From assembly GCF_001908275.1 (NCBI RefSeq), contig NZ_CP018620.1, positions 5,952,001 through 6,016,000 of the forward strand: 64,000 bases of DNA, in the 5' to 3' direction. The notes below the pieces were generated by a model. It was not told the origin of the DNA, did not search any database, and worked only from the letters and a program-made list of their open reading frames with translations. A program made the translations under genes and the position numbers. This DNA is from Paenibacillus xylanexedens (GTDB taxonomy: Bacteria > Bacillota > Bacilli > Paenibacillales > Paenibacillaceae). Below, piece after piece: positions 1-64,000 of the stretch (positions are counted from its first letter, which is position 1; each line of letters starts with the position of its first letter).

Positions 1-610
1 GGAATGTAATATGGAAGAACGATTGTGTACTTTTCGCCCCATCGATGGCAGCGGCCTCGTACAGCTCCTGTGGAATGCCTTTCATCCCTGCAAGCAGCAA
101 TACCACGCCACCACCCACACCCCATAAGGACATGAGAATCAATGCGGGCTTAACCCAGTTCGGATCAAGAAGCCAAGCAGGACCCTGAATACCGAAGATC
201 GCAAGTGCCTGGTTGATCAAACCTTCCGTCGGCGCAAGCAAGTGGATGAAGAGCAATGAACTCGCAACCACCGGAACAACGGAAGGCAGGTAGAACAGAA
301 TACGGAAGAAGGTGATCCCTTTGATTTTTTTGTTCAGGTAATAGGCAATCCAGAGCGAGATCGACATGCCCAGCGGAATGGATATCAGCGCATAGAAGAA
401 TGTATTGCCGACGGATTTCCAGAAGATCGGATCATCGGTCAGTAGCGTTTTGTAGTTGTCGATACCGATGAATTCAGGGGACTGGAACAGATCCCAATTC
501 GTGAAGCTCATATAGATGGAAAACAGGATCGGACCCAGGGTCAGCCCCAGAAACCCGATCAGCCAAGGCGAGATGAAGATGTAGAACCATTTCCCGTCCT
601 TTTTTCTCAC
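1..610 (-). CDS. ABC sugar transporter permease, MalF/UgpA-type (3' end off window)
   Basis: This is an inner-membrane permease subunit of a carbohydrate ABC importer. The visible part starts VRKKDGKWFYIF, then a first membrane span (ISPWLIGFLGLTLGPILF), the TNWD segment typical of MalF-like permeases, and several further spans. Near the left edge is the EAA loop that contacts the ATPase (ELYEAAAIDGA). The stop codon lies beyond base 1. I chose the GTG at 610 because GGGAGGG sits six bases before it; an in-frame ATG at 625 has no Shine-Dalgarno sequence. It follows the binding-protein gene by about 100 bases on the same strand, so the operon order is binding protein, then permease, with a second permease probably outside the window. 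The sugar cannot be read from the sequence. Confidence 0.9.
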   Translation of the reverse strand, partial: MRKKDGKWFYIFISPWLIGFLGLTLGPILFSIYMSFTNWDLFQSPEFIGIDNYKTLLTDDPIFWKSVGNTFFYALISIPLGMSISLWIAYYLNKKIKGITFFRILFYLPSVVPVVASSLLFIHLLAPTEGLINQALAIFGIQGPAWLLDPNWVKPALILMSLWGVGGGVVLLLAGMKGIPQELYEAAAIDGAKSTQSFFHITF

Positions 611-711
611 GTTAAGCCCTCCCATGACGCAGAGAGCAGATGGAACCCGCATTCACGCCGATTCCACCTGTCCTGCTGTCGCTGCTATTTGTGCATGTTC
701 AGAAAAACCCT

Positions 712-1983
712 CTATTTGTAGAGTCTTTCCAGTCCACTCTGAATTTCGGTTACGGTATCATCAAGCGTGGCTTTGTTGTTGAAGTACACACCCAGCTTAT
801 CGTTAATGAGCTTCATCATTTCGTTCCATTGCGGGTTGAATGGTTCTGCATAGATTGTCGATTCACTGAAAGCAGCCATGTTGATTTTTTTGCCGCCGTA
901 TTCAGCATTCAGGAATTCATCACTGGACAGACCGGCTTTGGTTGCAGGAGCATCCTGACCCGCTTTGACCATTGGCATCTGTGCTTCCGGTGTGGTCAGT
1001 GCTTCGATTACTTTGAATGCTTCTTCCTTGTGTTTGGATGCGTTGGTAATGGTTAACCCGTTAAAGAAGGCGTTCGTTTCGCCCCATACCGGAGAGATAT
1101 CCCAATTAATGCCTTCCACCTTGGCAAGTGAACCGATGTTCCAGAACCCTGTCGTTTCCATGGCGATCTTGCCTTGAGCGAACAGCGGATCAGCTCCGAT
1201 ATTCCCCATGTCGGCAATCTCGGTTGGCGTTGGTCCCGCACCGTGTGTGAAGGTCAGATCATTCATGAATTGTAATGCTTTACGCACAGGCTCTGTATTG
1301 AATGTTGGTTTGCCACTCTCATCGAACAATGAGCCACCGTTCTGGTAGATGAGCTGCATCCATTGCGGCCACCAGCTGCCTGGGTAGTAACCCCATTGAG
1401 TCGTTTTGCCGTTCTCCTTCACCGTCAGCTTCTGAGCTGCCGCCATCAGATCATCCTGCGTCCAATCTTTGGTTGGGTATTCCACCCCAGCCTTGTCGAA
1501 CAGATCTTTGTTATAAAAGAGGACCATCGCACCTGCCCGATCCGGCAAACCAAATTGTTTGCCATCATACTTCATCAGGTTTGCGATATCATCGGAATAA
1601 CGCTCGGACATGTTCACATTGTTCGCCTGAATCATGTCATCCAGCGGTATAATCTGATTCTTGGAGGCGTAAGCCTGATAGTTCTCGGCAATCATCATGA
1701 TGTCCGGCGCCGTTCCTCCGGCGATCATGGTCTGTACCTTCTGGTCATAATCCCCTGCAACCACGTTCAGCTTCACGTTAATATCGGGATACGTCTGTTT
1801 CACAATGTCGAGTCGTTCCTGATAAATCTTTTTCTCATCCTCCGAGCCCCAGATTGTCATGCTCAAATCAACCTTGCCACCGGACTCGCCGGAAGAACCG
1901 TTTTTACTCCCGCTGCTACAGGCTGTAAGTCCCATTACCATGACCAGCATCAATAACGAAATGACCTTTAGACTTCTTCTCAT
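712..1983 (-). CDS. Extracellular sugar-binding lipoprotein (ABC importer, family 1)
   Basis: This is a lipid-anchored solute-binding protein that captures a sugar or oligosaccharide outside the membrane and delivers it to the permease encoded next to it. Residues 1-22 form a signal peptide ending in a lipobox (LTAC, Cys22) followed by a Ser/Gly linker. The body has the family-1 features: an early TIWGSEDEKK segment, GGTAPDIMMIAENYQ, and the C-terminal half with QGKIAMETTGFWNIG. At 423 residues it is full length for the family. GGGGG precedes the ATG by about seven bases. The 180 bases upstream carry three GAAAC/GTTTC operator-like sites for the adjacent LacI regulator, so substrate-induced derepression is likely. 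Confidence 0.93.
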   Translation of the reverse strand: MRRSLKVISLLMLVMVMGLTACSSGSKNGSSGESGGKVDLSMTIWGSEDEKKIYQERLDIVKQTYPDINVKLNVVAGDYDQKVQTMIAGGTAPDIMMIAENYQAYASKNQIIPLDDMIQANNVNMSERYSDDIANLMKYDGKQFGLPDRAGAMVLFYNKDLFDKAGVEYPTKDWTQDDLMAAAQKLTVKENGKTTQWGYYPGSWWPQWMQLIYQNGGSLFDESGKPTFNTEPVRKALQFMNDLTFTHGAGPTPTEIADMGNIGADPLFAQGKIAMETTGFWNIGSLAKVEGINWDISPVWGETNAFFNGLTITNASKHKEEAFKVIEALTTPEAQMPMVKAGQDAPATKAGLSSDEFLNAEYGGKKINMAAFSESTIYAEPFNPQWNEMMKLINDKLGVYFNNKATLDDTVTEIQSGLERLYK

Positions 1984-2022
1984 ACGTTACGCCCCCTTGA
2001 TATAATGAATGGATGACTACAC

Positions 2023-2036
2023 TGAAACCCGTTTCA
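2023..2036. promoter_or_regulatory. Candidate LacI-family operator 1
   Basis: TGAAACCCGTTTCA is a near-perfect inverted repeat 40-55 bases upstream of the binding-protein start. It has the TGAAA...TTTCA arms seen in the other three sites near this regulator. Confidence 0.6.
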
Positions 2037-2052
2037 TGAAATGGGTTTCATT
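2036..2052. promoter_or_regulatory. Candidate LacI-family operator 2 (identical copy at 3261)
   Basis: ATGAAATGGGTTTCATT occurs here and again, identical over 17 bases, at 3261-3277 in front of the LacI gene itself. It directly abuts operator 1, which suggests cooperative or overlapping binding. Confidence 0.7.
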
Positions 2053-2082
2053 AAGCTGAAACATAAAACCCGTTCCACTTTA

Positions 2083-2096
2083 TGAAAGGGGTTTCA
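2083..2096. promoter_or_regulatory. Candidate LacI-family operator 3
   Basis: TGAAAGGGGTTTCA has the same arms as the other sites and lies about 100 bases upstream of the binding-protein start, probably over or near the promoter. Confidence 0.55.
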
Positions 2097-2163
2097 TTCA
2101 CGCACTCATTATATTTCACCCTTCGAGGAAATGTCAACGCTTTCTTTTCCAATTACAGGCCCT

Positions 2164-3192
2164 TTATCTTGCAGCAGGTCCTGTACTTTGACGCACAATC
2201 AGCTCCGGTTGCAGAATGATCTGCTTCTTCGGTTTGCCTTGGTTAATCAACTCATGCAGCACATCCACAGCCTGTTTGCCAAGCTGATACGTGTTCTGGG
2301 ATACGGTTGTCAGTTCCGGTATAACGGCACTGGCGAGAGGTGTATCATCAAAACCTACAATGGATATATCCTTCGGAATTGAGAGCCCATGCTCAATCGT
2401 CGACTTGATCGCACCAATCGCTGTGTTGTCATTGACGCAGATGACTGCGGTGGGCGGGTTGTCACGATCCAGCAGTTTGGACATCTCCCGTTTGCCATCG
2501 TCGATGGAGAAGCTGCCGAGCAATTGCCGTTCTTTTGGTATTTCGAGCCCATGCTCCCGAAGTTTCTTCTGCACAGCTCTGACCTTGACCATGGTGGTGG
2601 ACAACTCTTTCAGGCCGCCAACAAAGGCGATATCGCGATGCCCCAGTTCAAGCAAATGCTCAGCTGCAAGGGCTGCCCCCGCACCTTCATCCGTGTACAC
2701 CCGGTGAAACCCGCCTTTGGCAATATTGCCATTGACCAGCACGATTGGCATACGTTTGCCCATATCAATCAATTCCTGAGCCATGTCATCCGGACAGACC
2801 TGCATGTTGATTCGCCCGCCGAGAAAAATAATCCCGTCTACCCGCTTCTCTCGCAGGATGGACAAATATTCAGATTCCCTGTTGTAGTCGCCTGCTGTAT
2901 TGCACAGAAAGAACGTATACCCCAATCCGCGAGCCTCATTCTCCGCACCCCAGAACACTTCCGGGAAAAACGGGTTCGTGATGTCCGGCAGGATGATGGC
3001 GATGGTGCCCGTCTCTTTTTTGATCAGACTGCGCGCCTGCGCGTTGGGCTGAAACTGGTGTTTTTCAATGATGGACATAATCTTCTCTCGGGTGCTTGCA
3101 CGCACAGGTGCCGTATCATTCAGTACCCGGGAGACCGTCGCTACAGATACATTTGCTTCTTTGGCGATGTCGTATATGGTGATCGGTGTCAT
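2164..3192 (-). CDS. LacI-family transcriptional regulator of the sugar ABC operon
   Basis: This is a DNA-binding repressor with an N-terminal LacI helix-turn-helix (ITIYDIAKEANVSVATVSRVL, residues 4-24), a hinge region, and a periplasmic-binding-protein-like effector domain (IAIILPDITNPFFPEVFWG, then DGIIFLGG, and VICVNDNTAIGA). Its 342 residues are the usual length. AAGGAAGG precedes the ATG. The downstream gene on the same strand is the sugar-binding lipoprotein, 180 bases away, with operator-like palindromes between them and one upstream of this gene, so it probably represses both the transporter and itself until the imported sugar binds. The inducer is unknown. Confidence 0.92.
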   Translation of the reverse strand: MTPITIYDIAKEANVSVATVSRVLNDTAPVRASTREKIMSIIEKHQFQPNAQARSLIKKETGTIAIILPDITNPFFPEVFWGAENEARGLGYTFFLCNTAGDYNRESEYLSILREKRVDGIIFLGGRINMQVCPDDMAQELIDMGKRMPIVLVNGNIAKGGFHRVYTDEGAGAALAAEHLLELGHRDIAFVGGLKELSTTMVKVRAVQKKLREHGLEIPKERQLLGSFSIDDGKREMSKLLDRDNPPTAVICVNDNTAIGAIKSTIEHGLSIPKDISIVGFDDTPLASAVIPELTTVSQNTYQLGKQAVDVLHELINQGKPKKQIILQPELIVRQSTGPAAR

Positions 3193-3260
3193 AGCGGAAC
3201 CTTCCTTTTTCTCTAATTTTCCCTATTTTCCCTGCTTATCATACCAGATAAGGTATGGCG

Positions 3261-3277
3261 ATGAAATGGGTTTCATT
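3261..3277. promoter_or_regulatory. Candidate autoregulatory LacI operator
   Basis: This is a 17-base exact copy of the site at 2036-2052 (ATGAAATGGGTTTCATT), 69 bases upstream of the LacI start. Its position suggests autorepression. Confidence 0.65.
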
Positions 3278-3481
3278 GACGGGCGAATGATTTCACACTG
3301 AACCCATAGAAATTCCGGGTATAACATTCATACGTGAATTGTTCGTTGCATTACGCATTAGCGTCAATATTTTTACAGGACATGTTTGCTTTTCTTTATT
3401 TCACCTTCTAATCTGCGTTTATGGTCCATATATTAAATTGTAAGCGAATTCATTGGAGATTAGAGGAGTGTGAACAACGTC

Positions 3482-3844
3482 ATGATCATTCAAGTCAGTC
3501 CGCTGGCAGAAGCAAGACTTACTGAAAAGCTGGGAGAACGACCAGGCTATTTCAAATTGTTTTATGATACCGATGGATGCGGTTGTGACGGAATTGCGGT
3601 ACTTCTGATCTTGAACGAACCGGATAGCGATGATGTTACCGTAGAAGCGGGGTCGCTTCCCTTTGTAATCAACAAACAGCAGCAGATTTACTTTGAGCCC
3701 TCTCTGCGTCTGCAATCCGAGCACAGTTTCCCTTCATTCCGACTGAGCAGCGATTCCATGATCTATGGCAGTAATGTCAAAGTCCATGATTTACGAGATA
3801 CCGCAGACGTAGCCCCTCAGCCCACTGGATGGTTTGTACGATAA
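3482..3844 (+). CDS. HesB/IscA-like iron-sulfur biosynthesis family protein
   Basis: A small cytosolic protein of 120 residues starting MIIQVSPLAEARLTEKLG, the typical opening of the HesB/IscA-like (Fe-S_biosyn) family in Bacillales. It has the DTDGCGCDG cysteine cluster early and a C-terminal part (SDSMIYGSNVKVHDL) seen in the short Bacillus members. Classical IscA proteins keep three conserved cysteines, including a C-terminal CxC. Here only the central pair is present, so an Fe-S scaffold role is uncertain. The start is ambiguous: a GTG at 3470 lies only one base after GAGGAG, so I prefer the ATG at 3482, 13 bases from it. It is a single-gene unit with a terminator behind it. Confidence 0.8.
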   Translation: MIIQVSPLAEARLTEKLGERPGYFKLFYDTDGCGCDGIAVLLILNEPDSDDVTVEAGSLPFVINKQQQIYFEPSLRLQSEHSFPSFRLSSDSMIYGSNVKVHDLRDTADVAPQPTGWFVR

Positions 3845-3866
3845 ACGTTTAATTAGCACTATAATC

Positions 3867-3909
3867 AAAACCTCCCAAGCCCAGATGCTCCGTGGGACGG
3901 GAGGTTTTT
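3867..3909 (+). terminator. Rho-independent terminator
   Basis: The arms CCTCCC and GGGAGG, with an inner CCCA/TGGG pairing, are followed by TTTTTT. It lies 25 bases after the IscA-like gene. Confidence 0.85.
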
Positions 3910-3994
3910 TAAGATTTTAATGAGTTCATTAGGCATTATTTTCGTAAACATTTCATGTGAGCTAACGTTTGTTGTCAGTTCAATTTTACTAAGA

Positions 3995-4420
3995 TTACTT
4001 CACAACAATTTCAATTGGGTTCATGGTCATAGAGATATCCGCGGTCATATCCACAATGAGATTTTGTTTCCCTTTTTTGGTTACTATAAACTCATCTTCA
4101 ACCTCAACCACTTGACCTGACTTAAACTCAGTTACATATCCCACATCCGCATAATTACGCTGCTCGTTACTACCGGAGAAGGAAAAACGAATGATAGGTT
4201 TTCCATGAGATACTTCAACTGGTTTAATACCTGTATATTTTAAAATTCCTTTTACTTTCAGTGCCTCACCAGTACCTAAAACAGTTGGTGTTGTTACTTC
4301 GAGAATAAAATCAGATGCTACTACATGTTCAGTAATATTATCCTCATTTTTTTCGGTTGATGAACATCCAGCTATTATCATGGATACCACTAATACCAAC
4401 ATTAAGATGCTATTACTCAT
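3995..4420 (-). CDS. Small lipoprotein of unknown function
   Basis: A 141-residue protein I do not recognise. Residues 1-19 are a lipoprotein signal with lipobox IAGC (Cys19), followed by an acidic linker. The rest is beta-rich (LEVTTPTVLGTGEALKVKG...) and resembles an immunoglobulin-like extracellular fold of the kind found in many Bacillales secreted proteins. The ATG at 4420 has a distant ribosome-binding site (GGAGAGAGGTGA, about 15 bases away), so initiation may be weak. It is convergent with the preceding IscA-like gene and its downstream end has no clear terminator. Its function cannot be inferred. Confidence 0.7.
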   Translation of the reverse strand: MSNSILMLVLVVSMIIAGCSSTEKNEDNITEHVVASDFILEVTTPTVLGTGEALKVKGILKYTGIKPVEVSHGKPIIRFSFSGSNEQRNYADVGYVTEFKSGQVVEVEDEFIVTKKGKQNLIVDMTADISMTMNPIEIVVK

Positions 4421-4682
4421 TTTAATAATTTCGTATCACCTCTCTCCTACTCTAACGAATGATACGTTTCAATAACTCGGACTTATTTTCTCTCTCTTAA
4501 AAAGGTAATTTCTAGTTCTGTCCCTCGATATCTTATCAATGTTGTATCGAACGTACTATTACTTTTTTAGAATATATTGTTGTATAATTTAAAGTATGGA
4601 AAAATTATTAACTGATTTAACCAAAATTTAACCAAATGGGTTCAATCCTTTATGGACTTGTGGTATAGCTAAATAGGTTTAA

Positions 4683-4876
4683 TCCTTTTGTTTGGCTGGT
4701 GCGGCAAAAAATTACCTGTGATGAGGTCGTCCTTGAAGCGCTGGGTGAGCGGGAATCTTTTTCATATGGCATGACACTTCTTATGCTGTCTCGTTTTTTT
4801 CCAAAGCTCTCATCCACGGATTATTAATCTTTCATTTTTCTTCAACAACAAGAATGAGACGAAACGGAGAGTTACA
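4683..4876 (+). pseudogene. Remnant of M56/BlaR1-type peptidase domain (5' part of the next gene)
   Basis: Read in frame from 4683, this stretch encodes PFVWLVRQK, ITCDEVVLEALGE and FSYGMTLLMLS before a stop at 4826. These match the segment after the HExxH helix in BlaR1/MecR1-like M56 metallopeptidases (NPFxW..., CDExVL..L, YGxxLL). In the other frame the sequence continues as FNNKNETKRRVT straight into the ATG of the next gene, which is the linker normally found after the M56 catalytic domain. The HExxH region itself is missing. So the peptidase gene has lost its 5' part and gained a frameshift near 4825. Confidence 0.7.
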
Positions 4877-6091
4877 ATGATTACGAAGTTTAAACAAGGT
4901 TCATACAAACTATTTGCCACGGCTATTTTGCTGATATTAGTTTTAAGCGCAGTTTTGGTTACCAACGCCATTGTCGATTCAAATGCTTCTCAAGCAACGG
5001 ATTCAAAGGAAGAAAATACGGTTTCCTCCTTTCAGATCGACAGACTGATTCCATCTTCCAAATGGTTTCATAATCTGGACCGGGCGCTCGCTTTTTCAAC
5101 GTTTGACTTTAAACTGCCTGATTATCTGCCCGAAGGGTATCGCCTAAAAAATGTGGATTTAAATGAGAATTTCAGTAAAGCCAATAAAGCAGACTGGATT
5201 GAATTCGTTACGATCACATTCGTATCGAACTTTGGCCAACAAGACGAGCAAAATTTTGAGATAAAAGCTTCTAAAGGAAACGGCACTTTGCTGGAACATC
5301 AATTATTGTGGGGGGCTTCGTATTCCCAAGAACCAGGCCGTGTTCCTTCTTACCGGCAAGAAGACCTGACAATAGCCAGTATGAAAGGTATTATGTACAC
5401 CACTACAAGGCCCAAGTATAAGAAAAAACCTGAAACAGCCAAAAGTTTTGTATGGCAGGAAAACGGTGTAACATATTCGATCAATTATTATAGCGCTGAT
5501 CTTACACAAGAAGAACTGGTGAAAGTCGTTCAGTCATTTGCTTTGCCAGAACAAGTTCAATATGTCGATTATAAGGGTGAGGGCAATTCATTCCCTTTAT
5601 ATGATGAGACGGATTTGCAGGAAGCAAAACATATTCTTGGCTTTCCAGTGAAATTCCCGTTTGCCCTGTCAGACTATGGTCTTAAAGTTTCCGATTCGGT
5701 TATGCAGCAGGCTGATGATCAGAACACCGGGTTCTACATTAGACCGGACGCAGACGCCTTGAAGAATAGTTATCGTGTTCCTTACAATTCCTCCATTTAT
5801 GAAATAAATGACACGATTGATTATTATCAGAGCAAAGCGCCTATTGTAGATGTGAGCAAGTTGTCGTTTATGCACAAATTGGTGATTAACGGTATCGAAA
5901 TATCGGCATATGCAGATAAAGATCATATCTATTGGGAGCCTATCCATTCGGATAACAATCAGTTGAAGTTCAAAACTCAAACGTATTACATGTGGAAGCA
6001 AGACGGTATTTATTATACGGCTTTTTTCCTTGGGGTGGACAAACACCAGGAAGAAAATCTTAAAGCTTTAGTAATCGCTCCTGTCCAATAA
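4877..6091 (+). CDS. DUF4367-like extracellular domain, 3' remnant of an M56 peptidase gene
   Basis: The 404-residue product starts MITKFKQGSYKL, has one membrane span (residues 12-31), then a large extracellular part with two repeats of a YLPEGY-type module (LPDYLPEGYRLKN near residue 80; FPVKFPFALSDYGLKV near 257), typical of DUF4367 proteins. In Paenibacillus and relatives this domain is commonly the C-terminal half of BlaR1-like M56 peptidases. The sequence upstream of the ATG encodes the matching linker in the same frame, so this is probably the surviving 3' part of such a gene. A fortuitous GGAGAG seven bases before the ATG could still allow translation of a membrane-anchored sensor-like protein. 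Confidence 0.65.
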   Translation: MITKFKQGSYKLFATAILLILVLSAVLVTNAIVDSNASQATDSKEENTVSSFQIDRLIPSSKWFHNLDRALAFSTFDFKLPDYLPEGYRLKNVDLNENFSKANKADWIEFVTITFVSNFGQQDEQNFEIKASKGNGTLLEHQLLWGASYSQEPGRVPSYRQEDLTIASMKGIMYTTTRPKYKKKPETAKSFVWQENGVTYSINYYSADLTQEELVKVVQSFALPEQVQYVDYKGEGNSFPLYDETDLQEAKHILGFPVKFPFALSDYGLKVSDSVMQQADDQNTGFYIRPDADALKNSYRVPYNSSIYEINDTIDYYQSKAPIVDVSKLSFMHKLVINGIEISAYADKDHIYWEPIHSDNNQLKFKTQTYYMWKQDGIYYTAFFLGVDKHQEENLKALVIAPVQ

Positions 6092-6242
6092 CCAGGAAAA
6101 TGAGGTCAACATTATGAGAATCAGATTAGCACTTAAGGAGGATCAATTCGTACCGTCGGTCATTACGTTGAATTATAAGTATTGGAGCGGAGGTTTTCAG
6201 CTAAGGCTAAGTTAACCTGCCCGTTAGCTGAACAAAAACAAC

Positions 6243-6310
6243 CGATCACGTGAACTGCACCTCCATTGTTAGTCGTGTTTAACAAATGGGGTGCAGTTCA
6301 CAAGCTGATC
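6243..6310. repeat. Palindromic element with IS150-type terminal repeats
   Basis: GTGAACTGCACC (6250-6261) and GGTGCAGTTCAC (6290-6301) are perfect 12-base inverted repeats. The match extends imperfectly inward (CCATTGTTA against TAACAAATGG) and outward (CGATCA/TGATCG). The arm sequence resembles the TG-ACTGCACCC ends of IS3-family/IS150-group elements, but the interval holds no transposase. It may be a collapsed insertion or a miniature element. The rest of 6092-6388 contains no convincing gene. Confidence 0.5.
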
Positions 6311-6388
6311 GACTGCTTTCTGAGGTTTATTGAGCTATCGTATACTTTTAGTGTAACAAATGGCGACTAATATAATTTGACACTTCAG

Positions 6389-7033
6389 TCATCGAAAACC
6401 GAAATGCTTTTCAACTTCTAATAACATCTGCTCTTTATTGGACTGAGATGTTCTCATAAACCATTTTAATTGATACTGCTCCGCTTGTTGCAGGTAATGA
6501 TTCGATGCTCTAACCACCGTGTTTAATGTTTCGTCCCGTGCACGTTGTGAATCTGATAAACTAGGGAACACATCCTCCATGCCTCTCAGATGATCTCGAT
6601 CCAGATACTCCGCTCGAATTAGGTCATCTTCTGCAAACATATAAACAACGCGGTTAGGGTTAACAATCTCCCTTAGATAAGCAGGTTCCATAAAAGTATC
6701 TACTACGATTGGCTTCTCTTTCCCCATCTGTAACAAATCCAAAATAATAAACTCAACACTTTCATCAAACACTGAATTTAACCAGTGACTTCTATCGTTC
6801 CCACGCCCTAAAAAGAACCATTCCCAATCAATGAAGTGTCGTAATATTGCTGGATGATCCTGTGGATTAGCCTTTTTTTGATAATCGAAAGTATGGTCAT
6901 CTGAGGAATAATAATTCATATCCCATTTTGAAGAAAGTAACTTTGTCATCGTGCTTTTGCCGCCGCAAGGGCCTCCACATATCCAATAAACATGATCTAA
7001 ATATTCTCTTAATAGTCGGTCTGAAATCTTCAT
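6389..7033 (-). CDS. P-loop kinase-like protein
   Basis: A soluble protein of 214 residues with a Walker A motif close to the N-terminus (GGPCGGKST, about residues 18-26), as in small-molecule kinases of the adenylylsulfate/shikimate-kinase type. A likely LID-type segment is rich in Arg/Asp (EYLDRDHLRGMEDVF). The strand PIVVDTF may carry the Walker B acidic residue. The substrate is unknown; members of this P-loop group phosphorylate nucleosides, sugars or antibiotics. The ATG at 7033 is chosen because AAGGGGATGG precedes it; a GTG at 7099 opens a longer frame without a ribosome-binding site. It is a single gene with no obvious partner. Confidence 0.75.
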   Translation of the reverse strand: MKISDRLLREYLDHVYWICGGPCGGKSTMTKLLSSKWDMNYYSSDDHTFDYQKKANPQDHPAILRHFIDWEWFFLGRGNDRSHWLNSVFDESVEFIILDLLQMGKEKPIVVDTFMEPAYLREIVNPNRVVYMFAEDDLIRAEYLDRDHLRGMEDVFPSLSDSQRARDETLNTVVRASNHYLQQAEQYQLKWFMRTSQSNKEQMLLEVEKHFGFR

Positions 7034-7190
7034 TGTATAACCATCCCCTTGTCTAAGATTATTTCTTAAAAGGGATAATGTTTCTTTTCCTATTTGCACT
7101 AAATGTCCAGGTCGCTGGCATTTCTACACCGCCTTTCCGAGCTTATTTTCTGATAAATTTATTCCTCGGAATCGCTTTTCAAAATCACAA

Positions 7191-7667
7191 CTAATGATCT
7201 GTATACTGCAAAGCGTGAATCGGTGTACCTTTAGTGACTTCACCTGTCAATGTATTGATTTCTAGTGGCTCTACTAAAACCTTCCATCCATTTTCGCTTT
7301 TAAAAATTTTATACGGGAGTGGTGGTGACTGTTCGTAGTCTTGTCCTGCATACTTTTGAACCACATAAAGTTGAACTTCATCCTTGTTGGTTTGTCTGCT
7401 TTCCACAATTTCATACCCTATAGTTGGATTAGTTTTAAGATCCTTTACATATCCTTCTTCACGACTTTTCTCATCCAAATAATTGGTATCTTCAGAATAG
7501 AACATCATTCCCTCTACATCCTTAGCAATGTAAGCCTGAAAGTACTCCGTTGCTGCTTCCATCGGAGTTTGGGCTACAACTCTTTCTGCAGTAGTAGTCG
7601 ATGCTACTAAAATAGAACCAGCAACAACACCAGCAAGTAAAAGCGATACTATTCTTTTTCCTTTCAT
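7191..7667 (-). CDS. Secreted protein with NTF2-like fold
   Basis: A 158-residue exported protein. Residues 1-33 form a Sec signal peptide (KRIVSLLLAGVVAGSILVAS) with a probable cleavage site after AQT or AVA-like residues. The mature part begins with PMEAATEYFQAYIAKDVEGM, the classic start of NTF2-like domains of the DUF4878/SnoaL sort, followed by alternating strands (YEIVESRQ, VQLYVVQKY, PYKIFKSENGWKVLVEPL). Such domains usually bind small ligands or act in the cell envelope; no catalytic residues are apparent. AAGGAG lies ten bases before the ATG. It is transcribed alone. Confidence 0.7.
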   Translation of the reverse strand: MKGKRIVSLLLAGVVAGSILVASTTTAERVVAQTPMEAATEYFQAYIAKDVEGMMFYSEDTNYLDEKSREEGYVKDLKTNPTIGYEIVESRQTNKDEVQLYVVQKYAGQDYEQSPPLPYKIFKSENGWKVLVEPLEINTLTGEVTKGTPIHALQYTDH

Positions 7668-7885
7668 TGATTGAGAACTCCTTTTTAGTGATAGTGTTGG
7701 TAATAGTGATCAAATTTTCTTTAGATCTACTTAGTATAACGCATTGAATTATTGGAAAGTTTTTATATTTATGAGAAATTTGTTTACATCTATCTTTCAG
7801 CCTCTTTATCCAAACTCTTCTTTACGCCCACTCCACTTAATGTTAGATTTTATAACATATCATTATGAAAGCGAGTGGGTTGAAG

Positions 7886-9565
7886 ATGGATCTGCAACAG
7901 TTATTGACTATCCCCATTCTCTCCAAAGCAAAGGTTATTGCCGGACATCGTGGCCTTGATCGCTTGGTGCAATCGATTAATATTATGGACGCACCAGATA
8001 TTGTCCAATTCCTGAAGTCGGGAGATATGCTGCTGACCAACGGTTATATCCTGAAAGACCGCCCTGATGCTCATCTTGGATTCATTACAGACATGCATGA
8101 AATTGGTTGTGCAGCGCTTGCGGTCAAGACACAGCGTTTCTCTCTTGAATTATCTCCGCAACTGCTTGAAACGGCCGACAAGCTGGGCTTCCCAATCATC
8201 GAACTATCCGAGATAGACAATACACTTGGTGAAATATTTCAACATTCGATCAGTGCCATCCTTCAGAACAAAACCCATGAGCTACACTACGCCTTATCTA
8301 TTCACAAGCAATTTTCCACGATGGTGATGCAGGGAAAAGGCATACCATCCATCGTAGATACGTTGTCTCAGTTGCTATCCTCACCTGTACTTCTACTTGG
8401 TTCGAAGAAACAGATTACGGCAAGCTCCCACTATGCACAACAGATGGATCACCAGTCTCTCGCCGCGCCCTTACTGACTTTTATAGATGAGCACCCTTCC
8501 TTCCACACCGCAATCTCGATCTGCCTGCTTACTGCTGATAAATATCGACACGCTGAGCTTCATCCCATCTTCACGGATCGGCACGAGGGTTATTTGATCG
8601 CACTATACGACAGTTCCACAAGCTCTAAGCTCTCCACTCTGGCACTGGAGCAAGCCGTTAATGTGATCGGTCTCGAGTTAACCAAGAAGCAAGCCGTCAA
8701 GGAGCGCTCCCGCCGTTACAAAAATGAATATTTCTCCGATCTCATTCAGGGTTTCATTCGTTCGGAACAAGAAGCGCTGCATCGCGGCAAGAAATATGGG
8801 CTGCAAGCCAAAGGAAGTTCCGTTCTGATCATCGCCAAAAAGGATGAATCCTTAGCGGGCATACCTAAGCAGAACTCTACTTCCTCCGGGGAAGAGCGGT
8901 TCATCTCGGAACGAGACGCTAATTACGAGTTGATTAAACAGGAATTCGCCAGATTGGATCTCTCCTTTGTCATGTTCACTAAGAACGACCAGTTCGGCAT
9001 ACTTGTCTTTTTGGCCGATTCGTCTTGGGACGAACACACCGTTGTTCAGCAGCTTGAGCGGATGGCGAACAATCTGTATTCGGAGTCGCAGCTCAGCCTA
9101 TCCTTCGGAATAGGTAATCCCTATACCAATGTATTGGATATTGGACTCTCCTATAATGAAGCAGTTAAGGCGCTCCAATTAGGCTATCAGATGCGAAAGA
9201 CCCGCTTCGCCCATTCCTATCAAACCATGGATATAAGCCGTCTGCTGCGCATGATTCCTCACGATGAGATGCTGCAGTTCCATCAAGAAACCTTTAAACC
9301 CTTCGAAGGCCGAGATCCAAACGAGCGCAACGAGCTTATGAAAACCTTGTCCTCCTTCTATGAGAATCATTGCCAGATCGTCGATACAGCGAAAGAGCTA
9401 TTCGTACATCGCAATACAGTGATCTACAGATTGGAGAAATGCGAGAAACTGACCGGCAGGAACATCAAGGACCCGATGGAAAGCCTGCGCTTCCGACTTG
9501 CCTTCGCACTTGAGTCCCTTCTGAATGTTAATCCAGCCCCTAGCGAAGCTAATCATACGTCTTAA
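7886..9565 (+). CDS. PucR-family transcriptional regulator
   Basis: A cytosolic activator with the PucR N-terminal ligand domain (starting MDLQQLLTIPILSKAKVIAG, with LLTNGYIL and GCAALAVK), a central GGDEF-like CdaR segment, and a C-terminal PucR helix-turn-helix (CQIVDTAKELFVHRNTVIYRLEK). Members control purine, allantoin, GABA or proline use in Bacillales. I prefer the ATG at 7886 over the ATG at 7865: the family opens with this methionine, GAGTGG lies before it, and the earlier start has no ribosome-binding site. The downstream same-strand operon (ABC importer, amidase, RidA) is its likely target. A terminator separates the two, so the operon has its own promoter. Confidence 0.9.
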   Translation: MDLQQLLTIPILSKAKVIAGHRGLDRLVQSINIMDAPDIVQFLKSGDMLLTNGYILKDRPDAHLGFITDMHEIGCAALAVKTQRFSLELSPQLLETADKLGFPIIELSEIDNTLGEIFQHSISAILQNKTHELHYALSIHKQFSTMVMQGKGIPSIVDTLSQLLSSPVLLLGSKKQITASSHYAQQMDHQSLAAPLLTFIDEHPSFHTAISICLLTADKYRHAELHPIFTDRHEGYLIALYDSSTSSKLSTLALEQAVNVIGLELTKKQAVKERSRRYKNEYFSDLIQGFIRSEQEALHRGKKYGLQAKGSSVLIIAKKDESLAGIPKQNSTSSGEERFISERDANYELIKQEFARLDLSFVMFTKNDQFGILVFLADSSWDEHTVVQQLERMANNLYSESQLSLSFGIGNPYTNVLDIGLSYNEAVKALQLGYQMRKTRFAHSYQTMDISRLLRMIPHDEMLQFHQETFKPFEGRDPNERNELMKTLSSFYENHCQIVDTAKELFVHRNTVIYRLEKCEKLTGRNIKDPMESLRFRLAFALESLLNVNPAPSEANHTS

Positions 9566-9568
9566 ACC

Positions 9569-9609
9569 GAGAACGTGTCATGTATAATGACACGTTCTTT
9601 TTTTTTCTT
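9569..9609 (+). terminator. Rho-independent terminator after pucR-like gene
   Basis: GAACGTGTCA, a short TGTATAA loop and TGACACGTTC are followed by a run of more than ten T with one C. It isolates the regulator from the operon behind it. Confidence 0.92.
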
Positions 9610-9794
9610 TTCCAGCCCAAACTCATTTGTGCATTTTAACTGATTTAATTCTATTTTTATGTTCAGAGTAACTAATGACAATTATGCAAACAGTCTATAT
9701 GATTAGGAATATATTCATTAATGTCATGTTAATTAACATCAAATCACATCAAGAAACGAAAAAACATCAGGCTGTAGGAAAGGGGCTACCTATC

Positions 9795-10571
9795 ATGGCT
9801 ATACAGATACAAGGCGTATCCAAATCATTTGTCAGTGCAACCGGAGAAGATATTCAGGTCCTGGCTGAGGTTTCGATGCAAATCAAGAAACAGGAATTCT
9901 TCAGTATCGTGGGACCGAGCGGTTGTGGCAAAAGTACGATTTTCAATATTATCGCAGGTCTGCTTAAGCCAACAAATGGCAAGGTTATCGTCTGTGGCGA
10001 AGAGATCGATCAGACCACCGGACATGTCGGTTATATGATGCAGAAGGACCTGTTACTTCCTTGGAGAAGCATCCTGGACAATGTCACGTTAGGCTTGGAA
10101 GTGAAGGGCATGTCCAAAAAGGATCGCGGCGATATTGCCATGGATTATCTGGATCGCTATGGCCTGGCCTCATTCGCAGAAGCCTATCCCTCCACACTAT
10201 CAGGTGGTATGCGCCAACGTGTAGCCCTCATTCGTACCCTCGTTACCCAGCCCGATATTATATTACTGGATGAACCCTTCTCCGCACTTGATTATCAGAC
10301 CAGACTCATTCTGGAAGATGAGATCTTGTCTATCCTGAAATCCGAGGGCAAGACAGGCGTCCTGATCACGCATGACATTGAGGAAGCCATCGCCATCTCC
10401 GACCGCATTGCCGTTATGAGCAAAAGACCAACAACCGTGAAGCAGGTGTATAACATTGGTCTCGCCTCGCAATATGGCTCAGCACTGAAAGCCCGCTCCG
10501 ACCTGAAGTTCAAGCAGTATTTTGAATCAATCTGGTCAGAGCTTGATATCCAAATGGGGAGGATCAGCTAA
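9795..10571 (+). CDS. ABC transporter ATPase, SsuB/TauB type
   Basis: The energy-coupling subunit of an ABC importer, 258 residues. Visible motifs are Walker A (GPSGCGKST), the Q-loop (YMMQKDLLLPW), the signature LSGGMRQRVAL, Walker B (DIILLDEPFSALD) and the H-loop (VLITHDIEEA). The KDLLLPWRS wording after the Q-loop is typical of the nitrate/sulfonate/taurine and thiamine-precursor importers. The ATG at 9795 is used: AAAGGGG lies ahead of it and MAIQIQGVSKSF is the normal start. The frame is open from 9675, but that extra 40 residues is not family-like. Its stop overlaps the permease start (TAATG). Confidence 0.93.
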   Translation: MAIQIQGVSKSFVSATGEDIQVLAEVSMQIKKQEFFSIVGPSGCGKSTIFNIIAGLLKPTNGKVIVCGEEIDQTTGHVGYMMQKDLLLPWRSILDNVTLGLEVKGMSKKDRGDIAMDYLDRYGLASFAEAYPSTLSGGMRQRVALIRTLVTQPDIILLDEPFSALDYQTRLILEDEILSILKSEGKTGVLITHDIEEAIAISDRIAVMSKRPTTVKQVYNIGLASQYGSALKARSDLKFKQYFESIWSELDIQMGRIS

Positions 10572-11443
10572 TGAAGATCACATCACCTGAAGTTACCCTT
10601 GCCGGAAAGCCTGCTGGAGTTACGAAGAGCAAGAGCAAACGCAGACAGTCCACCTTCTCCAAAGAATGGCTGATGACGATGCTGTGGCGGTTCATTATTG
10701 TAGCGGTCATCCTGGTGATCTGGGAATCCGCCGTTCGTCTGAAACTTGTTAACGGATTCCTCATGGGATCACCAAGCGCCATTCTTGATGCCGCCATCAC
10801 GATGGCCAGCTCAGGGCAACTGCTTACAGACGCGTTTGCAACGGTGAATGCCACCGTTATCGGATTCGTAGCCGGAAGCTTAATCGGCTCATTGGCAGGA
10901 CTACTCATGTGGTATTCCAAGTCCGTTGCCCGTGTGCTCGATCCATTCATTGTAGCGATGAACGGTATTCCGAAGATCGCACTTGCTCCCATGATTATCA
11001 TCTGGTTTGGTTCAGGCATCTTCTCCAAGATTGCTCTGGCCTCCGTAGCAACATTTATCGTAGCGCTATTATCCGCCTACCAAGCGACTCATCAAATCGA
11101 CGAATCCCAGATTAATCTGATGAAATCCTTCGGTGCAAAGAAATCACAAATTTTCCGCAAAATTATCGTTCCTTCCTCTCTGCCATGGATCATCTCAGCC
11201 TTCCGTATCAATATCGGTTTGGCATTGGTGTCTGTTGTAGGTGGAGAATTCATCTCTTCAGATAAAGGACTTGGACATATGGTATTCGTCGAAGGTAACC
11301 TGTTCAACCTTCCGGCCGTATGGGTCGGCGTGTTCATGCTTATGCTGGTCGCCATGCTCCTCTACACCTGTGTCGGTTATATTGAATCCCGTCTCCTTCC
11401 ATGGAATGACAACAAGAACAGCAGCAAATCCACATCTGTATAG
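10571..11443 (+). CDS. ABC transporter permease, SsuC/TauC type
   Basis: A membrane subunit of 290 residues with about six spans: the first in LWRFIIVAVILVIWESAV and later ones in ATVIGFVAGSLIGSLAGLL and VGVFMLMLVAMLLYT. The cytoplasmic coupling loop QINLMKSFGAKKSQIFRKIIVP corresponds to the EAA motif. The ALAPMIIIWFGSG segment is characteristic of the BPD_transp_1 permeases of sulfonate/taurine/nitrate importers. The ATG overlaps the stop of the ATPase gene by one base, so the two are translationally coupled. The substrate is unknown; the amidase context suggests an amide or carbamoyl compound rather than a sulfonate. Confidence 0.92.
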   Translation: MKITSPEVTLAGKPAGVTKSKSKRRQSTFSKEWLMTMLWRFIIVAVILVIWESAVRLKLVNGFLMGSPSAILDAAITMASSGQLLTDAFATVNATVIGFVAGSLIGSLAGLLMWYSKSVARVLDPFIVAMNGIPKIALAPMIIIWFGSGIFSKIALASVATFIVALLSAYQATHQIDESQINLMKSFGAKKSQIFRKIIVPSSLPWIISAFRINIGLALVSVVGGEFISSDKGLGHMVFVEGNLFNLPAVWVGVFMLMLVAMLLYTCVGYIESRLLPWNDNKNSSKSTSV

Positions 11444-11477
11444 CTGACCTACAACCATTAAAGGGGACTGATGACTA

Positions 11478-12509
11478 ATGCGTACATTCAAAAAGATAGC
11501 TTTTCTAGCAACGATGACGGTTATATTGACTACACTGCTCAGTGCATGCGGAAGCAATGCCACAACACCCGCGAGTGGTGCAGGTGCATCTAATAGCGGA
11601 GGGCAAGCAAATACGCAGGTAGACAAAATTATGGTGTCCGAGGTGTATCACAACCTGCTCTACCTTCCGCTGTATGTAGCGAATAACCAAGGATTCCTAG
11701 AGGAGAATCGCATTGAGCTATCTTCCATTCGTGCTGCCGGAAGTGGCCCAACAGCATTGTCTTCGGTGATCTCAGGCGAGTCTGCGTTCTCCTTCCACGG
11801 TCCTGAGCATGTCGCATTTGCTAATGCAAAGGGCGGAGATGCTCGCTCACTGGTCCTTCTATCCGGCAGTGCTCCAGTATGGGCAGTTGCGCGAGAAGGA
11901 GTAACCGTGAACTCGACAGCGGATTTCAAAGGCAAAACCATCGTGGTGGGCTTGGCACCTACAAGCTCGAACAGCTTACTGCGGAAACTATTCGCTGACA
12001 ACAACATTGATATTGACAAGGATGTGACGATTACTGAGGTTCAGAATGGCTCCGAGCTTGGTGCTGTATTAGCCGGCAAAGCCGATATTGCTATCGTTTA
12101 CGAACCTCAGCTGGATCAAGGCATTGCAGAAGGACTGCATATTGTCCATGATTTTACGAAGGATTACCCTGACTTTGCCTTTGCAACGATGAATACAACC
12201 GCAAGCTTCATTGAAAAGAATCCTGATCTCACCCAGCGCTTTGTCACCTCTATTGAGCAAGCCCTGGACTACATTCAATCGAATCCTGAAGGCGCAAAAG
12301 CAGTTGCCGTGAAGGAATTCCCGAATCTGGACAAAAACGTCGTGGAGCAAGCGGTACAACGCATGATCGACAGCAAGGTTTATCCTGCGGAGGGACTCAT
12401 CAATGAATCAGCATTCGAGACCGCAATCGATATGCAGCGCTTCATCGGCAATCTGAAGGAAGACCTCGCTTACGAGGAGATTATCGATTCAAGCTTCACC
12501 ACCAAATAG
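11478..12509 (+). CDS. ABC substrate-binding lipoprotein, NMT1/SsuA-like
   Basis: The extracellular receptor of the importer, 343 residues. The signal peptide ends in lipobox LSAC (Cys24), with a Ser/Gly/Ala linker after it. The body follows the NMT1/THI5-like pattern: VYHNLLYLPLYVANNQGF, an AAGSGPTALSSVISGE stretch, FKGKTIVVGLAPTSSNSLLRKL, and ADIAIVYEPQ. This family binds sulfonates, nitrate, pyrimidine precursors or riboflavin-like ligands, so the fold does not fix the substrate. It lies 34 bases after the permease with GGGG before the start and is clearly part of the operon. Confidence 0.92.
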   Translation: MRTFKKIAFLATMTVILTTLLSACGSNATTPASGAGASNSGGQANTQVDKIMVSEVYHNLLYLPLYVANNQGFLEENRIELSSIRAAGSGPTALSSVISGESAFSFHGPEHVAFANAKGGDARSLVLLSGSAPVWAVAREGVTVNSTADFKGKTIVVGLAPTSSNSLLRKLFADNNIDIDKDVTITEVQNGSELGAVLAGKADIAIVYEPQLDQGIAEGLHIVHDFTKDYPDFAFATMNTTASFIEKNPDLTQRFVTSIEQALDYIQSNPEGAKAVAVKEFPNLDKNVVEQAVQRMIDSKVYPAEGLINESAFETAIDMQRFIGNLKEDLAYEEIIDSSFTTK

Positions 12510-12520
12510 AGAGAGAAAGG

Positions 12521-12706
12521 GTGATTACTCTGAACCAGGACGACTATCTCACACACCGCCGTACAGAAAGCGCCAAATATGCGGACGGAGTTATTACAAG
12601 CGAGGAGCTTGCCCTATTTACAACAGACTTGGAGCTGATTCGAAACTTCAAGTTGCCAGAAGAAGTAGGGCCCAATCCCCCGCATAGGAGAGTGCCTCTG
12701 CGATGA
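12521..12706 (+). CDS. Small GatC/AtzG-like subunit of the following amidase
   Basis: A 61-residue protein with a GTG start directly after GAGAGAAAGG. Its second half (GVITSEELALFTTDLELI, then FKLPEEVGPNPPHR) follows the pattern of AtzG/DUF4089 proteins: an N-terminal helical hairpin, then an extended tail with LP..(V/I)EP.P..R. AtzG is a GatC-like small subunit that clamps and stabilises the amidase AtzE. Here the stop overlaps the amidase start as ATGA, as expected for a two-subunit enzyme. I see no catalytic residues. Assignment rests on the tail pattern, length and position, so it is moderate. The alternative is a spurious frame, which the perfect ATGA coupling argues against. Confidence 0.6.
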   Translation: MITLNQDDYLTHRRTESAKYADGVITSEELALFTTDLELIRNFKLPEEVGPNPPHRRVPLR

Positions 12707-14088
12707 TTACCAAACCACTGAACGAGCTGACGATTGCTGAAGCCGCAACACTGATAAAAAATAAGTTGATATCTCCTGTCGAGCTTACAAAATCCTATTT
12801 GAATCGCATTGAGAAAGTAGAACCTGCTGTGCAAGCCTTCGTTACGGTCACCGCCGAACAGGCTTTGCAGGCCGCGAGAGAGTCTGAACAAAAACTGATG
12901 AATGGCGAATATCTCGGTCCTCTGCATGGCATTCCCTATGGAGCCAAAGACATTATCCATACCGCCGGCATACGCACCTCGGCCGGATCAAGTACCTTTC
13001 CTGATTTCGTACCCGGAACGAATGCAACTGTGATTAATAAGTTGCAAGCTGCAGGCGCTATCCTGCTCGGCAAGACAACAACGACGGAATACGCCTTCCA
13101 AGGAGGAGAACCACCAACCCGCAACCCGTGGAATCTAGAACATACCCCGGGCGGTTCCAGTTCAGGCTCCGCCGCTGCTGTAGCGGCCGGCATGGCCTCC
13201 TTCACACTCGGAACGCAGACCTTTGGATCTCTGCTTAGACCCGCAGCATACAACGGATTAACCTGTATGAAACCCACTTACGGCAGGGTTAGCCGTAACG
13301 GTGTCATCACAGCCAGTTGGAGCCTGGATCATATTGGCGCCTTCACTCGATCCGCACAAGATAACGCAATCGTTCTGGAAGCGATGGCCGGGCAAGATGA
13401 GCTGGACTCCTTCACGCTTCCTTATGGCAAGCCAGACTTAACAAGTGCTCTTGAGCATCCTATTTCAGGAATGGTGATCGGTCTGCCGAGCAGCTTCTTC
13501 CAGACTGATGAACCGGCGATCTTGTTAGCGGTGGAGTCGGCAATCGCTGCACTTGAAAAGCTGGGCATGCAATGGAAGAAAGTTAACTTGCCTTCTTATA
13601 TGGAAGAGACCATTGCTGCTCATCGTACGGTAATGCGGGCAGAAGCTGCCGCCTTCCATCAGGAACGCTTCGCGGAAGCCTCTGATCGTTACGGCCACAC
13701 GATGCGGGAGCAGCTCGAACTCGGTTACCAGACGAGTGCCGTCGATTATTTGCAGGCACAGCGCATCCGAACGATATTCCGGAGCGAGATGATGATGTTG
13801 TTCGATGAAGTGGATGTGTTATTGACTCCATCAACACCGTATGTGGCCCCATATGGCTACAAGACGGGCAGCCCGATTTTCAACGGACCGTTCACCAATA
13901 CTGGTCTACCGTCCATCACCGTTCCCATCGGGTTTGATACCACCTCAGGGAAGCCATTGCCTATCGGCATGCAGCTTGCCGGTCCACTCATGAGAGAAGA
14001 CCGCTTGTTGTCCATCGCTCATCATTATCAGCAGGCTACGAGCTGGCATCAGTTAACACCATATACACATTCATTAGGAAAGGAATGA
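12703..14088 (+). CDS. Amidase (amidase signature family, AtzE/GatA-like)
   Basis: A cytosolic amide hydrolase of 461 residues using the Ser-cisSer-Lys triad. The lysine is in GIPYGAKDIIHTAG (about residue 82), the cis-serine in GGSSSGSAAAVAAG (about 150-163), and the nucleophile in GTQTFGSLLRPAA (about 175). The GTQTxGS...RPAA wording is that of the AtzE/biuret-type branch rather than GatA itself. The C-terminal part (LPSITVPIG, LPIGMQLAG) is normal. It overlaps a GatC-like small frame upstream and a RidA gene downstream, both by ATGA. With the ABC importer and PucR regulator, this suggests uptake and hydrolysis of an amide, carbamate or ureido nitrogen source. The exact substrate is unknown. 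Confidence 0.9.
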   Translation: MITKPLNELTIAEAATLIKNKLISPVELTKSYLNRIEKVEPAVQAFVTVTAEQALQAARESEQKLMNGEYLGPLHGIPYGAKDIIHTAGIRTSAGSSTFPDFVPGTNATVINKLQAAGAILLGKTTTTEYAFQGGEPPTRNPWNLEHTPGGSSSGSAAAVAAGMASFTLGTQTFGSLLRPAAYNGLTCMKPTYGRVSRNGVITASWSLDHIGAFTRSAQDNAIVLEAMAGQDELDSFTLPYGKPDLTSALEHPISGMVIGLPSSFFQTDEPAILLAVESAIAALEKLGMQWKKVNLPSYMEETIAAHRTVMRAEAAAFHQERFAEASDRYGHTMREQLELGYQTSAVDYLQAQRIRTIFRSEMMMLFDEVDVLLTPSTPYVAPYGYKTGSPIFNGPFTNTGLPSITVPIGFDTTSGKPLPIGMQLAGPLMREDRLLSIAHHYQQATSWHQLTPYTHSLGKE

Positions 14089-14483
14089 CAGCTACGATGT
14101 CTACCATCATACATGCAAGTGCAGCACCCAAGTTCCCGCTTCCTTTCTCCCATGCTGTCCGTGCAGGAGATTTAGTCTACGTCGCAGGTCAAGTAGGTGT
14201 CGATCCACAGACGCTTGAGCCCATCGGCGGCATTAAGGAGCAGACGGAGCAGTGCATTCGTAATATTGAGGTGATCCTGCAAGAAGCCGGACTTACACTC
14301 GATCATATTGTGAAGGTAACCACTCATCTGGCCAGAGTCGAGGATCAGCCCGAATACAACGAAGTATATGCGCAGATGATTAAGCAGCCCTATCCTGCCC
14401 GTATTACCGTATTCAGCGGGTTAGGCCCTTATTTAATTGAAATGGAAGTGCTGGCGTATGCGCCTTCCATTCGAGGAGAGTAA
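14085..14483 (+). CDS. RidA/YjgF-family imine deaminase
   Basis: A small trimeric enzyme of the RidA family that hydrolyses reactive enamine/imine intermediates or related aminoacrylate adducts. The typical segments are present: FSHAVRAGDLVYVAGQVG, QTEQCIRNIEVILQEAGL, VKVTTHLARVEDQPEYNEVY and YPARITVFSGLGP, though the canonical substrate-binding Arg in PxRxxV is retained only as PARITV. It starts within the amidase stop (ATGA overlap). An ATG at 14097 is 12 bases after AAAGGA and is an equally possible start. The operon position suggests it processes the product of the amidase, as RidA-like proteins do in pyrimidine and ureide breakdown. Confidence 0.9.
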   Translation: MTATMSTIIHASAAPKFPLPFSHAVRAGDLVYVAGQVGVDPQTLEPIGGIKEQTEQCIRNIEVILQEAGLTLDHIVKVTTHLARVEDQPEYNEVYAQMIKQPYPARITVFSGLGPYLIEMEVLAYAPSIRGE

Positions 14484-14492
14484 CACATCACC

Positions 14493-14534
14493 AAAGAGCA
14501 CCTGTAGCCATAGATGGGTACAAGTGCTCTTTTT
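14493..14534 (+). terminator. Terminator of the ABC-amidase-RidA operon
   Basis: AAAGAGCAC and GTGCTCTTT form the stem, with an inner loop around CCATAGATGGG, followed by T. It sits ten bases after the RidA stop. Confidence 0.88.
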
Positions 14535-14539
14535 GTTCT

Positions 14540-14576
14540 AGAAACCCGGTTCTCTTTGGAGAAACGGGTTTCTTTT
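14540..14576. terminator. Second, bidirectional terminator hairpin
   Basis: AGAAACCCG and CGGGTTTCT pair around a loop that itself contains TTCTC/GAGAA. T follows on the + strand. It lies between the convergent RidA operon and chemoreceptor gene, and may serve both. Confidence 0.75.
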
Positions 14577-14583
14577 CGTATTC

Positions 14584-16641
14584 CTATTTTGTTTTAAAGC
14601 GAGATGCTTCTTGGGCAAGTTGTTTGGTCAGTTCATCGATTCTCTGCACCATATCTGTCAAATGTTCCGTCATGCCGGACTGCTCCTGCATTGTTGCTGT
14701 GACTTCCTCAACAGAAGCCGACACCTCTTCACCGGAAGCGGACAAGTTCTGTGCAGCTCCAATGACGTCATCCTTATCACGTTCAATGGATTCGATCTCC
14801 GTGGCAATAGCCTGAACCTGGCTCATCATCTCATTCATATTCTCGGTGACAAAATTGAATGTCTCCTTCGTCTGGCTAACACTGCTCTTATGCTGTTCCG
14901 CAATCGCTTCAATAGCCTGAACACTCCGGTTATTCTGCTCCACATGTTCAATGGTCTGCATCACAATTCGGTTGATATCCTCCGATTGAGCTGTCGTCTG
15001 CTCTGCCAGCTTGCGGATCTCGGAAGCAACGACTGCGAAGCCACGTCCCTGATCACCAGCTCTCGCTGCCTCGATCGAAGCGTTCAATGCCAGTAACTTC
15101 GTCTGATTTGCGATTTCAGCAATCGTACCCGTGATCTGGTGAATGCCGGAGGAACTCTCGGCGAGTTGCACTGTAGTTTTGGAGATGTTACCAACTTCAA
15201 TCTCGTTCCGCCCGTTCACAGCAATAAGCGCATCAATAACTGCATGATTATTTTTGAATGCATCCGTAATTTCATCTGCCTTGAACTTCACTGCCTGCGA
15301 CATTCCATTCACGTTTGCAATCTTGTTACCAACATTCATGAATTTGTCCACAATGGCTTCTGTATCGTTCGCCTGGGACTCCATCGCTCGTGAAATCTCA
15401 AATGCTGTTGTCGTTGTTTCGGCAATCGTGGTCGAAGTTTGCTGAGTGGACTGTTCCAGCTCGGATGTACTAGTTTTCAGGATGCCGATGGAATGGTTCA
15501 TGCTGGAGATCAGCTGTTTATTGCCTGCTGCCATGGTATTGAAGCTGTCCACCAATTGTTTGAATTCTCCGCTATATTTACCTTGAGCCTGCACCGTCAG
15601 GTCGCCGCCCGCAAGCTGTCTGAACAACACAGTTAGTCTTGTAATTGGTCTGGTTACCAGCAAAGAGATCAGAATACCCGCTACGACGGAAACCGCAATA
15701 GCACTAAACAGAACAATATACATCTGTTTGGCCATCGCACGCAAAGGTTTCTGCACATCGCTCAGTTTATCTTCAACAACGACAGTCCAGTCCGATCTTG
15801 GGATTTTGGAGTAATACGCCACTTTCTCATCTGTGCTAATATCCCCTTGCTGTAGTTCAGCGCCAGGAGCAAGATCAATCAATGATTGGTATTCGCCGGA
15901 CTCCATCTTCTGGCCTGCCAACTTCTCATCCGCTGAATCGTAGATGACCATACCTACACGGTCCAGAATGATCACTTTTCCCTCATCATTAATATTGATA
16001 TTCTGTAGCTGATTGACGAAGAAAGAGGTAGAAGCAGTAGACGCGAGCACGCCCTGTACTTCTTGATTCTCATTGTAGATCGGCATGGCAAAGACGATTC
16101 CCAGCGTCCCCAGAGATTCGGAAATCACACCTTCGCTGATGACACTCTGTCCTTGCAGCGCCTGTTGGAAATACGTACGACTGGCGCGTTCTCCCCCGAC
16201 CACTTCAGGATTGTTTGCTGCAACAACGACGCCTTTTCGGTCCAGCAAAATAAGAACGCTGTTGCCCTCCATTCCTGTCAGGCTGTCTGCCAATATCCCA
16301 TTGGCCTTGTCCAGCAATTCACTATTTTCAGAAAAAAATAACTCATCACTCTGTCCTGCCGTATGTCGAATCTCCAGCAAATCACGGAATGTGCGATGTG
16401 TCGTAATCAGAAACGTAGACTGCTCCTCCAGATTCAGTGAGGTAAACAGCCCCGCACCAATCCGGTCAGAGGTTGCTTTAATCTCATCTTTGCTTTTGTC
16501 GAGTGTGATAACAGCCGCTACAGTATAGGATACTACCGCAGTTACCGCCAGTACGATACACACCAGCAGACTGATCATAAGTGGCAGTTTGACTCTGAAC
16601 GACATGTTGCGCATGCGTTCTCTTGCCTTGCTAAATACCAT
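14584..16641 (-). CDS. Methyl-accepting chemotaxis protein
   Basis: A membrane chemoreceptor of about 685 residues. Order: a membrane span near residues 15-38 ([19 protein letters not shown]), an extracellular double-Cache sensing domain (with [12 protein letters not shown] and [13 protein letters not shown]), a second span ([19 protein letters not shown]), a HAMP domain ([18 protein letters not shown]), and the long signalling coiled coil with the conserved hairpin tip [20 protein letters not shown]. It passes ligand signals to CheA/CheW. I prefer ATG 16641 because GGATGG lies 11 bases ahead; ATG 16656 is also in frame. The upstream side holds no chemotaxis genes, so it is an orphan receptor. 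Ligand unknown. Confidence 0.93.
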
Positions 16642-16916
16642 GATTACATTCACCATCCATTTTCATTTTCGTCATTATGAAGTCCAAATTCTATGTATCT
16701 ACTTTATATCGGTCGATATCAAATAATCTGTAAGCTGTTTCCCCAGTTATTCTAGGTCAAAGGCCACTGCAAACGATTGGAAAATGAAGACTTTGGGTTA
16801 ATACAAAATATGACATCAACATCGTATAATATATGAAATACATATCGTGCAGGAAAGGGACAACGCATTGAATCCGAAAATGCCTACTTTATTAAATGTC
16901 GAATAGGAGAAGTGAT

Positions 16917-17342
16917 ATGGCAAAAACAGCATTACCTACGCTATTAAATGTCGTGCGCATTTTATTGAGTGTGAAACTGATCTACGTGATTGTGTCCTTC
17001 ATCGTGTTCCTCATTGGCTTCAACCAGAACATGGAGGCCTATCTGGGTTTCTTACGCAAAGGAGATGATCTGGCTTACGCCTCTGGCGTAATCTTAGCCA
17101 GAATGTTGTTTATCATCGGTCCCAGCCTGCTTGCTGTTATATTCATCACCAAAAGAAAGTTCAAGCTCACCGTGACGTTTCTGAGTCTGGCGCTATTCGT
17201 TGCCATTCCGAATGAGAGTAACCTGTTTACCCTGATTCATCTCTTCGCCCTGCTCATCGTGCTCTTGCATCGTCCAAGCAAGATGTATCTGCAACGAAAG
17301 GATACCCCTGTCAATGAAGCCGTAGTTGAACCGAAGGATTAA
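16917..17342 (+). CDS. Four-span membrane protein of unknown function
   Basis: A 141-residue protein, almost entirely membrane-spanning, with four probable helices: VVRILLSVKLIYVIVSFIVFL, ILARMLFIIGPSLLAVIFI, LTVTFLSLALFVAI and LIHLFALLIVLL, then a charged tail. I do not recognise a family. The ATG at 16917 has AGGAG eight bases ahead; an in-frame ATG at 16896 lies before that ribosome-binding site. Just upstream, a tiny frame (ATG 16880) encodes MPTLLNVE and so repeats the PTLLNV found near the start of this protein. It is transcribed alone and followed by a bidirectional terminator. Confidence 0.7.
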   Translation: MAKTALPTLLNVVRILLSVKLIYVIVSFIVFLIGFNQNMEAYLGFLRKGDDLAYASGVILARMLFIIGPSLLAVIFITKRKFKLTVTFLSLALFVAIPNESNLFTLIHLFALLIVLLHRPSKMYLQRKDTPVNEAVVEPKD

Positions 17343-17417
17343 TTCGAAAGGAGATCACATGACATTAAAGTCCAGAAAAAAAGGTAGAGCGCACAAGATA
17401 TGATGCCATAATAAAAA

Positions 17418-17457
17418 AACAAGGACGTTCCTTAGTATTAAAGGAAGGTCCTTGTTT
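17418..17457. terminator. Bidirectional terminator
   Basis: AACAAGGACGTTCCTT and AAGGAAGGTCCTTGTT flank a seven-base loop. A-rich sequence precedes it and T-rich follows. It sits between convergent genes. Confidence 0.9.
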
Positions 17458-17496
17458 AATGTGACTCACTATACAAAGTGATTGTGGGATTTACAA

Positions 17497-18660
17497 TTAC
17501 AGTGCAGCTTGATAAATTTGTACTACATCTTCACGCTGCAAGTTTTTGAAGAATCCGAACGGACCGAATCGCATCGCTTTATCAGCCATCACATCAATCT
17601 GACTGTCGTCGATGTCATAGTCCGCCAGACGGCTAGGGGCACCAATTGAAGTCCAGAATGTACGCAGCGCTTCAATGCCTTCTTCAGCAACTTGTTTGTC
17701 CGACTTTCCAGTAGGATTAATATCAAATACATTAACGGCCATACGTTTGAATCGATCTACATCCACATCCAGATTATGCTTCATCCAGTGCGGGAAGAGG
17801 ATTGCAAGGCCTCCCCCATGAGGAATGTCATACACGGCCGAAACGGCATGTTCTATATTGTGAGAAGCCCAATCTCCGGCAAGACCCATATTCAGGACAT
17901 CGTTAAGCGCCATTGTTCCGCAGTAGAGAATGGTTTCACGCAGTTCATAGTTTTCTGGATCTTTAATCAGACGAGGGGCCGTATCAATGACGGTACGAAG
18001 AATCGTCTCACAGAACCCAAGCTGAACCGGCGTATTCGTATCCAGATGGAAATAATGTTCAAACACATGAGACATCATGTCCACCATGCCGTATACAGTC
18101 TGATCCAGTGGTACGGTGTATGTGTACTCCGGATCAAGAATGGAGAACGCCGGGAAAGAATACTCGCTAAACCATGCCCATTTTTCCTGTGTGTCCTGAT
18201 TGGTTATTACTGAACCGTTGTTCATCTCGGACCCTGTCGCTGCCATCGTTAGAATTGTACCCAGTGGAAGTCCGCCTTCCGGGGTTGCTTCGCGCACAAC
18301 AACATCCCACATGTCTCCATCGTATTTGGCTCCTACTGCGATGGCTTTCCCGCAGTCAAGTACACTGCCGCCGCCAACCGCAAGAACCAGATCAATGTTA
18401 TGTGTTCTGCATAGTTCTACACCCTTATGAACCGTAGACAGACGAGGGTTCGGTTCCACACCAGCCAGTTCCGTAACCTCTGCTCCGATTTCATTCAACT
18501 GGCTGATTACCTGATCGTACAGCCCGCTACGTTTGATGCTTCCACCACCATATACAAGCAAAATACGTTTTCCGTATTTTGGAACTTCGGTTTGAAGTGC
18601 TTGAAGTTGCCCTTTGCCAAAAATCAGCCGGGTCGGATTATAAAACTGAAAAGATCTCAT
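17497..18660 (-). CDS. Iron-containing alcohol dehydrogenase (butanol dehydrogenase type)
   Basis: A cytosolic group III alcohol dehydrogenase of 387 residues that reduces aldehydes to alcohols with NAD(P)H, close to the BdhA/YugJ branch. Start [19 protein letters not shown], nucleotide loop [14 protein letters not shown] with preceding [22 protein letters not shown], and the metal-binding histidines and aspartate in [15 protein letters not shown] and [19 protein letters not shown] wording ([15 protein letters not shown]). GGAGG lies ten bases before ATG 18660; the frame extends to 18699 without a ribosome-binding site. Single gene, divergent from the phosphotransferase gene. Probably a redox or aldehyde-detoxifying role. 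Confidence 0.93.
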
Positions 18661-18763
18661 AACGTATGTTCCTCCAAAGAAGTCTGAAATTTTGTGCATC
18701 CACCATTATAGTTCTCTTTATTCGTAAAAACAAATACAGGCAAGAAGGAGATAACAGATAAGT

Positions 18764-19714
18764 ATGGAGTCTATCACATTACAACAATTAATAAAACAAA
18801 CCATTAATCAATATGTATCCTCGGATATTCACATTCGAAGTATCAAAAGTAACCCTGTCGGTGCGGGACTTCAAGCCGTTGAATTGCTTCGACATCATAT
18901 TGAATTCCTTGTAAATGGAGTGAACAGGGATATTTCTCTCGTGACAAAGAAGGCCACGTTCATTGAACGCTCTGCCTTGTCCAGATTATTTTTACAGGGC
19001 GCCAATGTACCCTATCATCTATCGAATGAAGCTCACACTCAAGATCGCAGTCTGATCTGCATTCAGGATGTGGACTACCAAACCGATTATAGTCATCTGG
19101 ATATAGACCTGCTTCAGAATAAAGAATTACGAGCACTGGCTTACATACATGGAACGAATATGGGGTCAAAAAAAGAACTGCCATGGGTACCTATTGTGGA
19201 TCGATCTCATATCATCGAAATGATGGAAAGACGCTGGAGACCTTTGTGGAACACCGCCATAAAAAGCCCATCATTCATTGAGGAATTCGGATCACCGCTC
19301 ATTTCGGAAATTGAAGCTGTAGCAAGTCATATTGTAGATGATCTTGAAATTCTCATTAAGGATGAACACACACATACGATGATTCATAATGATCTGAATC
19401 CTGGCAATGTATTGGTACACAACAACGAGGATGTTTATTTTATCGATTGGGAGGAAGCAAGGTATGGCTCCCTATTCTTTGATATCCCTCTGCGCTGTAC
19501 ACATTTGAGACAAGTTGAGATCTATCGGGAGGCCCTAGGTTCTCACGGATACGATATTCCACAAGATCAATTCGAAAAGTACTTTTCCCAGGCATCCCGA
19601 TATCTCGGGATCCGTTATATGAGTTGGAACCTTGGGGTTTGGGAACAATACCCACATGCAAAAGACGACTTAAAAAAGTATATGAAAATGGTTACTCAAC
19701 CTTTGTTCTCCTGA
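18764..19714 (+). CDS. Phosphotransferase of the aminoglycoside/choline kinase fold
   Basis: A 316-residue soluble kinase-like protein. The catalytic loop is HNDLNPGNVL (about residues 212-221, with the catalytic Asp) and the metal-binding Asp is in VYFIDWEEA (about 230), both hallmarks of the APH family. The N-terminal lobe (VGAGLQAVELLRHHIEFLV, SLVTKKATFIERS) is degenerate in the usual nucleotide loop. Such proteins phosphorylate aminoglycosides, choline, homoserine or macrolides; the substrate here cannot be read. AAGGAG lies 12 bases ahead of the ATG. No resistance genes adjoin it, so a metabolic or repair role is at least as likely as antibiotic resistance. Confidence 0.8.
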   Translation: MESITLQQLIKQTINQYVSSDIHIRSIKSNPVGAGLQAVELLRHHIEFLVNGVNRDISLVTKKATFIERSALSRLFLQGANVPYHLSNEAHTQDRSLICIQDVDYQTDYSHLDIDLLQNKELRALAYIHGTNMGSKKELPWVPIVDRSHIIEMMERRWRPLWNTAIKSPSFIEEFGSPLISEIEAVASHIVDDLEILIKDEHTHTMIHNDLNPGNVLVHNNEDVYFIDWEEARYGSLFFDIPLRCTHLRQVEIYREALGSHGYDIPQDQFEKYFSQASRYLGIRYMSWNLGVWEQYPHAKDDLKKYMKMVTQPLFS

Positions 19715-19718
19715 ACAA

Positions 19719-19749
19719 AAAAAGCTCCTGCCAGCAAAGTGGCAGGAGC
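19719..19749 (-). terminator. Terminator for the minus-strand amidohydrolase operon
   Basis: GCTCCTGCCA and TGGCAGGAGC form a perfect 10-base stem with a 6-base loop. The A7 run to its left becomes T7 in minus-strand transcripts. It also lies just after the phosphotransferase stop. Confidence 0.88.
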
Positions 19750-19841
19750 TTACATCACGGGGATTCAACATAAACATCACATGCTTCCGTGACATACATG
19801 GTCTACATCCCCTCAGATATTAAGAATTCGGTACTTAGGTT

Positions 19842-20720
19842 CTAACCCAGATCGGCAATCCGCTGTCCAATACGTGGAAACAGCCCAAAGGCATTCTCGT
19901 AGAATACCTTATCATGATGCTGTTCCGGTACAAGTCGGCGGACAAATTCGGCATACAGATCGATGGGCGCAAGCGGCCAGTCGGTGCCAAACAGCATTTT
20001 CTCGTAATGATCCGAATAGACCAAAGCCCGGCGGAAATGATCCATGAACAAAGGTTCGTTCATGAACCGTTCAAAATGAGGCCGATCCCCCACCACAAGA
20101 CCAGACAAATCCGCATACACGTTCGGATTCTTCGCCACTACTTCTGCTGCATCCATCACCCAGGGATCACCCAGATGACAGATCATAAAGTTCACACCGC
20201 GCTGCTGCAAGGCTAATTCATCCACCGTCAGTGGATGCGAATACTTGAGCAATCCATTCATGGAGTACGTGTCGCCCGTATGAATCACGACAGGCAAGTT
20301 ATACTTGGCTGCGAGTTCATAGACCGGAGTATAGATTTTGTCATACACATAGTGATGATAGTATCCGGCATAAAGTTTGATTCCGGCTACCTCCGGGGAT
20401 TGCAGTCTAGCTTCAATCCGGTCAAGCTCGTCCTGAGCGTTTTTACCGTCCAGCGCATTGGGATTGATCCCCACACATTCCATGAGGAATGACGGAACCT
20501 TCTCTTCCAGGTCCAGTCCCATCGGGTTAGGGGAACTGGAATCCGGGAACGATCCCTTTGTCTGCTCCGTAACCCCCATTCCGATGCCCAGAATGACGTC
20601 GTTTTTATCAAACTCCGCTTTAAGACCAGCGGCAGAGTAATCCACTTTGGACAGATCAATCGCTGTTTGGTGAAAGCTGTCTATGTCCGACAGGTGAATA
20701 TGAATATCAATGATCGGCAT
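19842..20720 (-). CDS. Amidohydrolase-family metal-dependent hydrolase
   Basis: A 292-residue TIM-barrel hydrolase of the amidohydrolase_2 type. The start MPIIDIHIHLSD carries the HxH metal pair. Later conserved positions are KLYAGYYHHYVYD, VVIHTGDTY (His after strand), MICHLGDPWVMDA, NVYADLSG and ILFGTDWPL (the catalytic/metal Asp). Such enzymes hydrolyse or decarboxylate small organic substrates; no specific one is indicated. ATG 20720 is chosen because AAGGAGG is seven bases ahead. Its first 14 bases overlap the end of the large GNAT-fusion gene, so the pair is translationally coupled and probably acts in one pathway. A terminator follows at 19719-19749. Confidence 0.9.
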   Translation of the reverse strand: MPIIDIHIHLSDIDSFHQTAIDLSKVDYSAAGLKAEFDKNDVILGIGMGVTEQTKGSFPDSSSPNPMGLDLEEKVPSFLMECVGINPNALDGKNAQDELDRIEARLQSPEVAGIKLYAGYYHHYVYDKIYTPVYELAAKYNLPVVIHTGDTYSMNGLLKYSHPLTVDELALQQRGVNFMICHLGDPWVMDAAEVVAKNPNVYADLSGLVVGDRPHFERFMNEPLFMDHFRRALVYSDHYEKMLFGTDWPLAPIDLYAEFVRRLVPEQHHDKVFYENAFGLFPRIGQRIADLG

Positions 20721-23700
20721 GTGGAGCCTCCTTTTCATCGGTAGAAGTTGCAAAATTCAGTTTGAGAAGGTCACGTACATCCGGTGAACTCAGTGGAATC
20801 TGTCCCAGGACAAGATAACTCGGCTCCGTCCAGACTGTTTCCCCGTGCTTGATTGTCAGATGATGATTCACGTGCAGACCCGTCACCTGATTATTGGCAA
20901 AAGCCCATGCACTCTGATTCGGGTAACGATGGACCGCATGCAGCATGTTTTCACGCGAAACCGATCCGACTCGCAAAAGGTCTTCAAGTGGCAGGCCCAC
21001 ATCCACCTTGCCTAGCGGGAACCGATCTTTACCCGGTTGCTCAATCCAACCTTCCGCAAAGACAGAGGATGGCTGGAGGAAACGTTCCTCCGCAAGCGAG
21101 TAATTCGTCAGCGTCAGGCCGCTTTCGTTTGTCACTTCAAGCAGGGTGCAGAGCACAGGAACACCCGGCAGCATCAGATAATGTTGGTGGATCGTGATCC
21201 CACGATTCGCTTCATGCTTCTCAATTCGGGTGGTCAGCTTTATGCCTTTCCAGACGTTGCCGTATTGATCCTTCTGCTCTGTCCAGGAAGCGGCTCTCTG
21301 TTCCAACTGACGGCTGAAGCCATTCATGCCTGGAACCCCAACACCCAGCCCGCCGTACCACGGATTCCACCACGAGCGTGGAGCCGGTTCAGGGTACGAG
21401 CTGTCAAGCCATTCTTCTCCTGCAACTTTCAGAGAGTGTACTACACTTCCGAAGTCAGGGGCAACGGAGATCGACAATACTCCATTGTCTACGGTGTACA
21501 CTGGTCCAGATGAACCTTCTTCAATTATCTGCTTAATCTCTGTTTTGCTCTGCGGGAACCAAAGGGCCGTTCGCTCTTGAATCCGATCTTCGCCCCGATA
21601 TAGCCCACGAACTTTCCAACCACTCACGTGCTGGTCTCGGTCCGCTTCGTCTGGTGAAAATGTCAGCTCGGCGGAGTTTAGATTGTGCTCCGGATTGAAT
21701 TCCTTCACATTGGCCATAACCTCCGGTTTGCCACCCTGCTGTACATACAGCTCCAGCTTGCCCGCAAGCGAAACCAGTTTATGTTCAGTCAACGTTGCTT
21801 GCAGCACGTCTGGGGCAAATGGATTCCCCTCACTCAGTGTCAGATCCAGATGATTGTCCAGCAACTCAATGACCGGGTTACGCTGCTTCCGGGCAAACGC
21901 ACGGAAATCCTGCCACTTGGCAAACGTGTTCAAAGCATATACAGTTGCCTTGGTCCGCACAACGGCCCCAGCTTCCAAACGTCCAAGCTCATGCTGCAAC
22001 CCCAGCGTGTATTCCGGACGAAGCAGCTTCAGAGAAGGGTCCCAATAGATGCCGCACGCGCCGTACTCTTCCTTGCAAAACAGCCAGTTTTCCGTAATCT
22101 GTGAACTGTCCCAATGACTCGGATCGCCAGCGTAAGAATCCCCCATATCCACAAAACGATCTTGGTACGGGAGGATTAACCGGTTTCCGTAGAAACCGAA
22201 GTTATTCATTAGGTACAGGTCCTCTTCCCAGGCGGTGTCTCGTGTATTTTCAACCTCGTGGTGGAATTCGACGACTCCATTCGCAGACAGCTTGACCACC
22301 GACTTGATCTGCAAGCCAAGGAAATCCTCCGAATCATACAGTGCTTCAAGAACCTGACGTTCACCTTCGGGATAGATATTCACTTCTTTTGCTTGTTTCT
22401 TGGATAACTCTTCGGCAAACGGCTTACCCAGCTTCGGATAAGTCCACCAGAACGAATGACGGGAACCCGGATATTCAATCCACATGTTATTATCTTGTTT
22501 GCTCATATGAAGAGAGAATGCGCCATTAACAGCCACCCATTGATCCTCAATCTGCCCGCCATATTTCCCTTCGATTCCCTTCATTAGTACAGAAAGTTTG
22601 CTTGTAAAAGAGATCGCATGGTTCCCCGCTGGGACTGCCGTCACTTCTACTTCTTGGGAATAGAGACCATACGAACGCAAGGTGAAAGGTACTGGCACAG
22701 ATACTTTGCCTTTGGCAGGCACCGTAAAGCGCACCGCACGCTCCGCCCATTCAAGGAATTCATCCTCAGGCAGGTCCAAGCTGAATTCCGTTTCTGCATC
22801 CACATTATTTTCCACGTTCAAAACCAACTCCGCCGGGATACCTGGATAGAGCTCCTTCACAGGCAAGATAGTCTTGATCTTGGCCGGGAATTTCGGGGCA
22901 ATACCCAATCGAAACTCCGCTTTCTTCCCTCCGATCAACCATGTGGTGGCAACAACGGGATGGGTCTTATTGTTATTCTGTTCCTCTGTAATCGGATCAA
23001 GGTGAAACTCACCTTCCACGGTGATGGTTTCTCCCGGAGCCACTGCTCGTGCAACGTCCAGCGCAAATCGAATATTTTTGTTATCTTCACCCTTGATCTC
23101 AATCGCCAGTTCGGAAGTTGAATTGTTCTTAATGCGATAGCAAACCTTATAGCTGGAACCGAATACCAGATCATGATCATCGACTTCTGTTGAGATTTCG
23201 TAATCCGGTGTTTCGAGAGCAGTCAGTCCGCGACCCGACTTTTCAAATTCAGCCCGCAGGGAGACATCTCCCTTTTTCCACGTGTAGTCAAAGAAATCAA
23301 AACCACGCTCTCGTCGGCCATCCGGCTCGATCACGAGTTCACGCGTGCTGTCTGCATACCAATCTAAATCCTCGAAATAAGGAGCGAGTGCTTCGGTCTG
23401 CAAGATGGTAGGGATGAAATTCATCAGATGCACATTATCATCTTTTTTCTCCCAGAAGAATCCACATTTCTTGTACATCGGTACAGCCTTCGTATTCCCT
23501 GCCCACGTGAACAGATCCAGGCGAGGCCATCCGGCCTCCACGGTCTTGCGCACAGCATTCAGGATCAGGTTGCGTCCAACCTTGTAACCGTGATAGTCAG
23601 GACGTACATTAAGCAGCGGTACATATAGGGCTCTCTCGTCATAGCGGTAATGAGCAAAACTGCAGAAGCCAACAACCTCTTTCTCATGAACAGCTAGAAA

Positions 23701-23874
23701 TGCATAAAGATTGGACGAACTCTCCATCTCCCGGCGAACTGTTTCCTCTGTTCTAAGGTTGGTGCCACCTCCCCAGCTTTCGTTACTACGGTTCCACATA
23801 TCCGCAAGTGCGGCAGCGTAAGAGGGGTCGTATTCAATAATATGGATTTGATCAATAATCGAAGTTACTGTCAT
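20707..23874 (-). CDS. Giant GNAT acetyltransferase fusion with beta-rich C-terminal domains
   Basis: A 1055-residue cytosolic protein. Residues 8-160 are a GNAT domain (EKEVVGFCSFAHY, LLNVRPDYHGYKVGRNLI as the acetyl-CoA loop, GNTKAVPMYKKCGFF). From about 230 to 440 there are repeated immunoglobulin-like beta modules (VCYRIKNNSTSELAIEIKG, ELVLNVENNVDAETEFSL). Residues 460-1040 look like a large beta-sandwich of the galactose-mutarotase/carbohydrate-processing sort (WWTYPKLGKPF, SWWNPWYGGLG, LEVTNESGLTLTNYSLAEE). Ordinary GNATs have 150-180 residues. AAGGAGATCC precedes the ATG. The function is unknown; a sugar-linked acetyl transfer is one reading. Its end overlaps the amidohydrolase start. 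Confidence 0.85.
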   Translation of the reverse strand: MTVTSIIDQIHIIEYDPSYAAALADMWNRSNESWGGGTNLRTEETVRREMESSSNLYAFLAVHEKEVVGFCSFAHYRYDERALYVPLLNVRPDYHGYKVGRNLILNAVRKTVEAGWPRLDLFTWAGNTKAVPMYKKCGFFWEKKDDNVHLMNFIPTILQTEALAPYFEDLDWYADSTRELVIEPDGRRERGFDFFDYTWKKGDVSLRAEFEKSGRGLTALETPDYEISTEVDDHDLVFGSSYKVCYRIKNNSTSELAIEIKGEDNKNIRFALDVARAVAPGETITVEGEFHLDPITEEQNNNKTHPVVATTWLIGGKKAEFRLGIAPKFPAKIKTILPVKELYPGIPAELVLNVENNVDAETEFSLDLPEDEFLEWAERAVRFTVPAKGKVSVPVPFTLRSYGLYSQEVEVTAVPAGNHAISFTSKLSVLMKGIEGKYGGQIEDQWVAVNGAFSLHMSKQDNNMWIEYPGSRHSFWWTYPKLGKPFAEELSKKQAKEVNIYPEGERQVLEALYDSEDFLGLQIKSVVKLSANGVVEFHHEVENTRDTAWEEDLYLMNNFGFYGNRLILPYQDRFVDMGDSYAGDPSHWDSSQITENWLFCKEEYGACGIYWDPSLKLLRPEYTLGLQHELGRLEAGAVVRTKATVYALNTFAKWQDFRAFARKQRNPVIELLDNHLDLTLSEGNPFAPDVLQATLTEHKLVSLAGKLELYVQQGGKPEVMANVKEFNPEHNLNSAELTFSPDEADRDQHVSGWKVRGLYRGEDRIQERTALWFPQSKTEIKQIIEEGSSGPVYTVDNGVLSISVAPDFGSVVHSLKVAGEEWLDSSYPEPAPRSWWNPWYGGLGVGVPGMNGFSRQLEQRAASWTEQKDQYGNVWKGIKLTTRIEKHEANRGITIHQHYLMLPGVPVLCTLLEVTNESGLTLTNYSLAEERFLQPSSVFAEGWIEQPGKDRFPLGKVDVGLPLEDLLRVGSVSRENMLHAVHRYPNQSAWAFANNQVTGLHVNHHLTIKHGETVWTEPSYLVLGQIPLSSPDVRDLLKLNFATSTDEKEAPHADH

Positions 23875-24114
23875 ATTTGGATCTCCTTATCTTTATCTAT
23901 AGGATGGTCTTTGTGAACTTTCGATATGGCCTTTGCCCGATAGCCGCAGAGATAATACATGCCATGTTTGAAGAAGCTAGCGATAGTCTTATCATACTAT
24001 AAATGGAAGCATTTTCAGAGAATTAAAAATCTTTCTTTCCAACTTATATGTGCCTTTCGGAAGCTCTTGTTAGAAGCGTCAAGGATGGACCAATCTATTT
24101 AGGCATGAAAGAAA

Positions 24115-24145
24115 AAATCCACGTCTTTTAGTTAGACGTGGATTT
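24115..24145 (-). terminator. Terminator of the toxin-antitoxin operon
   Basis: AAATCCACGTC and GACGTGGATTT form a perfect 11-base stem with a 9-base loop. The A-run to the left gives T-rich RNA on the minus strand. It lies 29 bases after the toxin stop. The remaining 23875-24114 has no gene I can support. Confidence 0.88.
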
Positions 24146-24173
24146 AGGAATATGATCAGCTACTAATTTTCAA

Positions 24174-24509
24174 TTATGCCAATATAGAACGGACATTGCG
24201 TAGAACTGATTTCATAAATTCAGAGGTTGGTTCGGTATGCCCCGCAATTTGGATACGTCGTTGCCGCACATCAAGACTCTTCAACTGATCCGTCAAAACA
24301 ACACCTGAAAATGGCAGCTCCTCTGGTAGTGTAACTTCAAAAGGATAATCTTTGGCTTGACTCGTTATGGGACATACAACGGCAAAACCCGTTATTTCAT
24401 TGAATTCAAGTTCCGATAGAACAATAACCGGTCGTCTCCCGGCTTGCTCGTGACCCGCTTGAGGATCAAAGTCAAGCCATATCAGATCGCCTCGTTTGGG
24501 AATAATCAA
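24174..24509 (-). CDS. MazF/PemK-type endoribonuclease toxin
   Basis: A 111-residue toxin that cleaves single-stranded mRNA at short motifs. The MazF/ChpB pattern is clear: PKRGDLIWLDFDPQAGHEQAGRRP-type opening (the conserved GD and the Arg-Arg-Pro loop), VIVLSELEFNEITG, VVCPITSQ, and VVLTDQLKSLDVRQR with the conserved TDQ and Ser. It begins within the stop of the antitoxin gene (ATGA overlap), the usual order of antitoxin first. The pair is an ordinary chromosomal type II module; it may stabilise this accessory region. Confidence 0.95.
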   Translation of the reverse strand: MIIPKRGDLIWLDFDPQAGHEQAGRRPVIVLSELEFNEITGFAVVCPITSQAKDYPFEVTLPEELPFSGVVLTDQLKSLDVRQRRIQIAGHTEPTSEFMKSVLRNVRSILA

Positions 24510-24772
24510 AGTAACTCGTTCCCTTCAGTACCAAAGTCTATTTCTTCATGTCTTGTATCCTGTTTCACTTTAGAGAGCAAAGTCTTTAGATGGTTACGTA
24601 GTTCCTCATTGGACTCTACAGGCTTGGTTTTTGGACGCAACAACAATTCATTATCTTCTGTCACCAAAATCTCGATTTCCGAGCCTTCTTCCAGATTAAG
24701 ACGCTTAAGCAATTGGTTAGGAATGCGAATTGCACTGCTATTTCCCCATTTGCTAAGTGTGGCTGTAGTCAT
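24506..24772 (-). CDS. MazE/AbrB-type antitoxin
   Basis: An 88-residue antitoxin with an AbrB/MazE swapped-hairpin DNA-binding domain (TTATLSKWGNSSAIRIPNQL, then LEEGSEIEILV) and a charged C-terminal tail that would wrap the toxin. It neutralises the MazF-like product and should repress its own promoter. The start is uncertain: ATG 24772 gives the canonical protein, but a TTG at 24808 has GGGAGGTGA ahead of it and would add twelve residues; a TATAAT sequence also overlaps that spot and could instead be the promoter -10. Confidence 0.9.
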   Translation of the reverse strand: MTTATLSKWGNSSAIRIPNQLLKRLNLEEGSEIEILVTEDNELLLRPKTKPVESNEELRNHLKTLLSKVKQDTRHEEIDFGTEGNELL

Positions 24773-24809
24773 GGCAATCCCACGCCTTTCGTTTGATTGA
24801 TGCTCCAAT

Positions 24810-25200
24810 TATACCTCACCTCCCTACAGTTGTATATCTATATGATATACATGAAACAATAAAAGGATACATTGTATTCAACCATAAAATAATGATTGTA
24901 CAGCCTATGATTACGAATAGATATACCATTGCTATAAAGCAAAATGAACATATAAAAACCCTCGTTTGGTCGAAACGAGGGTTCCCCGTCAGATCATCCC
25001 CAACAATGAAAAACAGCTGGTATCCACTTCTGTATGAAGTGTCAATGAATCCAGGCCTTATGTACGGGTAAACATATTGCCGCAGTGTGTCCTGAAATGG
25101 ACATTCATGTGAACTTTGACAAGCTCTATTCGCTATTGTTACTCTTTGTACAGGAGTGTTTCTTTTATATATAAAAAAGATAGATTCATGGAGGGAAAGC
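24810..25200. other. Intergenic region with an inverted repeat
   Basis: AACCCTCGTTT (24957-24967) and AAACGAGGGTT (24973-24983) form a perfect hairpin. The T-run is on the minus-strand side, so it looks like a terminator for a leftward transcript that starts between 24984 and 25200, yet no convincing gene is there. It may mark the end of a lost gene or a small RNA. The right part holds the ribosome-binding site of the DedA gene. Confidence 0.5.
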
Positions 25201-25806
25201 ATGACAGAATGGATCACGCAATTTATACTCTTTTTTAAAGATTTGTCATACGCAGGTCTGGTTATTGCCTTGTCGTTTGAATTCGTACCTGCTGAACTTG
25301 TACTGCCCATGGCGGGATATTGGGTGTATCTTGGGGATATGAAACTTTGGCTGGCTATACTCGCTGGTACCGTAGGAGGTACGTTTGGACCTCTGACGTT
25401 ATATGCCTTGGGACGATACGGCGGCAGACCGATGGTCGAAAAATTCGGCAAGTATTTCTTGATTCGCCCCCACCATCTAGACGCTTCCGATAAGTTCTTC
25501 GAGAAGTATGGCAGCGGGGTAGCTTTCTATGGACGTTTTGTGCCCGGCATTCGGACTGTGATCTCCATCCCTTGCGGTATGGCGAAGATGAATGTGTTTA
25601 AGTTCAGTATCTTTACATTCTTGGCCATGCTCCCGATCACCTCATTGTACATTTACTTAGGCTTCAAATTAGGCTCTCAATGGGAGCACGTGGACGAGAT
25701 TGTTAAGCCTTATATCGTTCCGGCAGCGGTTATTTTCTTAGGTGCTTTTGGATTTTACGTGCTTTTGAAACGTTGGAAAAGAAGAACGGCTTTGAACAAG
25801 TCATAG
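25201..25806 (+). CDS. DedA-family membrane protein
   Basis: A 201-residue inner-membrane protein of the DedA/SNARE-associated family, several of whose members flip undecaprenyl phosphate or phosphatidylethanolamine and maintain the proton gradient. Characteristic segments are FVPAELVLPMAGYW with the family E residue, GGTFGPLTLYALGRYGG, and the conserved FYGRFVPGIRT(V)ISIPCGMAKM with Arg and Pro/Gly. The ATG at 25201 follows GGAGGG by six bases; the frame is open upstream but lacks a second site. It has its own terminator. Confidence 0.92.
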   Translation: MTEWITQFILFFKDLSYAGLVIALSFEFVPAELVLPMAGYWVYLGDMKLWLAILAGTVGGTFGPLTLYALGRYGGRPMVEKFGKYFLIRPHHLDASDKFFEKYGSGVAFYGRFVPGIRTVISIPCGMAKMNVFKFSIFTFLAMLPITSLYIYLGFKLGSQWEHVDEIVKPYIVPAAVIFLGAFGFYVLLKRWKRRTALNKS

Positions 25807-25890
25807 GCTTGTTTAAGTAAGGAAATGAGATGCGCAGTTTGATGATTTTTTGAAATAGTCGTATGCTAAAATTCATCTGATTATATGTAA

Positions 25891-25925
25891 GACCCCACTC
25901 GATCCTAAGGATCAGTGGGGTTTTA
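25891..25925 (+). terminator. Terminator after the DedA gene
   Basis: ACCCCACT and AGTGGGGT, with an inner GATCC/GGATC, are followed by TTTT. Confidence 0.85.
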
Positions 25926-25980
25926 TCGGTTTAATGAGTATCTAACTAATAAGATACTGATAGAAAAATTAATTTCTATT

Positions 25981-26364
25981 TTAAGTCCCTTTTAGAATTG
26001 TTTTTAAGTCTTTTATAGACTGACTTGATAGCTCATAAGCATAATTGCTGTCAGATTCCATTACGACCATACCGACACTCTTATCAAAATCGATGTACAG
26101 ATCAAAAATTTTGATATCATTGCTACTGTAATTAACAACTATTTTTTCGTCTGTTTTCCCTACATCAATAACCTTCTTGTTCTTTTGAGCAGATTCTAAA
26201 ATATTTAGAATTTGATTAACAGTGTCTCTTTGAGTGATTTTGATTACATTTCCTTCCTTATGATATTCTATCTCTGCCACAACATCGTCATTGTTTTTTT
26301 GATTACAAGCTACAATGATAAGGAGACATAAACAAATTAAAAACAATAATACTATCCTTTTCAT
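25981..26364 (-). CDS. Small lipoprotein of unknown function
   Basis: A 127-residue protein that starts MKRIVLLFLICLCLLIIVAC, a lipoprotein signal with the lipobox Cys20. The mature part (IEYHKEGNVIKITQRDTVNQIL) is a beta-alpha fold of unknown family, similar in length to many Bacillales lipoproteins of about 125 residues that are poorly described. AAGGAAGG lies nine bases ahead of ATG 26364. The frame is open further upstream but overlaps a hairpin there. It is AT-rich compared with its neighbours and may be transcribed alone. Confidence 0.75.
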   Translation of the reverse strand: MKRIVLLFLICLCLLIIVACNQKNNDDVVAEIEYHKEGNVIKITQRDTVNQILNILESAQKNKKVIDVGKTDEKIVVNYSSNDIKIFDLYIDFDKSVGMVVMESDSNYAYELSSQSIKDLKTILKGT

Positions 26365-26386
26365 TTTGCATTTCCTTCCTTGTTCA

Positions 26387-26430
26387 TAAAAAAACTCTTT
26401 TCCCACTCTAATGTTTAAGTGAGAAAAGAG
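26387..26430 (-). terminator. Terminator downstream of the MFS gene
   Basis: CTCTTTTCCCACT (26395-26407) and AGTGAGAAAAGAG (26418-26430) pair with one mismatch. The A8 run on the left becomes a U-run in leftward RNA. It lies about 130 bases beyond the MFS stop and just ahead of the lipoprotein ribosome-binding site. Confidence 0.8.
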
Positions 26431-26561
26431 CCAATAAAAATTATTCATTGCTTTGGTTTATACAACAATCCATAATTATTTCTCTGCAGGTAATTAGTTC
26501 ATCTAAAGATCCTAAATTATTTTTTTCGCATGTTTCTTCAATATTTTTATGCCTTAAGTAT

Positions 26562-27818
26562 TTAAATCAGTTCCTGTCGTCTTTTCAAATACATATACAA
26601 CACTACGCCAGATGCCGCACAGATCACAGCACATAGACCAATGAATCCATATCCCGCCTGAAGTCCACGCAGCAGTCCCAACTGAGTCGTTGAACCGTAC
26701 AAATTCTTCACGCCCTCAATCACCCAGCCAATCACATAGTTACCGATGACACTGCCAACCCCCATCAAGGTAACCGTGAATGTAATCGCGGTGTCACTGC
26801 CGTTCGGATATCTGCGTGCGATAAACGCCATAACTGTTGGATAGATCATCGCTATTCCCGCGCCAGATATCGCAAAGAAAATCGCAAGTCGCTCTCCCCC
26901 TGCAAGCGCCACGAACGTACACACTCCCGAGAAAGCCGAGAACAGAATCAGTGACAATACAAATCCGATCCGGTCCGTCAATGGTCCAAGCAGCAGTCGT
27001 CCCAGCGAGAACGTGAGGAAGAATGCAGATAATAACCCTGAGGCTTTGACCGTGTCCCACGTGTAGGCTTTTTCCAGGAAATTAACCAGCCAACCCCCAA
27101 CCGCCAGTTCCGACACCACGCCAAAAGAAAGAATGAGCACCATCAGCCAAAGGGCAGGATCACGTGTTAACGTCTTCAGTGAAGTCCGATCTTCATGGGG
27201 AAGATCGTCCCCCGGGAATTTGCTGCGCAGCGCCGCAATAATCGGCAGCAGACAGAGTGACAACATCACCAGATACATGCCGCGCCAGTCCAGTTCGTGT
27301 CCAAACACCTTCAAGGACATGACACCTGTTGCCAGCAAAGGTGCTACCGTTGAACTCAGCCCATAGAAGAAATGGGACAGGTTCATCATCGTGCCTGTGT
27401 TTTTCACAAAAATCCGTGCACCCAGAATCGCCAAAGCAATCTCCAGCATGCCGTTACCGATGTACATGAAGAAGTACGATGAAGCAAAGAGTGGATAGGT
27501 ATGAGACACATAAATGAACACACCCGATAGGATCATGGATGTAAACGAAATGATGCTAACCGCCTTGATGCCCCATTTGCGAACCAGAATAGCCGTGAAG
27601 GAGCAGGCGATCAGATAACCCAGTGCGTTCAGGGACAATAACGTCCCGAGCTGTTTCTCATCCAGATTAAAGTCGAATTGAATGCGCGGAATGGCCGGCC
27701 CCTTAATATTTTCCGATATACCGAATACGATAAATCCAAGAAAGATCGTTGCCAGCTGCATGGCGTACAGCTTGTTGAACTTTCGTTTGTTCCCTTGCGT
27801 ACCTGCTTGCTGATTCAA
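26562..27818 (-). CDS. MFS transporter, sugar/solute type
   Basis: A twelve-span major facilitator of 418 residues. Spans include LATIFLGFIVFGISENI and SLNALGYLIACSFTAILV, with the loop RKWGIKAVS between spans 2 and 3, and FLTFSLGRLLLGPLTDRIG as the second such loop between 8 and 9. It resembles the fucose/sugar-type permeases of Firmicutes. The start is a TTG at 27818 with GGAGG eight bases ahead; no ATG follows in a plausible place. The adjacent ROK regulator on the same strand, 250 bases upstream, points to a sugar. The 27819-28067 interval has no gene. Confidence 0.9.
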   Translation of the reverse strand: MNQQAGTQGNKRKFNKLYAMQLATIFLGFIVFGISENIKGPAIPRIQFDFNLDEKQLGTLLSLNALGYLIACSFTAILVRKWGIKAVSIISFTSMILSGVFIYVSHTYPLFASSYFFMYIGNGMLEIALAILGARIFVKNTGTMMNLSHFFYGLSSTVAPLLATGVMSLKVFGHELDWRGMYLVMLSLCLLPIIAALRSKFPGDDLPHEDRTSLKTLTRDPALWLMVLILSFGVVSELAVGGWLVNFLEKAYTWDTVKASGLLSAFFLTFSLGRLLLGPLTDRIGFVLSLILFSAFSGVCTFVALAGGERLAIFFAISGAGIAMIYPTVMAFIARRYPNGSDTAITFTVTLMGVGSVIGNYVIGWVIEGVKNLYGSTTQLGLLRGLQAGYGFIGLCAVICAASGVVLYMYLKRRQELI

Positions 27819-28067
27819 AATAAGTTCCTCCAGTGTGTTCAGGAAAATGATTGCACGTTATAACTACGATTGCAGTACCATCTTCCGACCGCTGTTATCC
27901 CTGTATTTTTTGATTTGTTCCTAAAGGTGAAAATACAGTGATAAAGGCGTTCTTCAGATTGGTTCTGCCCTCTACGTTATCGTGTCAATGATTTGTACAT
28001 TTGAAATAGGAAACATGGTTAAGCTTTATTCCTAAAAATAGAATACTCGTAAAAGCTCCTTTTTCCT

Positions 28068-29105
28068 TTACCACTGCTTCTCAATAACCTGAATGCGGTA
28101 GGTCAGGCTCTCCAGTGTAACAGCGACTAGACCAGTCACATATTCGCGCCGAGTGTCTCTCTGAATAATCAACTCCGGCATATGCTCCAGTGGAATCATT
28201 CGATCCAGACAACCTTGCGTCAGGTCATCCCTCATAGCAGGGTCCGTCGTATCCCCTGTGACTACAATCGTAGCGGGGTTAATGATCGCGATGATGGATA
28301 CAAGCGTCTGTACGACGAGCTCCTGCAAACCCTCTGTCGTTTTCAACATGCGCAGTTGCTCTTCTCGTGACACGCCAAAAGGTAAAAAGGACACCTCGCC
28401 CCCAAATTGCGTATTCCCGGTCAGCGGACGACCATCAATGATAAAGCCTGCACCCGGAAAATGATTCTCCGGAAACGTCACCACCGCAAAGTTCTTCTCT
28501 TCCTCAAATTGCTGCTGGTTATACAGCCCGTAGACCGTCAGGTTCATGTCGTTGCCAATGACCACTTCCACGTCTTCATATTGCTCCTTAAGCCTTGCCC
28601 CGAGTGGCTGATACATCAGCTCCGGTACATCACAGATCCCAATCACGCCGTTGTGTGCCACACCAGGTATGCCAATACCAATCGCCAGCACATTGTGATG
28701 TTGTTCGATCAGGTTCGCAATCAGATCCTCTACCCCCGTGACATTAATCTCATCCAAAAAGAGTGTTTGTTCCTCCGTCATCTCTCCGTTCAGATTGGCA
28801 TATGTATGTGTGATCGAGTGAATACCGCCCTCCGTTCGAATAATCAGGCACAGTACGCTGGCGTACTCCGCATTAAACTGATAGCGACTCGCTGGCCTTC
28901 CCCCGCTTGATTCGTCTGGACCCAGATCGATAATCTCGCCCGTTTGGAGTAATTCGTTCAGGATCGTGCCGCATGTCGCTACGCTGAGTTTTGTTAGGTT
29001 TGCGATGGAAGCCTTCGTGCCTACGCCCATTGATCGGAGTGTATTCTTCACAAGTTCAACGTTAATGCGCTTCACCTGCTGGGTGTTGTGTGATGTGGGT
29101 AACAT
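28068..29105 (-). CDS. ROK-family transcriptional regulator
   Basis: A sugar-responsive repressor of 345 residues. An N-terminal winged helix-turn-helix (KNTLRSMGVGTKASIANLTKLSVATCGTIL-like region, residues 15-45) precedes a ROK sugar-kinase-like domain with GIGIPGVAH, IGNDMNLTVYG and VTGDTTDPAM. The catalytic-type Asp and metal-site cysteines (CxCGxxGC) of true ROK kinases are missing, as in dedicated regulators. It lies upstream of the MFS gene on the same strand with 249 bases between. GGAGG is 13 bases before the ATG. Probable role: repression of the MFS sugar uptake gene until its sugar is bound. Confidence 0.9.
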   Translation of the reverse strand: MLPTSHNTQQVKRINVELVKNTLRSMGVGTKASIANLTKLSVATCGTILNELLQTGEIIDLGPDESSGGRPASRYQFNAEYASVLCLIIRTEGGIHSITHTYANLNGEMTEEQTLFLDEINVTGVEDLIANLIEQHHNVLAIGIGIPGVAHNGVIGICDVPELMYQPLGARLKEQYEDVEVVIGNDMNLTVYGLYNQQQFEEEKNFAVVTFPENHFPGAGFIIDGRPLTGNTQFGGEVSFLPFGVSREEQLRMLKTTEGLQELVVQTLVSIIAIINPATIVVTGDTTDPAMRDDLTQGCLDRMIPLEHMPELIIQRDTRREYVTGLVAVTLESLTYRIQVIEKQW

Positions 29106-29245
29106 AGTAAGTTATATGCCTCCTTTCGTTCATTTCGAACCATTCAATGAATGTTTTTAAAAGTATTTTAATAATTGAAGTGTAGGGGGATTTGGGAAGA
29201 AAGTCAATGCTTAATTCGGAGGGAAAAACGTTTCGATGGGAAGGC

Positions 29246-29290
29246 AAAAAGACAGTTCAAGATCATCTTGTGTGATCCTGCACTGTCCTT
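29246..29290 (-). terminator. Terminator after the 29305-29574 gene
   Basis: GACAGTTCAAGATCA and TGATCCTGCACTGTC pair with two mismatches around a 7-base loop; the A5 run to the left gives U5 in leftward RNA. Confidence 0.75.
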
Positions 29291-29304
29291 TAGTTAAGTT
29301 GACT

Positions 29305-29574
29305 TTATGTAGACTGGCTCATTTGATTTGCCAAGATGCTCTTCTCCAGTCGAACTTCAAATAACTTGCGGTTTAGATCCTGTTCCATGGCATGAAGGTG
29401 ATACGCAGCCTGTTTTACTGTGTCCATGTGCAAGACTCCTGCTCGCTTGGCGATTATGTCCATGGCATCTAGGATGAGTTTGTTGCATGTGACCAGTTGA
29501 CTCAAGTAATCGTCTTCTTGTTCGATGAGTTGTACGTACTGCAAAGCGAGGTCTTCGCTGTTGGTACTTGTCAT
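29305..29574 (-). CDS. Small helical protein divergent from an XRE regulator
   Basis: An 89-residue protein, MTSTNSEDLALQYVQLIEQ..., composed mostly of amphipathic helices and without cysteine clusters or membrane segments beyond one Cys. I do not recognise it. The ATG at 29574 has AGGAG seven bases ahead. It is divergently arranged with the XRE regulator at 29684, and the shared 109-base promoter region contains two related palindromic sites, so the regulator probably controls both genes. A toxin or phage-derived function is possible but not shown. Confidence 0.7.
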   Translation of the reverse strand: MTSTNSEDLALQYVQLIEQEDDYLSQLVTCNKLILDAMDIIAKRAGVLHMDTVKQAAYHLHAMEQDLNRKLFEVRLEKSILANQMSQST

Positions 29575-29592
29575 GTCACCACTCCTAAAATT

Positions 29593-29647
29593 GGTACGCA
29601 TAAGAGTACCAGTTATACAAAAAGTATATGGTACGCTCATGCGTAAC
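29593..29647. promoter_or_regulatory. Two candidate XRE operators in a divergent promoter region
   Basis: GGTACGCATAAGAGTACC (29593-29610) has inverted GGTAC/GTACC arms. GGTACGCTCATGCGTAAC (29630-29647) repeats the first seven bases and contains the palindrome TACGC-TCAT-GCGTA. Both lie between the divergent starts. Confidence 0.55.
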
Positions 29648-29683
29648 GTCAAGACCATATGGAAAATTTAGGAGTGATTCAGC

Positions 29684-29899
29684 ATGGCAAAGAAAGTCGT
29701 TGTTAATATTCATAAACTTACGGAAAAACATAATATCTCACTGCGCGAACTGGCAAGATTGTCTGATATCCGACACGCTGCGTTGAGTGAGTTGCAGTCT
29801 GGGAAACGTGAGAATATCAACTTTGCTCATATTGAGCGCATTGCAGAAGCGTTGGATATTGATGATATTAGGGAAATTATTGAGATTCGGGATATTTAG
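29684..29899 (+). CDS. XRE-family helix-turn-helix regulator
   Basis: A 71-residue protein that is a single Cro/C1-type domain: HKLTEKHNISLRELARLSDI (helices 1-2 of the HTH) and HAALSELQSGKREN (recognition region), ending in IERIAEALDIDDIREII. It belongs to the short Bacillales type of XRE regulators that act as local repressors of their own divergent promoter. The ATG is preceded by AGGAG about nine bases ahead. It sits next to the AT-rich SIR2 island and may belong to it, to the small gene on the other side, or to an old prophage. Confidence 0.9.
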   Translation: MAKKVVVNIHKLTEKHNISLRELARLSDIRHAALSELQSGKRENINFAHIERIAEALDIDDIREIIEIRDI

Positions 29900-29948
29900 G
29901 TTTCTAAACTTATTTGAATCCAATTACGCATAAACAGTCAGAATAACC

Positions 29949-31169
29949 TTATTCTACAATATAATTAATAAGAGTCCTGAATGCTGGGATAAAATCATTA
30001 TAGTTTGTTGAACCATCTTCGTTCTTTCCAAGATTTAAACCAACTACTCTAATATCCTTATCCCGATTATATCTTCTAACTTCTTCAATAGTAGGATTTG
30101 CTATCACCATATAATGGTGCCCTTTAAACACATCATGGAATTTTTCATACATATCTTCGAAGAACTTATCGTTAAAAGAAAAGCCAACAAAGAAAGAAGT
30201 TCTACTAGCCAGAATAACTTTTAACTTGTCCATTAATTCCTTTTCTTCATATAGCTTAGCATAATCTTCCTCAGTCACTATCATCGTTTCTTTTCTAGTA
30301 ATGTGACCGTGTATATGAAGAACTTGCCCTGTTGCACTGAAGAGATTTGGCATATTGTCGATATCTTGCAAACATAATGGAGGACAGTAACTGTTTTGTT
30401 GGGAGCTAAAATCCTCTATACAATGATCGTAATTTGTTGTAATATACACGCTTGCTTTAAGTTTTAGTATATCCCCTATGTTATGTTCCGTTACAAGTAC
30501 ATCATTATTCTTTGAAGCTTTGATAATTTCAATAATTTTATCTTTTATTTGATCGTCTCGATTCAAACGTGTAGATTTTTCTTTTAAATAGCTCAATGCT
30601 TTAAGAAGATCTCCTGATTCTGTATATTCTAAGTATGTTAAACGTTGATGTTCCTCAGGAAACTTTGGCGCCAACTCTTTTAGTAGTTGAGTCCAATTTG
30701 GCAGGCCTAATGGAACTGAAAGCCCTGCCCCTATGAACGGCACAAGATTTTTTTGCTCCTCTTTTAAGTCTTGAAGATTATCGTAGGTTGGTGCATAAAA
30801 GTATTTCTTCCGTTGGTATTCTTTAATGCTTTGTTTTAAAGCTTCTACATTTTCTGAAGGTAAAGTATATAAATTACTTAAATCATGTGCAAGTCTGTTG
30901 GTGACCAGTTCGCCACAAACACTACAGGATTCATTTTCTTGTTCTGAAACGTAGCCAAATTCATTGTTCTCTAAATCACAAGTATAGTAAATAGTTCTGG
31001 AGCTTTGTTCCAAGATCCACATTATCATTTGTTTGAAATGTTCTTCAACAAAATGCTCGTTTATGAAGTCATCACTAAATCCATGGACTTGATTTTCATC
31101 TAAAAATCTAATTATCTTTGGAATAGAGTTGTCAATAAACTCTATAGGAATTAAGGTTGTCAATAACAT
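29949..31169 (-). CDS. SIR2-domain protein, candidate defence NADase
   Basis: A 406-residue soluble protein. The SIR2_2-type domain spans about residues 135-340: VPFIGAGLSVPLGLPNW (NAD-binding GAG loop), YITTNYDHCIED (the TxNYD motif), VLHIHGHIT (catalytic-type His) and FFVGFSFNDKFF. The first 130 residues are unknown and contain a CxxC pair (SCSVCGEL) that could bind zinc. In phage defence (Thoeris ThsA, DSR, SIR2-HerA and others) such domains deplete NAD+. The start overlaps the upstream gene by 38 bases and has AAGGAG nine bases ahead, so the two genes act together. AT-rich relative to its surroundings. Experimental activity is unknown. Confidence 0.85.
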   Translation of the reverse strand: MLLTTLIPIEFIDNSIPKIIRFLDENQVHGFSDDFINEHFVEEHFKQMIMWILEQSSRTIYYTCDLENNEFGYVSEQENESCSVCGELVTNRLAHDLSNLYTLPSENVEALKQSIKEYQRKKYFYAPTYDNLQDLKEEQKNLVPFIGAGLSVPLGLPNWTQLLKELAPKFPEEHQRLTYLEYTESGDLLKALSYLKEKSTRLNRDDQIKDKIIEIIKASKNNDVLVTEHNIGDILKLKASVYITTNYDHCIEDFSSQQNSYCPPLCLQDIDNMPNLFSATGQVLHIHGHITRKETMIVTEEDYAKLYEEKELMDKLKVILASRTSFFVGFSFNDKFFEDMYEKFHDVFKGHHYMVIANPTIEEVRRYNRDKDIRVVGLNLGKNEDGSTNYNDFIPAFRTLINYIVE

Positions 31170-32427
31170 TGTGGATGATCTCCTTATTCAAATGGCGTTT
31201 AGCACCAAAAATTACTTTAAAATAATTTTTTTTCGCTTCTATAGTAGTCTGAATCGTATCAATGTTTGAACCTTTATTAGGTTCAGTAAACCAAGACATA
31301 GACCAACTTTCTAAATACTTGGTACTTTCGAAATCTGTCAATAAACTATATAGAGTATCTGCATTAGCAATAGATTTATCTGCTCTTGTATTTCCTGTAG
31401 AACTTTTATTTGCTCGTGAATTTTTATAAGAGATCCTAGTTGGATATCCTTGAAGACCCATTGACTTGGCTTTTAGACTCATTTCTTTTTCGTTAATGCT
31501 ATTCATTATATAAATCCCTAAAAGAAGGGCTGAAACTTTTGCTTCAAGCTCTTTTTGCTGGGATTCAGTAACCGGGTTCTTACAATCGTTTAGCAAGATT
31601 ATTGCATTTGTACTAAATCTATTGATTTCAGCTCTCGATTTTTCATATAAATCTGTTCTAACATCATCAATCAGCTTATTAAACAAGAACTTACAGAAAG
31701 TTGACATCCCTTCCTGATCTTTTTCCTGTGAAAATTCAATATCAATACCTAATGGGTTAATTACCTTCTCCATTATGAAATTATATAAGATTGAGGGAGT
31801 ATTCATTTTTTCATTATCTGCTTCATCTTGCACATTAGTTGTATGTTTATGCAGTACCAAAATACTTTGCTTATTAAAGTCTATTTCCACTCCTGCTAGT
31901 AAATACTCAGGAACAGTTTCATTAGGTTTATTCTTTTGCACTCTTTTTCTCATTACGTTCCGACCAATAAGAAACCTAACTGTTTCAATCAAACCTTCTT
32001 TTTCAGTGTAATCAAATCCCGCCATAAAACTAGCATCTGTTCTTGTTACATGAAGCAAATCCATAATATAGAATCCTCGTGTCGTCATAAAAGAATGTAG
32101 TTCATTCGTGACGTTCGCTTTGAATCCATCAATAATCTTTTCAACCCTTTTTAGGAAAAGTTCTTTAGGATGAAGAGTTTTTGTAGCAATCTTATGAATA
32201 TAAGTATGAGTGAGCCTACCATAAAATAGTTCTTCAAAAAAAATTTTATCAAAATCTTTCTTTAGATTTCTATGATTATTAATCAGGTTTTCGTATAGAA
32301 CTGCGAAACCCTCATCTGAATTTTCGTTTATATTTAACTCCGTGTTTAATCTTTTCACAAAATTTTCAGGCTTAATATGGTCAATAAACTTTTTTCCATT
32401 AAAAATGTACAGTTTCTCTGGTTCCAT
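31132..32427 (-). CDS. Protein of unknown function coupled to the SIR2 gene
   Basis: A 431-residue protein I do not recognise. It starts MEPEKLYIFNGKKFIDHI and is largely alpha-helical with many Lys/Asn residues, no membrane segment, and a polar low-complexity stretch near residues 345-360 (SRANKSSTGNTRADKS). The C-terminus ends AKRHLNKEIIHNVIDNLN. GGAGG lies seven bases ahead of ATG 32427; the frame is open to 32457. Its final 38 bases overlap the start of the SIR2 gene. Together they form a two-gene operon with no other member, the arrangement of a sensor or activator plus NADase effector in defence systems. This function is inferred only. Confidence 0.7.
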   Translation of the reverse strand: MEPEKLYIFNGKKFIDHIKPENFVKRLNTELNINENSDEGFAVLYENLINNHRNLKKDFDKIFFEELFYGRLTHTYIHKIATKTLHPKELFLKRVEKIIDGFKANVTNELHSFMTTRGFYIMDLLHVTRTDASFMAGFDYTEKEGLIETVRFLIGRNVMRKRVQKNKPNETVPEYLLAGVEIDFNKQSILVLHKHTTNVQDEADNEKMNTPSILYNFIMEKVINPLGIDIEFSQEKDQEGMSTFCKFLFNKLIDDVRTDLYEKSRAEINRFSTNAIILLNDCKNPVTESQQKELEAKVSALLLGIYIMNSINEKEMSLKAKSMGLQGYPTRISYKNSRANKSSTGNTRADKSIANADTLYSLLTDFESTKYLESWSMSWFTEPNKGSNIDTIQTTIEAKKNYFKVIFGAKRHLNKEIIHNVIDNLNSYRVY

Positions 32428-32745
32428 AAAATGCCTCCATCTGTTTTTTACATGCATACCTTAAAGTACTATCATCTTATAACAATAAAGTTGTATTACC
32501 AAGAGAGCATATGTTTGTTAGAATTTTACTTTTATAAATAAAAGTCTATATTTGAATTAAAACCTAAATATTAATTTCAAATCTATATTTTTATCATTTA
32601 TCTATAATTTCTAAATATACCCTTATTACAGATTATTATATATCTAGAAGCAATACTTAAGTAATGCACCTCCCATTTGACACCTCCCTCAAAAAAGTCT
32701 AATCTAATAACGAACCAACCATTCACTATTAAGGAGTCGTTCCCG

Positions 32746-33357
32746 ATGGTGCAAGCCAAGAAAGACGAAGTCAGGAAAGAGATTGAATATGCGGCGCTCA
32801 AAGTCTTTTTTGAAAAAGGCTATGTGGATGCCAAAATGAGCGATATCGCGGATGAGATCAATATTTCCGTGGGCAATATCTATACTTATTTTAAGAACAA
32901 GAAGGAACTATTCTACGCCGTCGTGCCGCCGGATCTGGTGGATTATTTGAAAAATGTGCTGGTGGAGACGATTCACTTTGATAACCAGACCTTGTTCGAG
33001 GAAACAGATAGCGAGCGAAAGTCAGCGCTGTTGCAGGAACAGGTGAACGTATTACGGAAATACCGGAATCAGATCGTGATTATCTTTGAAAAGAGTAAAG
33101 GCACCATTTACACCAACGCCAAGAATGAACTTGTTGAGCTGATGATCGAAACCAAGAAGGCCTACCTCAAGAACCAATATAAACGGTATGAGATTGGCAC
33201 CGAGGAGAACCTGATCTTGCTGAACATCCTCGCACACAACGTGATCGACATGAACCTGGATCTATTGAAGCGAGAGATGAGTGAGGACAGCCGGAAGCAA
33301 ATCTTTGATGCGTTGTATGTATACAGACTGTACGGCATGAAGAGTCTCAACGAATAA
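32746..33357 (+). CDS. TetR-family transcriptional regulator
   Basis: A 203-residue regulator. The N-terminal helix-turn-helix is typical (EIEYAALKVFFEKGYVDAKMSDIADEI then ISVGNIYTYFKNKKELF). The C-terminal ligand domain is unremarkable. The ATG at 32746 follows AAGGAG by nine bases. The frame is open from 32677, without a site. The downstream amidohydrolase on the same strand may be the target, but a 386-base intergenic region with a structured element separates them. The 32458-32745 interval is AT-rich and holds no gene I can support. Confidence 0.92.
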   Translation: MVQAKKDEVRKEIEYAALKVFFEKGYVDAKMSDIADEINISVGNIYTYFKNKKELFYAVVPPDLVDYLKNVLVETIHFDNQTLFEETDSERKSALLQEQVNVLRKYRNQIVIIFEKSKGTIYTNAKNELVELMIETKKAYLKNQYKRYEIGTEENLILLNILAHNVIDMNLDLLKREMSEDSRKQIFDALYVYRLYGMKSLNE

Positions 33358-33390
33358 TGCTCCTCTCATCACTTAAACTGTGTTGACAAA

Positions 33391-33427
33391 GCGTGCAGAT
33401 CAGATCAACTTCACTTGGTTTGCACGC
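33391..33427. repeat. Inverted repeat after the TetR gene
   Basis: GCGTGCA (33391-33397) and TGCACGC (33421-33427) are perfect 7-base arms with a 23-base loop. No T-run follows in either direction, so it is not a standard terminator; it might be an operator for the TetR regulator. Confidence 0.4.
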
Positions 33428-33550
33428 AAAAAAACCTCATCATAGATCAGCCTATTTTTTTGACTCAAAAACGAATTATCAATTCATTTTTCAAGTTGGA
33501 TATTTACCATTTACCAAACTATCTAAGTTGAGCCTACATTTACACGATAA

Positions 33551-33680
33551 CGGAGAGGACAGAAATAACCAGAGGAAGCGAAGCGTTCGCCTTTATCACC
33601 GGATTTCCCCCTAATAAGAGGGTATCAATAAGATTTGGGGATAACAGAGATCCGAAGGTTGTACTGTCATCGGAGTGACA
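33551..33680 (+). ncRNA. Candidate structured RNA element upstream of the amidohydrolase
   Basis: Several nested pairings are visible: GGACAG (33557-33562) with CTGTC (33664-33668), CGGAT (33600-33604) with ATCCG (33650-33654), CCCC (33607-33610) with GGGG (33637-33640), and the local hairpin GCGAA-GCG-TTCGC (33578-33590). This nesting over 130 bases, in a region with no gene, suggests a folded leader or repeated extragenic element. It ends about 65 bases before the ribosome-binding site of the amidohydrolase. I cannot name a known riboswitch class; the wording differs from the common ones I know. Confidence 0.45.
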
Positions 33681-33743
33681 AGTGTACATACCCATCATTC
33701 AACTTATATAGCTTCACCCCCACATTCTAAGGAGGAACACAAC

Positions 33744-35282
33744 ATGAACACCGCTTACGCATTAAAAAACGTCAATCTGATCCACGGCGATCTGAACCGC
33801 AATCTGCAAAAGAACATGACGATTCTCGTCAATGAACAAGGATTGATTCAGGATATCGGCAAAGATAATAAGCTGGTCATCCCAAGTCACTACACAACAA
33901 TTGACCTCTCAGGGAAATACGTGATGCCAGGACTGATTAATGCACACGTGCACCTCTTTGCAGATGGTAAACCGTTCAGTCTCTCGGTCAGTGAAGGCTT
34001 GTTGCAGTTTGCCTATGATTGGATATTGAACACCAAGTTTGGTAGAAACGTTTTGAAAAAACGAATGAAACGCAACGCGCTGACCGCACTCCATGCGGGT
34101 GTCACAACGATGCGCAGTATGGGGGAATTCTTTTACACGGACGTCCAGCTGCGGGATGAGATTAATAATGGTGAATTTGTCGGCCCTAATCTGCTTGTCT
34201 CCGGGTTTTTCCTAAGTGTCACGGGCGGACATGGTGCCCCATTCCTCGCTCTGGTGGGCGATTCGCCGTGGGAAGCACGGAAAAATGTACGGCTCAATGT
34301 GAAACACGGCGTGGATCTGATCAAAATCTGTGTGACGGGTGGCGTGACGGATGCGAAAATGGTCGGCGAAGCTGGCCGTTTACAGATGACGGTGGAGGAA
34401 GTTGCGGCGATCTGCGATGAAGCGCATAAGATTGGTTTGCGGGTGGCAGCGCATGTGGAAAGCACGGAAGGCGTACGGGTTGCGTTACAAGGTGGCGTCG
34501 ATACCATCGAGCACGGTTCGGAGATGGATGACGAAATCATTCGTTTGTATAAAAATAATCCCAATACCCTGAATGGCTACACCGCACTCATCCCCACCCT
34601 GCAAGCCGCTTATCCATCCGCTTCACTGGATACCAGCGTAACAAAGGTAAGTGCAACGGTAAAAGAAAATTCCAAACTGGTCTACGATTCCATGCTCAAA
34701 GGCGTAAAACAAGCGATCGAAAACGACATCACCATCGGAATAGGTACTGATGCCGCCATGCCTTACGTGACTCACTATGATATGTGGAGAGAAATGGACC
34801 ACTACATGAGACAGGCTAACCTGAACAACAAACAGGTCATCGACATGGTGACCCGAACCAATGCGAAAATCCTCGGTGTTGAAGATGTAACAGGAACGGT
34901 GGATATCGGAAAACATGCTGATTTGATTATCATGGAGCAAAATCCGCTGGAACATAGCATGAGTACAACCATGAGCAGCATATCCACCAGCCAATATCAG
35001 ATTATGTTTATCATCCTCCTCACCTTAGGCGGGATCATTGGGCAACTGATTAATTTCGAGAACATCTTGTCCAACATCATGACCAAATTCTCGTCCAATG
35101 GTTTAAATGAAGGATTAACGGTTGCCATCTCATTGTTGTGCGTGGGATCGATCCCGATTCTGGGGCCACTACAAAGTGCTTTACAGGGAGATAATACCTT
35201 TTTGCAAATGGGAAGATACAGAGTTACTTCTCACCATCAACACAGTGCCGGTGCTAAAAAAACGCAGAAGGACACTAAGTAA
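33744..35282 (+). CDS. Metal-dependent amidohydrolase with a foreign, chimeric C-terminus
   Basis: The 512-residue product begins as an amidohydrolase of the imidazolonepropionase/prolidase-like group: GKYVMPGLINAHVHLFADG (HxH metal pair), GVTTMRSMGEF, VDLIKICVTGGV (probable carboxylated Lys), LRVAAHVES, DTIEHGSEM and IGIGTDAAMP. That family ends near ADLIIMEQNPLE (about residue 404). The next ~80 residues are hydrophobic (YQIMFIILLTLGGIIGQLI and VAISLLCVGSIPILGPL) and foreign to the fold. The last ~17 (HQHSAGAKKTQKDTK) are IS5-type transposase sequence. So insertion or deletion next to the IS fused three pieces in frame. The metal site is intact, so activity may remain. AGGAGG precedes ATG 33744. 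Confidence 0.8.
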   Translation: MNTAYALKNVNLIHGDLNRNLQKNMTILVNEQGLIQDIGKDNKLVIPSHYTTIDLSGKYVMPGLINAHVHLFADGKPFSLSVSEGLLQFAYDWILNTKFGRNVLKKRMKRNALTALHAGVTTMRSMGEFFYTDVQLRDEINNGEFVGPNLLVSGFFLSVTGGHGAPFLALVGDSPWEARKNVRLNVKHGVDLIKICVTGGVTDAKMVGEAGRLQMTVEEVAAICDEAHKIGLRVAAHVESTEGVRVALQGGVDTIEHGSEMDDEIIRLYKNNPNTLNGYTALIPTLQAAYPSASLDTSVTKVSATVKENSKLVYDSMLKGVKQAIENDITIGIGTDAAMPYVTHYDMWREMDHYMRQANLNNKQVIDMVTRTNAKILGVEDVTGTVDIGKHADLIIMEQNPLEHSMSTTMSSISTSQYQIMFIILLTLGGIIGQLINFENILSNIMTKFSSNGLNEGLTVAISLLCVGSIPILGPLQSALQGDNTFLQMGRYRVTSHHQHSAGAKKTQKDTK

Positions 35283-35689
35283 ATCAGCACATCGGCATCC
35301 GTCGTGGTGGAAAGACAACCAAAACTTCAAACTATAGTTGAAGGATTAGGAAATCCACTCGCATTTCTTCTGACAGGTGGCCGAGTCTATGATTCCGTTC
35401 CAGCGATAGATTTACTTCGGGAATTTGATATTATGGGAAGACATATTCTTTTAGACAAAGCTTATCGCTCAGAAGCTATTCGGAATTGGATTAAGGAACA
35501 GGCCTCCTATATCATTCCACCTAAAGCTAACAGTCGAAAACTATGGAAAGTCGATTAGTTTTTGCACAAAGAACGCCACTTAGTGGAGTGCTTTTTCAAT
35601 AAAACAAACATTTTCGCCGCGTAGCCACTCGTTATAACAAGCTTTCTAAGTTATTCTTGTCATTTGTATACGTGGCTGCTATTTTTTAA
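35195..35689 (+). pseudogene. Broken IS5-family (IS427-like) transposase
   Basis: The DDE transposase can be followed through several frames: EDTELLLTI, then HQHSAGAKKTQKD in the amidohydrolase frame, GIRRGGKTTK near 35290-35318, then after a one-base shift LQTIVEGLGNPLAF...LLTGG and LDKAYRSEAIRNWI to 35556. A TAG replaces the Trp codon after KVD, then FLHKERHLVECFFNK, and after another shift RRVATRYNKL and FVYVAAIF. At least two frameshifts and an internal stop are present and the N-terminal 110 residues are lacking. No clear terminal inverted repeat was found. Confidence 0.85.
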
Positions 35690-37415
35690 TTGACTCAGTA
35701 ATGAGTTTTCGGACACGTCCAAGTAATATTTTTAAAACACATATCATTAACTGGACTTCATTAGGAAATCTTATTTGACTTTTGTATATTTAACGAGTAC
35801 GATTTTCCTCATTTTAAACACCTCTTTGTTCGGGAAATCATTTACAAACTGATAAGAAGCAATAACGACTATCATTTATTTCTCAACTACTGCTAGGGAC
35901 CCGTAAAGACCGGATAGGCTATGTTGTCTTCAAAGCAGGGAGCTATGCAATTTAGATGTTCAAGATCTTTTTTTGCAGGAAACTGAAAAAGAAGCTTGAC
36001 AGTAAACTGGCGTTTGAATTGGTATCCCCTTAAGAATAGACATTAGAATAGACATTAGAATAAGCCCCAGTTTATTCGATGAAATTCTAGGGGGGATATA
36101 TTTGTATAGTATTAAAGAATAAAATTTTAGAACATATTGGGAATAAATCAAAAAAAACGGAATTTGATCTACGCTCCGTAACTACACTGGTTATGCCAAC
36201 ATTTTGAATCACGAACGTGAGCCGTTCTACCTGAGATGCTGGATAAAGCGGGGCATACTCCCCCTCCTACCCTCAACATGTGCAATACAGCGACTGCCAT
36301 CGTTAGCGAACGAACCAGATGCAGATTACTTTTAAATCTTTCACTACATGATGAAAAACTTTTTCTACATGAAACACATCATACTTGGTATTAGATCCAA
36401 CACTACCCAAAAAACATCTGCCAAAGTTGCTGCATATCCAATACGTACCTCTACGAGAGCGAAGCCAGCTCCTTAGGGTACGTATTAAAATCAATTTTAT
36501 TGTTTATACTCGTAGTCGTCTTCAAACAACACTGAATCCCCATAGTCATTAATCTCTTAAGAACGCACAATTTTCACATACCTTCAAGCCACTATCACTT
36601 TAAACTAAATAATATTCTTTGACATAACTCTCTCTCAGTATGTATCAGTATATCGATTGACTTAACTACGTTTTGAAGTAAATCTGGAATATCAGTTAGT
36701 ATAAACTTAAGAGCAACCATTCTTAAGAACACGTAAATTATCTTCTAATACTGAAAAATCATCCTAAAGCTTATCTTTAGTTTAGTGTATCCTCAGAGAT
36801 CACACGGCTACCCTGCCCGTGGATCGATCATTGTGGTCACATACTAGGATATTAAGATCTTTTTTTACAGTAATCATCTAGATCAATATACGAAGTAACC
36901 TCCCTGTCTTCGAATAGTATTTTGACTACCACAATTTAAACGAACCGGACTCCTCTTTCCTCTATGAAACTATGACCATGCGAACTGAAGTCGTCTCTTA
37001 TTAAAACTCAGGCTGTTTAATATTAAACCTAATTAATCACCCCGTTGACATCAATCAGAGTCCTTTTTTCTCTCTCCATCGCAACCAGGCTTCTCTTTTT
37101 TCTCTCGTAATGCAGAAATCCCCTTAACTCAAGAAGCGCCGTCTTCAAATACACCTGTTACATGAAAGGTTCCATAATCTCTGAAATTAATTCTTTCCTA
37201 CAATAAATTGACGGAAGACTTAATCAACCAAGAGTATTCTTTAAAAGTCCGTTTCATCTATTTCTATATTTCTCGGAGCTTAATGTAGAATATGCCATCA
37301 ATTTCTTTCATGAAATTCCTCTGAATCTAAGCCTCACAGGAAATTGCTCTTAAAAAGCAAGAATAAATTCAAAAAAAATATTTTATCGAATATATTGAAA
37401 TTTATATAATAGTGG
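35690..37415. other. 1.7 kb gene-poor scar between the IS remnant and the biosynthetic island
   Basis: No reading frame here has a ribosome-binding site, family motif or plausible codon use. The sequence is AT-rich and irregular, with direct repeats such as the tandem AGAATAGACATT at about 36035-36060. It looks like decayed mobile DNA at the left boundary of the cluster. I could not place att sites or intact ends. Confidence 0.5.
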
Positions 37416-37444
37416 TTGACTATAAATTACATTTCTAATATTAT
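37416..37444 (+). promoter_or_regulatory. Sigma-A-type promoter of loaP
   Basis: TTGACT (37416-37421) and TATTAT (37439-37444) are separated by 17 bases, a near-consensus housekeeping promoter about 100 bases before the loaP start. Confidence 0.65.
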
Positions 37445-37541
37445 TAAGTATGTTTATTGTTAAATTTTTCTTTTTATGAAACTATTTAATTTGTAAGTGC
37501 AGCATATTACTAAGTTATCAAAAAAAGCGGGTGGGACTTTC

Positions 37542-38114
37542 ATGAAATGGTATGTTTTATTTGTTAAAAATGGTGAGGAAGACTATGTGAAACTTCAAAT
37601 TCAAAATTATATAGGAACAATAGGATGCAATTGTTGCATTCCGAAAAGAATGGTACCGGAAAAGAAAAATGGTAAGGTCAATCATGTTGTAAAAAAAATG
37701 TTTCCTGGCTACGTTTTTATACAAACAAAGATGGACTTCTGCAAATACAACAAACTCAAGAAAATACCTCACATAATTGCATTCCTCAATTATTGTAATA
37801 AAAAGGATATTATATTTGATGCCGCTGTTGAAAATGAAGATGCATTTTTCAAGTCCATCACAGATAATGAAATGAAATTGCTCTTAGAACTATTAAATCC
37901 TCAAAATGATACTATGGAATATTCGAAATTTTGCTTGGATCAAGGGAATCTGAATATTGTATCTGGGCCATTAATTGGAAAGGAGGACCGCATAAGGAAA
38001 ATCGATAAGCGGAAGCAACGAGCAAAAATCACAATTAATATTATGGGTAAAGAGAAATATGTTGATATTGGTTTCGAAGCATCGGATACTAGGCTAGATG
38101 ATTTGCTAAGTTAA
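37542..38114 (+). CDS. loaP: LoaP, NusG-family transcription antitermination factor
   Basis: A 190-residue NusG paralogue that binds elongating RNA polymerase and lets it read through terminators in long biosynthetic operons. The N-terminal NGN domain opens MKWYVLFVKNGEEDYVKLQI and contains PKRMVPEKKNGK and MFPGYVFIQT, the typical LoaP wording. The C-terminal KOW domain is visible as LNIVSGPLIGKEDRIRKIDKRKQRAKI. It lacks the length and sequence of housekeeping NusG. The ATG at 37542 follows GGGTGGG. In Bacillus velezensis LoaP supports difficidin and macrolactin operons; here it probably serves the adjacent NRPS/PKS operon on the opposite strand, acting in trans, and perhaps the 38803 gene behind its 690-base leader. 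Confidence 0.9.
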   Translation: MKWYVLFVKNGEEDYVKLQIQNYIGTIGCNCCIPKRMVPEKKNGKVNHVVKKMFPGYVFIQTKMDFCKYNKLKKIPHIIAFLNYCNKKDIIFDAAVENEDAFFKSITDNEMKLLLELLNPQNDTMEYSKFCLDQGNLNIVSGPLIGKEDRIRKIDKRKQRAKITINIMGKEKYVDIGFEASDTRLDDLLS

Positions 38115-38802
38115 GAATAATACCTTTGAGGAAAGCTTATTCAACAAAACGAATACATTCTCAAAAGATTTGATTCAATTTTTTTAAAGAAGTACACAAG
38201 CATTTGTAATTATTTTTTTAATTTGGTTTTTTCCTTATATTGATAAAATCATAAAATCTGAGTTGGGAATTCAGATATCTGATGCAAAGGATCAATGAAC
38301 ATATGATGATTTAAATCATCGAAGACTAATAGTTAGCCATTCGAATTACACAAACAATCATAAAAAGAAGTACGTCATATGAGACAACATGTGGCATACA
38401 GATACTCCTCCCCTGCTACAATACAGTGTAGTATTTTTCGTACATTAAGGGTCGCGGACGAAAGTCGCTTTAATGGTGGTAAGTAGTGCAAAAGGTCGTT
38501 AACCGTATGTATATAATCCCCATGAAGTTAATGTATTTCGATCTTTTAAAGTAATATCTAGGTGTATCATTCAATCGAGTTATGTTCAGTCACTCAATTT
38601 TTATTACTTATCTTATATTCAAAAATTTCTTTTGAAATCTACTAAAATGTATGAATATACCATGTTGTTATTCCATAATGAACGGTTATCATTAATACAT
38701 GAATGATTACGCAAGAAAGACACTTTTTATAATAAAGCAGAGAATCTTTTGTTTAATATTTCTAACTTTGCTTTAATTTTTTTTACATAGGAGAGTTATA
38801 CA
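38115..38802 (+). other. Long leader-like interval between loaP and the BtrH-like gene
   Basis: No gene is supported here. Two hairpin candidates are present: CTACA-ATACAG-TGTAG followed by TATTTTT (38416-38438), a weak terminator, and GC-G-GAC-GAAA-GTC-GC (38454-38467), a bulged stem with a GNRA-type tetraloop. A terminator behind a structured element between loaP and a cluster gene is what a LoaP-responsive leader would look like, but no consensus is available to me to test this. Confidence 0.35.
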
Positions 38803-39795
38803 ATGAATTCTAAAGTACTTCCTATTTCCAATCCTAAAGTTTTTGGTTTTTTACACCATGCTTATCCATTATCTATTATCGGGAATTATAATGATTATCT
38901 TCCATGGTTTCATAATAATTTTATTCAACTAGTATGTAACACTGAATATTTTGAGTTTAAAAATGATCATTTTATCGATTTTTATTTTCCTAATGATCGT
39001 TTATTTAGTTACCCCTGTTTGGAGGCCTTTGCCTCTAAACCAGAATTTCTAAATAGCGATATTAATATTATTGATTATGTTATCAATAGTATTAATAAAG
39101 ATTGTTATGTTTATACACATGTTGACGAATTCTATATCTCTGAAAGAAATTCACATAACCACTTTACCCATAATATTTTTATATATGGATATGAAAATGA
39201 GAAATTTAACATTTTAGGATTCGATCAAAATCAAAACTTCGCTAAAACTCAGGTAACTTTTGAAGAATTTGGTGAAGCATACCTTAATGCTGATTATAAA
39301 CTTACGATTTTGTACTGCTATAACAATTATGTTAAGCCACAAACTAATATCCAGAGTATAGTTAGATCCATAAATGATTACCTATTATCTATAAACACCA
39401 ATCAAGGAAATGGTTTTTTGCCACCTAACCCTGTATTTGGAATCAGAACATATGAGTATATCAAGAAATATATCGAAATGATTAAATTAAGTTCTCATCA
39501 AGCAGATATACGTCCCTTCCATATTTTATTAGAACATAAGTCGTGTATGGTTGAGAGAATAGTATATTTGAAAGAAAAGAAATATCTAAGAGACCCTAGT
39601 ATTTATTCCGAATATCAGGAAATAGAAAACTTAGCTAAAGTTCAAAGGAATATTATACTGAAGTATATCCTAACTGGTGATTCCAATCTTTTATCAAATT
39701 TATTGTCCTCCATAGACTTACTAGTAATTAAAGAAACTAATGCTCTGAATAAGATTCTCTATGAGATAAGACTATCAGGGTTACTGTTATATTAA
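38803..39795 (+). CDS. Stand-alone BtrH-like acyltransferase-fold protein
   Basis: A 330-residue protein. Visible positions: FGFLHHAYPLSI at 14-25, YVYTHVDEFYIS (Asp108) at 102-113, HFTHNIFIYGY (His120, His123, Tyr128) at 120-130, VTFEEFGEAY at 151-160, and a helical C-terminal half with EHKSCMVERI at 244-253. The VDxF/Y..H..H..(V/I)YGY order is that of BtrH N-terminal/papain-like proteins; BtrH transfers an acyl group from a carrier protein to an amine in butirosin synthesis. It matches the tail of the last NRPS over its whole length (see the NRPS at 41701-45879) but has HHAYPL where the tail has a Cys. It lies on the + strand after loaP with its own leader. Biochemistry is inferred. Confidence 0.6.
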   Translation: MNSKVLPISNPKVFGFLHHAYPLSIIGNYNDYLPWFHNNFIQLVCNTEYFEFKNDHFIDFYFPNDRLFSYPCLEAFASKPEFLNSDINIIDYVINSINKDCYVYTHVDEFYISERNSHNHFTHNIFIYGYENEKFNILGFDQNQNFAKTQVTFEEFGEAYLNADYKLTILYCYNNYVKPQTNIQSIVRSINDYLLSINTNQGNGFLPPNPVFGIRTYEYIKKYIEMIKLSSHQADIRPFHILLEHKSCMVERIVYLKEKKYLRDPSIYSEYQEIENLAKVQRNIILKYILTGDSNLLSNLLSSIDLLVIKETNALNKILYEIRLSGLLLY

Positions 39796-39889
39796 TCCAC
39801 AAGCTAAAAAATCGCATATAGATAAGTTATTACAATGTATAATTTTTCTACACCTATACAAAGATAATTCTATCTATGAAATAGAAGAA

Positions 39890-39929
39890 ATAAAAAAAGT
39901 CCTCGTTGAAACTTTTCAACGAGGACTTT
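39890..39929. terminator. Strong bidirectional terminator closing the biosynthetic operon
   Basis: AAAGTCCTCGTTGAAA (39896-39911) and TTTCAACGAGGACTTT (39914-39929) are perfect 16-base arms with a 2-base gap. The A7 run on its left gives U7 in leftward RNA, so it ends the NRPS/GNAT operon, and it also faces the 38803 gene. Confidence 0.92.
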
Positions 39930-39932
39930 ACC

Positions 39933-39989
39933 AATCCGACCCGGAAGATCTTAATGTTGCTCTATCTTCTTGATCATTCGGGTCAGATT
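39933..39989. repeat. Second inverted repeat beside the terminator
   Basis: AATCCGACCCGGAAGATC (39933-39950) and GATCATTCGGGTCAGATT (39972-39989) pair with four mismatches around a 21-base loop. It could be a second transcription barrier or a binding site. Confidence 0.45.
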
Positions 39990-40018
39990 TGTATCAATCA
40001 AAACTTGAAAGGAATTAC

Positions 40019-40441
40019 TTAGATTGTTTTTTGCAGATAATAACGTTTATGTCCAGGTGGGCAGTCATTTTGGACTCCAAAAACCTCGTATCCAAGTTTG
40101 ATGTAAAAGTCTTTAGCTTGAAAATCAAATGTATCAACATGAATTAGCTTTATTCCAAACTCTTTTGCGCTAAGCTCAATACTGTTTAACAAATCCGTAC
40201 CGAGCCCATTATTTCTATAATCGGAATTTACCCAAAGGGCATCGATGAGTAAACAATGCCAAGCATAGTATACACAATTTATCCCTGCAATAATTTCCCC
40301 GTTCTCGTTCTTAATATTCTTATTTATTTTTGAGAAAGGTATAGGTGCAGTAAATGGTACATTTGATGCATTAAATTCTACGATTCTCTCTTCAATAAAA
40401 TTAGCGTCCTCCATGTTACTCTCCACAATATTATAATTCAT
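40019..40441 (-). CDS. GNAT-family N-acetyltransferase, last gene of the operon
   Basis: A 140-residue acetyl-CoA-dependent acetyltransferase. The pattern is clear: an opening MNYNIVESNMEDANFIEE, VYYAWHCLLIDALWVNSDYR (the family beta-4 strand), NNGLGTDLL (acetyl-CoA loop, Q/RxxGxG/A-type) and a C-terminal FYIKLGYEVFG. The ATG at 40441 has GAGGAG 11 bases ahead; 40462 is an alternative ATG. As the distal gene of an NRPS operon it could acetylate and inactivate the product inside the cell, in the way EdeQ protects edeine producers, or be an unrelated passenger. The gap to the acyl-CoA dehydrogenase gene is 130 bases, larger than elsewhere in the operon. Confidence 0.85.
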   Translation of the reverse strand: MNYNIVESNMEDANFIEERIVEFNASNVPFTAPIPFSKINKNIKNENGEIIAGINCVYYAWHCLLIDALWVNSDYRNNGLGTDLLNSIELSAKEFGIKLIHVDTFDFQAKDFYIKLGYEVFGVQNDCPPGHKRYYLQKTI

Positions 40442-40571
40442 AGTTTTATTTTCTCCTCTCATAATAAAGAAAGTCATGATTAATAATCAATTTGATTAAC
40501 ATTTTTTTTAAGTTCCACTAAATGTTTTTAGAATCTTCTTAAAAAAACTATTTGATGATAGTATTCCTCGG

Positions 40572-41699
40572 TTAATGACCATACACTTGAATGGCAAATT
40601 TCGAGGCACTCTGTTGTTGAATCTGCGATGTGCCTTCAATTACCTCTAATACTTTCGCTTCCCGAAAGAGTCTTTCAATGGAATATTCATTGTAAAACCC
40701 ATTGCCACCATGAATTTGTAAAGCATCACTTGATACTGTTACTGCCACTTTTGATGCAAAGTATTTGGCCATTCCCGTCATTTCTATAGCTGTCCAATCA
40801 TTATTTTGACGAAGCCCTCCAACACTCTTACAAAATGCTCGTGCAGCATTTATTTCAGTTATAGCATCACCTATCATCTTCTGAATCAACTGATGATTAA
40901 TAATTGGAGTACTAAATTGAGTTCTTGAACATGCATAACGTACCATTTGTTCTAAACATTCTTGTGCGATCGCAACACCTCCCCATGCAACACTATAGCG
41001 TCCTTGATCTAGAGCAGAATTTACTACAAAAGAAAATCCACCTCCTTCCGGACCAATTAAATTTTCTTTAGGTATCAGAACTTGGTCAAACGTTATTTCA
41101 GCTATATGAGTCGCCCGACCAGCTAATAATCCTTTAATAGGTGATGTCGTGACCCCCTCTGTTTCCTTATCAATTATAAAAGCCGATACTTTACCTGCAT
41201 TTTGTGCAATTACAATAAAGAAATTTGCAATATCCCCAAATGATATCCATTTTTTCTTGCCAGTGATTTTATATCCTTTTCCACAATTCTCGTATGTTGT
41301 CTTAACTTGAGAAGCATCACTTCCAATCTCAGGCTCAGTCAGTGCAAAGGCTCCGATACCTTTACCCGTTATAATTTGCGTCAGCCATTTGTTTTGCTGC
41401 TCCTCGGAACCATATTTCGCCAATGTCTCGCCAACCAATGAAGTTTGGACAGTAAGAAGGGTTCTCATTGTACAACATGCCTTTCCTATTTCTTCAATGA
41501 ATAATCCATATTGTACAGGACTCATCGATTTTCCACCAAATTTTTCAGAAAAAGGCAATGATAAGTATCCTTTTTGAGCGAACATAGTGACTAACTCTAG
41601 AGAGATGGCTTCTTTCTCATCCATTTGTTTGGCTATCGGTCTTATATGGCATTCCGAAAACTCCTTAGCCTCGTCTAGAAATATAGATGTGAATGTCAT
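40572..41699 (-). CDS. Acyl-CoA dehydrogenase-like flavoprotein of the biosynthetic operon
   Basis: A 375-residue FAD enzyme. Visible: FALTEPEIGSDASQ (the signature near residue 118), WISFGDIANFFIVIAQ, RTQFSTPIINHQLIQKM, LQIHGGNGFYNEYSIER, and the catalytic Glu in VIEGTSQIQQ near 360. In NRPS/PKS clusters such enzymes desaturate or oxidise acyl groups on carrier proteins, or make hydroxy- or aminomalonyl extender units (as with ZmaE-type and FkbI-type enzymes). Partner genes for the extender route (a dedicated ACP and 3-hydroxyacyl dehydrogenase) are not visible here. It starts one base after the stop of the NRPS gene, so it is translationally coupled. Which carrier-bound intermediate it uses is unknown. 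Confidence 0.88.
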   Translation of the reverse strand: MTFTSIFLDEAKEFSECHIRPIAKQMDEKEAISLELVTMFAQKGYLSLPFSEKFGGKSMSPVQYGLFIEEIGKACCTMRTLLTVQTSLVGETLAKYGSEEQQNKWLTQIITGKGIGAFALTEPEIGSDASQVKTTYENCGKGYKITGKKKWISFGDIANFFIVIAQNAGKVSAFIIDKETEGVTTSPIKGLLAGRATHIAEITFDQVLIPKENLIGPEGGGFSFVVNSALDQGRYSVAWGGVAIAQECLEQMVRYACSRTQFSTPIINHQLIQKMIGDAITEINAARAFCKSVGGLRQNNDWTAIEMTGMAKYFASKVAVTVSSDALQIHGGNGFYNEYSIERLFREAKVLEVIEGTSQIQQQSASKFAIQVYGH

Positions 41700-41700
41700 A

Positions 41701-44700
41701 TTAGTTTATCTCCCTAGTTTTTATTGGTATTCCCTCATACCATTCATGAAGGTAATCCATTTCAAATTGAAGGATGTTCGCAAAAGTCTCGCTCAAGGTT
41801 TCTTTTTGTCTCTCGGTTATTCTGCCGCTATAAATTAGTTTTACAACATTATTGCGTACTTCTGTCCATAATTCAGCCAATCGTTCTATTAGCATACAGG
41901 AATGTTTGCCAAAGATAATCTCATCACGAACTCTCTCCAAATGTTTCGTATTCATTTGGCGGGTAAGTTGATCAATTACTTCTTCAGCATGATCCAACAG
42001 ACACTGGAAATCACATAATAATGTAGATTCAAAGAAATAAATATACGAGTTTAAGTCCTCAATTCCTTGGTCTGCCAATTGCCTGTTGCACTGTAAATGC
42101 TTTTGGAGCTGCTCCCCTCTATCTGTTATTTTCGATTCGTGTTGTATTGTAGGGTCCATGAAATCACAGAATTCATAATATAAAGGTCCATCATAATGAT
42201 CCCCAAATTGATTTTTAAAACCATTGTAGCAATTCTTTAAATCTTCATACGAAATCATTTGCGGAGCATAATTAAGACTAAATTGATTCAAATGCTCAAT
42301 AATATAAAAAACTCTCAAATCAGCATTGTATCCATACACTAGCCACGTATGCGGTAAATGAACTTTTTGATAAGTTTCTTGTCGAATTGACTCATGATAG
42401 CAATCAACCCATATAATAACTGGCTTTTTCTGTTTCAACGATCTTATAATTTCATCTATAATGTCTTCAGTATACTTTTTGGTTACCATCGAAATATTTT
42501 GCTGACTCAGCAACTCTTCTAGCGACTGCATAGGGAGATAGTTATTTATATCTGCAAAAAATGGATCCTCCTTGTCCCATTTGAAAACAATCCAATCATT
42601 AGAAAGAAAAGTTTCAACATTATTACGATAAAGCTCTATCAATGGAAATAACGAATTATAAAAACAGCTTTTATAAAACACCTTATTGTATGGCTCTATA
42701 TTTTCAATGATGACAGAACTCTCATCCTTCTCCTCCATGATTTCCACTATCGGCCAATCACCCTCATCTGCGTTCTCTCTACTTGATGTTATATGTTGAT
42801 TATCAACAGCGAAGGACGCGAGCCTACTTATTGTTTTGAACTTATTTAAGTCGGTTACTTTTAGTGGTAAACCAAGTTGCTCCATTTCATATTCAAATCT
42901 AAGAGCCGTAATAGAATGCCCTCCAATATCAAAGAAAGATTGATCAACATCAATCAATGTAACATCCAATAGCTTCGACCAGACTTCAGCTATTGCTTTC
43001 TCCATTTCTGTCCTTGGCAGATTCACAATATTTAGTTCATATTGTTCTGCAAGAGTAGATAAAGCTCTTCTGTTTAATTTACCATTTGGAGTAAGCGGTA
43101 ACTCTTTTGACCTGATAAATTTAGAAGGAATCATATATTCAGGGAGCTTATTGCCAAGAAATAATCTTATCTCATCAATATTTAACTCCTGGTTTGTAAC
43201 AAAAAAGGAGCGAACGTATTTACTTCCATCCATATTTGTAAAAATATCAACAGCAGCTTGCTCTATTCCACTAACACCAAGCAATGCACTTTCGATCTCT
43301 TCTAGCTCTATTCGATATCCGCGAATTTTAACTTGGTTGTCCATTCTTCCGATAAATTCAATATCACCATTCTGCAATAGCTTCGCCATATCCCCTGTGC
43401 GATATAGCCGTTGATTAAGTGACTTGACATACGGAAATTGCTCTTTCGTAAGATCTTCTTTGTTGAAATAACCTCTAGCTAACCCATCGCCACCTATACA
43501 TAATTCGCCAATTAAACCTGACGGAAGTATCTTCATGTCTCTGTCTGTAATATAGATCTGAGTATTTGCAATCGGCACTCCAATAATATTGGATCGCGTT
43601 TCACCTTTAATTTCCTTAAGTGCAGACCAGATTGTCGTTTCTGTTGGTCCATACAAATTCAGCAACTTAGGGTTCGTCAGATCATACAACTCATTTAGCG
43701 TATTGTTGTGAAGTACCTCACCACCAATAAGTAAATAGTCTAACTTGTTCAAATAACTCTTTGCCTCTGGCCCGAGGAGGAGAAGTTCCAACCGGGAAGG
43801 TGTCATTTGAACCATAGAAATATCATAACGCTCCATCAGTTGAAAAATGGACTTAGGGTTCACGACTTCTTGTTTACGCCCAATCACGACCCTCATCCCA
43901 TGAGTCAAGGGCACAATAAGCTCCAAAAAAGAAATATCAAACGATATCGTAGTCAGTGCCAATATGGATTGACCTACTCGAAACTCAATAGACTGGCTTA
44001 TTGCTTGAATAAAATTATGAGCTGCCCGATGCTCTATCATTACACCTTTAGGCTCCCCGGTAGATCCAGAGGTATATATTAGATAAGCTAAGTCATCCGC
44101 TTTGCAACTGTTTATTACAGGCTTAGTGATAAGTGCTTCATGCCCAATCGAAGAAACATCTATGCAAATGATTGATTGTGCTCCTATTGACAGGTCTAGA
44201 TGTGTCGAATCTGTAACAAGAATCTCAACTTGACTATGTCTTAACATATATTCTCTACGTTCTGTAGGAAATTCTGGATCAATAGGCAAATAAGCAGCGC
44301 CTGATTTAAGAATTCCCAATAAGGCGACGAGCATATCTATGGAACGTTCAATGCATAATCCTACAACTGAGTTTGGTTTAACACCTAAATTATTCAATAT
44401 ATGGGCTAATTTATCAGCTTTATCATTTAGTTCTTTATAAGAAATCTTTTCGTTACCACAAATAATTGCTGTAGCATCAGGCGTACGCTTAACTTGTTCT
44501 TCAATTAATTGATGAATAGTCATATCTTTATTGTATTCTAGGTTTTTATTGTTAAGTTTTAAGATTTCAGGACTTTCTTCTAAAGTAATCATTGAAATTT
44601 GATCTAAAGCTATTAACGGATTATTAATAATATTATCGACAATTCGAATAAAATGAGTGTATAGCTCTTCTACCATCCTCTTTTCATAAACATTCGAATT

Positions 44701-45879
44701 ATACTTGAATTGTAAACGCATTACCTCATCCATAGAAATAACTACTGAGAAGTTGTAGGTGAACTGCTCGAAGTAATCCTCACCTTTGACAGAGAAATCC
44801 TCACCATAAATATTCAACTGGTCTTCCATAGGATAATTTTCAAATACAACAATGTGGTGGATTAGTTGATCCTTCAAATCGGAACAAGATTGAATCTCAT
44901 ACAAAGGACAAGACTGAAAAGGTACCGAGTTAATTGCATCAACATGGACTGTCTTAATCCAATTAGAAAAGGAAGAATTATTTTGGATATTAATTCTAGT
45001 CGGTATTGTATTGATAAACAGATCTACCGTATTTTCAATATTATTCAAATGAGCTGGACGTCCAGAAACGACGGTACCGAATACAACATCATTTGAATAA
45101 TTATATTTCCCTAGTAAAATTCCCCATAACCCTTGGAACATTGAATAGAAAGTAACACCGCACTTTCTAGCCAGTTCCTTCATTTCATCCAAACGTTTCC
45201 CATCTAAAACAAATTCAATTTCTTCACCCTCATACTTAACCTGTTTTGCATTAGTATGGGCCGGCAAAGAGAGATTGGTTTCGTACCCTGTTAAGTATTC
45301 TTTCCAGAATAGTTTAGCCTTGTCCCAATCTTGCTGCTGTATCCAATCAATATAATCTAATTTTGAGGACATTTCAGAACCACACTGACTTGGATCCACT
45401 CCATCATCATAGTAAAATTTCATAAAGTCTTTGATCAAAATTCCGATACACCAACCGTCCATAATAATATGATGCCACGTCCATACGAATTTAAAATGCC
45501 CCTCCGATAGCTCAACTACTGACATTCGAATTAATGGATCCTTCATTACATTGAACCCTCTAGTAATATCCTCGGACAAATAAACCTGGTAACTTGCGTA
45601 ATCCAGGTTCAACCAAGAAAAATCAGCATTGCGAGACTTCAATACAACCTGTAGTGGATCACCAAGTCTATCATGTATAATGACCGTTCGTAATGCCTCA
45701 TGCTTGGCTATCAATAACTCAAAGCTTTTCTTTAATACATTTTGATTCACTCTGCCATGTACATTCTGCGTAATTTGTAAAATATAGGCCTTAGGATTTT
45801 TTTGTACTAAAGAATCATACAGTATACCTTTTTGCATTGGAGTCAACGGATAGATGTTATCTATTTCTACTCTACTCAT
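41701..45879 (-). CDS. Terminal NRPS: C-A(Gly)-PCP with BtrH-like C-terminal domain
   Basis: 1392 residues. C domain 1-430 (HHIIMDG at 136-142); A domain about 455-950 (YTSGSTGEPKG, NLYGPTETTIW, YRTGD, NGKLNR); PCP about 965-1040 (FFDIGGHSITALR). By manual alignment the pocket reads D-I-L-Q-I-G-L-I-W-K, close to the glycine code. There is no thioesterase. Residues ~1068-1392 instead form a separate domain with FYKSCFYNSL (Cys1072), IIWVDCYHES (Asp1159), HLPHTWLVYGY (His1174, His1177), MISYEDL and GKHSCMLIERL, matching the 38803 protein throughout. The BtrH-like fold suggests release by acyl transfer to an amine or water. AAGGAG precedes the ATG. Confidence 0.88.
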   Translation of the reverse strand: MSRVEIDNIYPLTPMQKGILYDSLVQKNPKAYILQITQNVHGRVNQNVLKKSFELLIAKHEALRTVIIHDRLGDPLQVVLKSRNADFSWLNLDYASYQVYLSEDITRGFNVMKDPLIRMSVVELSEGHFKFVWTWHHIIMDGWCIGILIKDFMKFYYDDGVDPSQCGSEMSSKLDYIDWIQQQDWDKAKLFWKEYLTGYETNLSLPAHTNAKQVKYEGEEIEFVLDGKRLDEMKELARKCGVTFYSMFQGLWGILLGKYNYSNDVVFGTVVSGRPAHLNNIENTVDLFINTIPTRINIQNNSSFSNWIKTVHVDAINSVPFQSCPLYEIQSCSDLKDQLIHHIVVFENYPMEDQLNIYGEDFSVKGEDYFEQFTYNFSVVISMDEVMRLQFKYNSNVYEKRMVEELYTHFIRIVDNIINNPLIALDQISMITLEESPEILKLNNKNLEYNKDMTIHQLIEEQVKRTPDATAIICGNEKISYKELNDKADKLAHILNNLGVKPNSVVGLCIERSIDMLVALLGILKSGAAYLPIDPEFPTERREYMLRHSQVEILVTDSTHLDLSIGAQSIICIDVSSIGHEALITKPVINSCKADDLAYLIYTSGSTGEPKGVMIEHRAAHNFIQAISQSIEFRVGQSILALTTISFDISFLELIVPLTHGMRVVIGRKQEVVNPKSIFQLMERYDISMVQMTPSRLELLLLGPEAKSYLNKLDYLLIGGEVLHNNTLNELYDLTNPKLLNLYGPTETTIWSALKEIKGETRSNIIGVPIANTQIYITDRDMKILPSGLIGELCIGGDGLARGYFNKEDLTKEQFPYVKSLNQRLYRTGDMAKLLQNGDIEFIGRMDNQVKIRGYRIELEEIESALLGVSGIEQAAVDIFTNMDGSKYVRSFFVTNQELNIDEIRLFLGNKLPEYMIPSKFIRSKELPLTPNGKLNRRALSTLAEQYELNIVNLPRTEMEKAIAEVWSKLLDVTLIDVDQSFFDIGGHSITALRFEYEMEQLGLPLKVTDLNKFKTISRLASFAVDNQHITSSRENADEGDWPIVEIMEEKDESSVIIENIEPYNKVFYKSCFYNSLFPLIELYRNNVETFLSNDWIVFKWDKEDPFFADINNYLPMQSLEELLSQQNISMVTKKYTEDIIDEIIRSLKQKKPVIIWVDCYHESIRQETYQKVHLPHTWLVYGYNADLRVFYIIEHLNQFSLNYAPQMISYEDLKNCYNGFKNQFGDHYDGPLYYEFCDFMDPTIQHESKITDRGEQLQKHLQCNRQLADQGIEDLNSYIYFFESTLLCDFQCLLDHAEEVIDQLTRQMNTKHLERVRDEIIFGKHSCMLIERLAELWTEVRNNVVKLIYSGRITERQKETLSETFANILQFEMDYLHEWYEGIPIKTREIN

Positions 45880-45929
45880 ACTAGTCTCCTTGTTTATAGG
45901 GTAAGTGAACTATTACCAATGTCCCCTTA

Positions 45930-48900
45930 TTAATTTATGTTCTCTAAATATTGCTGAATTGCACTTAATCGATCATTTGTCAATTGTTTGTATGCAAAAT
46001 CAGATAAAGTTTTCTCCTGTTTAGCCCTTCCCTTACAAAAATGCATTATTTTAATAATTTGCTCCTTGTAATCTCGTGTAAAGCTTTCTATAGCCCCTAT
46101 ATCCAATTGTTGACTGTCGTACGTAAAGGTGACTCTCAACTTTTCCTCTACTATTAAAGAATTAATTTCTAACACATATTTACTTGTTATATCTGGATGC
46201 GTTGGCTTGCCCGCATTAATATCGGATAAACTAAAGATACTTCCTTCGATACTACTATCGAATTCCCCGAGATAGTTAAACAAGATATCCGATTTCAAAT
46301 CCAAAGATCTATCTATAATACTCGGTGATTGCAAGTAACGAAGTACTCCAAATCCAAGTCCCCCATTAGGAATATTACGTACTTGTTCTTTCGTTTGTTT
46401 AATAATTCCAGTTAGATCCTGAGCAGAAACTTTCAAATGAAATGGAAATATTGAAGTGAACCATCCTATCGTCTTGGTTAATGAAATTCCTGAATCAGTT
46501 ACTTCTCGTCCGTGCCCCTCCAAATCGATTACAAATTCAGTATCTCCCGTAAAATTATGGAGCGCTATGCCCAATGCTGTTATCAAAATTTCATGTACTC
46601 GGGTATTAAAAGCATGATGAATTTCCTTCACCAAGACACGCGTCTCCTCGACAGTGAACAAAACCTCCACTTCCGTTTCAACTGGTTTAAACTTTGATGT
46701 TCCATTAGCCCTTTCAAAAATAGGCTGAGTACAATCTTTTATAAATTTCCAATATCCCCTTTGAGCCTGCAAAGTGTCGCTCTCTGAGAGCTCGTATAAA
46801 TAATTTGACCATTCATGATAAGAAGTTGTAGGCCTTCTTACGGATAGACTGCCATTCTTAAGGCTACGAAGTTCTATATCCAACTCCTCTAATAATATTC
46901 GCCACGAGACACCATCAACAATTAAGTGATGAATTACAATAAGAAGATGATCACCATGGTTAGCCTTTGCAATTAATATCTTGATTAATGGCCCCTGCTG
47001 AATATTAATTTTTGAATGAAGCTTATCTGCTTCGCATTCCAGCTGTGTCCTATAATCTTGAACACCTCGATAATCAATAACTTCTAGGTCAAAATACTTG
47101 CCACTACGCTCGTTTATATAGGGGACGATTACATTATTACATATGTTAAACGTCATTCTTAAGCTGTCGTGTCTGTCTGTAATTGACTTAAAAATCTTCT
47201 CAACCACCTCCGCATCAAACCTTTGATCGCTAAAAAGCATTACTCCTTGATTATAGTGATTGACAAACTCATGTGGATATTCAAATAGCCAGTGTTGAAT
47301 TGGTGTTAATTGAGTTTCACCCGTAAACACTTTGTGCAACACTTGATCATTACAATTGTCGATGAATGGGATGAGATCGGCCAAAATCGGATATTTGAGA
47401 ATATGTTCGACTTCAACGTTCATCCCTTGCGAATGCAGTCGTGAGGCAATTTGTATAGCCTTAATAGAATCTCCGCCTAATTCATAAAAGCTATCATCTA
47501 AACTTAGCTCATCTACTTTTAGAACACTTTGCCAAACATCACTTACAACTCGCTCATTAATCTCAGAGGCTCTTCTGATTTCTCTAGGCATTGACAAAGC
47601 TGATAGAGGATCCGGCAACTGATTCTTATCTACCTTCCCGTTAATCGTGATTGGCATGATGGGTATTGATATAAGATAGGTTGGAATCATATGGGCCGGT
47701 AACTTATCATCAAAAAATTGTCTGAGTTCTTTATTAGGCACAATCGGCTGAGAAACGTAATATAAACAGAGTTTTTGCTGGTCATCATCCTGAATGAGTT
47801 TAGTGAAAACATCTGTGACAAACGGACAATGTAATGCAGTCTGCTCAATTTCTCCGATTTCAATTCGATGTCCACGGATTTTCACCTGCTGATCTTTTCT
47901 CCCGATATATACGAGTTCAGTGTTTCGATTCCACTTAACCAAGTCCCCTGTTCTGTAGCACTTATCTCCCGACTTATAGGGATGCGGAATAAAACGCTCA
48001 TCAGTCAAAGCTTGGTTGTTCTTGTATCCGCGAGCCAAACATTCACCGCTTACATAAAGTTCTCCAATAGCCCCGATTGGAATCCTTTTCATGTTATCAT
48101 CTAAAACCAATAATGAGTGATGATTTAGTGGAACGCCGATATTGCTTACCCCTAATTCAATATCAGCTTCGTCAATTTCCTTGTAAGTCGTATGCACCGT
48201 TGTTTCCGTAATTCCATACATGTTTACGAGCTTTACTATTGGATACTTACTTTTCCACTTTCTGAGTATTCCTGGGTTCAATTTCTCTCCTCCAAAAATA
48301 ATGGTGTGCAGGTATAATCCTGTATCCTGTCGCTCCATCTCCTCCTCAGAAATCATATTGAAAGAGGTCGGCGTTTGATTAAGTATTGTTACCTTCTCTC
48401 TCCTAAGCAAGTTCAACAAATCTCTCGGATTCCTTGCTGTCATTTTCGATACAATAATAAGCTTGCCGCCATACAAGAGTGCCCCGTACATTTCCCATAC
48501 TGAGAAATCAAAACAAAATGAATGACAGCAAGACCATACTTCCATTGGCCCAAAATTAAACTTACCATTCGCTAATAAAAGTTGAATGACATTTTTATGC
48601 TCGACCATAACCCCTTTCGGCTGGCCAGTTGTTCCTGATGTGAAAATCATATAAGCTAGGTCATTATCTCTATTGACGGGAACCAGGTTTCCTCTCACAA
48701 CATTCCAATTCATTTCACTCAACACTATCAAGCCAATATCCCAGTCTAATGGTTGATCAGCTATCATTAGACTGGCGCCGCTCTCCTGAAGCATGTATGA
48801 CAAACGTTCTTGGGGATATTCAGCGTCTAGGGGCAAATATGCCCCTCCCGCCTTAAGTACTCCCAATATGGCTACAATCATATCTATAGAACGTTCAAGC

Positions 48901-49865
48901 ATTAGACCCACAATTGTTCCTTCTTTAACCCCTCGATCTCGAAGATGATGGGCCAGAATATTAGCTCTATTGTTTAATTCTTGATAACTTAACTCTTCTT
49001 GTTCCGATACAACTGCTGTTCTATTGGCGTATAACCGAGCTATTTCCTCAAATCTCGTATGAATTAATGTCTTCCCTCTACCAAGCCATTCATCACGAGA
49101 TGCCCAATGCTGTTGATTTTTCATACCATCTGCAGTCAACAGCTCCAATTCATTCAATTGGAGCTCCGAGCTATTACCGAATAATTGAAGTGCATACATC
49201 CAATGCTGAAAGACCTGCTCGATGCTTTCCCTTGCATACAACGCCGCATCATACACAAAATCTATTTGGATATTTGTCTCCCTATGTCTAATATGAATCA
49301 TGCAATCGTGCTGCAAATTCTGGCCATACTCTTGATGATGGAGTCCATCCATTCTTATAGAAGTATGGATACCCCCCTGAACTTCGTTCGTTACATGAAT
49401 CTTTTGCATATAATCAACAACTGGAAAGTTATGGTTCGAATCAGCCTGTAATACATTGGATTTAACAAGATTAAGCCATTCTTTTACTGTCAGCGAAGAA
49501 TGTATGTCCGAGCGAACTAATAACATGTCATTAATTCTCTTATTAGGAGAATCTAAACCAAACACAGGTACACCAACAATGACTGTATCCGTATATCTAT
49601 ACTTACAAAGCATCCATTTCAACGCTGCCAACAAATAAATGAAAAATCCGATGTCAGAATTATTCACTTTTTCCCTCAGACAAACCAGCAATTCCTGAGG
49701 CATATCAAAACTCAATGTTTCCATGTTAGGGTTCATATGGGATGAGAAATCAGGGGGAAATGCGCTCACATGCTGCCCGACTAATTGCGTTTCCCAAAAT
49801 CTCTTTTCACTAGCGAGGCTGGGATCGTTAATCATGATTTGACTAGTGATAGAATTATACTTCAC
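45930..49865 (-). CDS. NRPS: truncated C-A(Thr)-PCP-E
   Basis: 1311 residues from a GTG at 49865, eight bases after AGGAGG; a GTG at 49874 overlaps that site and is less likely. Residues 1-235 are only the C-terminal half of a condensation domain (FWETQLVGQ onwards, no HHxxxDG). The A domain (about 250-755) has IFTSGTTGQPKG, FDFSVWEMYG and NMYGITETTVH, giving the pocket D-F-W-N-I-G-M-V-H-K, the known threonine code. The PCP (about 775-845) has DSFYELGGDSIKA, the GGDS variant that precedes E domains. The rest is an epimerisation domain: HHLIVDGVSWRIL, EGHGRE, TIGWFTSIFPFHL, FNYLGEFD. Expected product unit: D-allo-threonine. Confidence 0.9.
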   Translation of the reverse strand: MKYNSITSQIMINDPSLASEKRFWETQLVGQHVSAFPPDFSSHMNPNMETLSFDMPQELLVCLREKVNNSDIGFFIYLLAALKWMLCKYRYTDTVIVGVPVFGLDSPNKRINDMLLVRSDIHSSLTVKEWLNLVKSNVLQADSNHNFPVVDYMQKIHVTNEVQGGIHTSIRMDGLHHQEYGQNLQHDCMIHIRHRETNIQIDFVYDAALYARESIEQVFQHWMYALQLFGNSSELQLNELELLTADGMKNQQHWASRDEWLGRGKTLIHTRFEEIARLYANRTAVVSEQEELSYQELNNRANILAHHLRDRGVKEGTIVGLMLERSIDMIVAILGVLKAGGAYLPLDAEYPQERLSYMLQESGASLMIADQPLDWDIGLIVLSEMNWNVVRGNLVPVNRDNDLAYMIFTSGTTGQPKGVMVEHKNVIQLLLANGKFNFGPMEVWSCCHSFCFDFSVWEMYGALLYGGKLIIVSKMTARNPRDLLNLLRREKVTILNQTPTSFNMISEEEMERQDTGLYLHTIIFGGEKLNPGILRKWKSKYPIVKLVNMYGITETTVHTTYKEIDEADIELGVSNIGVPLNHHSLLVLDDNMKRIPIGAIGELYVSGECLARGYKNNQALTDERFIPHPYKSGDKCYRTGDLVKWNRNTELVYIGRKDQQVKIRGHRIEIGEIEQTALHCPFVTDVFTKLIQDDDQQKLCLYYVSQPIVPNKELRQFFDDKLPAHMIPTYLISIPIMPITINGKVDKNQLPDPLSALSMPREIRRASEINERVVSDVWQSVLKVDELSLDDSFYELGGDSIKAIQIASRLHSQGMNVEVEHILKYPILADLIPFIDNCNDQVLHKVFTGETQLTPIQHWLFEYPHEFVNHYNQGVMLFSDQRFDAEVVEKIFKSITDRHDSLRMTFNICNNVIVPYINERSGKYFDLEVIDYRGVQDYRTQLECEADKLHSKINIQQGPLIKILIAKANHGDHLLIVIHHLIVDGVSWRILLEELDIELRSLKNGSLSVRRPTTSYHEWSNYLYELSESDTLQAQRGYWKFIKDCTQPIFERANGTSKFKPVETEVEVLFTVEETRVLVKEIHHAFNTRVHEILITALGIALHNFTGDTEFVIDLEGHGREVTDSGISLTKTIGWFTSIFPFHLKVSAQDLTGIIKQTKEQVRNIPNGGLGFGVLRYLQSPSIIDRSLDLKSDILFNYLGEFDSSIEGSIFSLSDINAGKPTHPDITSKYVLEINSLIVEEKLRVTFTYDSQQLDIGAIESFTRDYKEQIIKIMHFCKGRAKQEKTLSDFAYKQLTNDRLSAIQQYLENIN

Positions 49866-49889
49866 CTGAAGCACCTCCTAAACAAATAA

Positions 49890-52800
49890 TTAAAACTGAA
49901 GATCAAACTTAGCAAGACTTGATTCTGTTATTTTATTTTTCATGGAATGCAAGGAAAGAGTAGAAAGTAAATTTTCCGGTTCCGTCACTATGTCTTCCAT
50001 GATTGAGAGGAAATCCTCTGCAAAACGCTCAATTGTGGCCTCCTGAAAAAGCTGAGTTCGGTATTCAAAGACGCATGACCAGTCTTCTATATCAGGTACA
50101 ATTTCCAAAGTAAGTTCAAATTTAGAGTATTTCGATTTAACTTCATATGGAACAAACGAAATACCCGGAGCATTTTTTTCCTGAACATCTATATTTTGCA
50201 TTACTAAGGCAACATCAAAGAGAGGATTTTTACCATACTTTTTTTTCGGATTAGCTAGCTCTACGATTTGATCAAATGGGATATCCTGATTATCAAAAAC
50301 TTCCATACAAACTTTACGAACATTTTTTATGAAATCACGAATTGTCAAACTTCTGTCTAGCTGTATACGGATCGGCATTGTATTAACAAAGAGGCCCACT
50401 ACATTCTCCAAATCCAAATGACCTCTTCCGGCAATTGGTGAGCCAATGACAATGTCTTGGCGGCCCGAGTATTTGCTCAAGAAAATGCTGAAAGCTGCCA
50501 TACATATCATGTAAGGTGTGCACTCCAATGCATTGGCCATCTCAAGAACTTTATTTTTGATCACAGCATCCATTTCAAACAAATAGCTAGCACCGGAGTA
50601 ATTTATGTGTGGCGTTCGCGAATAGTCAGTTACTAACTCAACGTCATCAGAATAATCGGATAAGGATTTCAACCAAAAATCCTCTTGTTTTTTGACATCT
50701 TCATTCTTTAAAAATTTATTTTGCCACTCGCTGAAATCGCGATACTGAAGAGTTACCTCAGGTAAGGAATCTCCATTATATATGCGTATAAACTCACTAG
50801 TTAGAATTTTTAAAGAAACTCGATCTGAAATAATATGGTGCATATCGTAAAGCAATAGTCCATGGTTCCCGTTACCTACAATAAGACGAACTCTGAATAA
50901 AGAAGCATCGTATAAGTTAAAAGGTCTACAGAACGCTTCTAACTGCTCCTCAATTATCGTTTCTGAGAATTCGAGAGATTTGATTTGAATATGTTCAACT
51001 TCAAAATCAACATCCTCATGAATTCTTTGAAACACTTGTCCATCTTGGATGAAGAAGGATGTTCTTAACGCTTCGTGCCTTTCTATAAGCACTTTAAACG
51101 CATGCTTAATACGTTTCTGGTCATATGCACCCTGAATCATAATTACACCAGGTAAATGATAAGCATTACCTAAATCGCTGCTTTGTTCTAGAGCAAATAA
51201 ACGTGTTTGCGCAGTCGAAGTTTTATAATAACTTTTTCGCTGTACAGGAAAAATACTATGAAATTTAATGTCATTTAAGTTTTCAATATACTTAGCTAAG
51301 CTTCTAATCGTTGGATACTTAAAAATATCTTTCAAAGAAATCTCTACTTGCATTTTCTTCTGAATTCTATGCATCACATATGTTGCTTTAAGTGAGTGCC
51401 CGCCCAACTCAAAAAAATGATCATTAATTGATATATATTCCAAATTAAGAACATCTTTCCATATCTCAATTAACTTAGATTCAATTTCGCTTATAGGTTC
51501 TTCAATTTGTCTAAAAACTACCTCTTCACTTAGGTCCATGTCAGATAGCAATCGTTTATCTGCTTTCCCACTTTTGGTAAGAGGCATTTCCTTTATCGCG
51601 TAATATTTACTAGGGATCATATAATGTGGTATTCTGCCTGTTAAAAATGATCTGATTTCCCTTGCTTCAAGTATCGTATCCGCGAGATAGTAAGCTATCA
51701 ACTCGTGAATTTGATCTCCACTCTTTTTCGATACGACAGCAACCATATTTATTTTTTCATGTGCTAGAATATGATGCTCGACTTCACTGAGCTCAACGCG
51801 ATAGCCACGTATTTTCACTTGCGTATCTGCCCTACCAATATATTCTACATTTCCATCAGGCAGCCATCTAGCCAAATCACCTGTCTTATAGAGCCGGTCA
51901 TTATAGCCTAGTGGATGTGAAATAAAAATACCTTGATTCAGTTCTCTATTCACATATCCATCTGCAAGACCGACCCCAGAAATATAAAGCTCCCCACTAA
52001 CTCCTATAGGCACAAACTGCATCTGATCATCCAAGATATAAAAGTACATATTCTGCACTGGCTTCCCAATCGGCACTTTTAGTGTATCTTTATCCATAGG
52101 AATTACATAGTGTGCAGTATCATCAGAGCATTCGCTCTGACCATATGCATTAACCAATAGCGTACTATGCATTGAATAATAACGATTGACCAGATCTGCC
52201 GTAACTTTTTCACCTGTTAAAAGAAGAAACCTTATTGTTTGCAAATCAACAGGTAAATTCTCAAACGAGATAATCCGTAAATAACTATATAGTGACGACG
52301 GTGTCATTTCTATGATAGTTACATTATCAACAGACATCTGTTGTAACCATGTATAAGGATCCATTGTCATCTCTTCGCTACAGACTCGCACTGCTGCACC
52401 GACTAAAAGAGGAGCAATTCCCTGCCATATCGAAGCCACAAATTGAACATTTAAATTATAAGAAACAATATCATCAGCCTGTATACTTAATAGTTTGATT
52501 TTACTATAAGCATGATTTAACACTCCGAGTTGAGAAATGAGAACGCCTTTAGGAACACCGGTCGATCCTGATGTGTGAATAATAAACGCGGTATTCTCCA
52601 GCGGCACGACACTTCGGCTGTTCGTCAACTTACGAATGACAACCTCATCATTTTCAATGCAGAGAATAATTCTGATGCTGCATGCTGCATATATTTGGCT
52701 GTTAACTTTAGATTGATCTTCCGGATCTACCGGAACGCATACTCCTCCAAGTTTTAAGATAGCAATCACGGCAGTAAGAGAATGAACGGAACGCGACATT

Positions 52801-55800
52801 GCCAGCCCCACAGCTTCTCCTAAAGTAACTTCATATTTGCTCAGATCCCCAGCTAATTTGTTGACTGCATTGCTGAACTTATCATATGTCCAAACAAAAT
52901 CATCCGTTATAACTGCCGGACGATCGGCAAACTCAACTACGGAATTGTTAAAAATTTCATATATCCCTTTTTGAGGTAATTGTTCCGCTTCCCCAGCAAC
53001 CTCCATCAGCCACTTTTCTTCCGATGGGGGCAAAATAGAAATTTGTTTAATTTGAATTTGCTGATTGCCTGCTACGCTGTCAAGCACACGACCATAGTGT
53101 AATACCCAACGCTGGATGGTAGACTTATGGAATAAACTTGTCGCAAACTCTACTTGAAATTTTAATCTACCATTTTGCTCAATCGCATTGAAAACCAAAT
53201 CGAACTTGCTTGTTCTACTCAATATTGGATGCTGAGACACTTTTAATTCCCCGTCCATTGGAATGGACTCTAAATCCATATTATGGAGAATAAACATGGT
53301 GTCAAATAGTGGATTCCTGCTGAAATCCCGCTGAGACGGAAGCATCTCAATGATATCCTCGAAAGGAAACTCCTGATGCTGAAAAGCTTCTGCCACCGTT
53401 TGTTTAGTTGATCGAAGTAATTCAACAAAAGACATATGAGGATCAATTTCATTCCTTAATACTACAGTATTTACAAACATACCCACAAGCGGTTTGGCCT
53501 CTCGCCGTTTGCGGTTAGAAATTGCCGTCCCAACTGAAATATCTGTGTTACCAGTGTACTTATTTAATAACGTCAAAAAAGCAGATATCAACACCATGAA
53601 TAGTGTAGAATTTGTATTATCAGCCAATTCTTTTAGTTTGATTAAGGTATTTGGCTCAATATCGAATACCAGGCTATCACCTTGAAAACCTTGTACAGAC
53701 GGCCGCGGAAAATCAGTAGGTAAATTTAGAACTGGCAACTGACCATTCAATTTATTTTTCCAATAGTTGCGACTCGCTTCATATCTGGCATTGGTAGAAT
53801 CTATATTCTCGTTAATAGAGTAATTTTTAAAACTCACACTAATTCTAGGAGGTTCCATCTCATTATAAAAATAAAATAAATCTCTTTGAATGACACTTAT
53901 GGAACTTCCGTCGGAAATAATATGATGCATGTCAAACAGCAGAATATAAATTTCCCCCTCAAGTTTAAATAATGTAGCTTTGCATAATGGGGGATGACTC
54001 AAATCAAAGGATTGAATCTTTTGTTGAATCATATCATCTATTTCATTCTCGTTTGCTTTCACAATTTCTAGCTGAAGCTCTACATTAGAATGCACGATTT
54101 GCTTAATTTGCTCGTCAACCATGTGAAACGAAGTACGTAGCGTCTCATGGCGGGTGATTAGTTTTTGTAAAGAATCAAGTAATCGGCCTTGATCAACTTT
54201 GCCCTCTAGCCGAATTGCGAAAGGAACATTATAAGCAACGTTATCGCCTTCAAGCTGATTTAGCAAAAAAAGTCGCTTTTGTGCAGAAGTTACTGGAAAA
54301 CTTCTCTCTTCTTCCGTATTACGATTAATTTCGCCATTGTTGAGTTCACCTTCCATAGTTTCAATGTATGTTGCCATATCCTCAATCGTAGGTGACTGAA
54401 AAACCACATCCAGAGGATACTCGATTCCGAATTCTTCATAGATTCTCAATACCAATGACATGACTTTTAAAGAATGTCCTCCCAAAGATAAGAAACTATC
54501 TGTAACGCTCTTCTGATCCAGTTCGAGTACTTCGTTCCAAATATCCAACAACTTGCGCTCAATGCGATTCCTTGGCTCTACTATATCACTCTCTTTATGG
54601 ATTGAAGGCTCAGGCAGCGATTTATAATCAACTTTGCCACTCATTGTTAGGGTGATATATGGAACTTGAATGTAGTAGGTAGGCAACATATACTCGGGTA
54701 GATGCTGCTGTAGTCGTTGTTTAAGCTGAGCGTCTGTGTAGATCTCGTCTGATACCCAATAACATACCAAGTAAGGATCTTTTTCATCTTCCTTACGGTA
54801 ATCAACTACACAATCCGTAATGAACGGGATACCCAATACGCTAGACTCAATCTCTTGAAGTTCAATGCGATTCCCTCTTATTTTCACTTGACGATCCATT
54901 CTACCTAACAATTCTAAGTTTCCATCAGGCAACATCCTACCCAAGTCTCCAGTTTTATAGATTAAGTCATTAGGATTCTTTCCAAATGGATTAGGAATAA
55001 ACTTTTCTGCATTCAACTGCGGCTGTTTATAATAACCATGGCTTAAATAAGCAGTACGAATATAAACTTCCCCAACTTCCCCAGGGCGACAAACTTCCAT
55101 TGCATTATTCAGAATTATCGATCTGACCCCGGGCAGTGCCTTACCTGCTGGAATTCTTTCTTTTTTAGCATCATCCGGCTTTATGAAATAATAAAATTTT
55201 GCTAAAGATGTCTCGGTTGACCCATATAAGTTAATGAGCTGAATACGATTACCTAGACGCTCATACCACTTGATCAGCTCATTAGGGTTAATGGCCTCAC
55301 CAACCAATAAGACAAATTTCAAATCAGAGAAAGCGTTACCAATTGTTTGTTTGGAATTAACTATTTTAAATAAACTCGGAGTACAGTGTACAACGTCAAC
55401 CCTCGCATCTTCGATCCACTTTCTTATGCGGTTTGACTCTAGGATTGTCAGAGGATCCTCTGGAATACAAACGGTCCCCCCAACAAACAAAGGTACAAAT
55501 AAGTCTCTTAAAAAGGCGTCATTCCCCGGCTGAGTAAATTGGCTTCCTCGCACCATCGAGTTTAATTCAAGCCTGGAAATCTCCCAATTAATAAAATGAG
55601 CCACGCTACCATTTCTGCCTAAAACCGCCTTAGGTGTCCCAGTTGTCCCGGAAGTAAAATAAATGCTAATTTTATCATCAGGATCATAATCAAGTCTGAC
55701 GAGTGATTGAGGCGCATCAACATTTAGCAAATCTTTTTCAAAATGCAAGAAGAGATTTTCTCTGTTTTCACATAGAGCGAGATTGTTATTAAATCTTCTA

Positions 55801-56126
55801 TCACTTATCACAGTTTGTGTTTCAGAAATTTCCATGAATGTCCTTAAGCGGGACATTGGATAATAATAATCCAAAGGTACAAAGATAGCACGAATCTTTA
55901 GCACTGCAAGAAGTGCGATTATAAATTGAACTCGATTTTCAAGCAATATGCCTACTTTAGTCTGGCTTTCAATCCCCTTAGCTAACAGTGCATTCGCAAC
56001 TTTAGTAGTCTGGGCATCCAACTCTTCATAGGTTAGATAATGTTGCCCGTACTGGATTGCCTTATCGTTTTTTCCTGCGCTTTGAAAAACACGAGCTAAT
56101 GCATCTTGAATTGTATCATTTTGCAT
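49890..56126 (-). CDS. Bimodular NRPS: A-PCP-C-A-PCP-C
   Basis: 2078 residues from ATG 56126 (GGAGGG seven bases ahead; the frame is open to 56219, overlapping the previous gene). Order: A1 about 1-505 (YFTSGTTGTPKA, NLYGSTETSLA), PCP1 Ser552 (LGGHSLKVM), C1 about 610-1045 (HHIISDG at 734-740), A2 about 1065-1560 (IIHTSGSTGVPKG, AYGQSECSDD), PCP2 (FFELGGHSLKATY) and C2 to the end. A1 pocket reads D-A-R-H-L-G-L-L-A-K with the odd core NDAFLRDLF; A2 reads V-A-W-E-L-G-A-D-D-K, lacking the Asp that holds an alpha-amino group. C2 has HHIISDR instead of HHxxxDG. Neither specificity can be named; A2 may take a beta-amino or non-amino acid. It begins with A1, so it accepts the chain from the C domain of the PKS protein. 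Confidence 0.9.
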   Translation of the reverse strand: MQNDTIQDALARVFQSAGKNDKAIQYGQHYLTYEELDAQTTKVANALLAKGIESQTKVGILLENRVQFIIALLAVLKIRAIFVPLDYYYPMSRLRTFMEISETQTVISDRRFNNNLALCENRENLFLHFEKDLLNVDAPQSLVRLDYDPDDKISIYFTSGTTGTPKAVLGRNGSVAHFINWEISRLELNSMVRGSQFTQPGNDAFLRDLFVPLFVGGTVCIPEDPLTILESNRIRKWIEDARVDVVHCTPSLFKIVNSKQTIGNAFSDLKFVLLVGEAINPNELIKWYERLGNRIQLINLYGSTETSLAKFYYFIKPDDAKKERIPAGKALPGVRSIILNNAMEVCRPGEVGEVYIRTAYLSHGYYKQPQLNAEKFIPNPFGKNPNDLIYKTGDLGRMLPDGNLELLGRMDRQVKIRGNRIELQEIESSVLGIPFITDCVVDYRKEDEKDPYLVCYWVSDEIYTDAQLKQRLQQHLPEYMLPTYYIQVPYITLTMSGKVDYKSLPEPSIHKESDIVEPRNRIERKLLDIWNEVLELDQKSVTDSFLSLGGHSLKVMSLVLRIYEEFGIEYPLDVVFQSPTIEDMATYIETMEGELNNGEINRNTEEERSFPVTSAQKRLFLLNQLEGDNVAYNVPFAIRLEGKVDQGRLLDSLQKLITRHETLRTSFHMVDEQIKQIVHSNVELQLEIVKANENEIDDMIQQKIQSFDLSHPPLCKATLFKLEGEIYILLFDMHHIISDGSSISVIQRDLFYFYNEMEPPRISVSFKNYSINENIDSTNARYEASRNYWKNKLNGQLPVLNLPTDFPRPSVQGFQGDSLVFDIEPNTLIKLKELADNTNSTLFMVLISAFLTLLNKYTGNTDISVGTAISNRKRREAKPLVGMFVNTVVLRNEIDPHMSFVELLRSTKQTVAEAFQHQEFPFEDIIEMLPSQRDFSRNPLFDTMFILHNMDLESIPMDGELKVSQHPILSRTSKFDLVFNAIEQNGRLKFQVEFATSLFHKSTIQRWVLHYGRVLDSVAGNQQIQIKQISILPPSEEKWLMEVAGEAEQLPQKGIYEIFNNSVVEFADRPAVITDDFVWTYDKFSNAVNKLAGDLSKYEVTLGEAVGLAMSRSVHSLTAVIAILKLGGVCVPVDPEDQSKVNSQIYAACSIRIILCIENDEVVIRKLTNSRSVVPLENTAFIIHTSGSTGVPKGVLISQLGVLNHAYSKIKLLSIQADDIVSYNLNVQFVASIWQGIAPLLVGAAVRVCSEEMTMDPYTWLQQMSVDNVTIIEMTPSSLYSYLRIISFENLPVDLQTIRFLLLTGEKVTADLVNRYYSMHSTLLVNAYGQSECSDDTAHYVIPMDKDTLKVPIGKPVQNMYFYILDDQMQFVPIGVSGELYISGVGLADGYVNRELNQGIFISHPLGYNDRLYKTGDLARWLPDGNVEYIGRADTQVKIRGYRVELSEVEHHILAHEKINMVAVVSKKSGDQIHELIAYYLADTILEAREIRSFLTGRIPHYMIPSKYYAIKEMPLTKSGKADKRLLSDMDLSEEVVFRQIEEPISEIESKLIEIWKDVLNLEYISINDHFFELGGHSLKATYVMHRIQKKMQVEISLKDIFKYPTIRSLAKYIENLNDIKFHSIFPVQRKSYYKTSTAQTRLFALEQSSDLGNAYHLPGVIMIQGAYDQKRIKHAFKVLIERHEALRTSFFIQDGQVFQRIHEDVDFEVEHIQIKSLEFSETIIEEQLEAFCRPFNLYDASLFRVRLIVGNGNHGLLLYDMHHIISDRVSLKILTSEFIRIYNGDSLPEVTLQYRDFSEWQNKFLKNEDVKKQEDFWLKSLSDYSDDVELVTDYSRTPHINYSGASYLFEMDAVIKNKVLEMANALECTPYMICMAAFSIFLSKYSGRQDIVIGSPIAGRGHLDLENVVGLFVNTMPIRIQLDRSLTIRDFIKNVRKVCMEVFDNQDIPFDQIVELANPKKKYGKNPLFDVALVMQNIDVQEKNAPGISFVPYEVKSKYSKFELTLEIVPDIEDWSCVFEYRTQLFQEATIERFAEDFLSIMEDIVTEPENLLSTLSLHSMKNKITESSLAKFDLQF

Positions 56127-56166
56127 GATTGTTCCCTCCTCATATAGATTAGCAAGCAAGCCGTAC

Positions 56167-57183
56167 TCATTTGAAATGAGGAAGTATGTGAGTTCCAATC
56201 CTTTCAACCTCATTATCATTTAACATAGAAGTCAACAGTATGTATTCAGCTCCAGCTTCACTAAATCTGTTAAGAGCTTGAATAACTTCCACATAACTTC
56301 CGACAATGGATACAGAGACAGAAGGGTTAATTTGACTTAACCCCGCCCACAAAAACTCGTCAATGACGTAATTGTTTGATGAATCAAGATTTCTATAACG
56401 TTGTAGACCCACAGAATCAGCAGTACTGGTATAATATTTTGTTAACATTTTATAGGCTTTAGGGGTCTCATGAAGAAGCTTATTAGCAGCCTCCCATGCT
56501 TCTTCCGTTGTGTCGCGGGCAATAACATCTACCAAAACACCTTTTTTAACTTGTCGATTATATTGGAAAGAAGTCTTTGTAACATGATCAAACTGATCTT
56601 TTATCGTTGAATAATCGCAAGCATACATAAGATAATAATCCGCATATTTAGCTGCGACGTTAATTGCGTTAGCTGAACTGCCACCTACAAACAAACGCGC
56701 CTTCTGATCCGTACTTTCCTTGGGATAAATATCAGCGTTTGCTATCCCAAAAAACTCCCCGTCGTAAGAAGTGAGTCCATCTCTCAATAAACTCATTATA
56801 TGTGTAAATTCCCCAGTTCTTCTGTATCTAGCTTCATGACTTTCTGGTCTACTATCTCTTGCCAGTGCTATAGAAGAACTTCCAGTAACAATATTGATGT
56901 CGATCCGATTATTCAATAGTACATTTAATGTATTTAAAGCCTTTGCTGTGTAGGTTGGTAGCATATGATTTGTATTTTGCGCCACTAATAAACGAATTCT
57001 CGAGGTCTCAAAGCCTAAAAATGTTCCCATAATCCAAGGATCAAATGTATTAGGTACACTTGCGACTAACACTGAATCAAACCCATGGTGCTCAGCCGCC
57101 TTCGTCTGTTTGAGCAGAGTGTCCATTAATCCCTTATAATCACCACTATTTGATGTGACTGGCAGAGCCCAACAGAACTCCAT
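56167..57183 (-). CDS. Luciferase-like flavin-dependent monooxygenase
   Basis: A 338-residue LLM-class enzyme close to the alkanesulfonate monooxygenase/SsuD type: FCWALPVTSNSGDYKG, AAEHHGFDSVLVASV, RIRLLVAQNTNHMLPT, RIDINIVTGSSS, ESHEARYRRTGEF and RLFVGGSSANAINVAAKYADYYL. It uses FMNH2 or another reduced flavin supplied by a partner. In PKS/NRPS systems such enzymes hydroxylate carrier-bound intermediates, usually at the alpha or beta position. It lies between the asparagine synthetase and the NRPS with gaps of 59 and 40 bases, so it belongs to the operon and probably tailors the beta-amino-acyl unit or a side chain. AAGG lies ahead of the ATG. Confidence 0.9.
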   Translation of the reverse strand: MEFCWALPVTSNSGDYKGLMDTLLKQTKAAEHHGFDSVLVASVPNTFDPWIMGTFLGFETSRIRLLVAQNTNHMLPTYTAKALNTLNVLLNNRIDINIVTGSSSIALARDSRPESHEARYRRTGEFTHIMSLLRDGLTSYDGEFFGIANADIYPKESTDQKARLFVGGSSANAINVAAKYADYYLMYACDYSTIKDQFDHVTKTSFQYNRQVKKGVLVDVIARDTTEEAWEAANKLLHETPKAYKMLTKYYTSTADSVGLQRYRNLDSSNNYVIDEFLWAGLSQINPSVSVSIVGSYVEVIQALNRFSEAGAEYILLTSMLNDNEVERIGTHILPHFK

Positions 57184-57242
57184 TTGTTCCGACCTTCTTT
57201 CTATTTAATCGTTTTATTCTTAAATACTATAAATTTTTTTAG

Positions 57243-59105
57243 TTATAAATCAGGTAACTTAAACTGTTCAATTAGCATTCCGAATGTAATGACGGGCATA
57301 AGTAAATCCTCTTCGTATGGAACTTTCAACCTAAAGGAATCCGAGGAATACCTTTTTTTCAATGATTCAATTTGATCAGGATCAAAATATCCTTGCCGTT
57401 TAATTGTATCGTATGACAAAATTGACTCAATATGTTCTGACTTATAGCGCAGTATTTCTGGACTACCTGGTGCAGCAAAGGGGGTTTTAGGTCTTTTAAT
57501 GATTTCCTTAGGAACTAAAGATTCCGCAAGCATCTTCAATGTATACTTTCCATCCATCCCTTTAAGTTTCATATTAGTAGGCATGAGTCTGACATATTCG
57601 ATTAAATCTTTGTCCAAAAAAGGATAACGCGCTTCAACAGAGTTAGCAAATGTAACCCGATCACCGTGATCTGACAACAAATGGTCGGGTAGTCTCGTTT
57701 TAAAATCAACATAGGATCTTTGGTGCAAAGGATCTATATTTTGTATACGCTTTGAGTTGATAATTGGATAATCAATAAAATTGAAACTTTCAAATTTTTC
57801 GTTCATACGACTTGAGTATAGTTGGCGTCGCTTAACTTCGTCTTGAGCATAATATTTTTCGTAAAAAAAATGCTTGTTACCCCACATTTTTTGTCTGTAA
57901 ATATTTTCTTTTTCATCATTCTGATACACATTTCCGGATTTATTTCTTATCTTATCGAATTTATAGCTCATATAACCTGCAAACAACTCATCAGCACCCT
58001 CACCTGTTAAGATAACCTTGGTCTGATTCTTCCTTGCTGCATTCGACAATAACAATGAGGCTGTGTCATAGGTTTCTTTCAATATACACTCGGCATGATA
58101 AACAGCACTGGAAAGACCATCTACTATCCGCGAGACATCACACAACTCAACCACATGTTCTAATTTTAGATGATCTATCATAATACGCTGAAACCTAGAT
58201 TCGGAATAATCTTCAGCTGCAAAATCTACAGAGAATGCTGTCCGGGGACTTGAGGAGATTTCTATTACTTTGGAACATATAATAGAGGAATCCAAGCCCC
58301 CACTCAGATACATTCCTACAGTCACATCGGATTGCAACCGCATAGAAACAGCTTTAGTCAATAATTCATCGACCTTCTCTATATACTCTGCTTCCGTGCG
58401 AAATGGGAGAGCTTCATCAAGTTTCGGATATATAAGATCCCAGTACTCATAAATTTGGGGTGAAGCCCCTTCACAGATAGTCATATAATGACCACTTGGA
58501 AGACTACTAATATTTTTAAATATTGTTCTAGGGCTCACAATACTAGGCAAAGCTAATATTTGATCTAAACTTACAAGATCAACTTCTCTACCGACAGAAG
58601 GGTGTTCTAAAATGGCTTTGATCTCGGAACCGAAAATAAACATGCCATCAACGAACGTATAATAAAACGGTGCAATCCCAACTTGATCGCGAGCGCAAAA
58701 CATTCTTTTTTCTTTCAAATCATACAGGGCGAAGGCAAATTGTCCATTTAATTTATTTAAAAACGAAGTTCCATGTTCTTCGTATAAATGTATGATGACC
58801 TCTACGTCTGTATTAGTACGAAAGATGTGACCTTTTGATTGTGACGCTAATCTTAATTCTTTATAGTTAAAAATCTCTCCATTGCAAACCATCACAATGG
58901 TTCGATCTTCATTCCAAATCGGTTGCATCCCGCCTTCTAAATCTATGATACTAAGGCGGCTAAAACCTAGCCCAACACAATTATCAGCATAAACTTCTGT
59001 CCCATCAGGACCTCTATGCTTTAGTTTGTCTATCATGTTAGAAACTATCAAGTACTCTGCCCTGCTCTGAAATTGAACATCATATACTCCACATATCCCA
59101 CACAA
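57243..59105 (-). CDS. asnB: Asparagine synthetase (glutamine-hydrolysing), cluster copy
   Basis: A 620-residue amidotransferase. It starts at a TTG at 59105, nine bases after GAGGTGA; this start is forced because the next codon encodes the catalytic N-terminal Cys2 (M-CGICGVYD). The glutaminase domain spans about 1-220 (RGPDG, CNGEIFNYKEL, RTNTDVEVIIH) and the synthetase domain has the PP-loop YLSGGLDSSIICS with LTGEGADELFAGY and SVEARYPFLD. It converts aspartate to asparagine, or amidates a carboxylate on a pathway intermediate. A copy inside an NRPS/PKS operon can supply Asn or amidate a malonyl-type chain end, as in several trans-AT pathways. Between the PKS and the monooxygenase; gap to the PKS is 42 bases. 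Confidence 0.92.
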   Translation of the reverse strand: MCGICGVYDVQFQSRAEYLIVSNMIDKLKHRGPDGTEVYADNCVGLGFSRLSIIDLEGGMQPIWNEDRTIVMVCNGEIFNYKELRLASQSKGHIFRTNTDVEVIIHLYEEHGTSFLNKLNGQFAFALYDLKEKRMFCARDQVGIAPFYYTFVDGMFIFGSEIKAILEHPSVGREVDLVSLDQILALPSIVSPRTIFKNISSLPSGHYMTICEGASPQIYEYWDLIYPKLDEALPFRTEAEYIEKVDELLTKAVSMRLQSDVTVGMYLSGGLDSSIICSKVIEISSSPRTAFSVDFAAEDYSESRFQRIMIDHLKLEHVVELCDVSRIVDGLSSAVYHAECILKETYDTASLLLSNAARKNQTKVILTGEGADELFAGYMSYKFDKIRNKSGNVYQNDEKENIYRQKMWGNKHFFYEKYYAQDEVKRRQLYSSRMNEKFESFNFIDYPIINSKRIQNIDPLHQRSYVDFKTRLPDHLLSDHGDRVTFANSVEARYPFLDKDLIEYVRLMPTNMKLKGMDGKYTLKMLAESLVPKEIIKRPKTPFAAPGSPEILRYKSEHIESILSYDTIKRQGYFDPDQIESLKKRYSSDSFRLKVPYEEDLLMPVITFGMLIEQFKLPDL

Positions 59106-59147
59106 TGGTATTGGTCACCTCTTCATTAATATGGATCTCTACATGTC

Positions 59148-62100
59148 TCAATCCGACATAAATTCCTCTAACTGTTTGTCTAAATTATCATCACTACTTC
59201 CAGCTTTAGATAACCTAACATCAGGGTTTTCAGCTAAGTACTCAAATAGCTGAACCATATTTCTTCCAAATTGCTCCATTGTATCACCATGAAATAAAGC
59301 CTTTGCATAAATTAGAGACAACTGAATCTCGTCAGATACTTCCAACGCCTCTACATGAAAATCAAGAACGGATGGCACTTGCATTAAAGGATAACCAGTT
59401 ACAGTTAGCTCATCGGATATCCATTGGGTAGAAGGGTAATTATCCATCACAAACATCGTATTGAAAATATTCGTTGCTTTTTTCTTAAGCTTTTCTACAA
59501 GTTTATGGTAGGGATAACTTTGATGGGCGTATGCTTCTACTGTATTACTCTTCACCTGTTCCAAAAACTGGTTAAAAGTATTCGTTGATACAAACTGATT
59601 GCGCAGAACCAGAAAGTTTAAAAACATGCCCATAACCTTATCAGTCTTGGGATGTAAACGCCCCATAACAGAGGTACCAACTAAAAGGTCTTCCTGCGCC
59701 GTACTTTTTGAGAGTACAACGTTATACATCGCGAGTAAAACGATAAACAGTGTGGTATGGGAAGTACGGGCTAGTTCTTTGATTTTTTTGGTGACCGTAC
59801 TATTCAAGATAAACACCAACTTTTCTCCATCGCAGAGAGATAATTCACTACGCTTGTAATCTGTAGGGAAATGAAGCTCAGGAGGATCTTCTCCTAATTG
59901 AGCAAGCCAGTATTGTTCATGTTCATTCATCTCAGGAGATAACATGTGTTGACTGTTCCAACGCACAAAATCTTTGTATTGCCACTCTACAGGCTCTAAT
60001 TGCCTACCCTGGTATAACTCCATAAACTCTTTCTGAAAAATTACGACAGACAATCCGTCTGAGATGAGATGATGAAAATCTATCATAAACAAGCTACGAT
60101 TATGCTCTAATTCAGTAATACCAATTCTAAATAACGGTGCTTTAGATAAATTAAAAGGACGATAGAATGTCTCTACTGCTTCTTGTTCCGTAAGATTCGA
60201 GAAAACCTCTAATTCAAACTCAATCTTCTCTTGCACGATTTGAACAGGTCTTCCCTCAACTAGTTGGAACGATGTTCGCAGCACGTCATGCCGCTCAATT
60301 AGACTAACGACTACTTCATTAATCCTGCTATAGTCAAGAGGCCCTTCTATGAGTAAACAACCTGGAACTTTGTATTTGATTCCTTTTCCATTCCGAGTTT
60401 CCTCAAGATACATAATTGATTGTCCAGAAGTTAATTCATAAACGTTTTTTTCTCCTGTCTCTACCATGATGTTCGGATTGAGATACTCAGAACTCCGTTT
60501 TACTGTTTTAATGATAGTTGCTATATCTTCATCGGAATGCGCGGTAGACAAGAAGCAATTACGTCCCTCCCATATATATATCCCTTCATGAATCAATTGG
60601 TAGTAAAAGAACTCTAAGTCTTCGCTCGATTGAAATCTAAACAGTGACCCAAAAGATACCACGTGAATAGGGATTTGGTGCGTTTCAAAATATTGATTAA
60701 TCTCCCTAATCAGATTTTCTGTTCTTCGATTCAATTGTTCTTGTAGCGCCGGCCCTTCACCTGCTAAATATTTCAGTGTTGCAAGCGAACTGGCCATTGC
60801 AAGAGGATGATGACAAAAAGTTCCGGCAACAAAAGTTCGTTTACTTTCATTCTGAGGAAATGAATCGTCTCCATACGCCCAATAACCTCCGTCGATTCCA
60901 TCCATGATTGGTGCTTTTCCACTCACAACACCAACTGGCATGCCTCCTCCAATAACCTTGCCATACGTTACAAGGTCGGCCTGCACATCAAACCAAGCTT
61001 GAGCCCCGCCGGGATGAATCCTAAAACCTGTGATTACTTCATCAAAAATAAGAACTATTCCCTTTTCTCGCGTAATGTTTCTTAAGTTTTGTAAAAATGA
61101 GTTTGGTTGTACATCGGGCCTCCTACTTTGAACAGGCTCTACCAAAACAGCCGCTATCTGATCAGCATATTGATCAATAAGATCCAAAGACTGCGGATCA
61201 TCGTAATTCAAGACGAGCAGATCTTCCATCATACTTGCTGGGATTCCTGGTGCAATCGGAACCGCACGATGAACCTCATTTCCACTCATCCGTTGCCTCC
61301 CCAATAAACCGTCAAACGTCCCATGAAAAGATCCAGCAAATATTGCAATTTTTGAACGGTTCGTATATGCCCTAGCCAGCCGGAGTGCTACCATATTGGC
61401 ATCCGTTCCTGAATTAAAGAAAGCAACCCTCTCCACCCCGGTGAGCTCACATATCAGTGAAGCTACTTCGCCACTTAGTCTGGACATCGGACCAAGAGCA
61501 ATGCCATGTCCTAATTCCTCTTGAATCGCGTGCATAATAAATGGAGGATTATGACCAAACAAGTTGACGCCAAACCCCATGGAAAGATCAATGTATTCCT
61601 TCCCATCTATATCCCATATTTTGGAACCTTTCGAATTTTGAACAACGATAGGATACAACATTTCTTTATAATTCGGCCTAAACCCAGCTACGTTCCTATT
61701 ATTTGCAAATTGAGCACGGTAACGCTGAGCCATTTGTTTAGAATGACTAGTTTGAGCTGTATATTCTTCACTGAACTTCTGTAACTGCTCATTATAAGTA
61801 GAAAGTTTTCTATTTGGAAAATTGATATCGTTTTTTTGAAAAGGCACGTAGGGTTTATTTAATGGCTGCATAGACTGAGCGTTGCTGATGCTCATTTGAC
61901 TTCCAGACAATTTCTCCCCTTCCAAATTCCCTAGAACCTTTAATTGCTCAGCCATAATCTGCAGTTGGGTTTGTATGATATTCTCAAGAGAAGATCTATT
62001 TCCAGACAAGCTGTCTAACAAATGGCCACCTTCTATTGTTATACTACTTTTTTTAGCAGAGTTAGTTGGAAGATTAATCTCCTTTCTATATCTGTCCTCT

Positions 62101-64000
62101 GCATGAACCTCCAAATATTCAATCAGCTTGTATGGATATGATAATTCGCTAAAAAGAAGGCTTAATTGCAAATCAAGATTAAACTCATCTTTAACCCCAT
62201 TCATTAAGTGGACAAGTAAAATGGAGTCCATGCCCATCTCAAAAAAGTCGGTAAACACATCAATTTGATCCGGTTGTTTTCCAAGGATCTGTGATAGAAC
62301 TTTTAGAAATCGCTCTTCTGTAAAATTATTCTTCTTAATATTTGATGATGGGCTGTTAGCTAACATGCTGCACTCCACCTTTGAGATACTTGTTAAGTTA
62401 GCTGTCTCGTCAGATAATTCAAGCCAGTAATTCGATTGGTCAAACGAATATGCAGGCAGCGGAATCCATCTTTCGTTTTTGTTAAACAGGATATTCCAGT
62501 CAGCGTCTGCCCCACTTAGATAAAGCGATATTGCCTCATTAGCCAGACTCTCGTCACGGGCGCCAGATTGAATGAACTCATTCAATTTCAGTACCAATTG
62601 TTGGCTTAACTTCTGCTGTTCAACTAGCGTGATTTCTCCATTTGATCGGCAATCTTTATCCTCAGGCACTACTTTGAAATAACCTACGTTTGTTAAATTT
62701 GGATTTAGCCGGTCTTTATCACCAAATGCATGTAGTTTCGAGTACAATTCCTCAGAATTTCTCACTGCAAATGCCATTCGATACGGGTAATGCTCTTTTC
62801 TAACAGATGCGCTATAAGCTAGGTCTGCGATTCTGAATTCTCGATAACTTTTATTATGTTGATAATTTTTTAGTGTTTGCGTTAAAGATGAAAATGTTTT
62901 AGCTGAAATCATGAAAATGTAATATTCACTTGCAGCATTTTGGGGCGCAGTTTCTGGTTCGAGCCATTCTTCCAACACAACATGACAGTTCGTTCCACTC
63001 ATTCCAAAGGAACTGACACCACACCTTCTCAAGTCCTCACCTACGACCTCCCAGTCCTGCAAATAATTATTCACATAAATTGGAGACTGGGCAAAATCTA
63101 TATTTGTATTTGGATAATGAAAATGCAAAGACTCAGGAATTTTCTTATGCTGCATAGCTAACACCGATTTAACAAGCCCTGCGATACCTGCAGCATTGCC
63201 TAAATGACCAACATTTGACTTTACAGAACCGATAGCACAAAATTGTTTTTTATCGGTGAATCTACTAAAAGCTCGCGATAGTCCATCTAGCTCAATTGGA
63301 TCCCCCAGCTTGGTTCCAGATCCGTGCGCTTCAATATATGAAATTGTCGACGGATCGATTCGGGCATCATTCCAAGCATCAATTAGAACCTCCTCTTGGG
63401 CGACCGGATTAGGTGCTGTGATTCCCATGGACTTCCCATCTTGATTGATTGCCGAACCTTTAATAACCGCATAAATATGATCTCTGTCTTTCAGCGCTTG
63501 TTTCAGTGGTTTTAACAACACTGATCCAACTCCCTCGCCGCTTCCAGAACCATCAGAGTCACGATCAAAGCTTCTCGTCCTACCGTTTGAAGATAGAATT
63601 CCAATATCAACATTTTGCAAGCGGGGAAGGACTAAGCGGACATCTATTCCACCTGCAATCGCCATATTACTTTCCCCCGAGCGGATGCTTTTGCATGCCA
63701 AATGAACTGCGACTAGAGATGAGCTACATGCCGTATCAACTACCATGCTAGGGCCTTTCAAGTCCAATAAGTAAGAAATTCGACTGGCCATAATAGACCT
63801 CAAATTGCCTTGTATCGAGCGCTCATACAGGTCTGGTGCAGCATGCATGATCAATGTTTTGTATTCTTCTCTAAAGTCACTGCCATAGCCTAAAAACACA
63901 CCCGTTCGAGTGCCCTTAATTTCTTTTGAATATCCCGCATCCTCAATCGTGTGCCACGCATTCTGTAAGAACAGTCGTTGTTGTGGATCCATTAATTTTG
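59148..64000 (-). CDS. Hybrid PKS-NRPS: KS-ACP-aminotransferase-C (5' end off window)
   Basis: The visible 1616 residues begin inside the ketosynthase (KLMDPQQRLF). Numbering from that Met: KS to about 345 (DTACSSS Cys89, EAHGSGT His223, VGHLGN His263), a KS-flanking linker to about 530 (VRKEHYPYRMAFAV) with no acyltransferase, an ACP (FFEMGMDSILLV, Ser590), a PLP aminotransferase of the GSA type about 760-1190 (NSGTDANMVALRLA, DEVITGFR, Lys1012 in YGKVIGGGMP), and a condensation domain from about 1210 (HHLISDG). The same order (KS-ACP-AMT-C with trans AT) occurs in mycosubtilin/iturin synthetases, where it makes a beta-amino fatty acid. So it probably transaminates a beta-keto chain and hands it to A1 of the next NRPS. 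A stand-alone AT like FenF must lie elsewhere. Confidence 0.9.
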   Translation of the reverse strand, partial: KLMDPQQRLFLQNAWHTIEDAGYSKEIKGTRTGVFLGYGSDFREEYKTLIMHAAPDLYERSIQGNLRSIMASRISYLLDLKGPSMVVDTACSSSLVAVHLACKSIRSGESNMAIAGGIDVRLVLPRLQNVDIGILSSNGRTRSFDRDSDGSGSGEGVGSVLLKPLKQALKDRDHIYAVIKGSAINQDGKSMGITAPNPVAQEEVLIDAWNDARIDPSTISYIEAHGSGTKLGDPIELDGLSRAFSRFTDKKQFCAIGSVKSNVGHLGNAAGIAGLVKSVLAMQHKKIPESLHFHYPNTNIDFAQSPIYVNNYLQDWEVVGEDLRRCGVSSFGMSGTNCHVVLEEWLEPETAPQNAASEYYIFMISAKTFSSLTQTLKNYQHNKSYREFRIADLAYSASVRKEHYPYRMAFAVRNSEELYSKLHAFGDKDRLNPNLTNVGYFKVVPEDKDCRSNGEITLVEQQKLSQQLVLKLNEFIQSGARDESLANEAISLYLSGADADWNILFNKNERWIPLPAYSFDQSNYWLELSDETANLTSISKVECSMLANSPSSNIKKNNFTEERFLKVLSQILGKQPDQIDVFTDFFEMGMDSILLVHLMNGVKDEFNLDLQLSLLFSELSYPYKLIEYLEVHAEDRYRKEINLPTNSAKKSSITIEGGHLLDSLSGNRSSLENIIQTQLQIMAEQLKVLGNLEGEKLSGSQMSISNAQSMQPLNKPYVPFQKNDINFPNRKLSTYNEQLQKFSEEYTAQTSHSKQMAQRYRAQFANNRNVAGFRPNYKEMLYPIVVQNSKGSKIWDIDGKEYIDLSMGFGVNLFGHNPPFIMHAIQEELGHGIALGPMSRLSGEVASLICELTGVERVAFFNSGTDANMVALRLARAYTNRSKIAIFAGSFHGTFDGLLGRQRMSGNEVHRAVPIAPGIPASMMEDLLVLNYDDPQSLDLIDQYADQIAAVLVEPVQSRRPDVQPNSFLQNLRNITREKGIVLIFDEVITGFRIHPGGAQAWFDVQADLVTYGKVIGGGMPVGVVSGKAPIMDGIDGGYWAYGDDSFPQNESKRTFVAGTFCHHPLAMASSLATLKYLAGEGPALQEQLNRRTENLIREINQYFETHQIPIHVVSFGSLFRFQSSEDLEFFYYQLIHEGIYIWEGRNCFLSTAHSDEDIATIIKTVKRSSEYLNPNIMVETGEKNVYELTSGQSIMYLEETRNGKGIKYKVPGCLLIEGPLDYSRINEVVVSLIERHDVLRTSFQLVEGRPVQIVQEKIEFELEVFSNLTEQEAVETFYRPFNLSKAPLFRIGITELEHNRSLFMIDFHHLISDGLSVVIFQKEFMELYQGRQLEPVEWQYKDFVRWNSQHMLSPEMNEHEQYWLAQLGEDPPELHFPTDYKRSELSLCDGEKLVFILNSTVTKKIKELARTSHTTLFIVLLAMYNVVLSKSTAQEDLLVGTSVMGRLHPKTDKVMGMFLNFLVLRNQFVSTNTFNQFLEQVKSNTVEAYAHQSYPYHKLVEKLKKKATNIFNTMFVMDNYPSTQWISDELTVTGYPLMQVPSVLDFHVEALEVSDEIQLSLIYAKALFHGDTMEQFGRNMVQLFEYLAENPDVRLSKAGSSDDNLDKQLEEFMSD

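Follow-up and report, generated by a model that had tools for sequence, protein, structure and literature searches.

The last NRPS of an assembly line in Paenibacillus xylanexedens carries, directly adjoining its carrier domain, a C-terminal region that resembles CcbD, CtaG, and BtrH, and amine-dependent chain release by this region, here termed the tail, is the best explanation that we can offer (probability, about 0.6). A CcbD-like fold, a triad accompanied by an Asp residue, and placement after a carrier at the ends of NRPSs and PKSs lead us to this reading. As far as we can tell from the protein sequence and a structural model, the tail appears CcbD-like in fold, residues, and position, and its chemistry is predicted. 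We describe it together with SA, a stand-alone relative encoded nearby; the window is the whole 64,000-nucleotide stretch of DNA that was analyzed. The reading frames of SA and of the last NRPS are both open over the coordinates in Table 1.

Table 1. Coordinates of features, in window numbering unless a locus is named
Feature	Position	Strand	Basis
LoaP-type antiterminator, upstream of SA	37497..38114	+	NCBIfam NF033641, 196.2 bits (cut-off 125)
SA, 330-aa stand-alone tail homologue without the Cys	38803..39795	+	Open ORF; pairwise and profile alignment; AF2
SA residue Ala20, within motif HHAYPLSI	38860..38862	+	Ala in 35, Gly in 1 of 36 SA-family rows
His123 of SA	39169..39171	+	Kept in 36/36 SA-family rows
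GNAT acetyltransferase, possible self-resistance	40019..40477	-	Pfam
Acyl-CoA dehydrogenase	40572..41699	-	Pfam; HAD and 3HCDH partners at L040
Last NRPS of the line, 1,392 aa, C-A-T-tail	41701..45879	-	Pfam; A code
CcbD/CtaG/BtrH-like C-terminal domain (tail), residues 1054-1392 (339 aa)	41704..42720	-	PF14399; AF2 model
Glu1195 codon, predicted third triad member	42295..42297	-	Glu in 51, Asp in 3 of 54 tail-family rows
His1177 codon, predicted catalytic His	42349..42351	-	His in 52/54 tail-family rows
Asp1159 codon, candidate amine-binding Asp	42403..42405	-	Asp in 54/54 tail-family rows
Cys1072 codon, predicted nucleophile	42664..42666	-	Cys in 54/54 tail-family rows
Ser989 codon, carrier-domain Ser (GGHS), 83 residues before Cys1072	42913..42915	-	
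NRPS, A-T-E-like; A code DFWNIGMVH, presumably Thr	45930..49874	-	Domain and A code reading
NRPS with two A domains	49890..56219	-	
Luciferase-like monooxygenase	56167..57183	-	
Asparagine-synthase-like amidotransferase	57243..59105	-	TIGR01536, 450.6 bits
KS-T-aminotransferase-C protein	59148..63992, past the window edge as 1,730 aa (L040:1148-6340)	-	
Second BtrH-like proteins of DTESIGTVC clusters	L046:16248-17291, L045:5830-6897, L061:13166-14233		

The first-pass annotation had placed the tail where a thioesterase would be expected after a Gly module, and this description holds: the A domain code of the last NRPS reads DILQLGLIW, which we take to specify glycine, and thioesterase family PF00975 was not among the seven Pfam families matched at an E value of ≤0.1. 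The AF2 model of the tail has a papain-like fold instead. The peptidase C39 family (PF13529) scored 22.0 bits, below its cut-off of 24, while BtrH_N (PF14399) scored 26.8 bits in one search and 30.7 bits in another, on either side of its curated cut-off of 29.7. The sequence of the tail includes a Cys-His-Glu/Asp triad, composed of Cys1072, His1177, and Glu1195, and Asp1159 lies 18 residues before His1177. CcbD is described as using a Cys-His-Glu triad to form amides from carrier-bound substrates, and its amine-site residue, Asp114, is spaced 17 residues from His131 (PMC12945683).

SA and the tail are homologous, as had been claimed. BLASTP aligned them over 291 columns at 21% identity (E value, 8e-7), and their Smith-Waterman score of 93 compared with 41.8 ± 6.3 for shuffled sequences, none of 1,000 of which scored as high. 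Profile-profile alignment with hhalign of families drawn from database hits, 16 SA-type proteins (A1) and 15 tail-type pieces with P0024 left out (A2), gave a probability of 99.0 and an E value of 5.5e-18 over 234 columns, starting after the N-terminal Cys region; larger families of 36 SA and 54 tail rows aligned over 343 columns (probability, 99.0; E value, 3.6e-18). Four of the five shared motifs proposed earlier fall in register, namely, VD-x-(F/Y)Y, the HxxH whose second His is five residues before YGY, the stretch downstream of it, and the RN..(I/V)..K.I..G near the end. The (H/K)SCM..ER motif does not: in the pairwise alignment and in that of the smaller families, HKSCM of SA faces HAEEV of the tail, whose own HSCM lies 29 residues further on. 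Since SCM is out of register and is also absent from the tail-family consensus, this resemblance looks like chance.

AF2 models of the tail and SA had pLDDT values of 87.6 and 86.0, respectively. Both are papain-like, and each aligned along its whole length with one shared set of solved structures, namely, CcbD, CtaG, and one chain of the AziU2-U3 complex. The link to these proteins comes from fold comparison alone, and searches of PDB sequences with the SA profile, the tail profile, and a free-standing tail returned only weak, unrelated matches.

The tail is not peculiar to the window. A protein search with the tail region (E value, ≤1e-3) found 16 proteins including the window's own, 5 of them NRPSs and 11 PKSs; its length filter of 0.55 to 1.75 times 1,392 aa kept free-standing tails out. 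In 14 of the 15 proteins with a placeable motif, the Cys is 63 to 113 residues after the carrier Ser and the domain forms the protein end; the exception, P0029, has an aminotransferase between carrier and tail, and an E-like domain occupies that place in L047. The last A code is Gly-like in four of the five tail NRPSs (window, P0021, P0028, and P0032) and different in P0019, and the tails of L045, L046, and L061 follow the code DTESIGTVC; these A(DTESIGTVC)-T-tail clusters also carry a second, Cys-bearing BtrH-like protein of 347 to 355 aa. Within the window's genus, A2 matched at an E value of ≤1e-3 in 26 of 75 genomes, and strongly (at least 268 bits) in 15, in ORFs longer than 1,100 aa in 12 and free-standing in 3. 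With at most five candidates scored per genome, A2 matches reached an E value of ≤1e-25 in 11 of 398 genomes of the class and of ≤1e-20 in 2 of 398 genomes of the phylum, window's own included.

A profile combining free and fused tails retrieved 24 proteins, including some named as from Bacillus pumilus, B. cabrialesii, Brevibacillus antibioticus, Paludifilum halophilum, Paenibacillus odorifer, and Clostridium. Tails occur in several Firmicutes genera, mostly after a carrier at the end of an NRPS or PKS or as the next, overlapping gene. Free tails overlap the preceding KS-T or A-T ORF in L060, L048, G634, and G772, these overlaps being upper bounds because the starts are the first possible ones. 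In G634 and G772, further assembly-line genes follow the free tail, and one G634 free tail has a carrier-like domain, read by eye, at its own C terminus. On a FastTree tree, drawn without support values, the NRPS-fused, PKS-fused, and free forms require 15 label changes, whereas 500 shuffles averaged 22.9 and never fell below 17. The forms therefore cluster somewhat yet have been interchanged many times. The Brevibacillus locus at about 1305600-1323000 of G634:C1 (L141 and L142) holds two free tails and a PKS with a third BtrH-like region at its end; between the two tails are genes for DHQS II and a DeoC-type aldolase, a pair that occurs in 3-amino-4-hydroxybenzoate pathways and that is a hint of, not evidence for, an aromatic amine.

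In the mechanism that we favor, the tail would be a CcbD/CtaG/BtrH-type acyltransferase that terminates the chain. From Ser989 of the carrier domain, the thioester-bound peptidyl-Gly chain would most likely be transferred to Cys1072, from which the acyl group would pass, with the help of His1177 and Glu1195, to an amine held by Asp1159, and the product would leave as an amide. The amine might be free, bound to a carrier, or part of the chain. We infer both the ping-pong transfer and the amine nucleophile. The position, the triad, and covalent chemistry would also serve if water or a functional group within the chain were the acceptor, making the tail a papain-fold thioesterase or macrocyclase. 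Papain-like folds mostly hydrolyze, and the KS-T-aminotransferase protein means that the chain may bear beta-amino groups. However, the closest solved folds include the amide-forming CcbD, and an Asp at the spacing of the CcbD amine site is kept in every one of the 54 tail rows, so that we regard hydrolysis or cyclization as unlikely. The tail could also perform other carrier-bound chemistry, as in AziU2-U3, or carrier-to-carrier transfer, as proposed for CtaG, with the chain released by a type II thioesterase or spontaneously. The C-terminal placement in fused NRPSs and PKSs speaks against this, as does the window's line, in which no other cis release domain was seen, and we consider such a role very unlikely. 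Among relatives of the amiC-position tail described below, P0051 (B. cabrialesii) and P0052 have Asn in place of the catalytic His.

The case of SA is different. SA had no Pfam or NCBIfam match at an E value of ≤0.1, PF14399 included. The first-pass annotation had noted that the tail keeps a Cys that SA lacks, and our alignments bear this out: the place of Cys1072 is taken in SA by L17-H18-H19-A20, the facing residue being uncertain by about three positions (Leu17 in the ungapped alignment and Ala20 by motif), and the H18 column has Cys in 2 of 36 SA-family rows. SA is thus related to the tail and shares its predicted fold but has lost the Cys, and on that account we do not file it as an amide synthase of the CcbD/CtaG/BtrH type.

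It had also been suggested that SA and the tail divide the labor between them. In three lineages (the window, the L042 group, and G552), a Cys-less SA-type gene and a tail are found in one cluster. The L042 group (L042, L044, and L067-L070) is one orthologous locus in which the SA-type gene is the next gene to the tail, with ORFs overlapping by 8 bases in five of six cases, and all lines read beside an SA-type gene (window, L042, L044, and G003:C2) end with a Gly-like A code. Against this, 20 of 20 further SA-type loci had no condensation-domain line within about 10 kb (in the control, 1 of 20 had one), although an A-domain ORF runs off the edge in two of them, L089 and L102, and the closest SA relative with a readable neighborhood (G003:C2) belongs to an NRPS cluster ending in Gly-T in which neither a tail nor a thioesterase match was found. 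SA is therefore not an obligate partner of the tail, the idea of SA as a general assembly-line partner was dropped after the comparison of the 20 loci with the control, and a division of labor is possible and weakly supported.

Roughly even odds attach to SA having no connection to the tail and being instead one of a large family of proteins that accompany carrier proteins in Paenibacillus, brought here by cluster assembly. The 20 loci and the tail-less G003:C2 cluster fit this account, as do SA-profile matches in 36 of the 75 genus genomes (a single genome having as many as 9 if tails and fragments are included) and SA-type genes that adjoin lone carrier-protein genes outside NRPS clusters (L093:9476-10794 and L095:8778-10544); the co-occurrence with tails in three lineages and the uniformly Gly-like last codes do not. 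One of L093 and L095 also has ketosynthases and a FabA-type dehydratase, and a second Cys-less SA-type gene (352 aa; L041:18255-19313) is found beyond the far end of the window's cluster. Within that cluster, SA could act as a subunit partnering the tail or as a factor of its own that associates with carrier proteins. A more elaborate scheme, which we think quite improbable, would make the SA family working Cys-less, carrier-dependent amide synthases that form no covalent intermediate, the invariant His aiding direct attack by the amine as in condensation domains. The G003:C2 protein would then be a trans release factor for the Gly-T end, and in the three lineages named above, the SA-type protein would pair with the Cys-bearing tail and complete its acceptor pocket, like the second monomer of the CcbD dimer.

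Extension of the line with L040 and L041 revealed a first module with the A code DLTKVGEVG, which we take to be Asn, adjoining a fusion of a beta-lactamase-type peptidase with an ABC transporter; together the two take up L041:4626-7712 and L041:2-4051. The extended line also includes a trans-acyltransferase, HAD, 3-hydroxyacyl-CoA dehydrogenase, acyl-CoA dehydrogenase, a type II thioesterase, and GNAT; the acyltransferase, HAD, and two dehydrogenases are probably the hydroxymalonyl-ACP set, and in the window's own genome the lone type II thioesterase gene is the only PF00975 match in the cluster. This layout is that of D-Asn prodrug antibiotics. Amicoumacin, zwittermicin, and edeine are named beside paenilamicin for such dual self-resistance, and paenilamicin is described as ending in Gly-spermidine (PMC9054821). 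Many other tail loci share these surrounding genes, though not all of them do: of the set, just the acyltransferase is seen in G634 and nothing in G772. Because edeine, like paenilamicin, ends in Gly-spermidine, we considered the window as a cluster for either compound. We did not adopt this identity, as neither was identified among the loci, and for that reason we did not adopt spermidine as the acceptor. LoaP-type genes are also near tails in L047 and G737. Rfam gave no match in the window at gathering scores. Elsewhere in the window, two overlapping minus-strand ORFs (29949-31169 and 31132-32457), one SIR2-like (PF13289) and the other without a Pfam family, are possibly a defense pair, and a 535-aa ORF (33675-35282, plus strand) matches amidohydrolase families, with DUF554 near its C terminus.

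A free tail homologue of 326 aa (L072:9493-10473) lies in G212 between an AmiB-like peptidase and an AmiD-like thioesterase. Its cluster further contains an AmiA-like NRPS, 3HCDH, HAD, ACAD, an APH-type kinase, and an alkaline phosphatase, along with ORFs of 893 and 1,501 aa, compared to 858 aa for AmiJ and 1,487 aa for AmiK. This set of genes agrees with what PMC5055758 gives for amicoumacin in its table and text, placing the tail by position at amiC, whose product in Bacillus clusters is called a hypothetical protein there. The same source describes Xenorhabdus bovienii as making amicoumacins without amiC, which speaks against an essential role of amiC in that backbone. AmiL-M of X. bovienii has 3,419 aa, whereas G212 has open frames of 2,416 and 2,141 aa with an extra C-HAD-T end, at which no thioesterase domain was seen. 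If our reading is correct, it provides an initial hypothesis, open to experiment, for what the unexplained amiC gene does.

More broadly, the tail would represent an assembly-line release module, working in cis and possibly also in trans, in which a Cys-His-Glu acyl-enzyme joins the C terminus to an amine as an amide. Such products would then be mispredicted by genome-mining rules based on a thioesterase, a reductase, or a terminal C domain, and the domain could be swapped to obtain new amides. CcbD is described as accepting a broad range of donors and acceptors, suggesting that tail-type domains could be useful tools (PMC12945683).

The tail had been proposed as a possible new release domain. 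Enzymes of this kind are known in stand-alone form (CcbD/LmbD, CtaG, and BtrH); what seems new, within the literature searched, is the architecture, in which such an enzyme serves as the C-terminal domain of an assembly line, and among the matches listed from the open-license literature we found no paper on such a domain at an NRPS or PKS end. The AziU2-AziU3 complex of azinomycin (PDB 7wuw and 8gs1), which is involved in aziridine formation, is not an amide-forming system. The lincosamide condensing enzymes CcbD and LmbD (PDB 7yn1, 7yn2, 9dkr, and 9dks) are stand-alone, use an amino-sugar acceptor, lack an assembly-line fusion, and are 6 to 12% identical in structural alignments; CcbD has the fold, the triad, and the amine-site Asp spacing in common with the tail. 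CtaG of closthioamide (PDB 9quz, 9qvl, and others, with titles naming C11, H128, and D144 variants) matches over the full-length fold (Foldseek E values: tail, 1.7e-7; SA, 9.9e-8); unlike the tail, it is stand-alone and has a carrier-bound acceptor, and it is a proposed peptidyl transferase (PMC6772006). BtrH of butirosin, described as an acyl carrier protein:aminoglycoside acyltransferase (PMC10318531), is itself stand-alone, and its family, PF14399, is matched around the cut-off by the tail and not by SA. AmiC shares the cluster position of the free tail of G212 and is likewise not fused, a comparison made by position.
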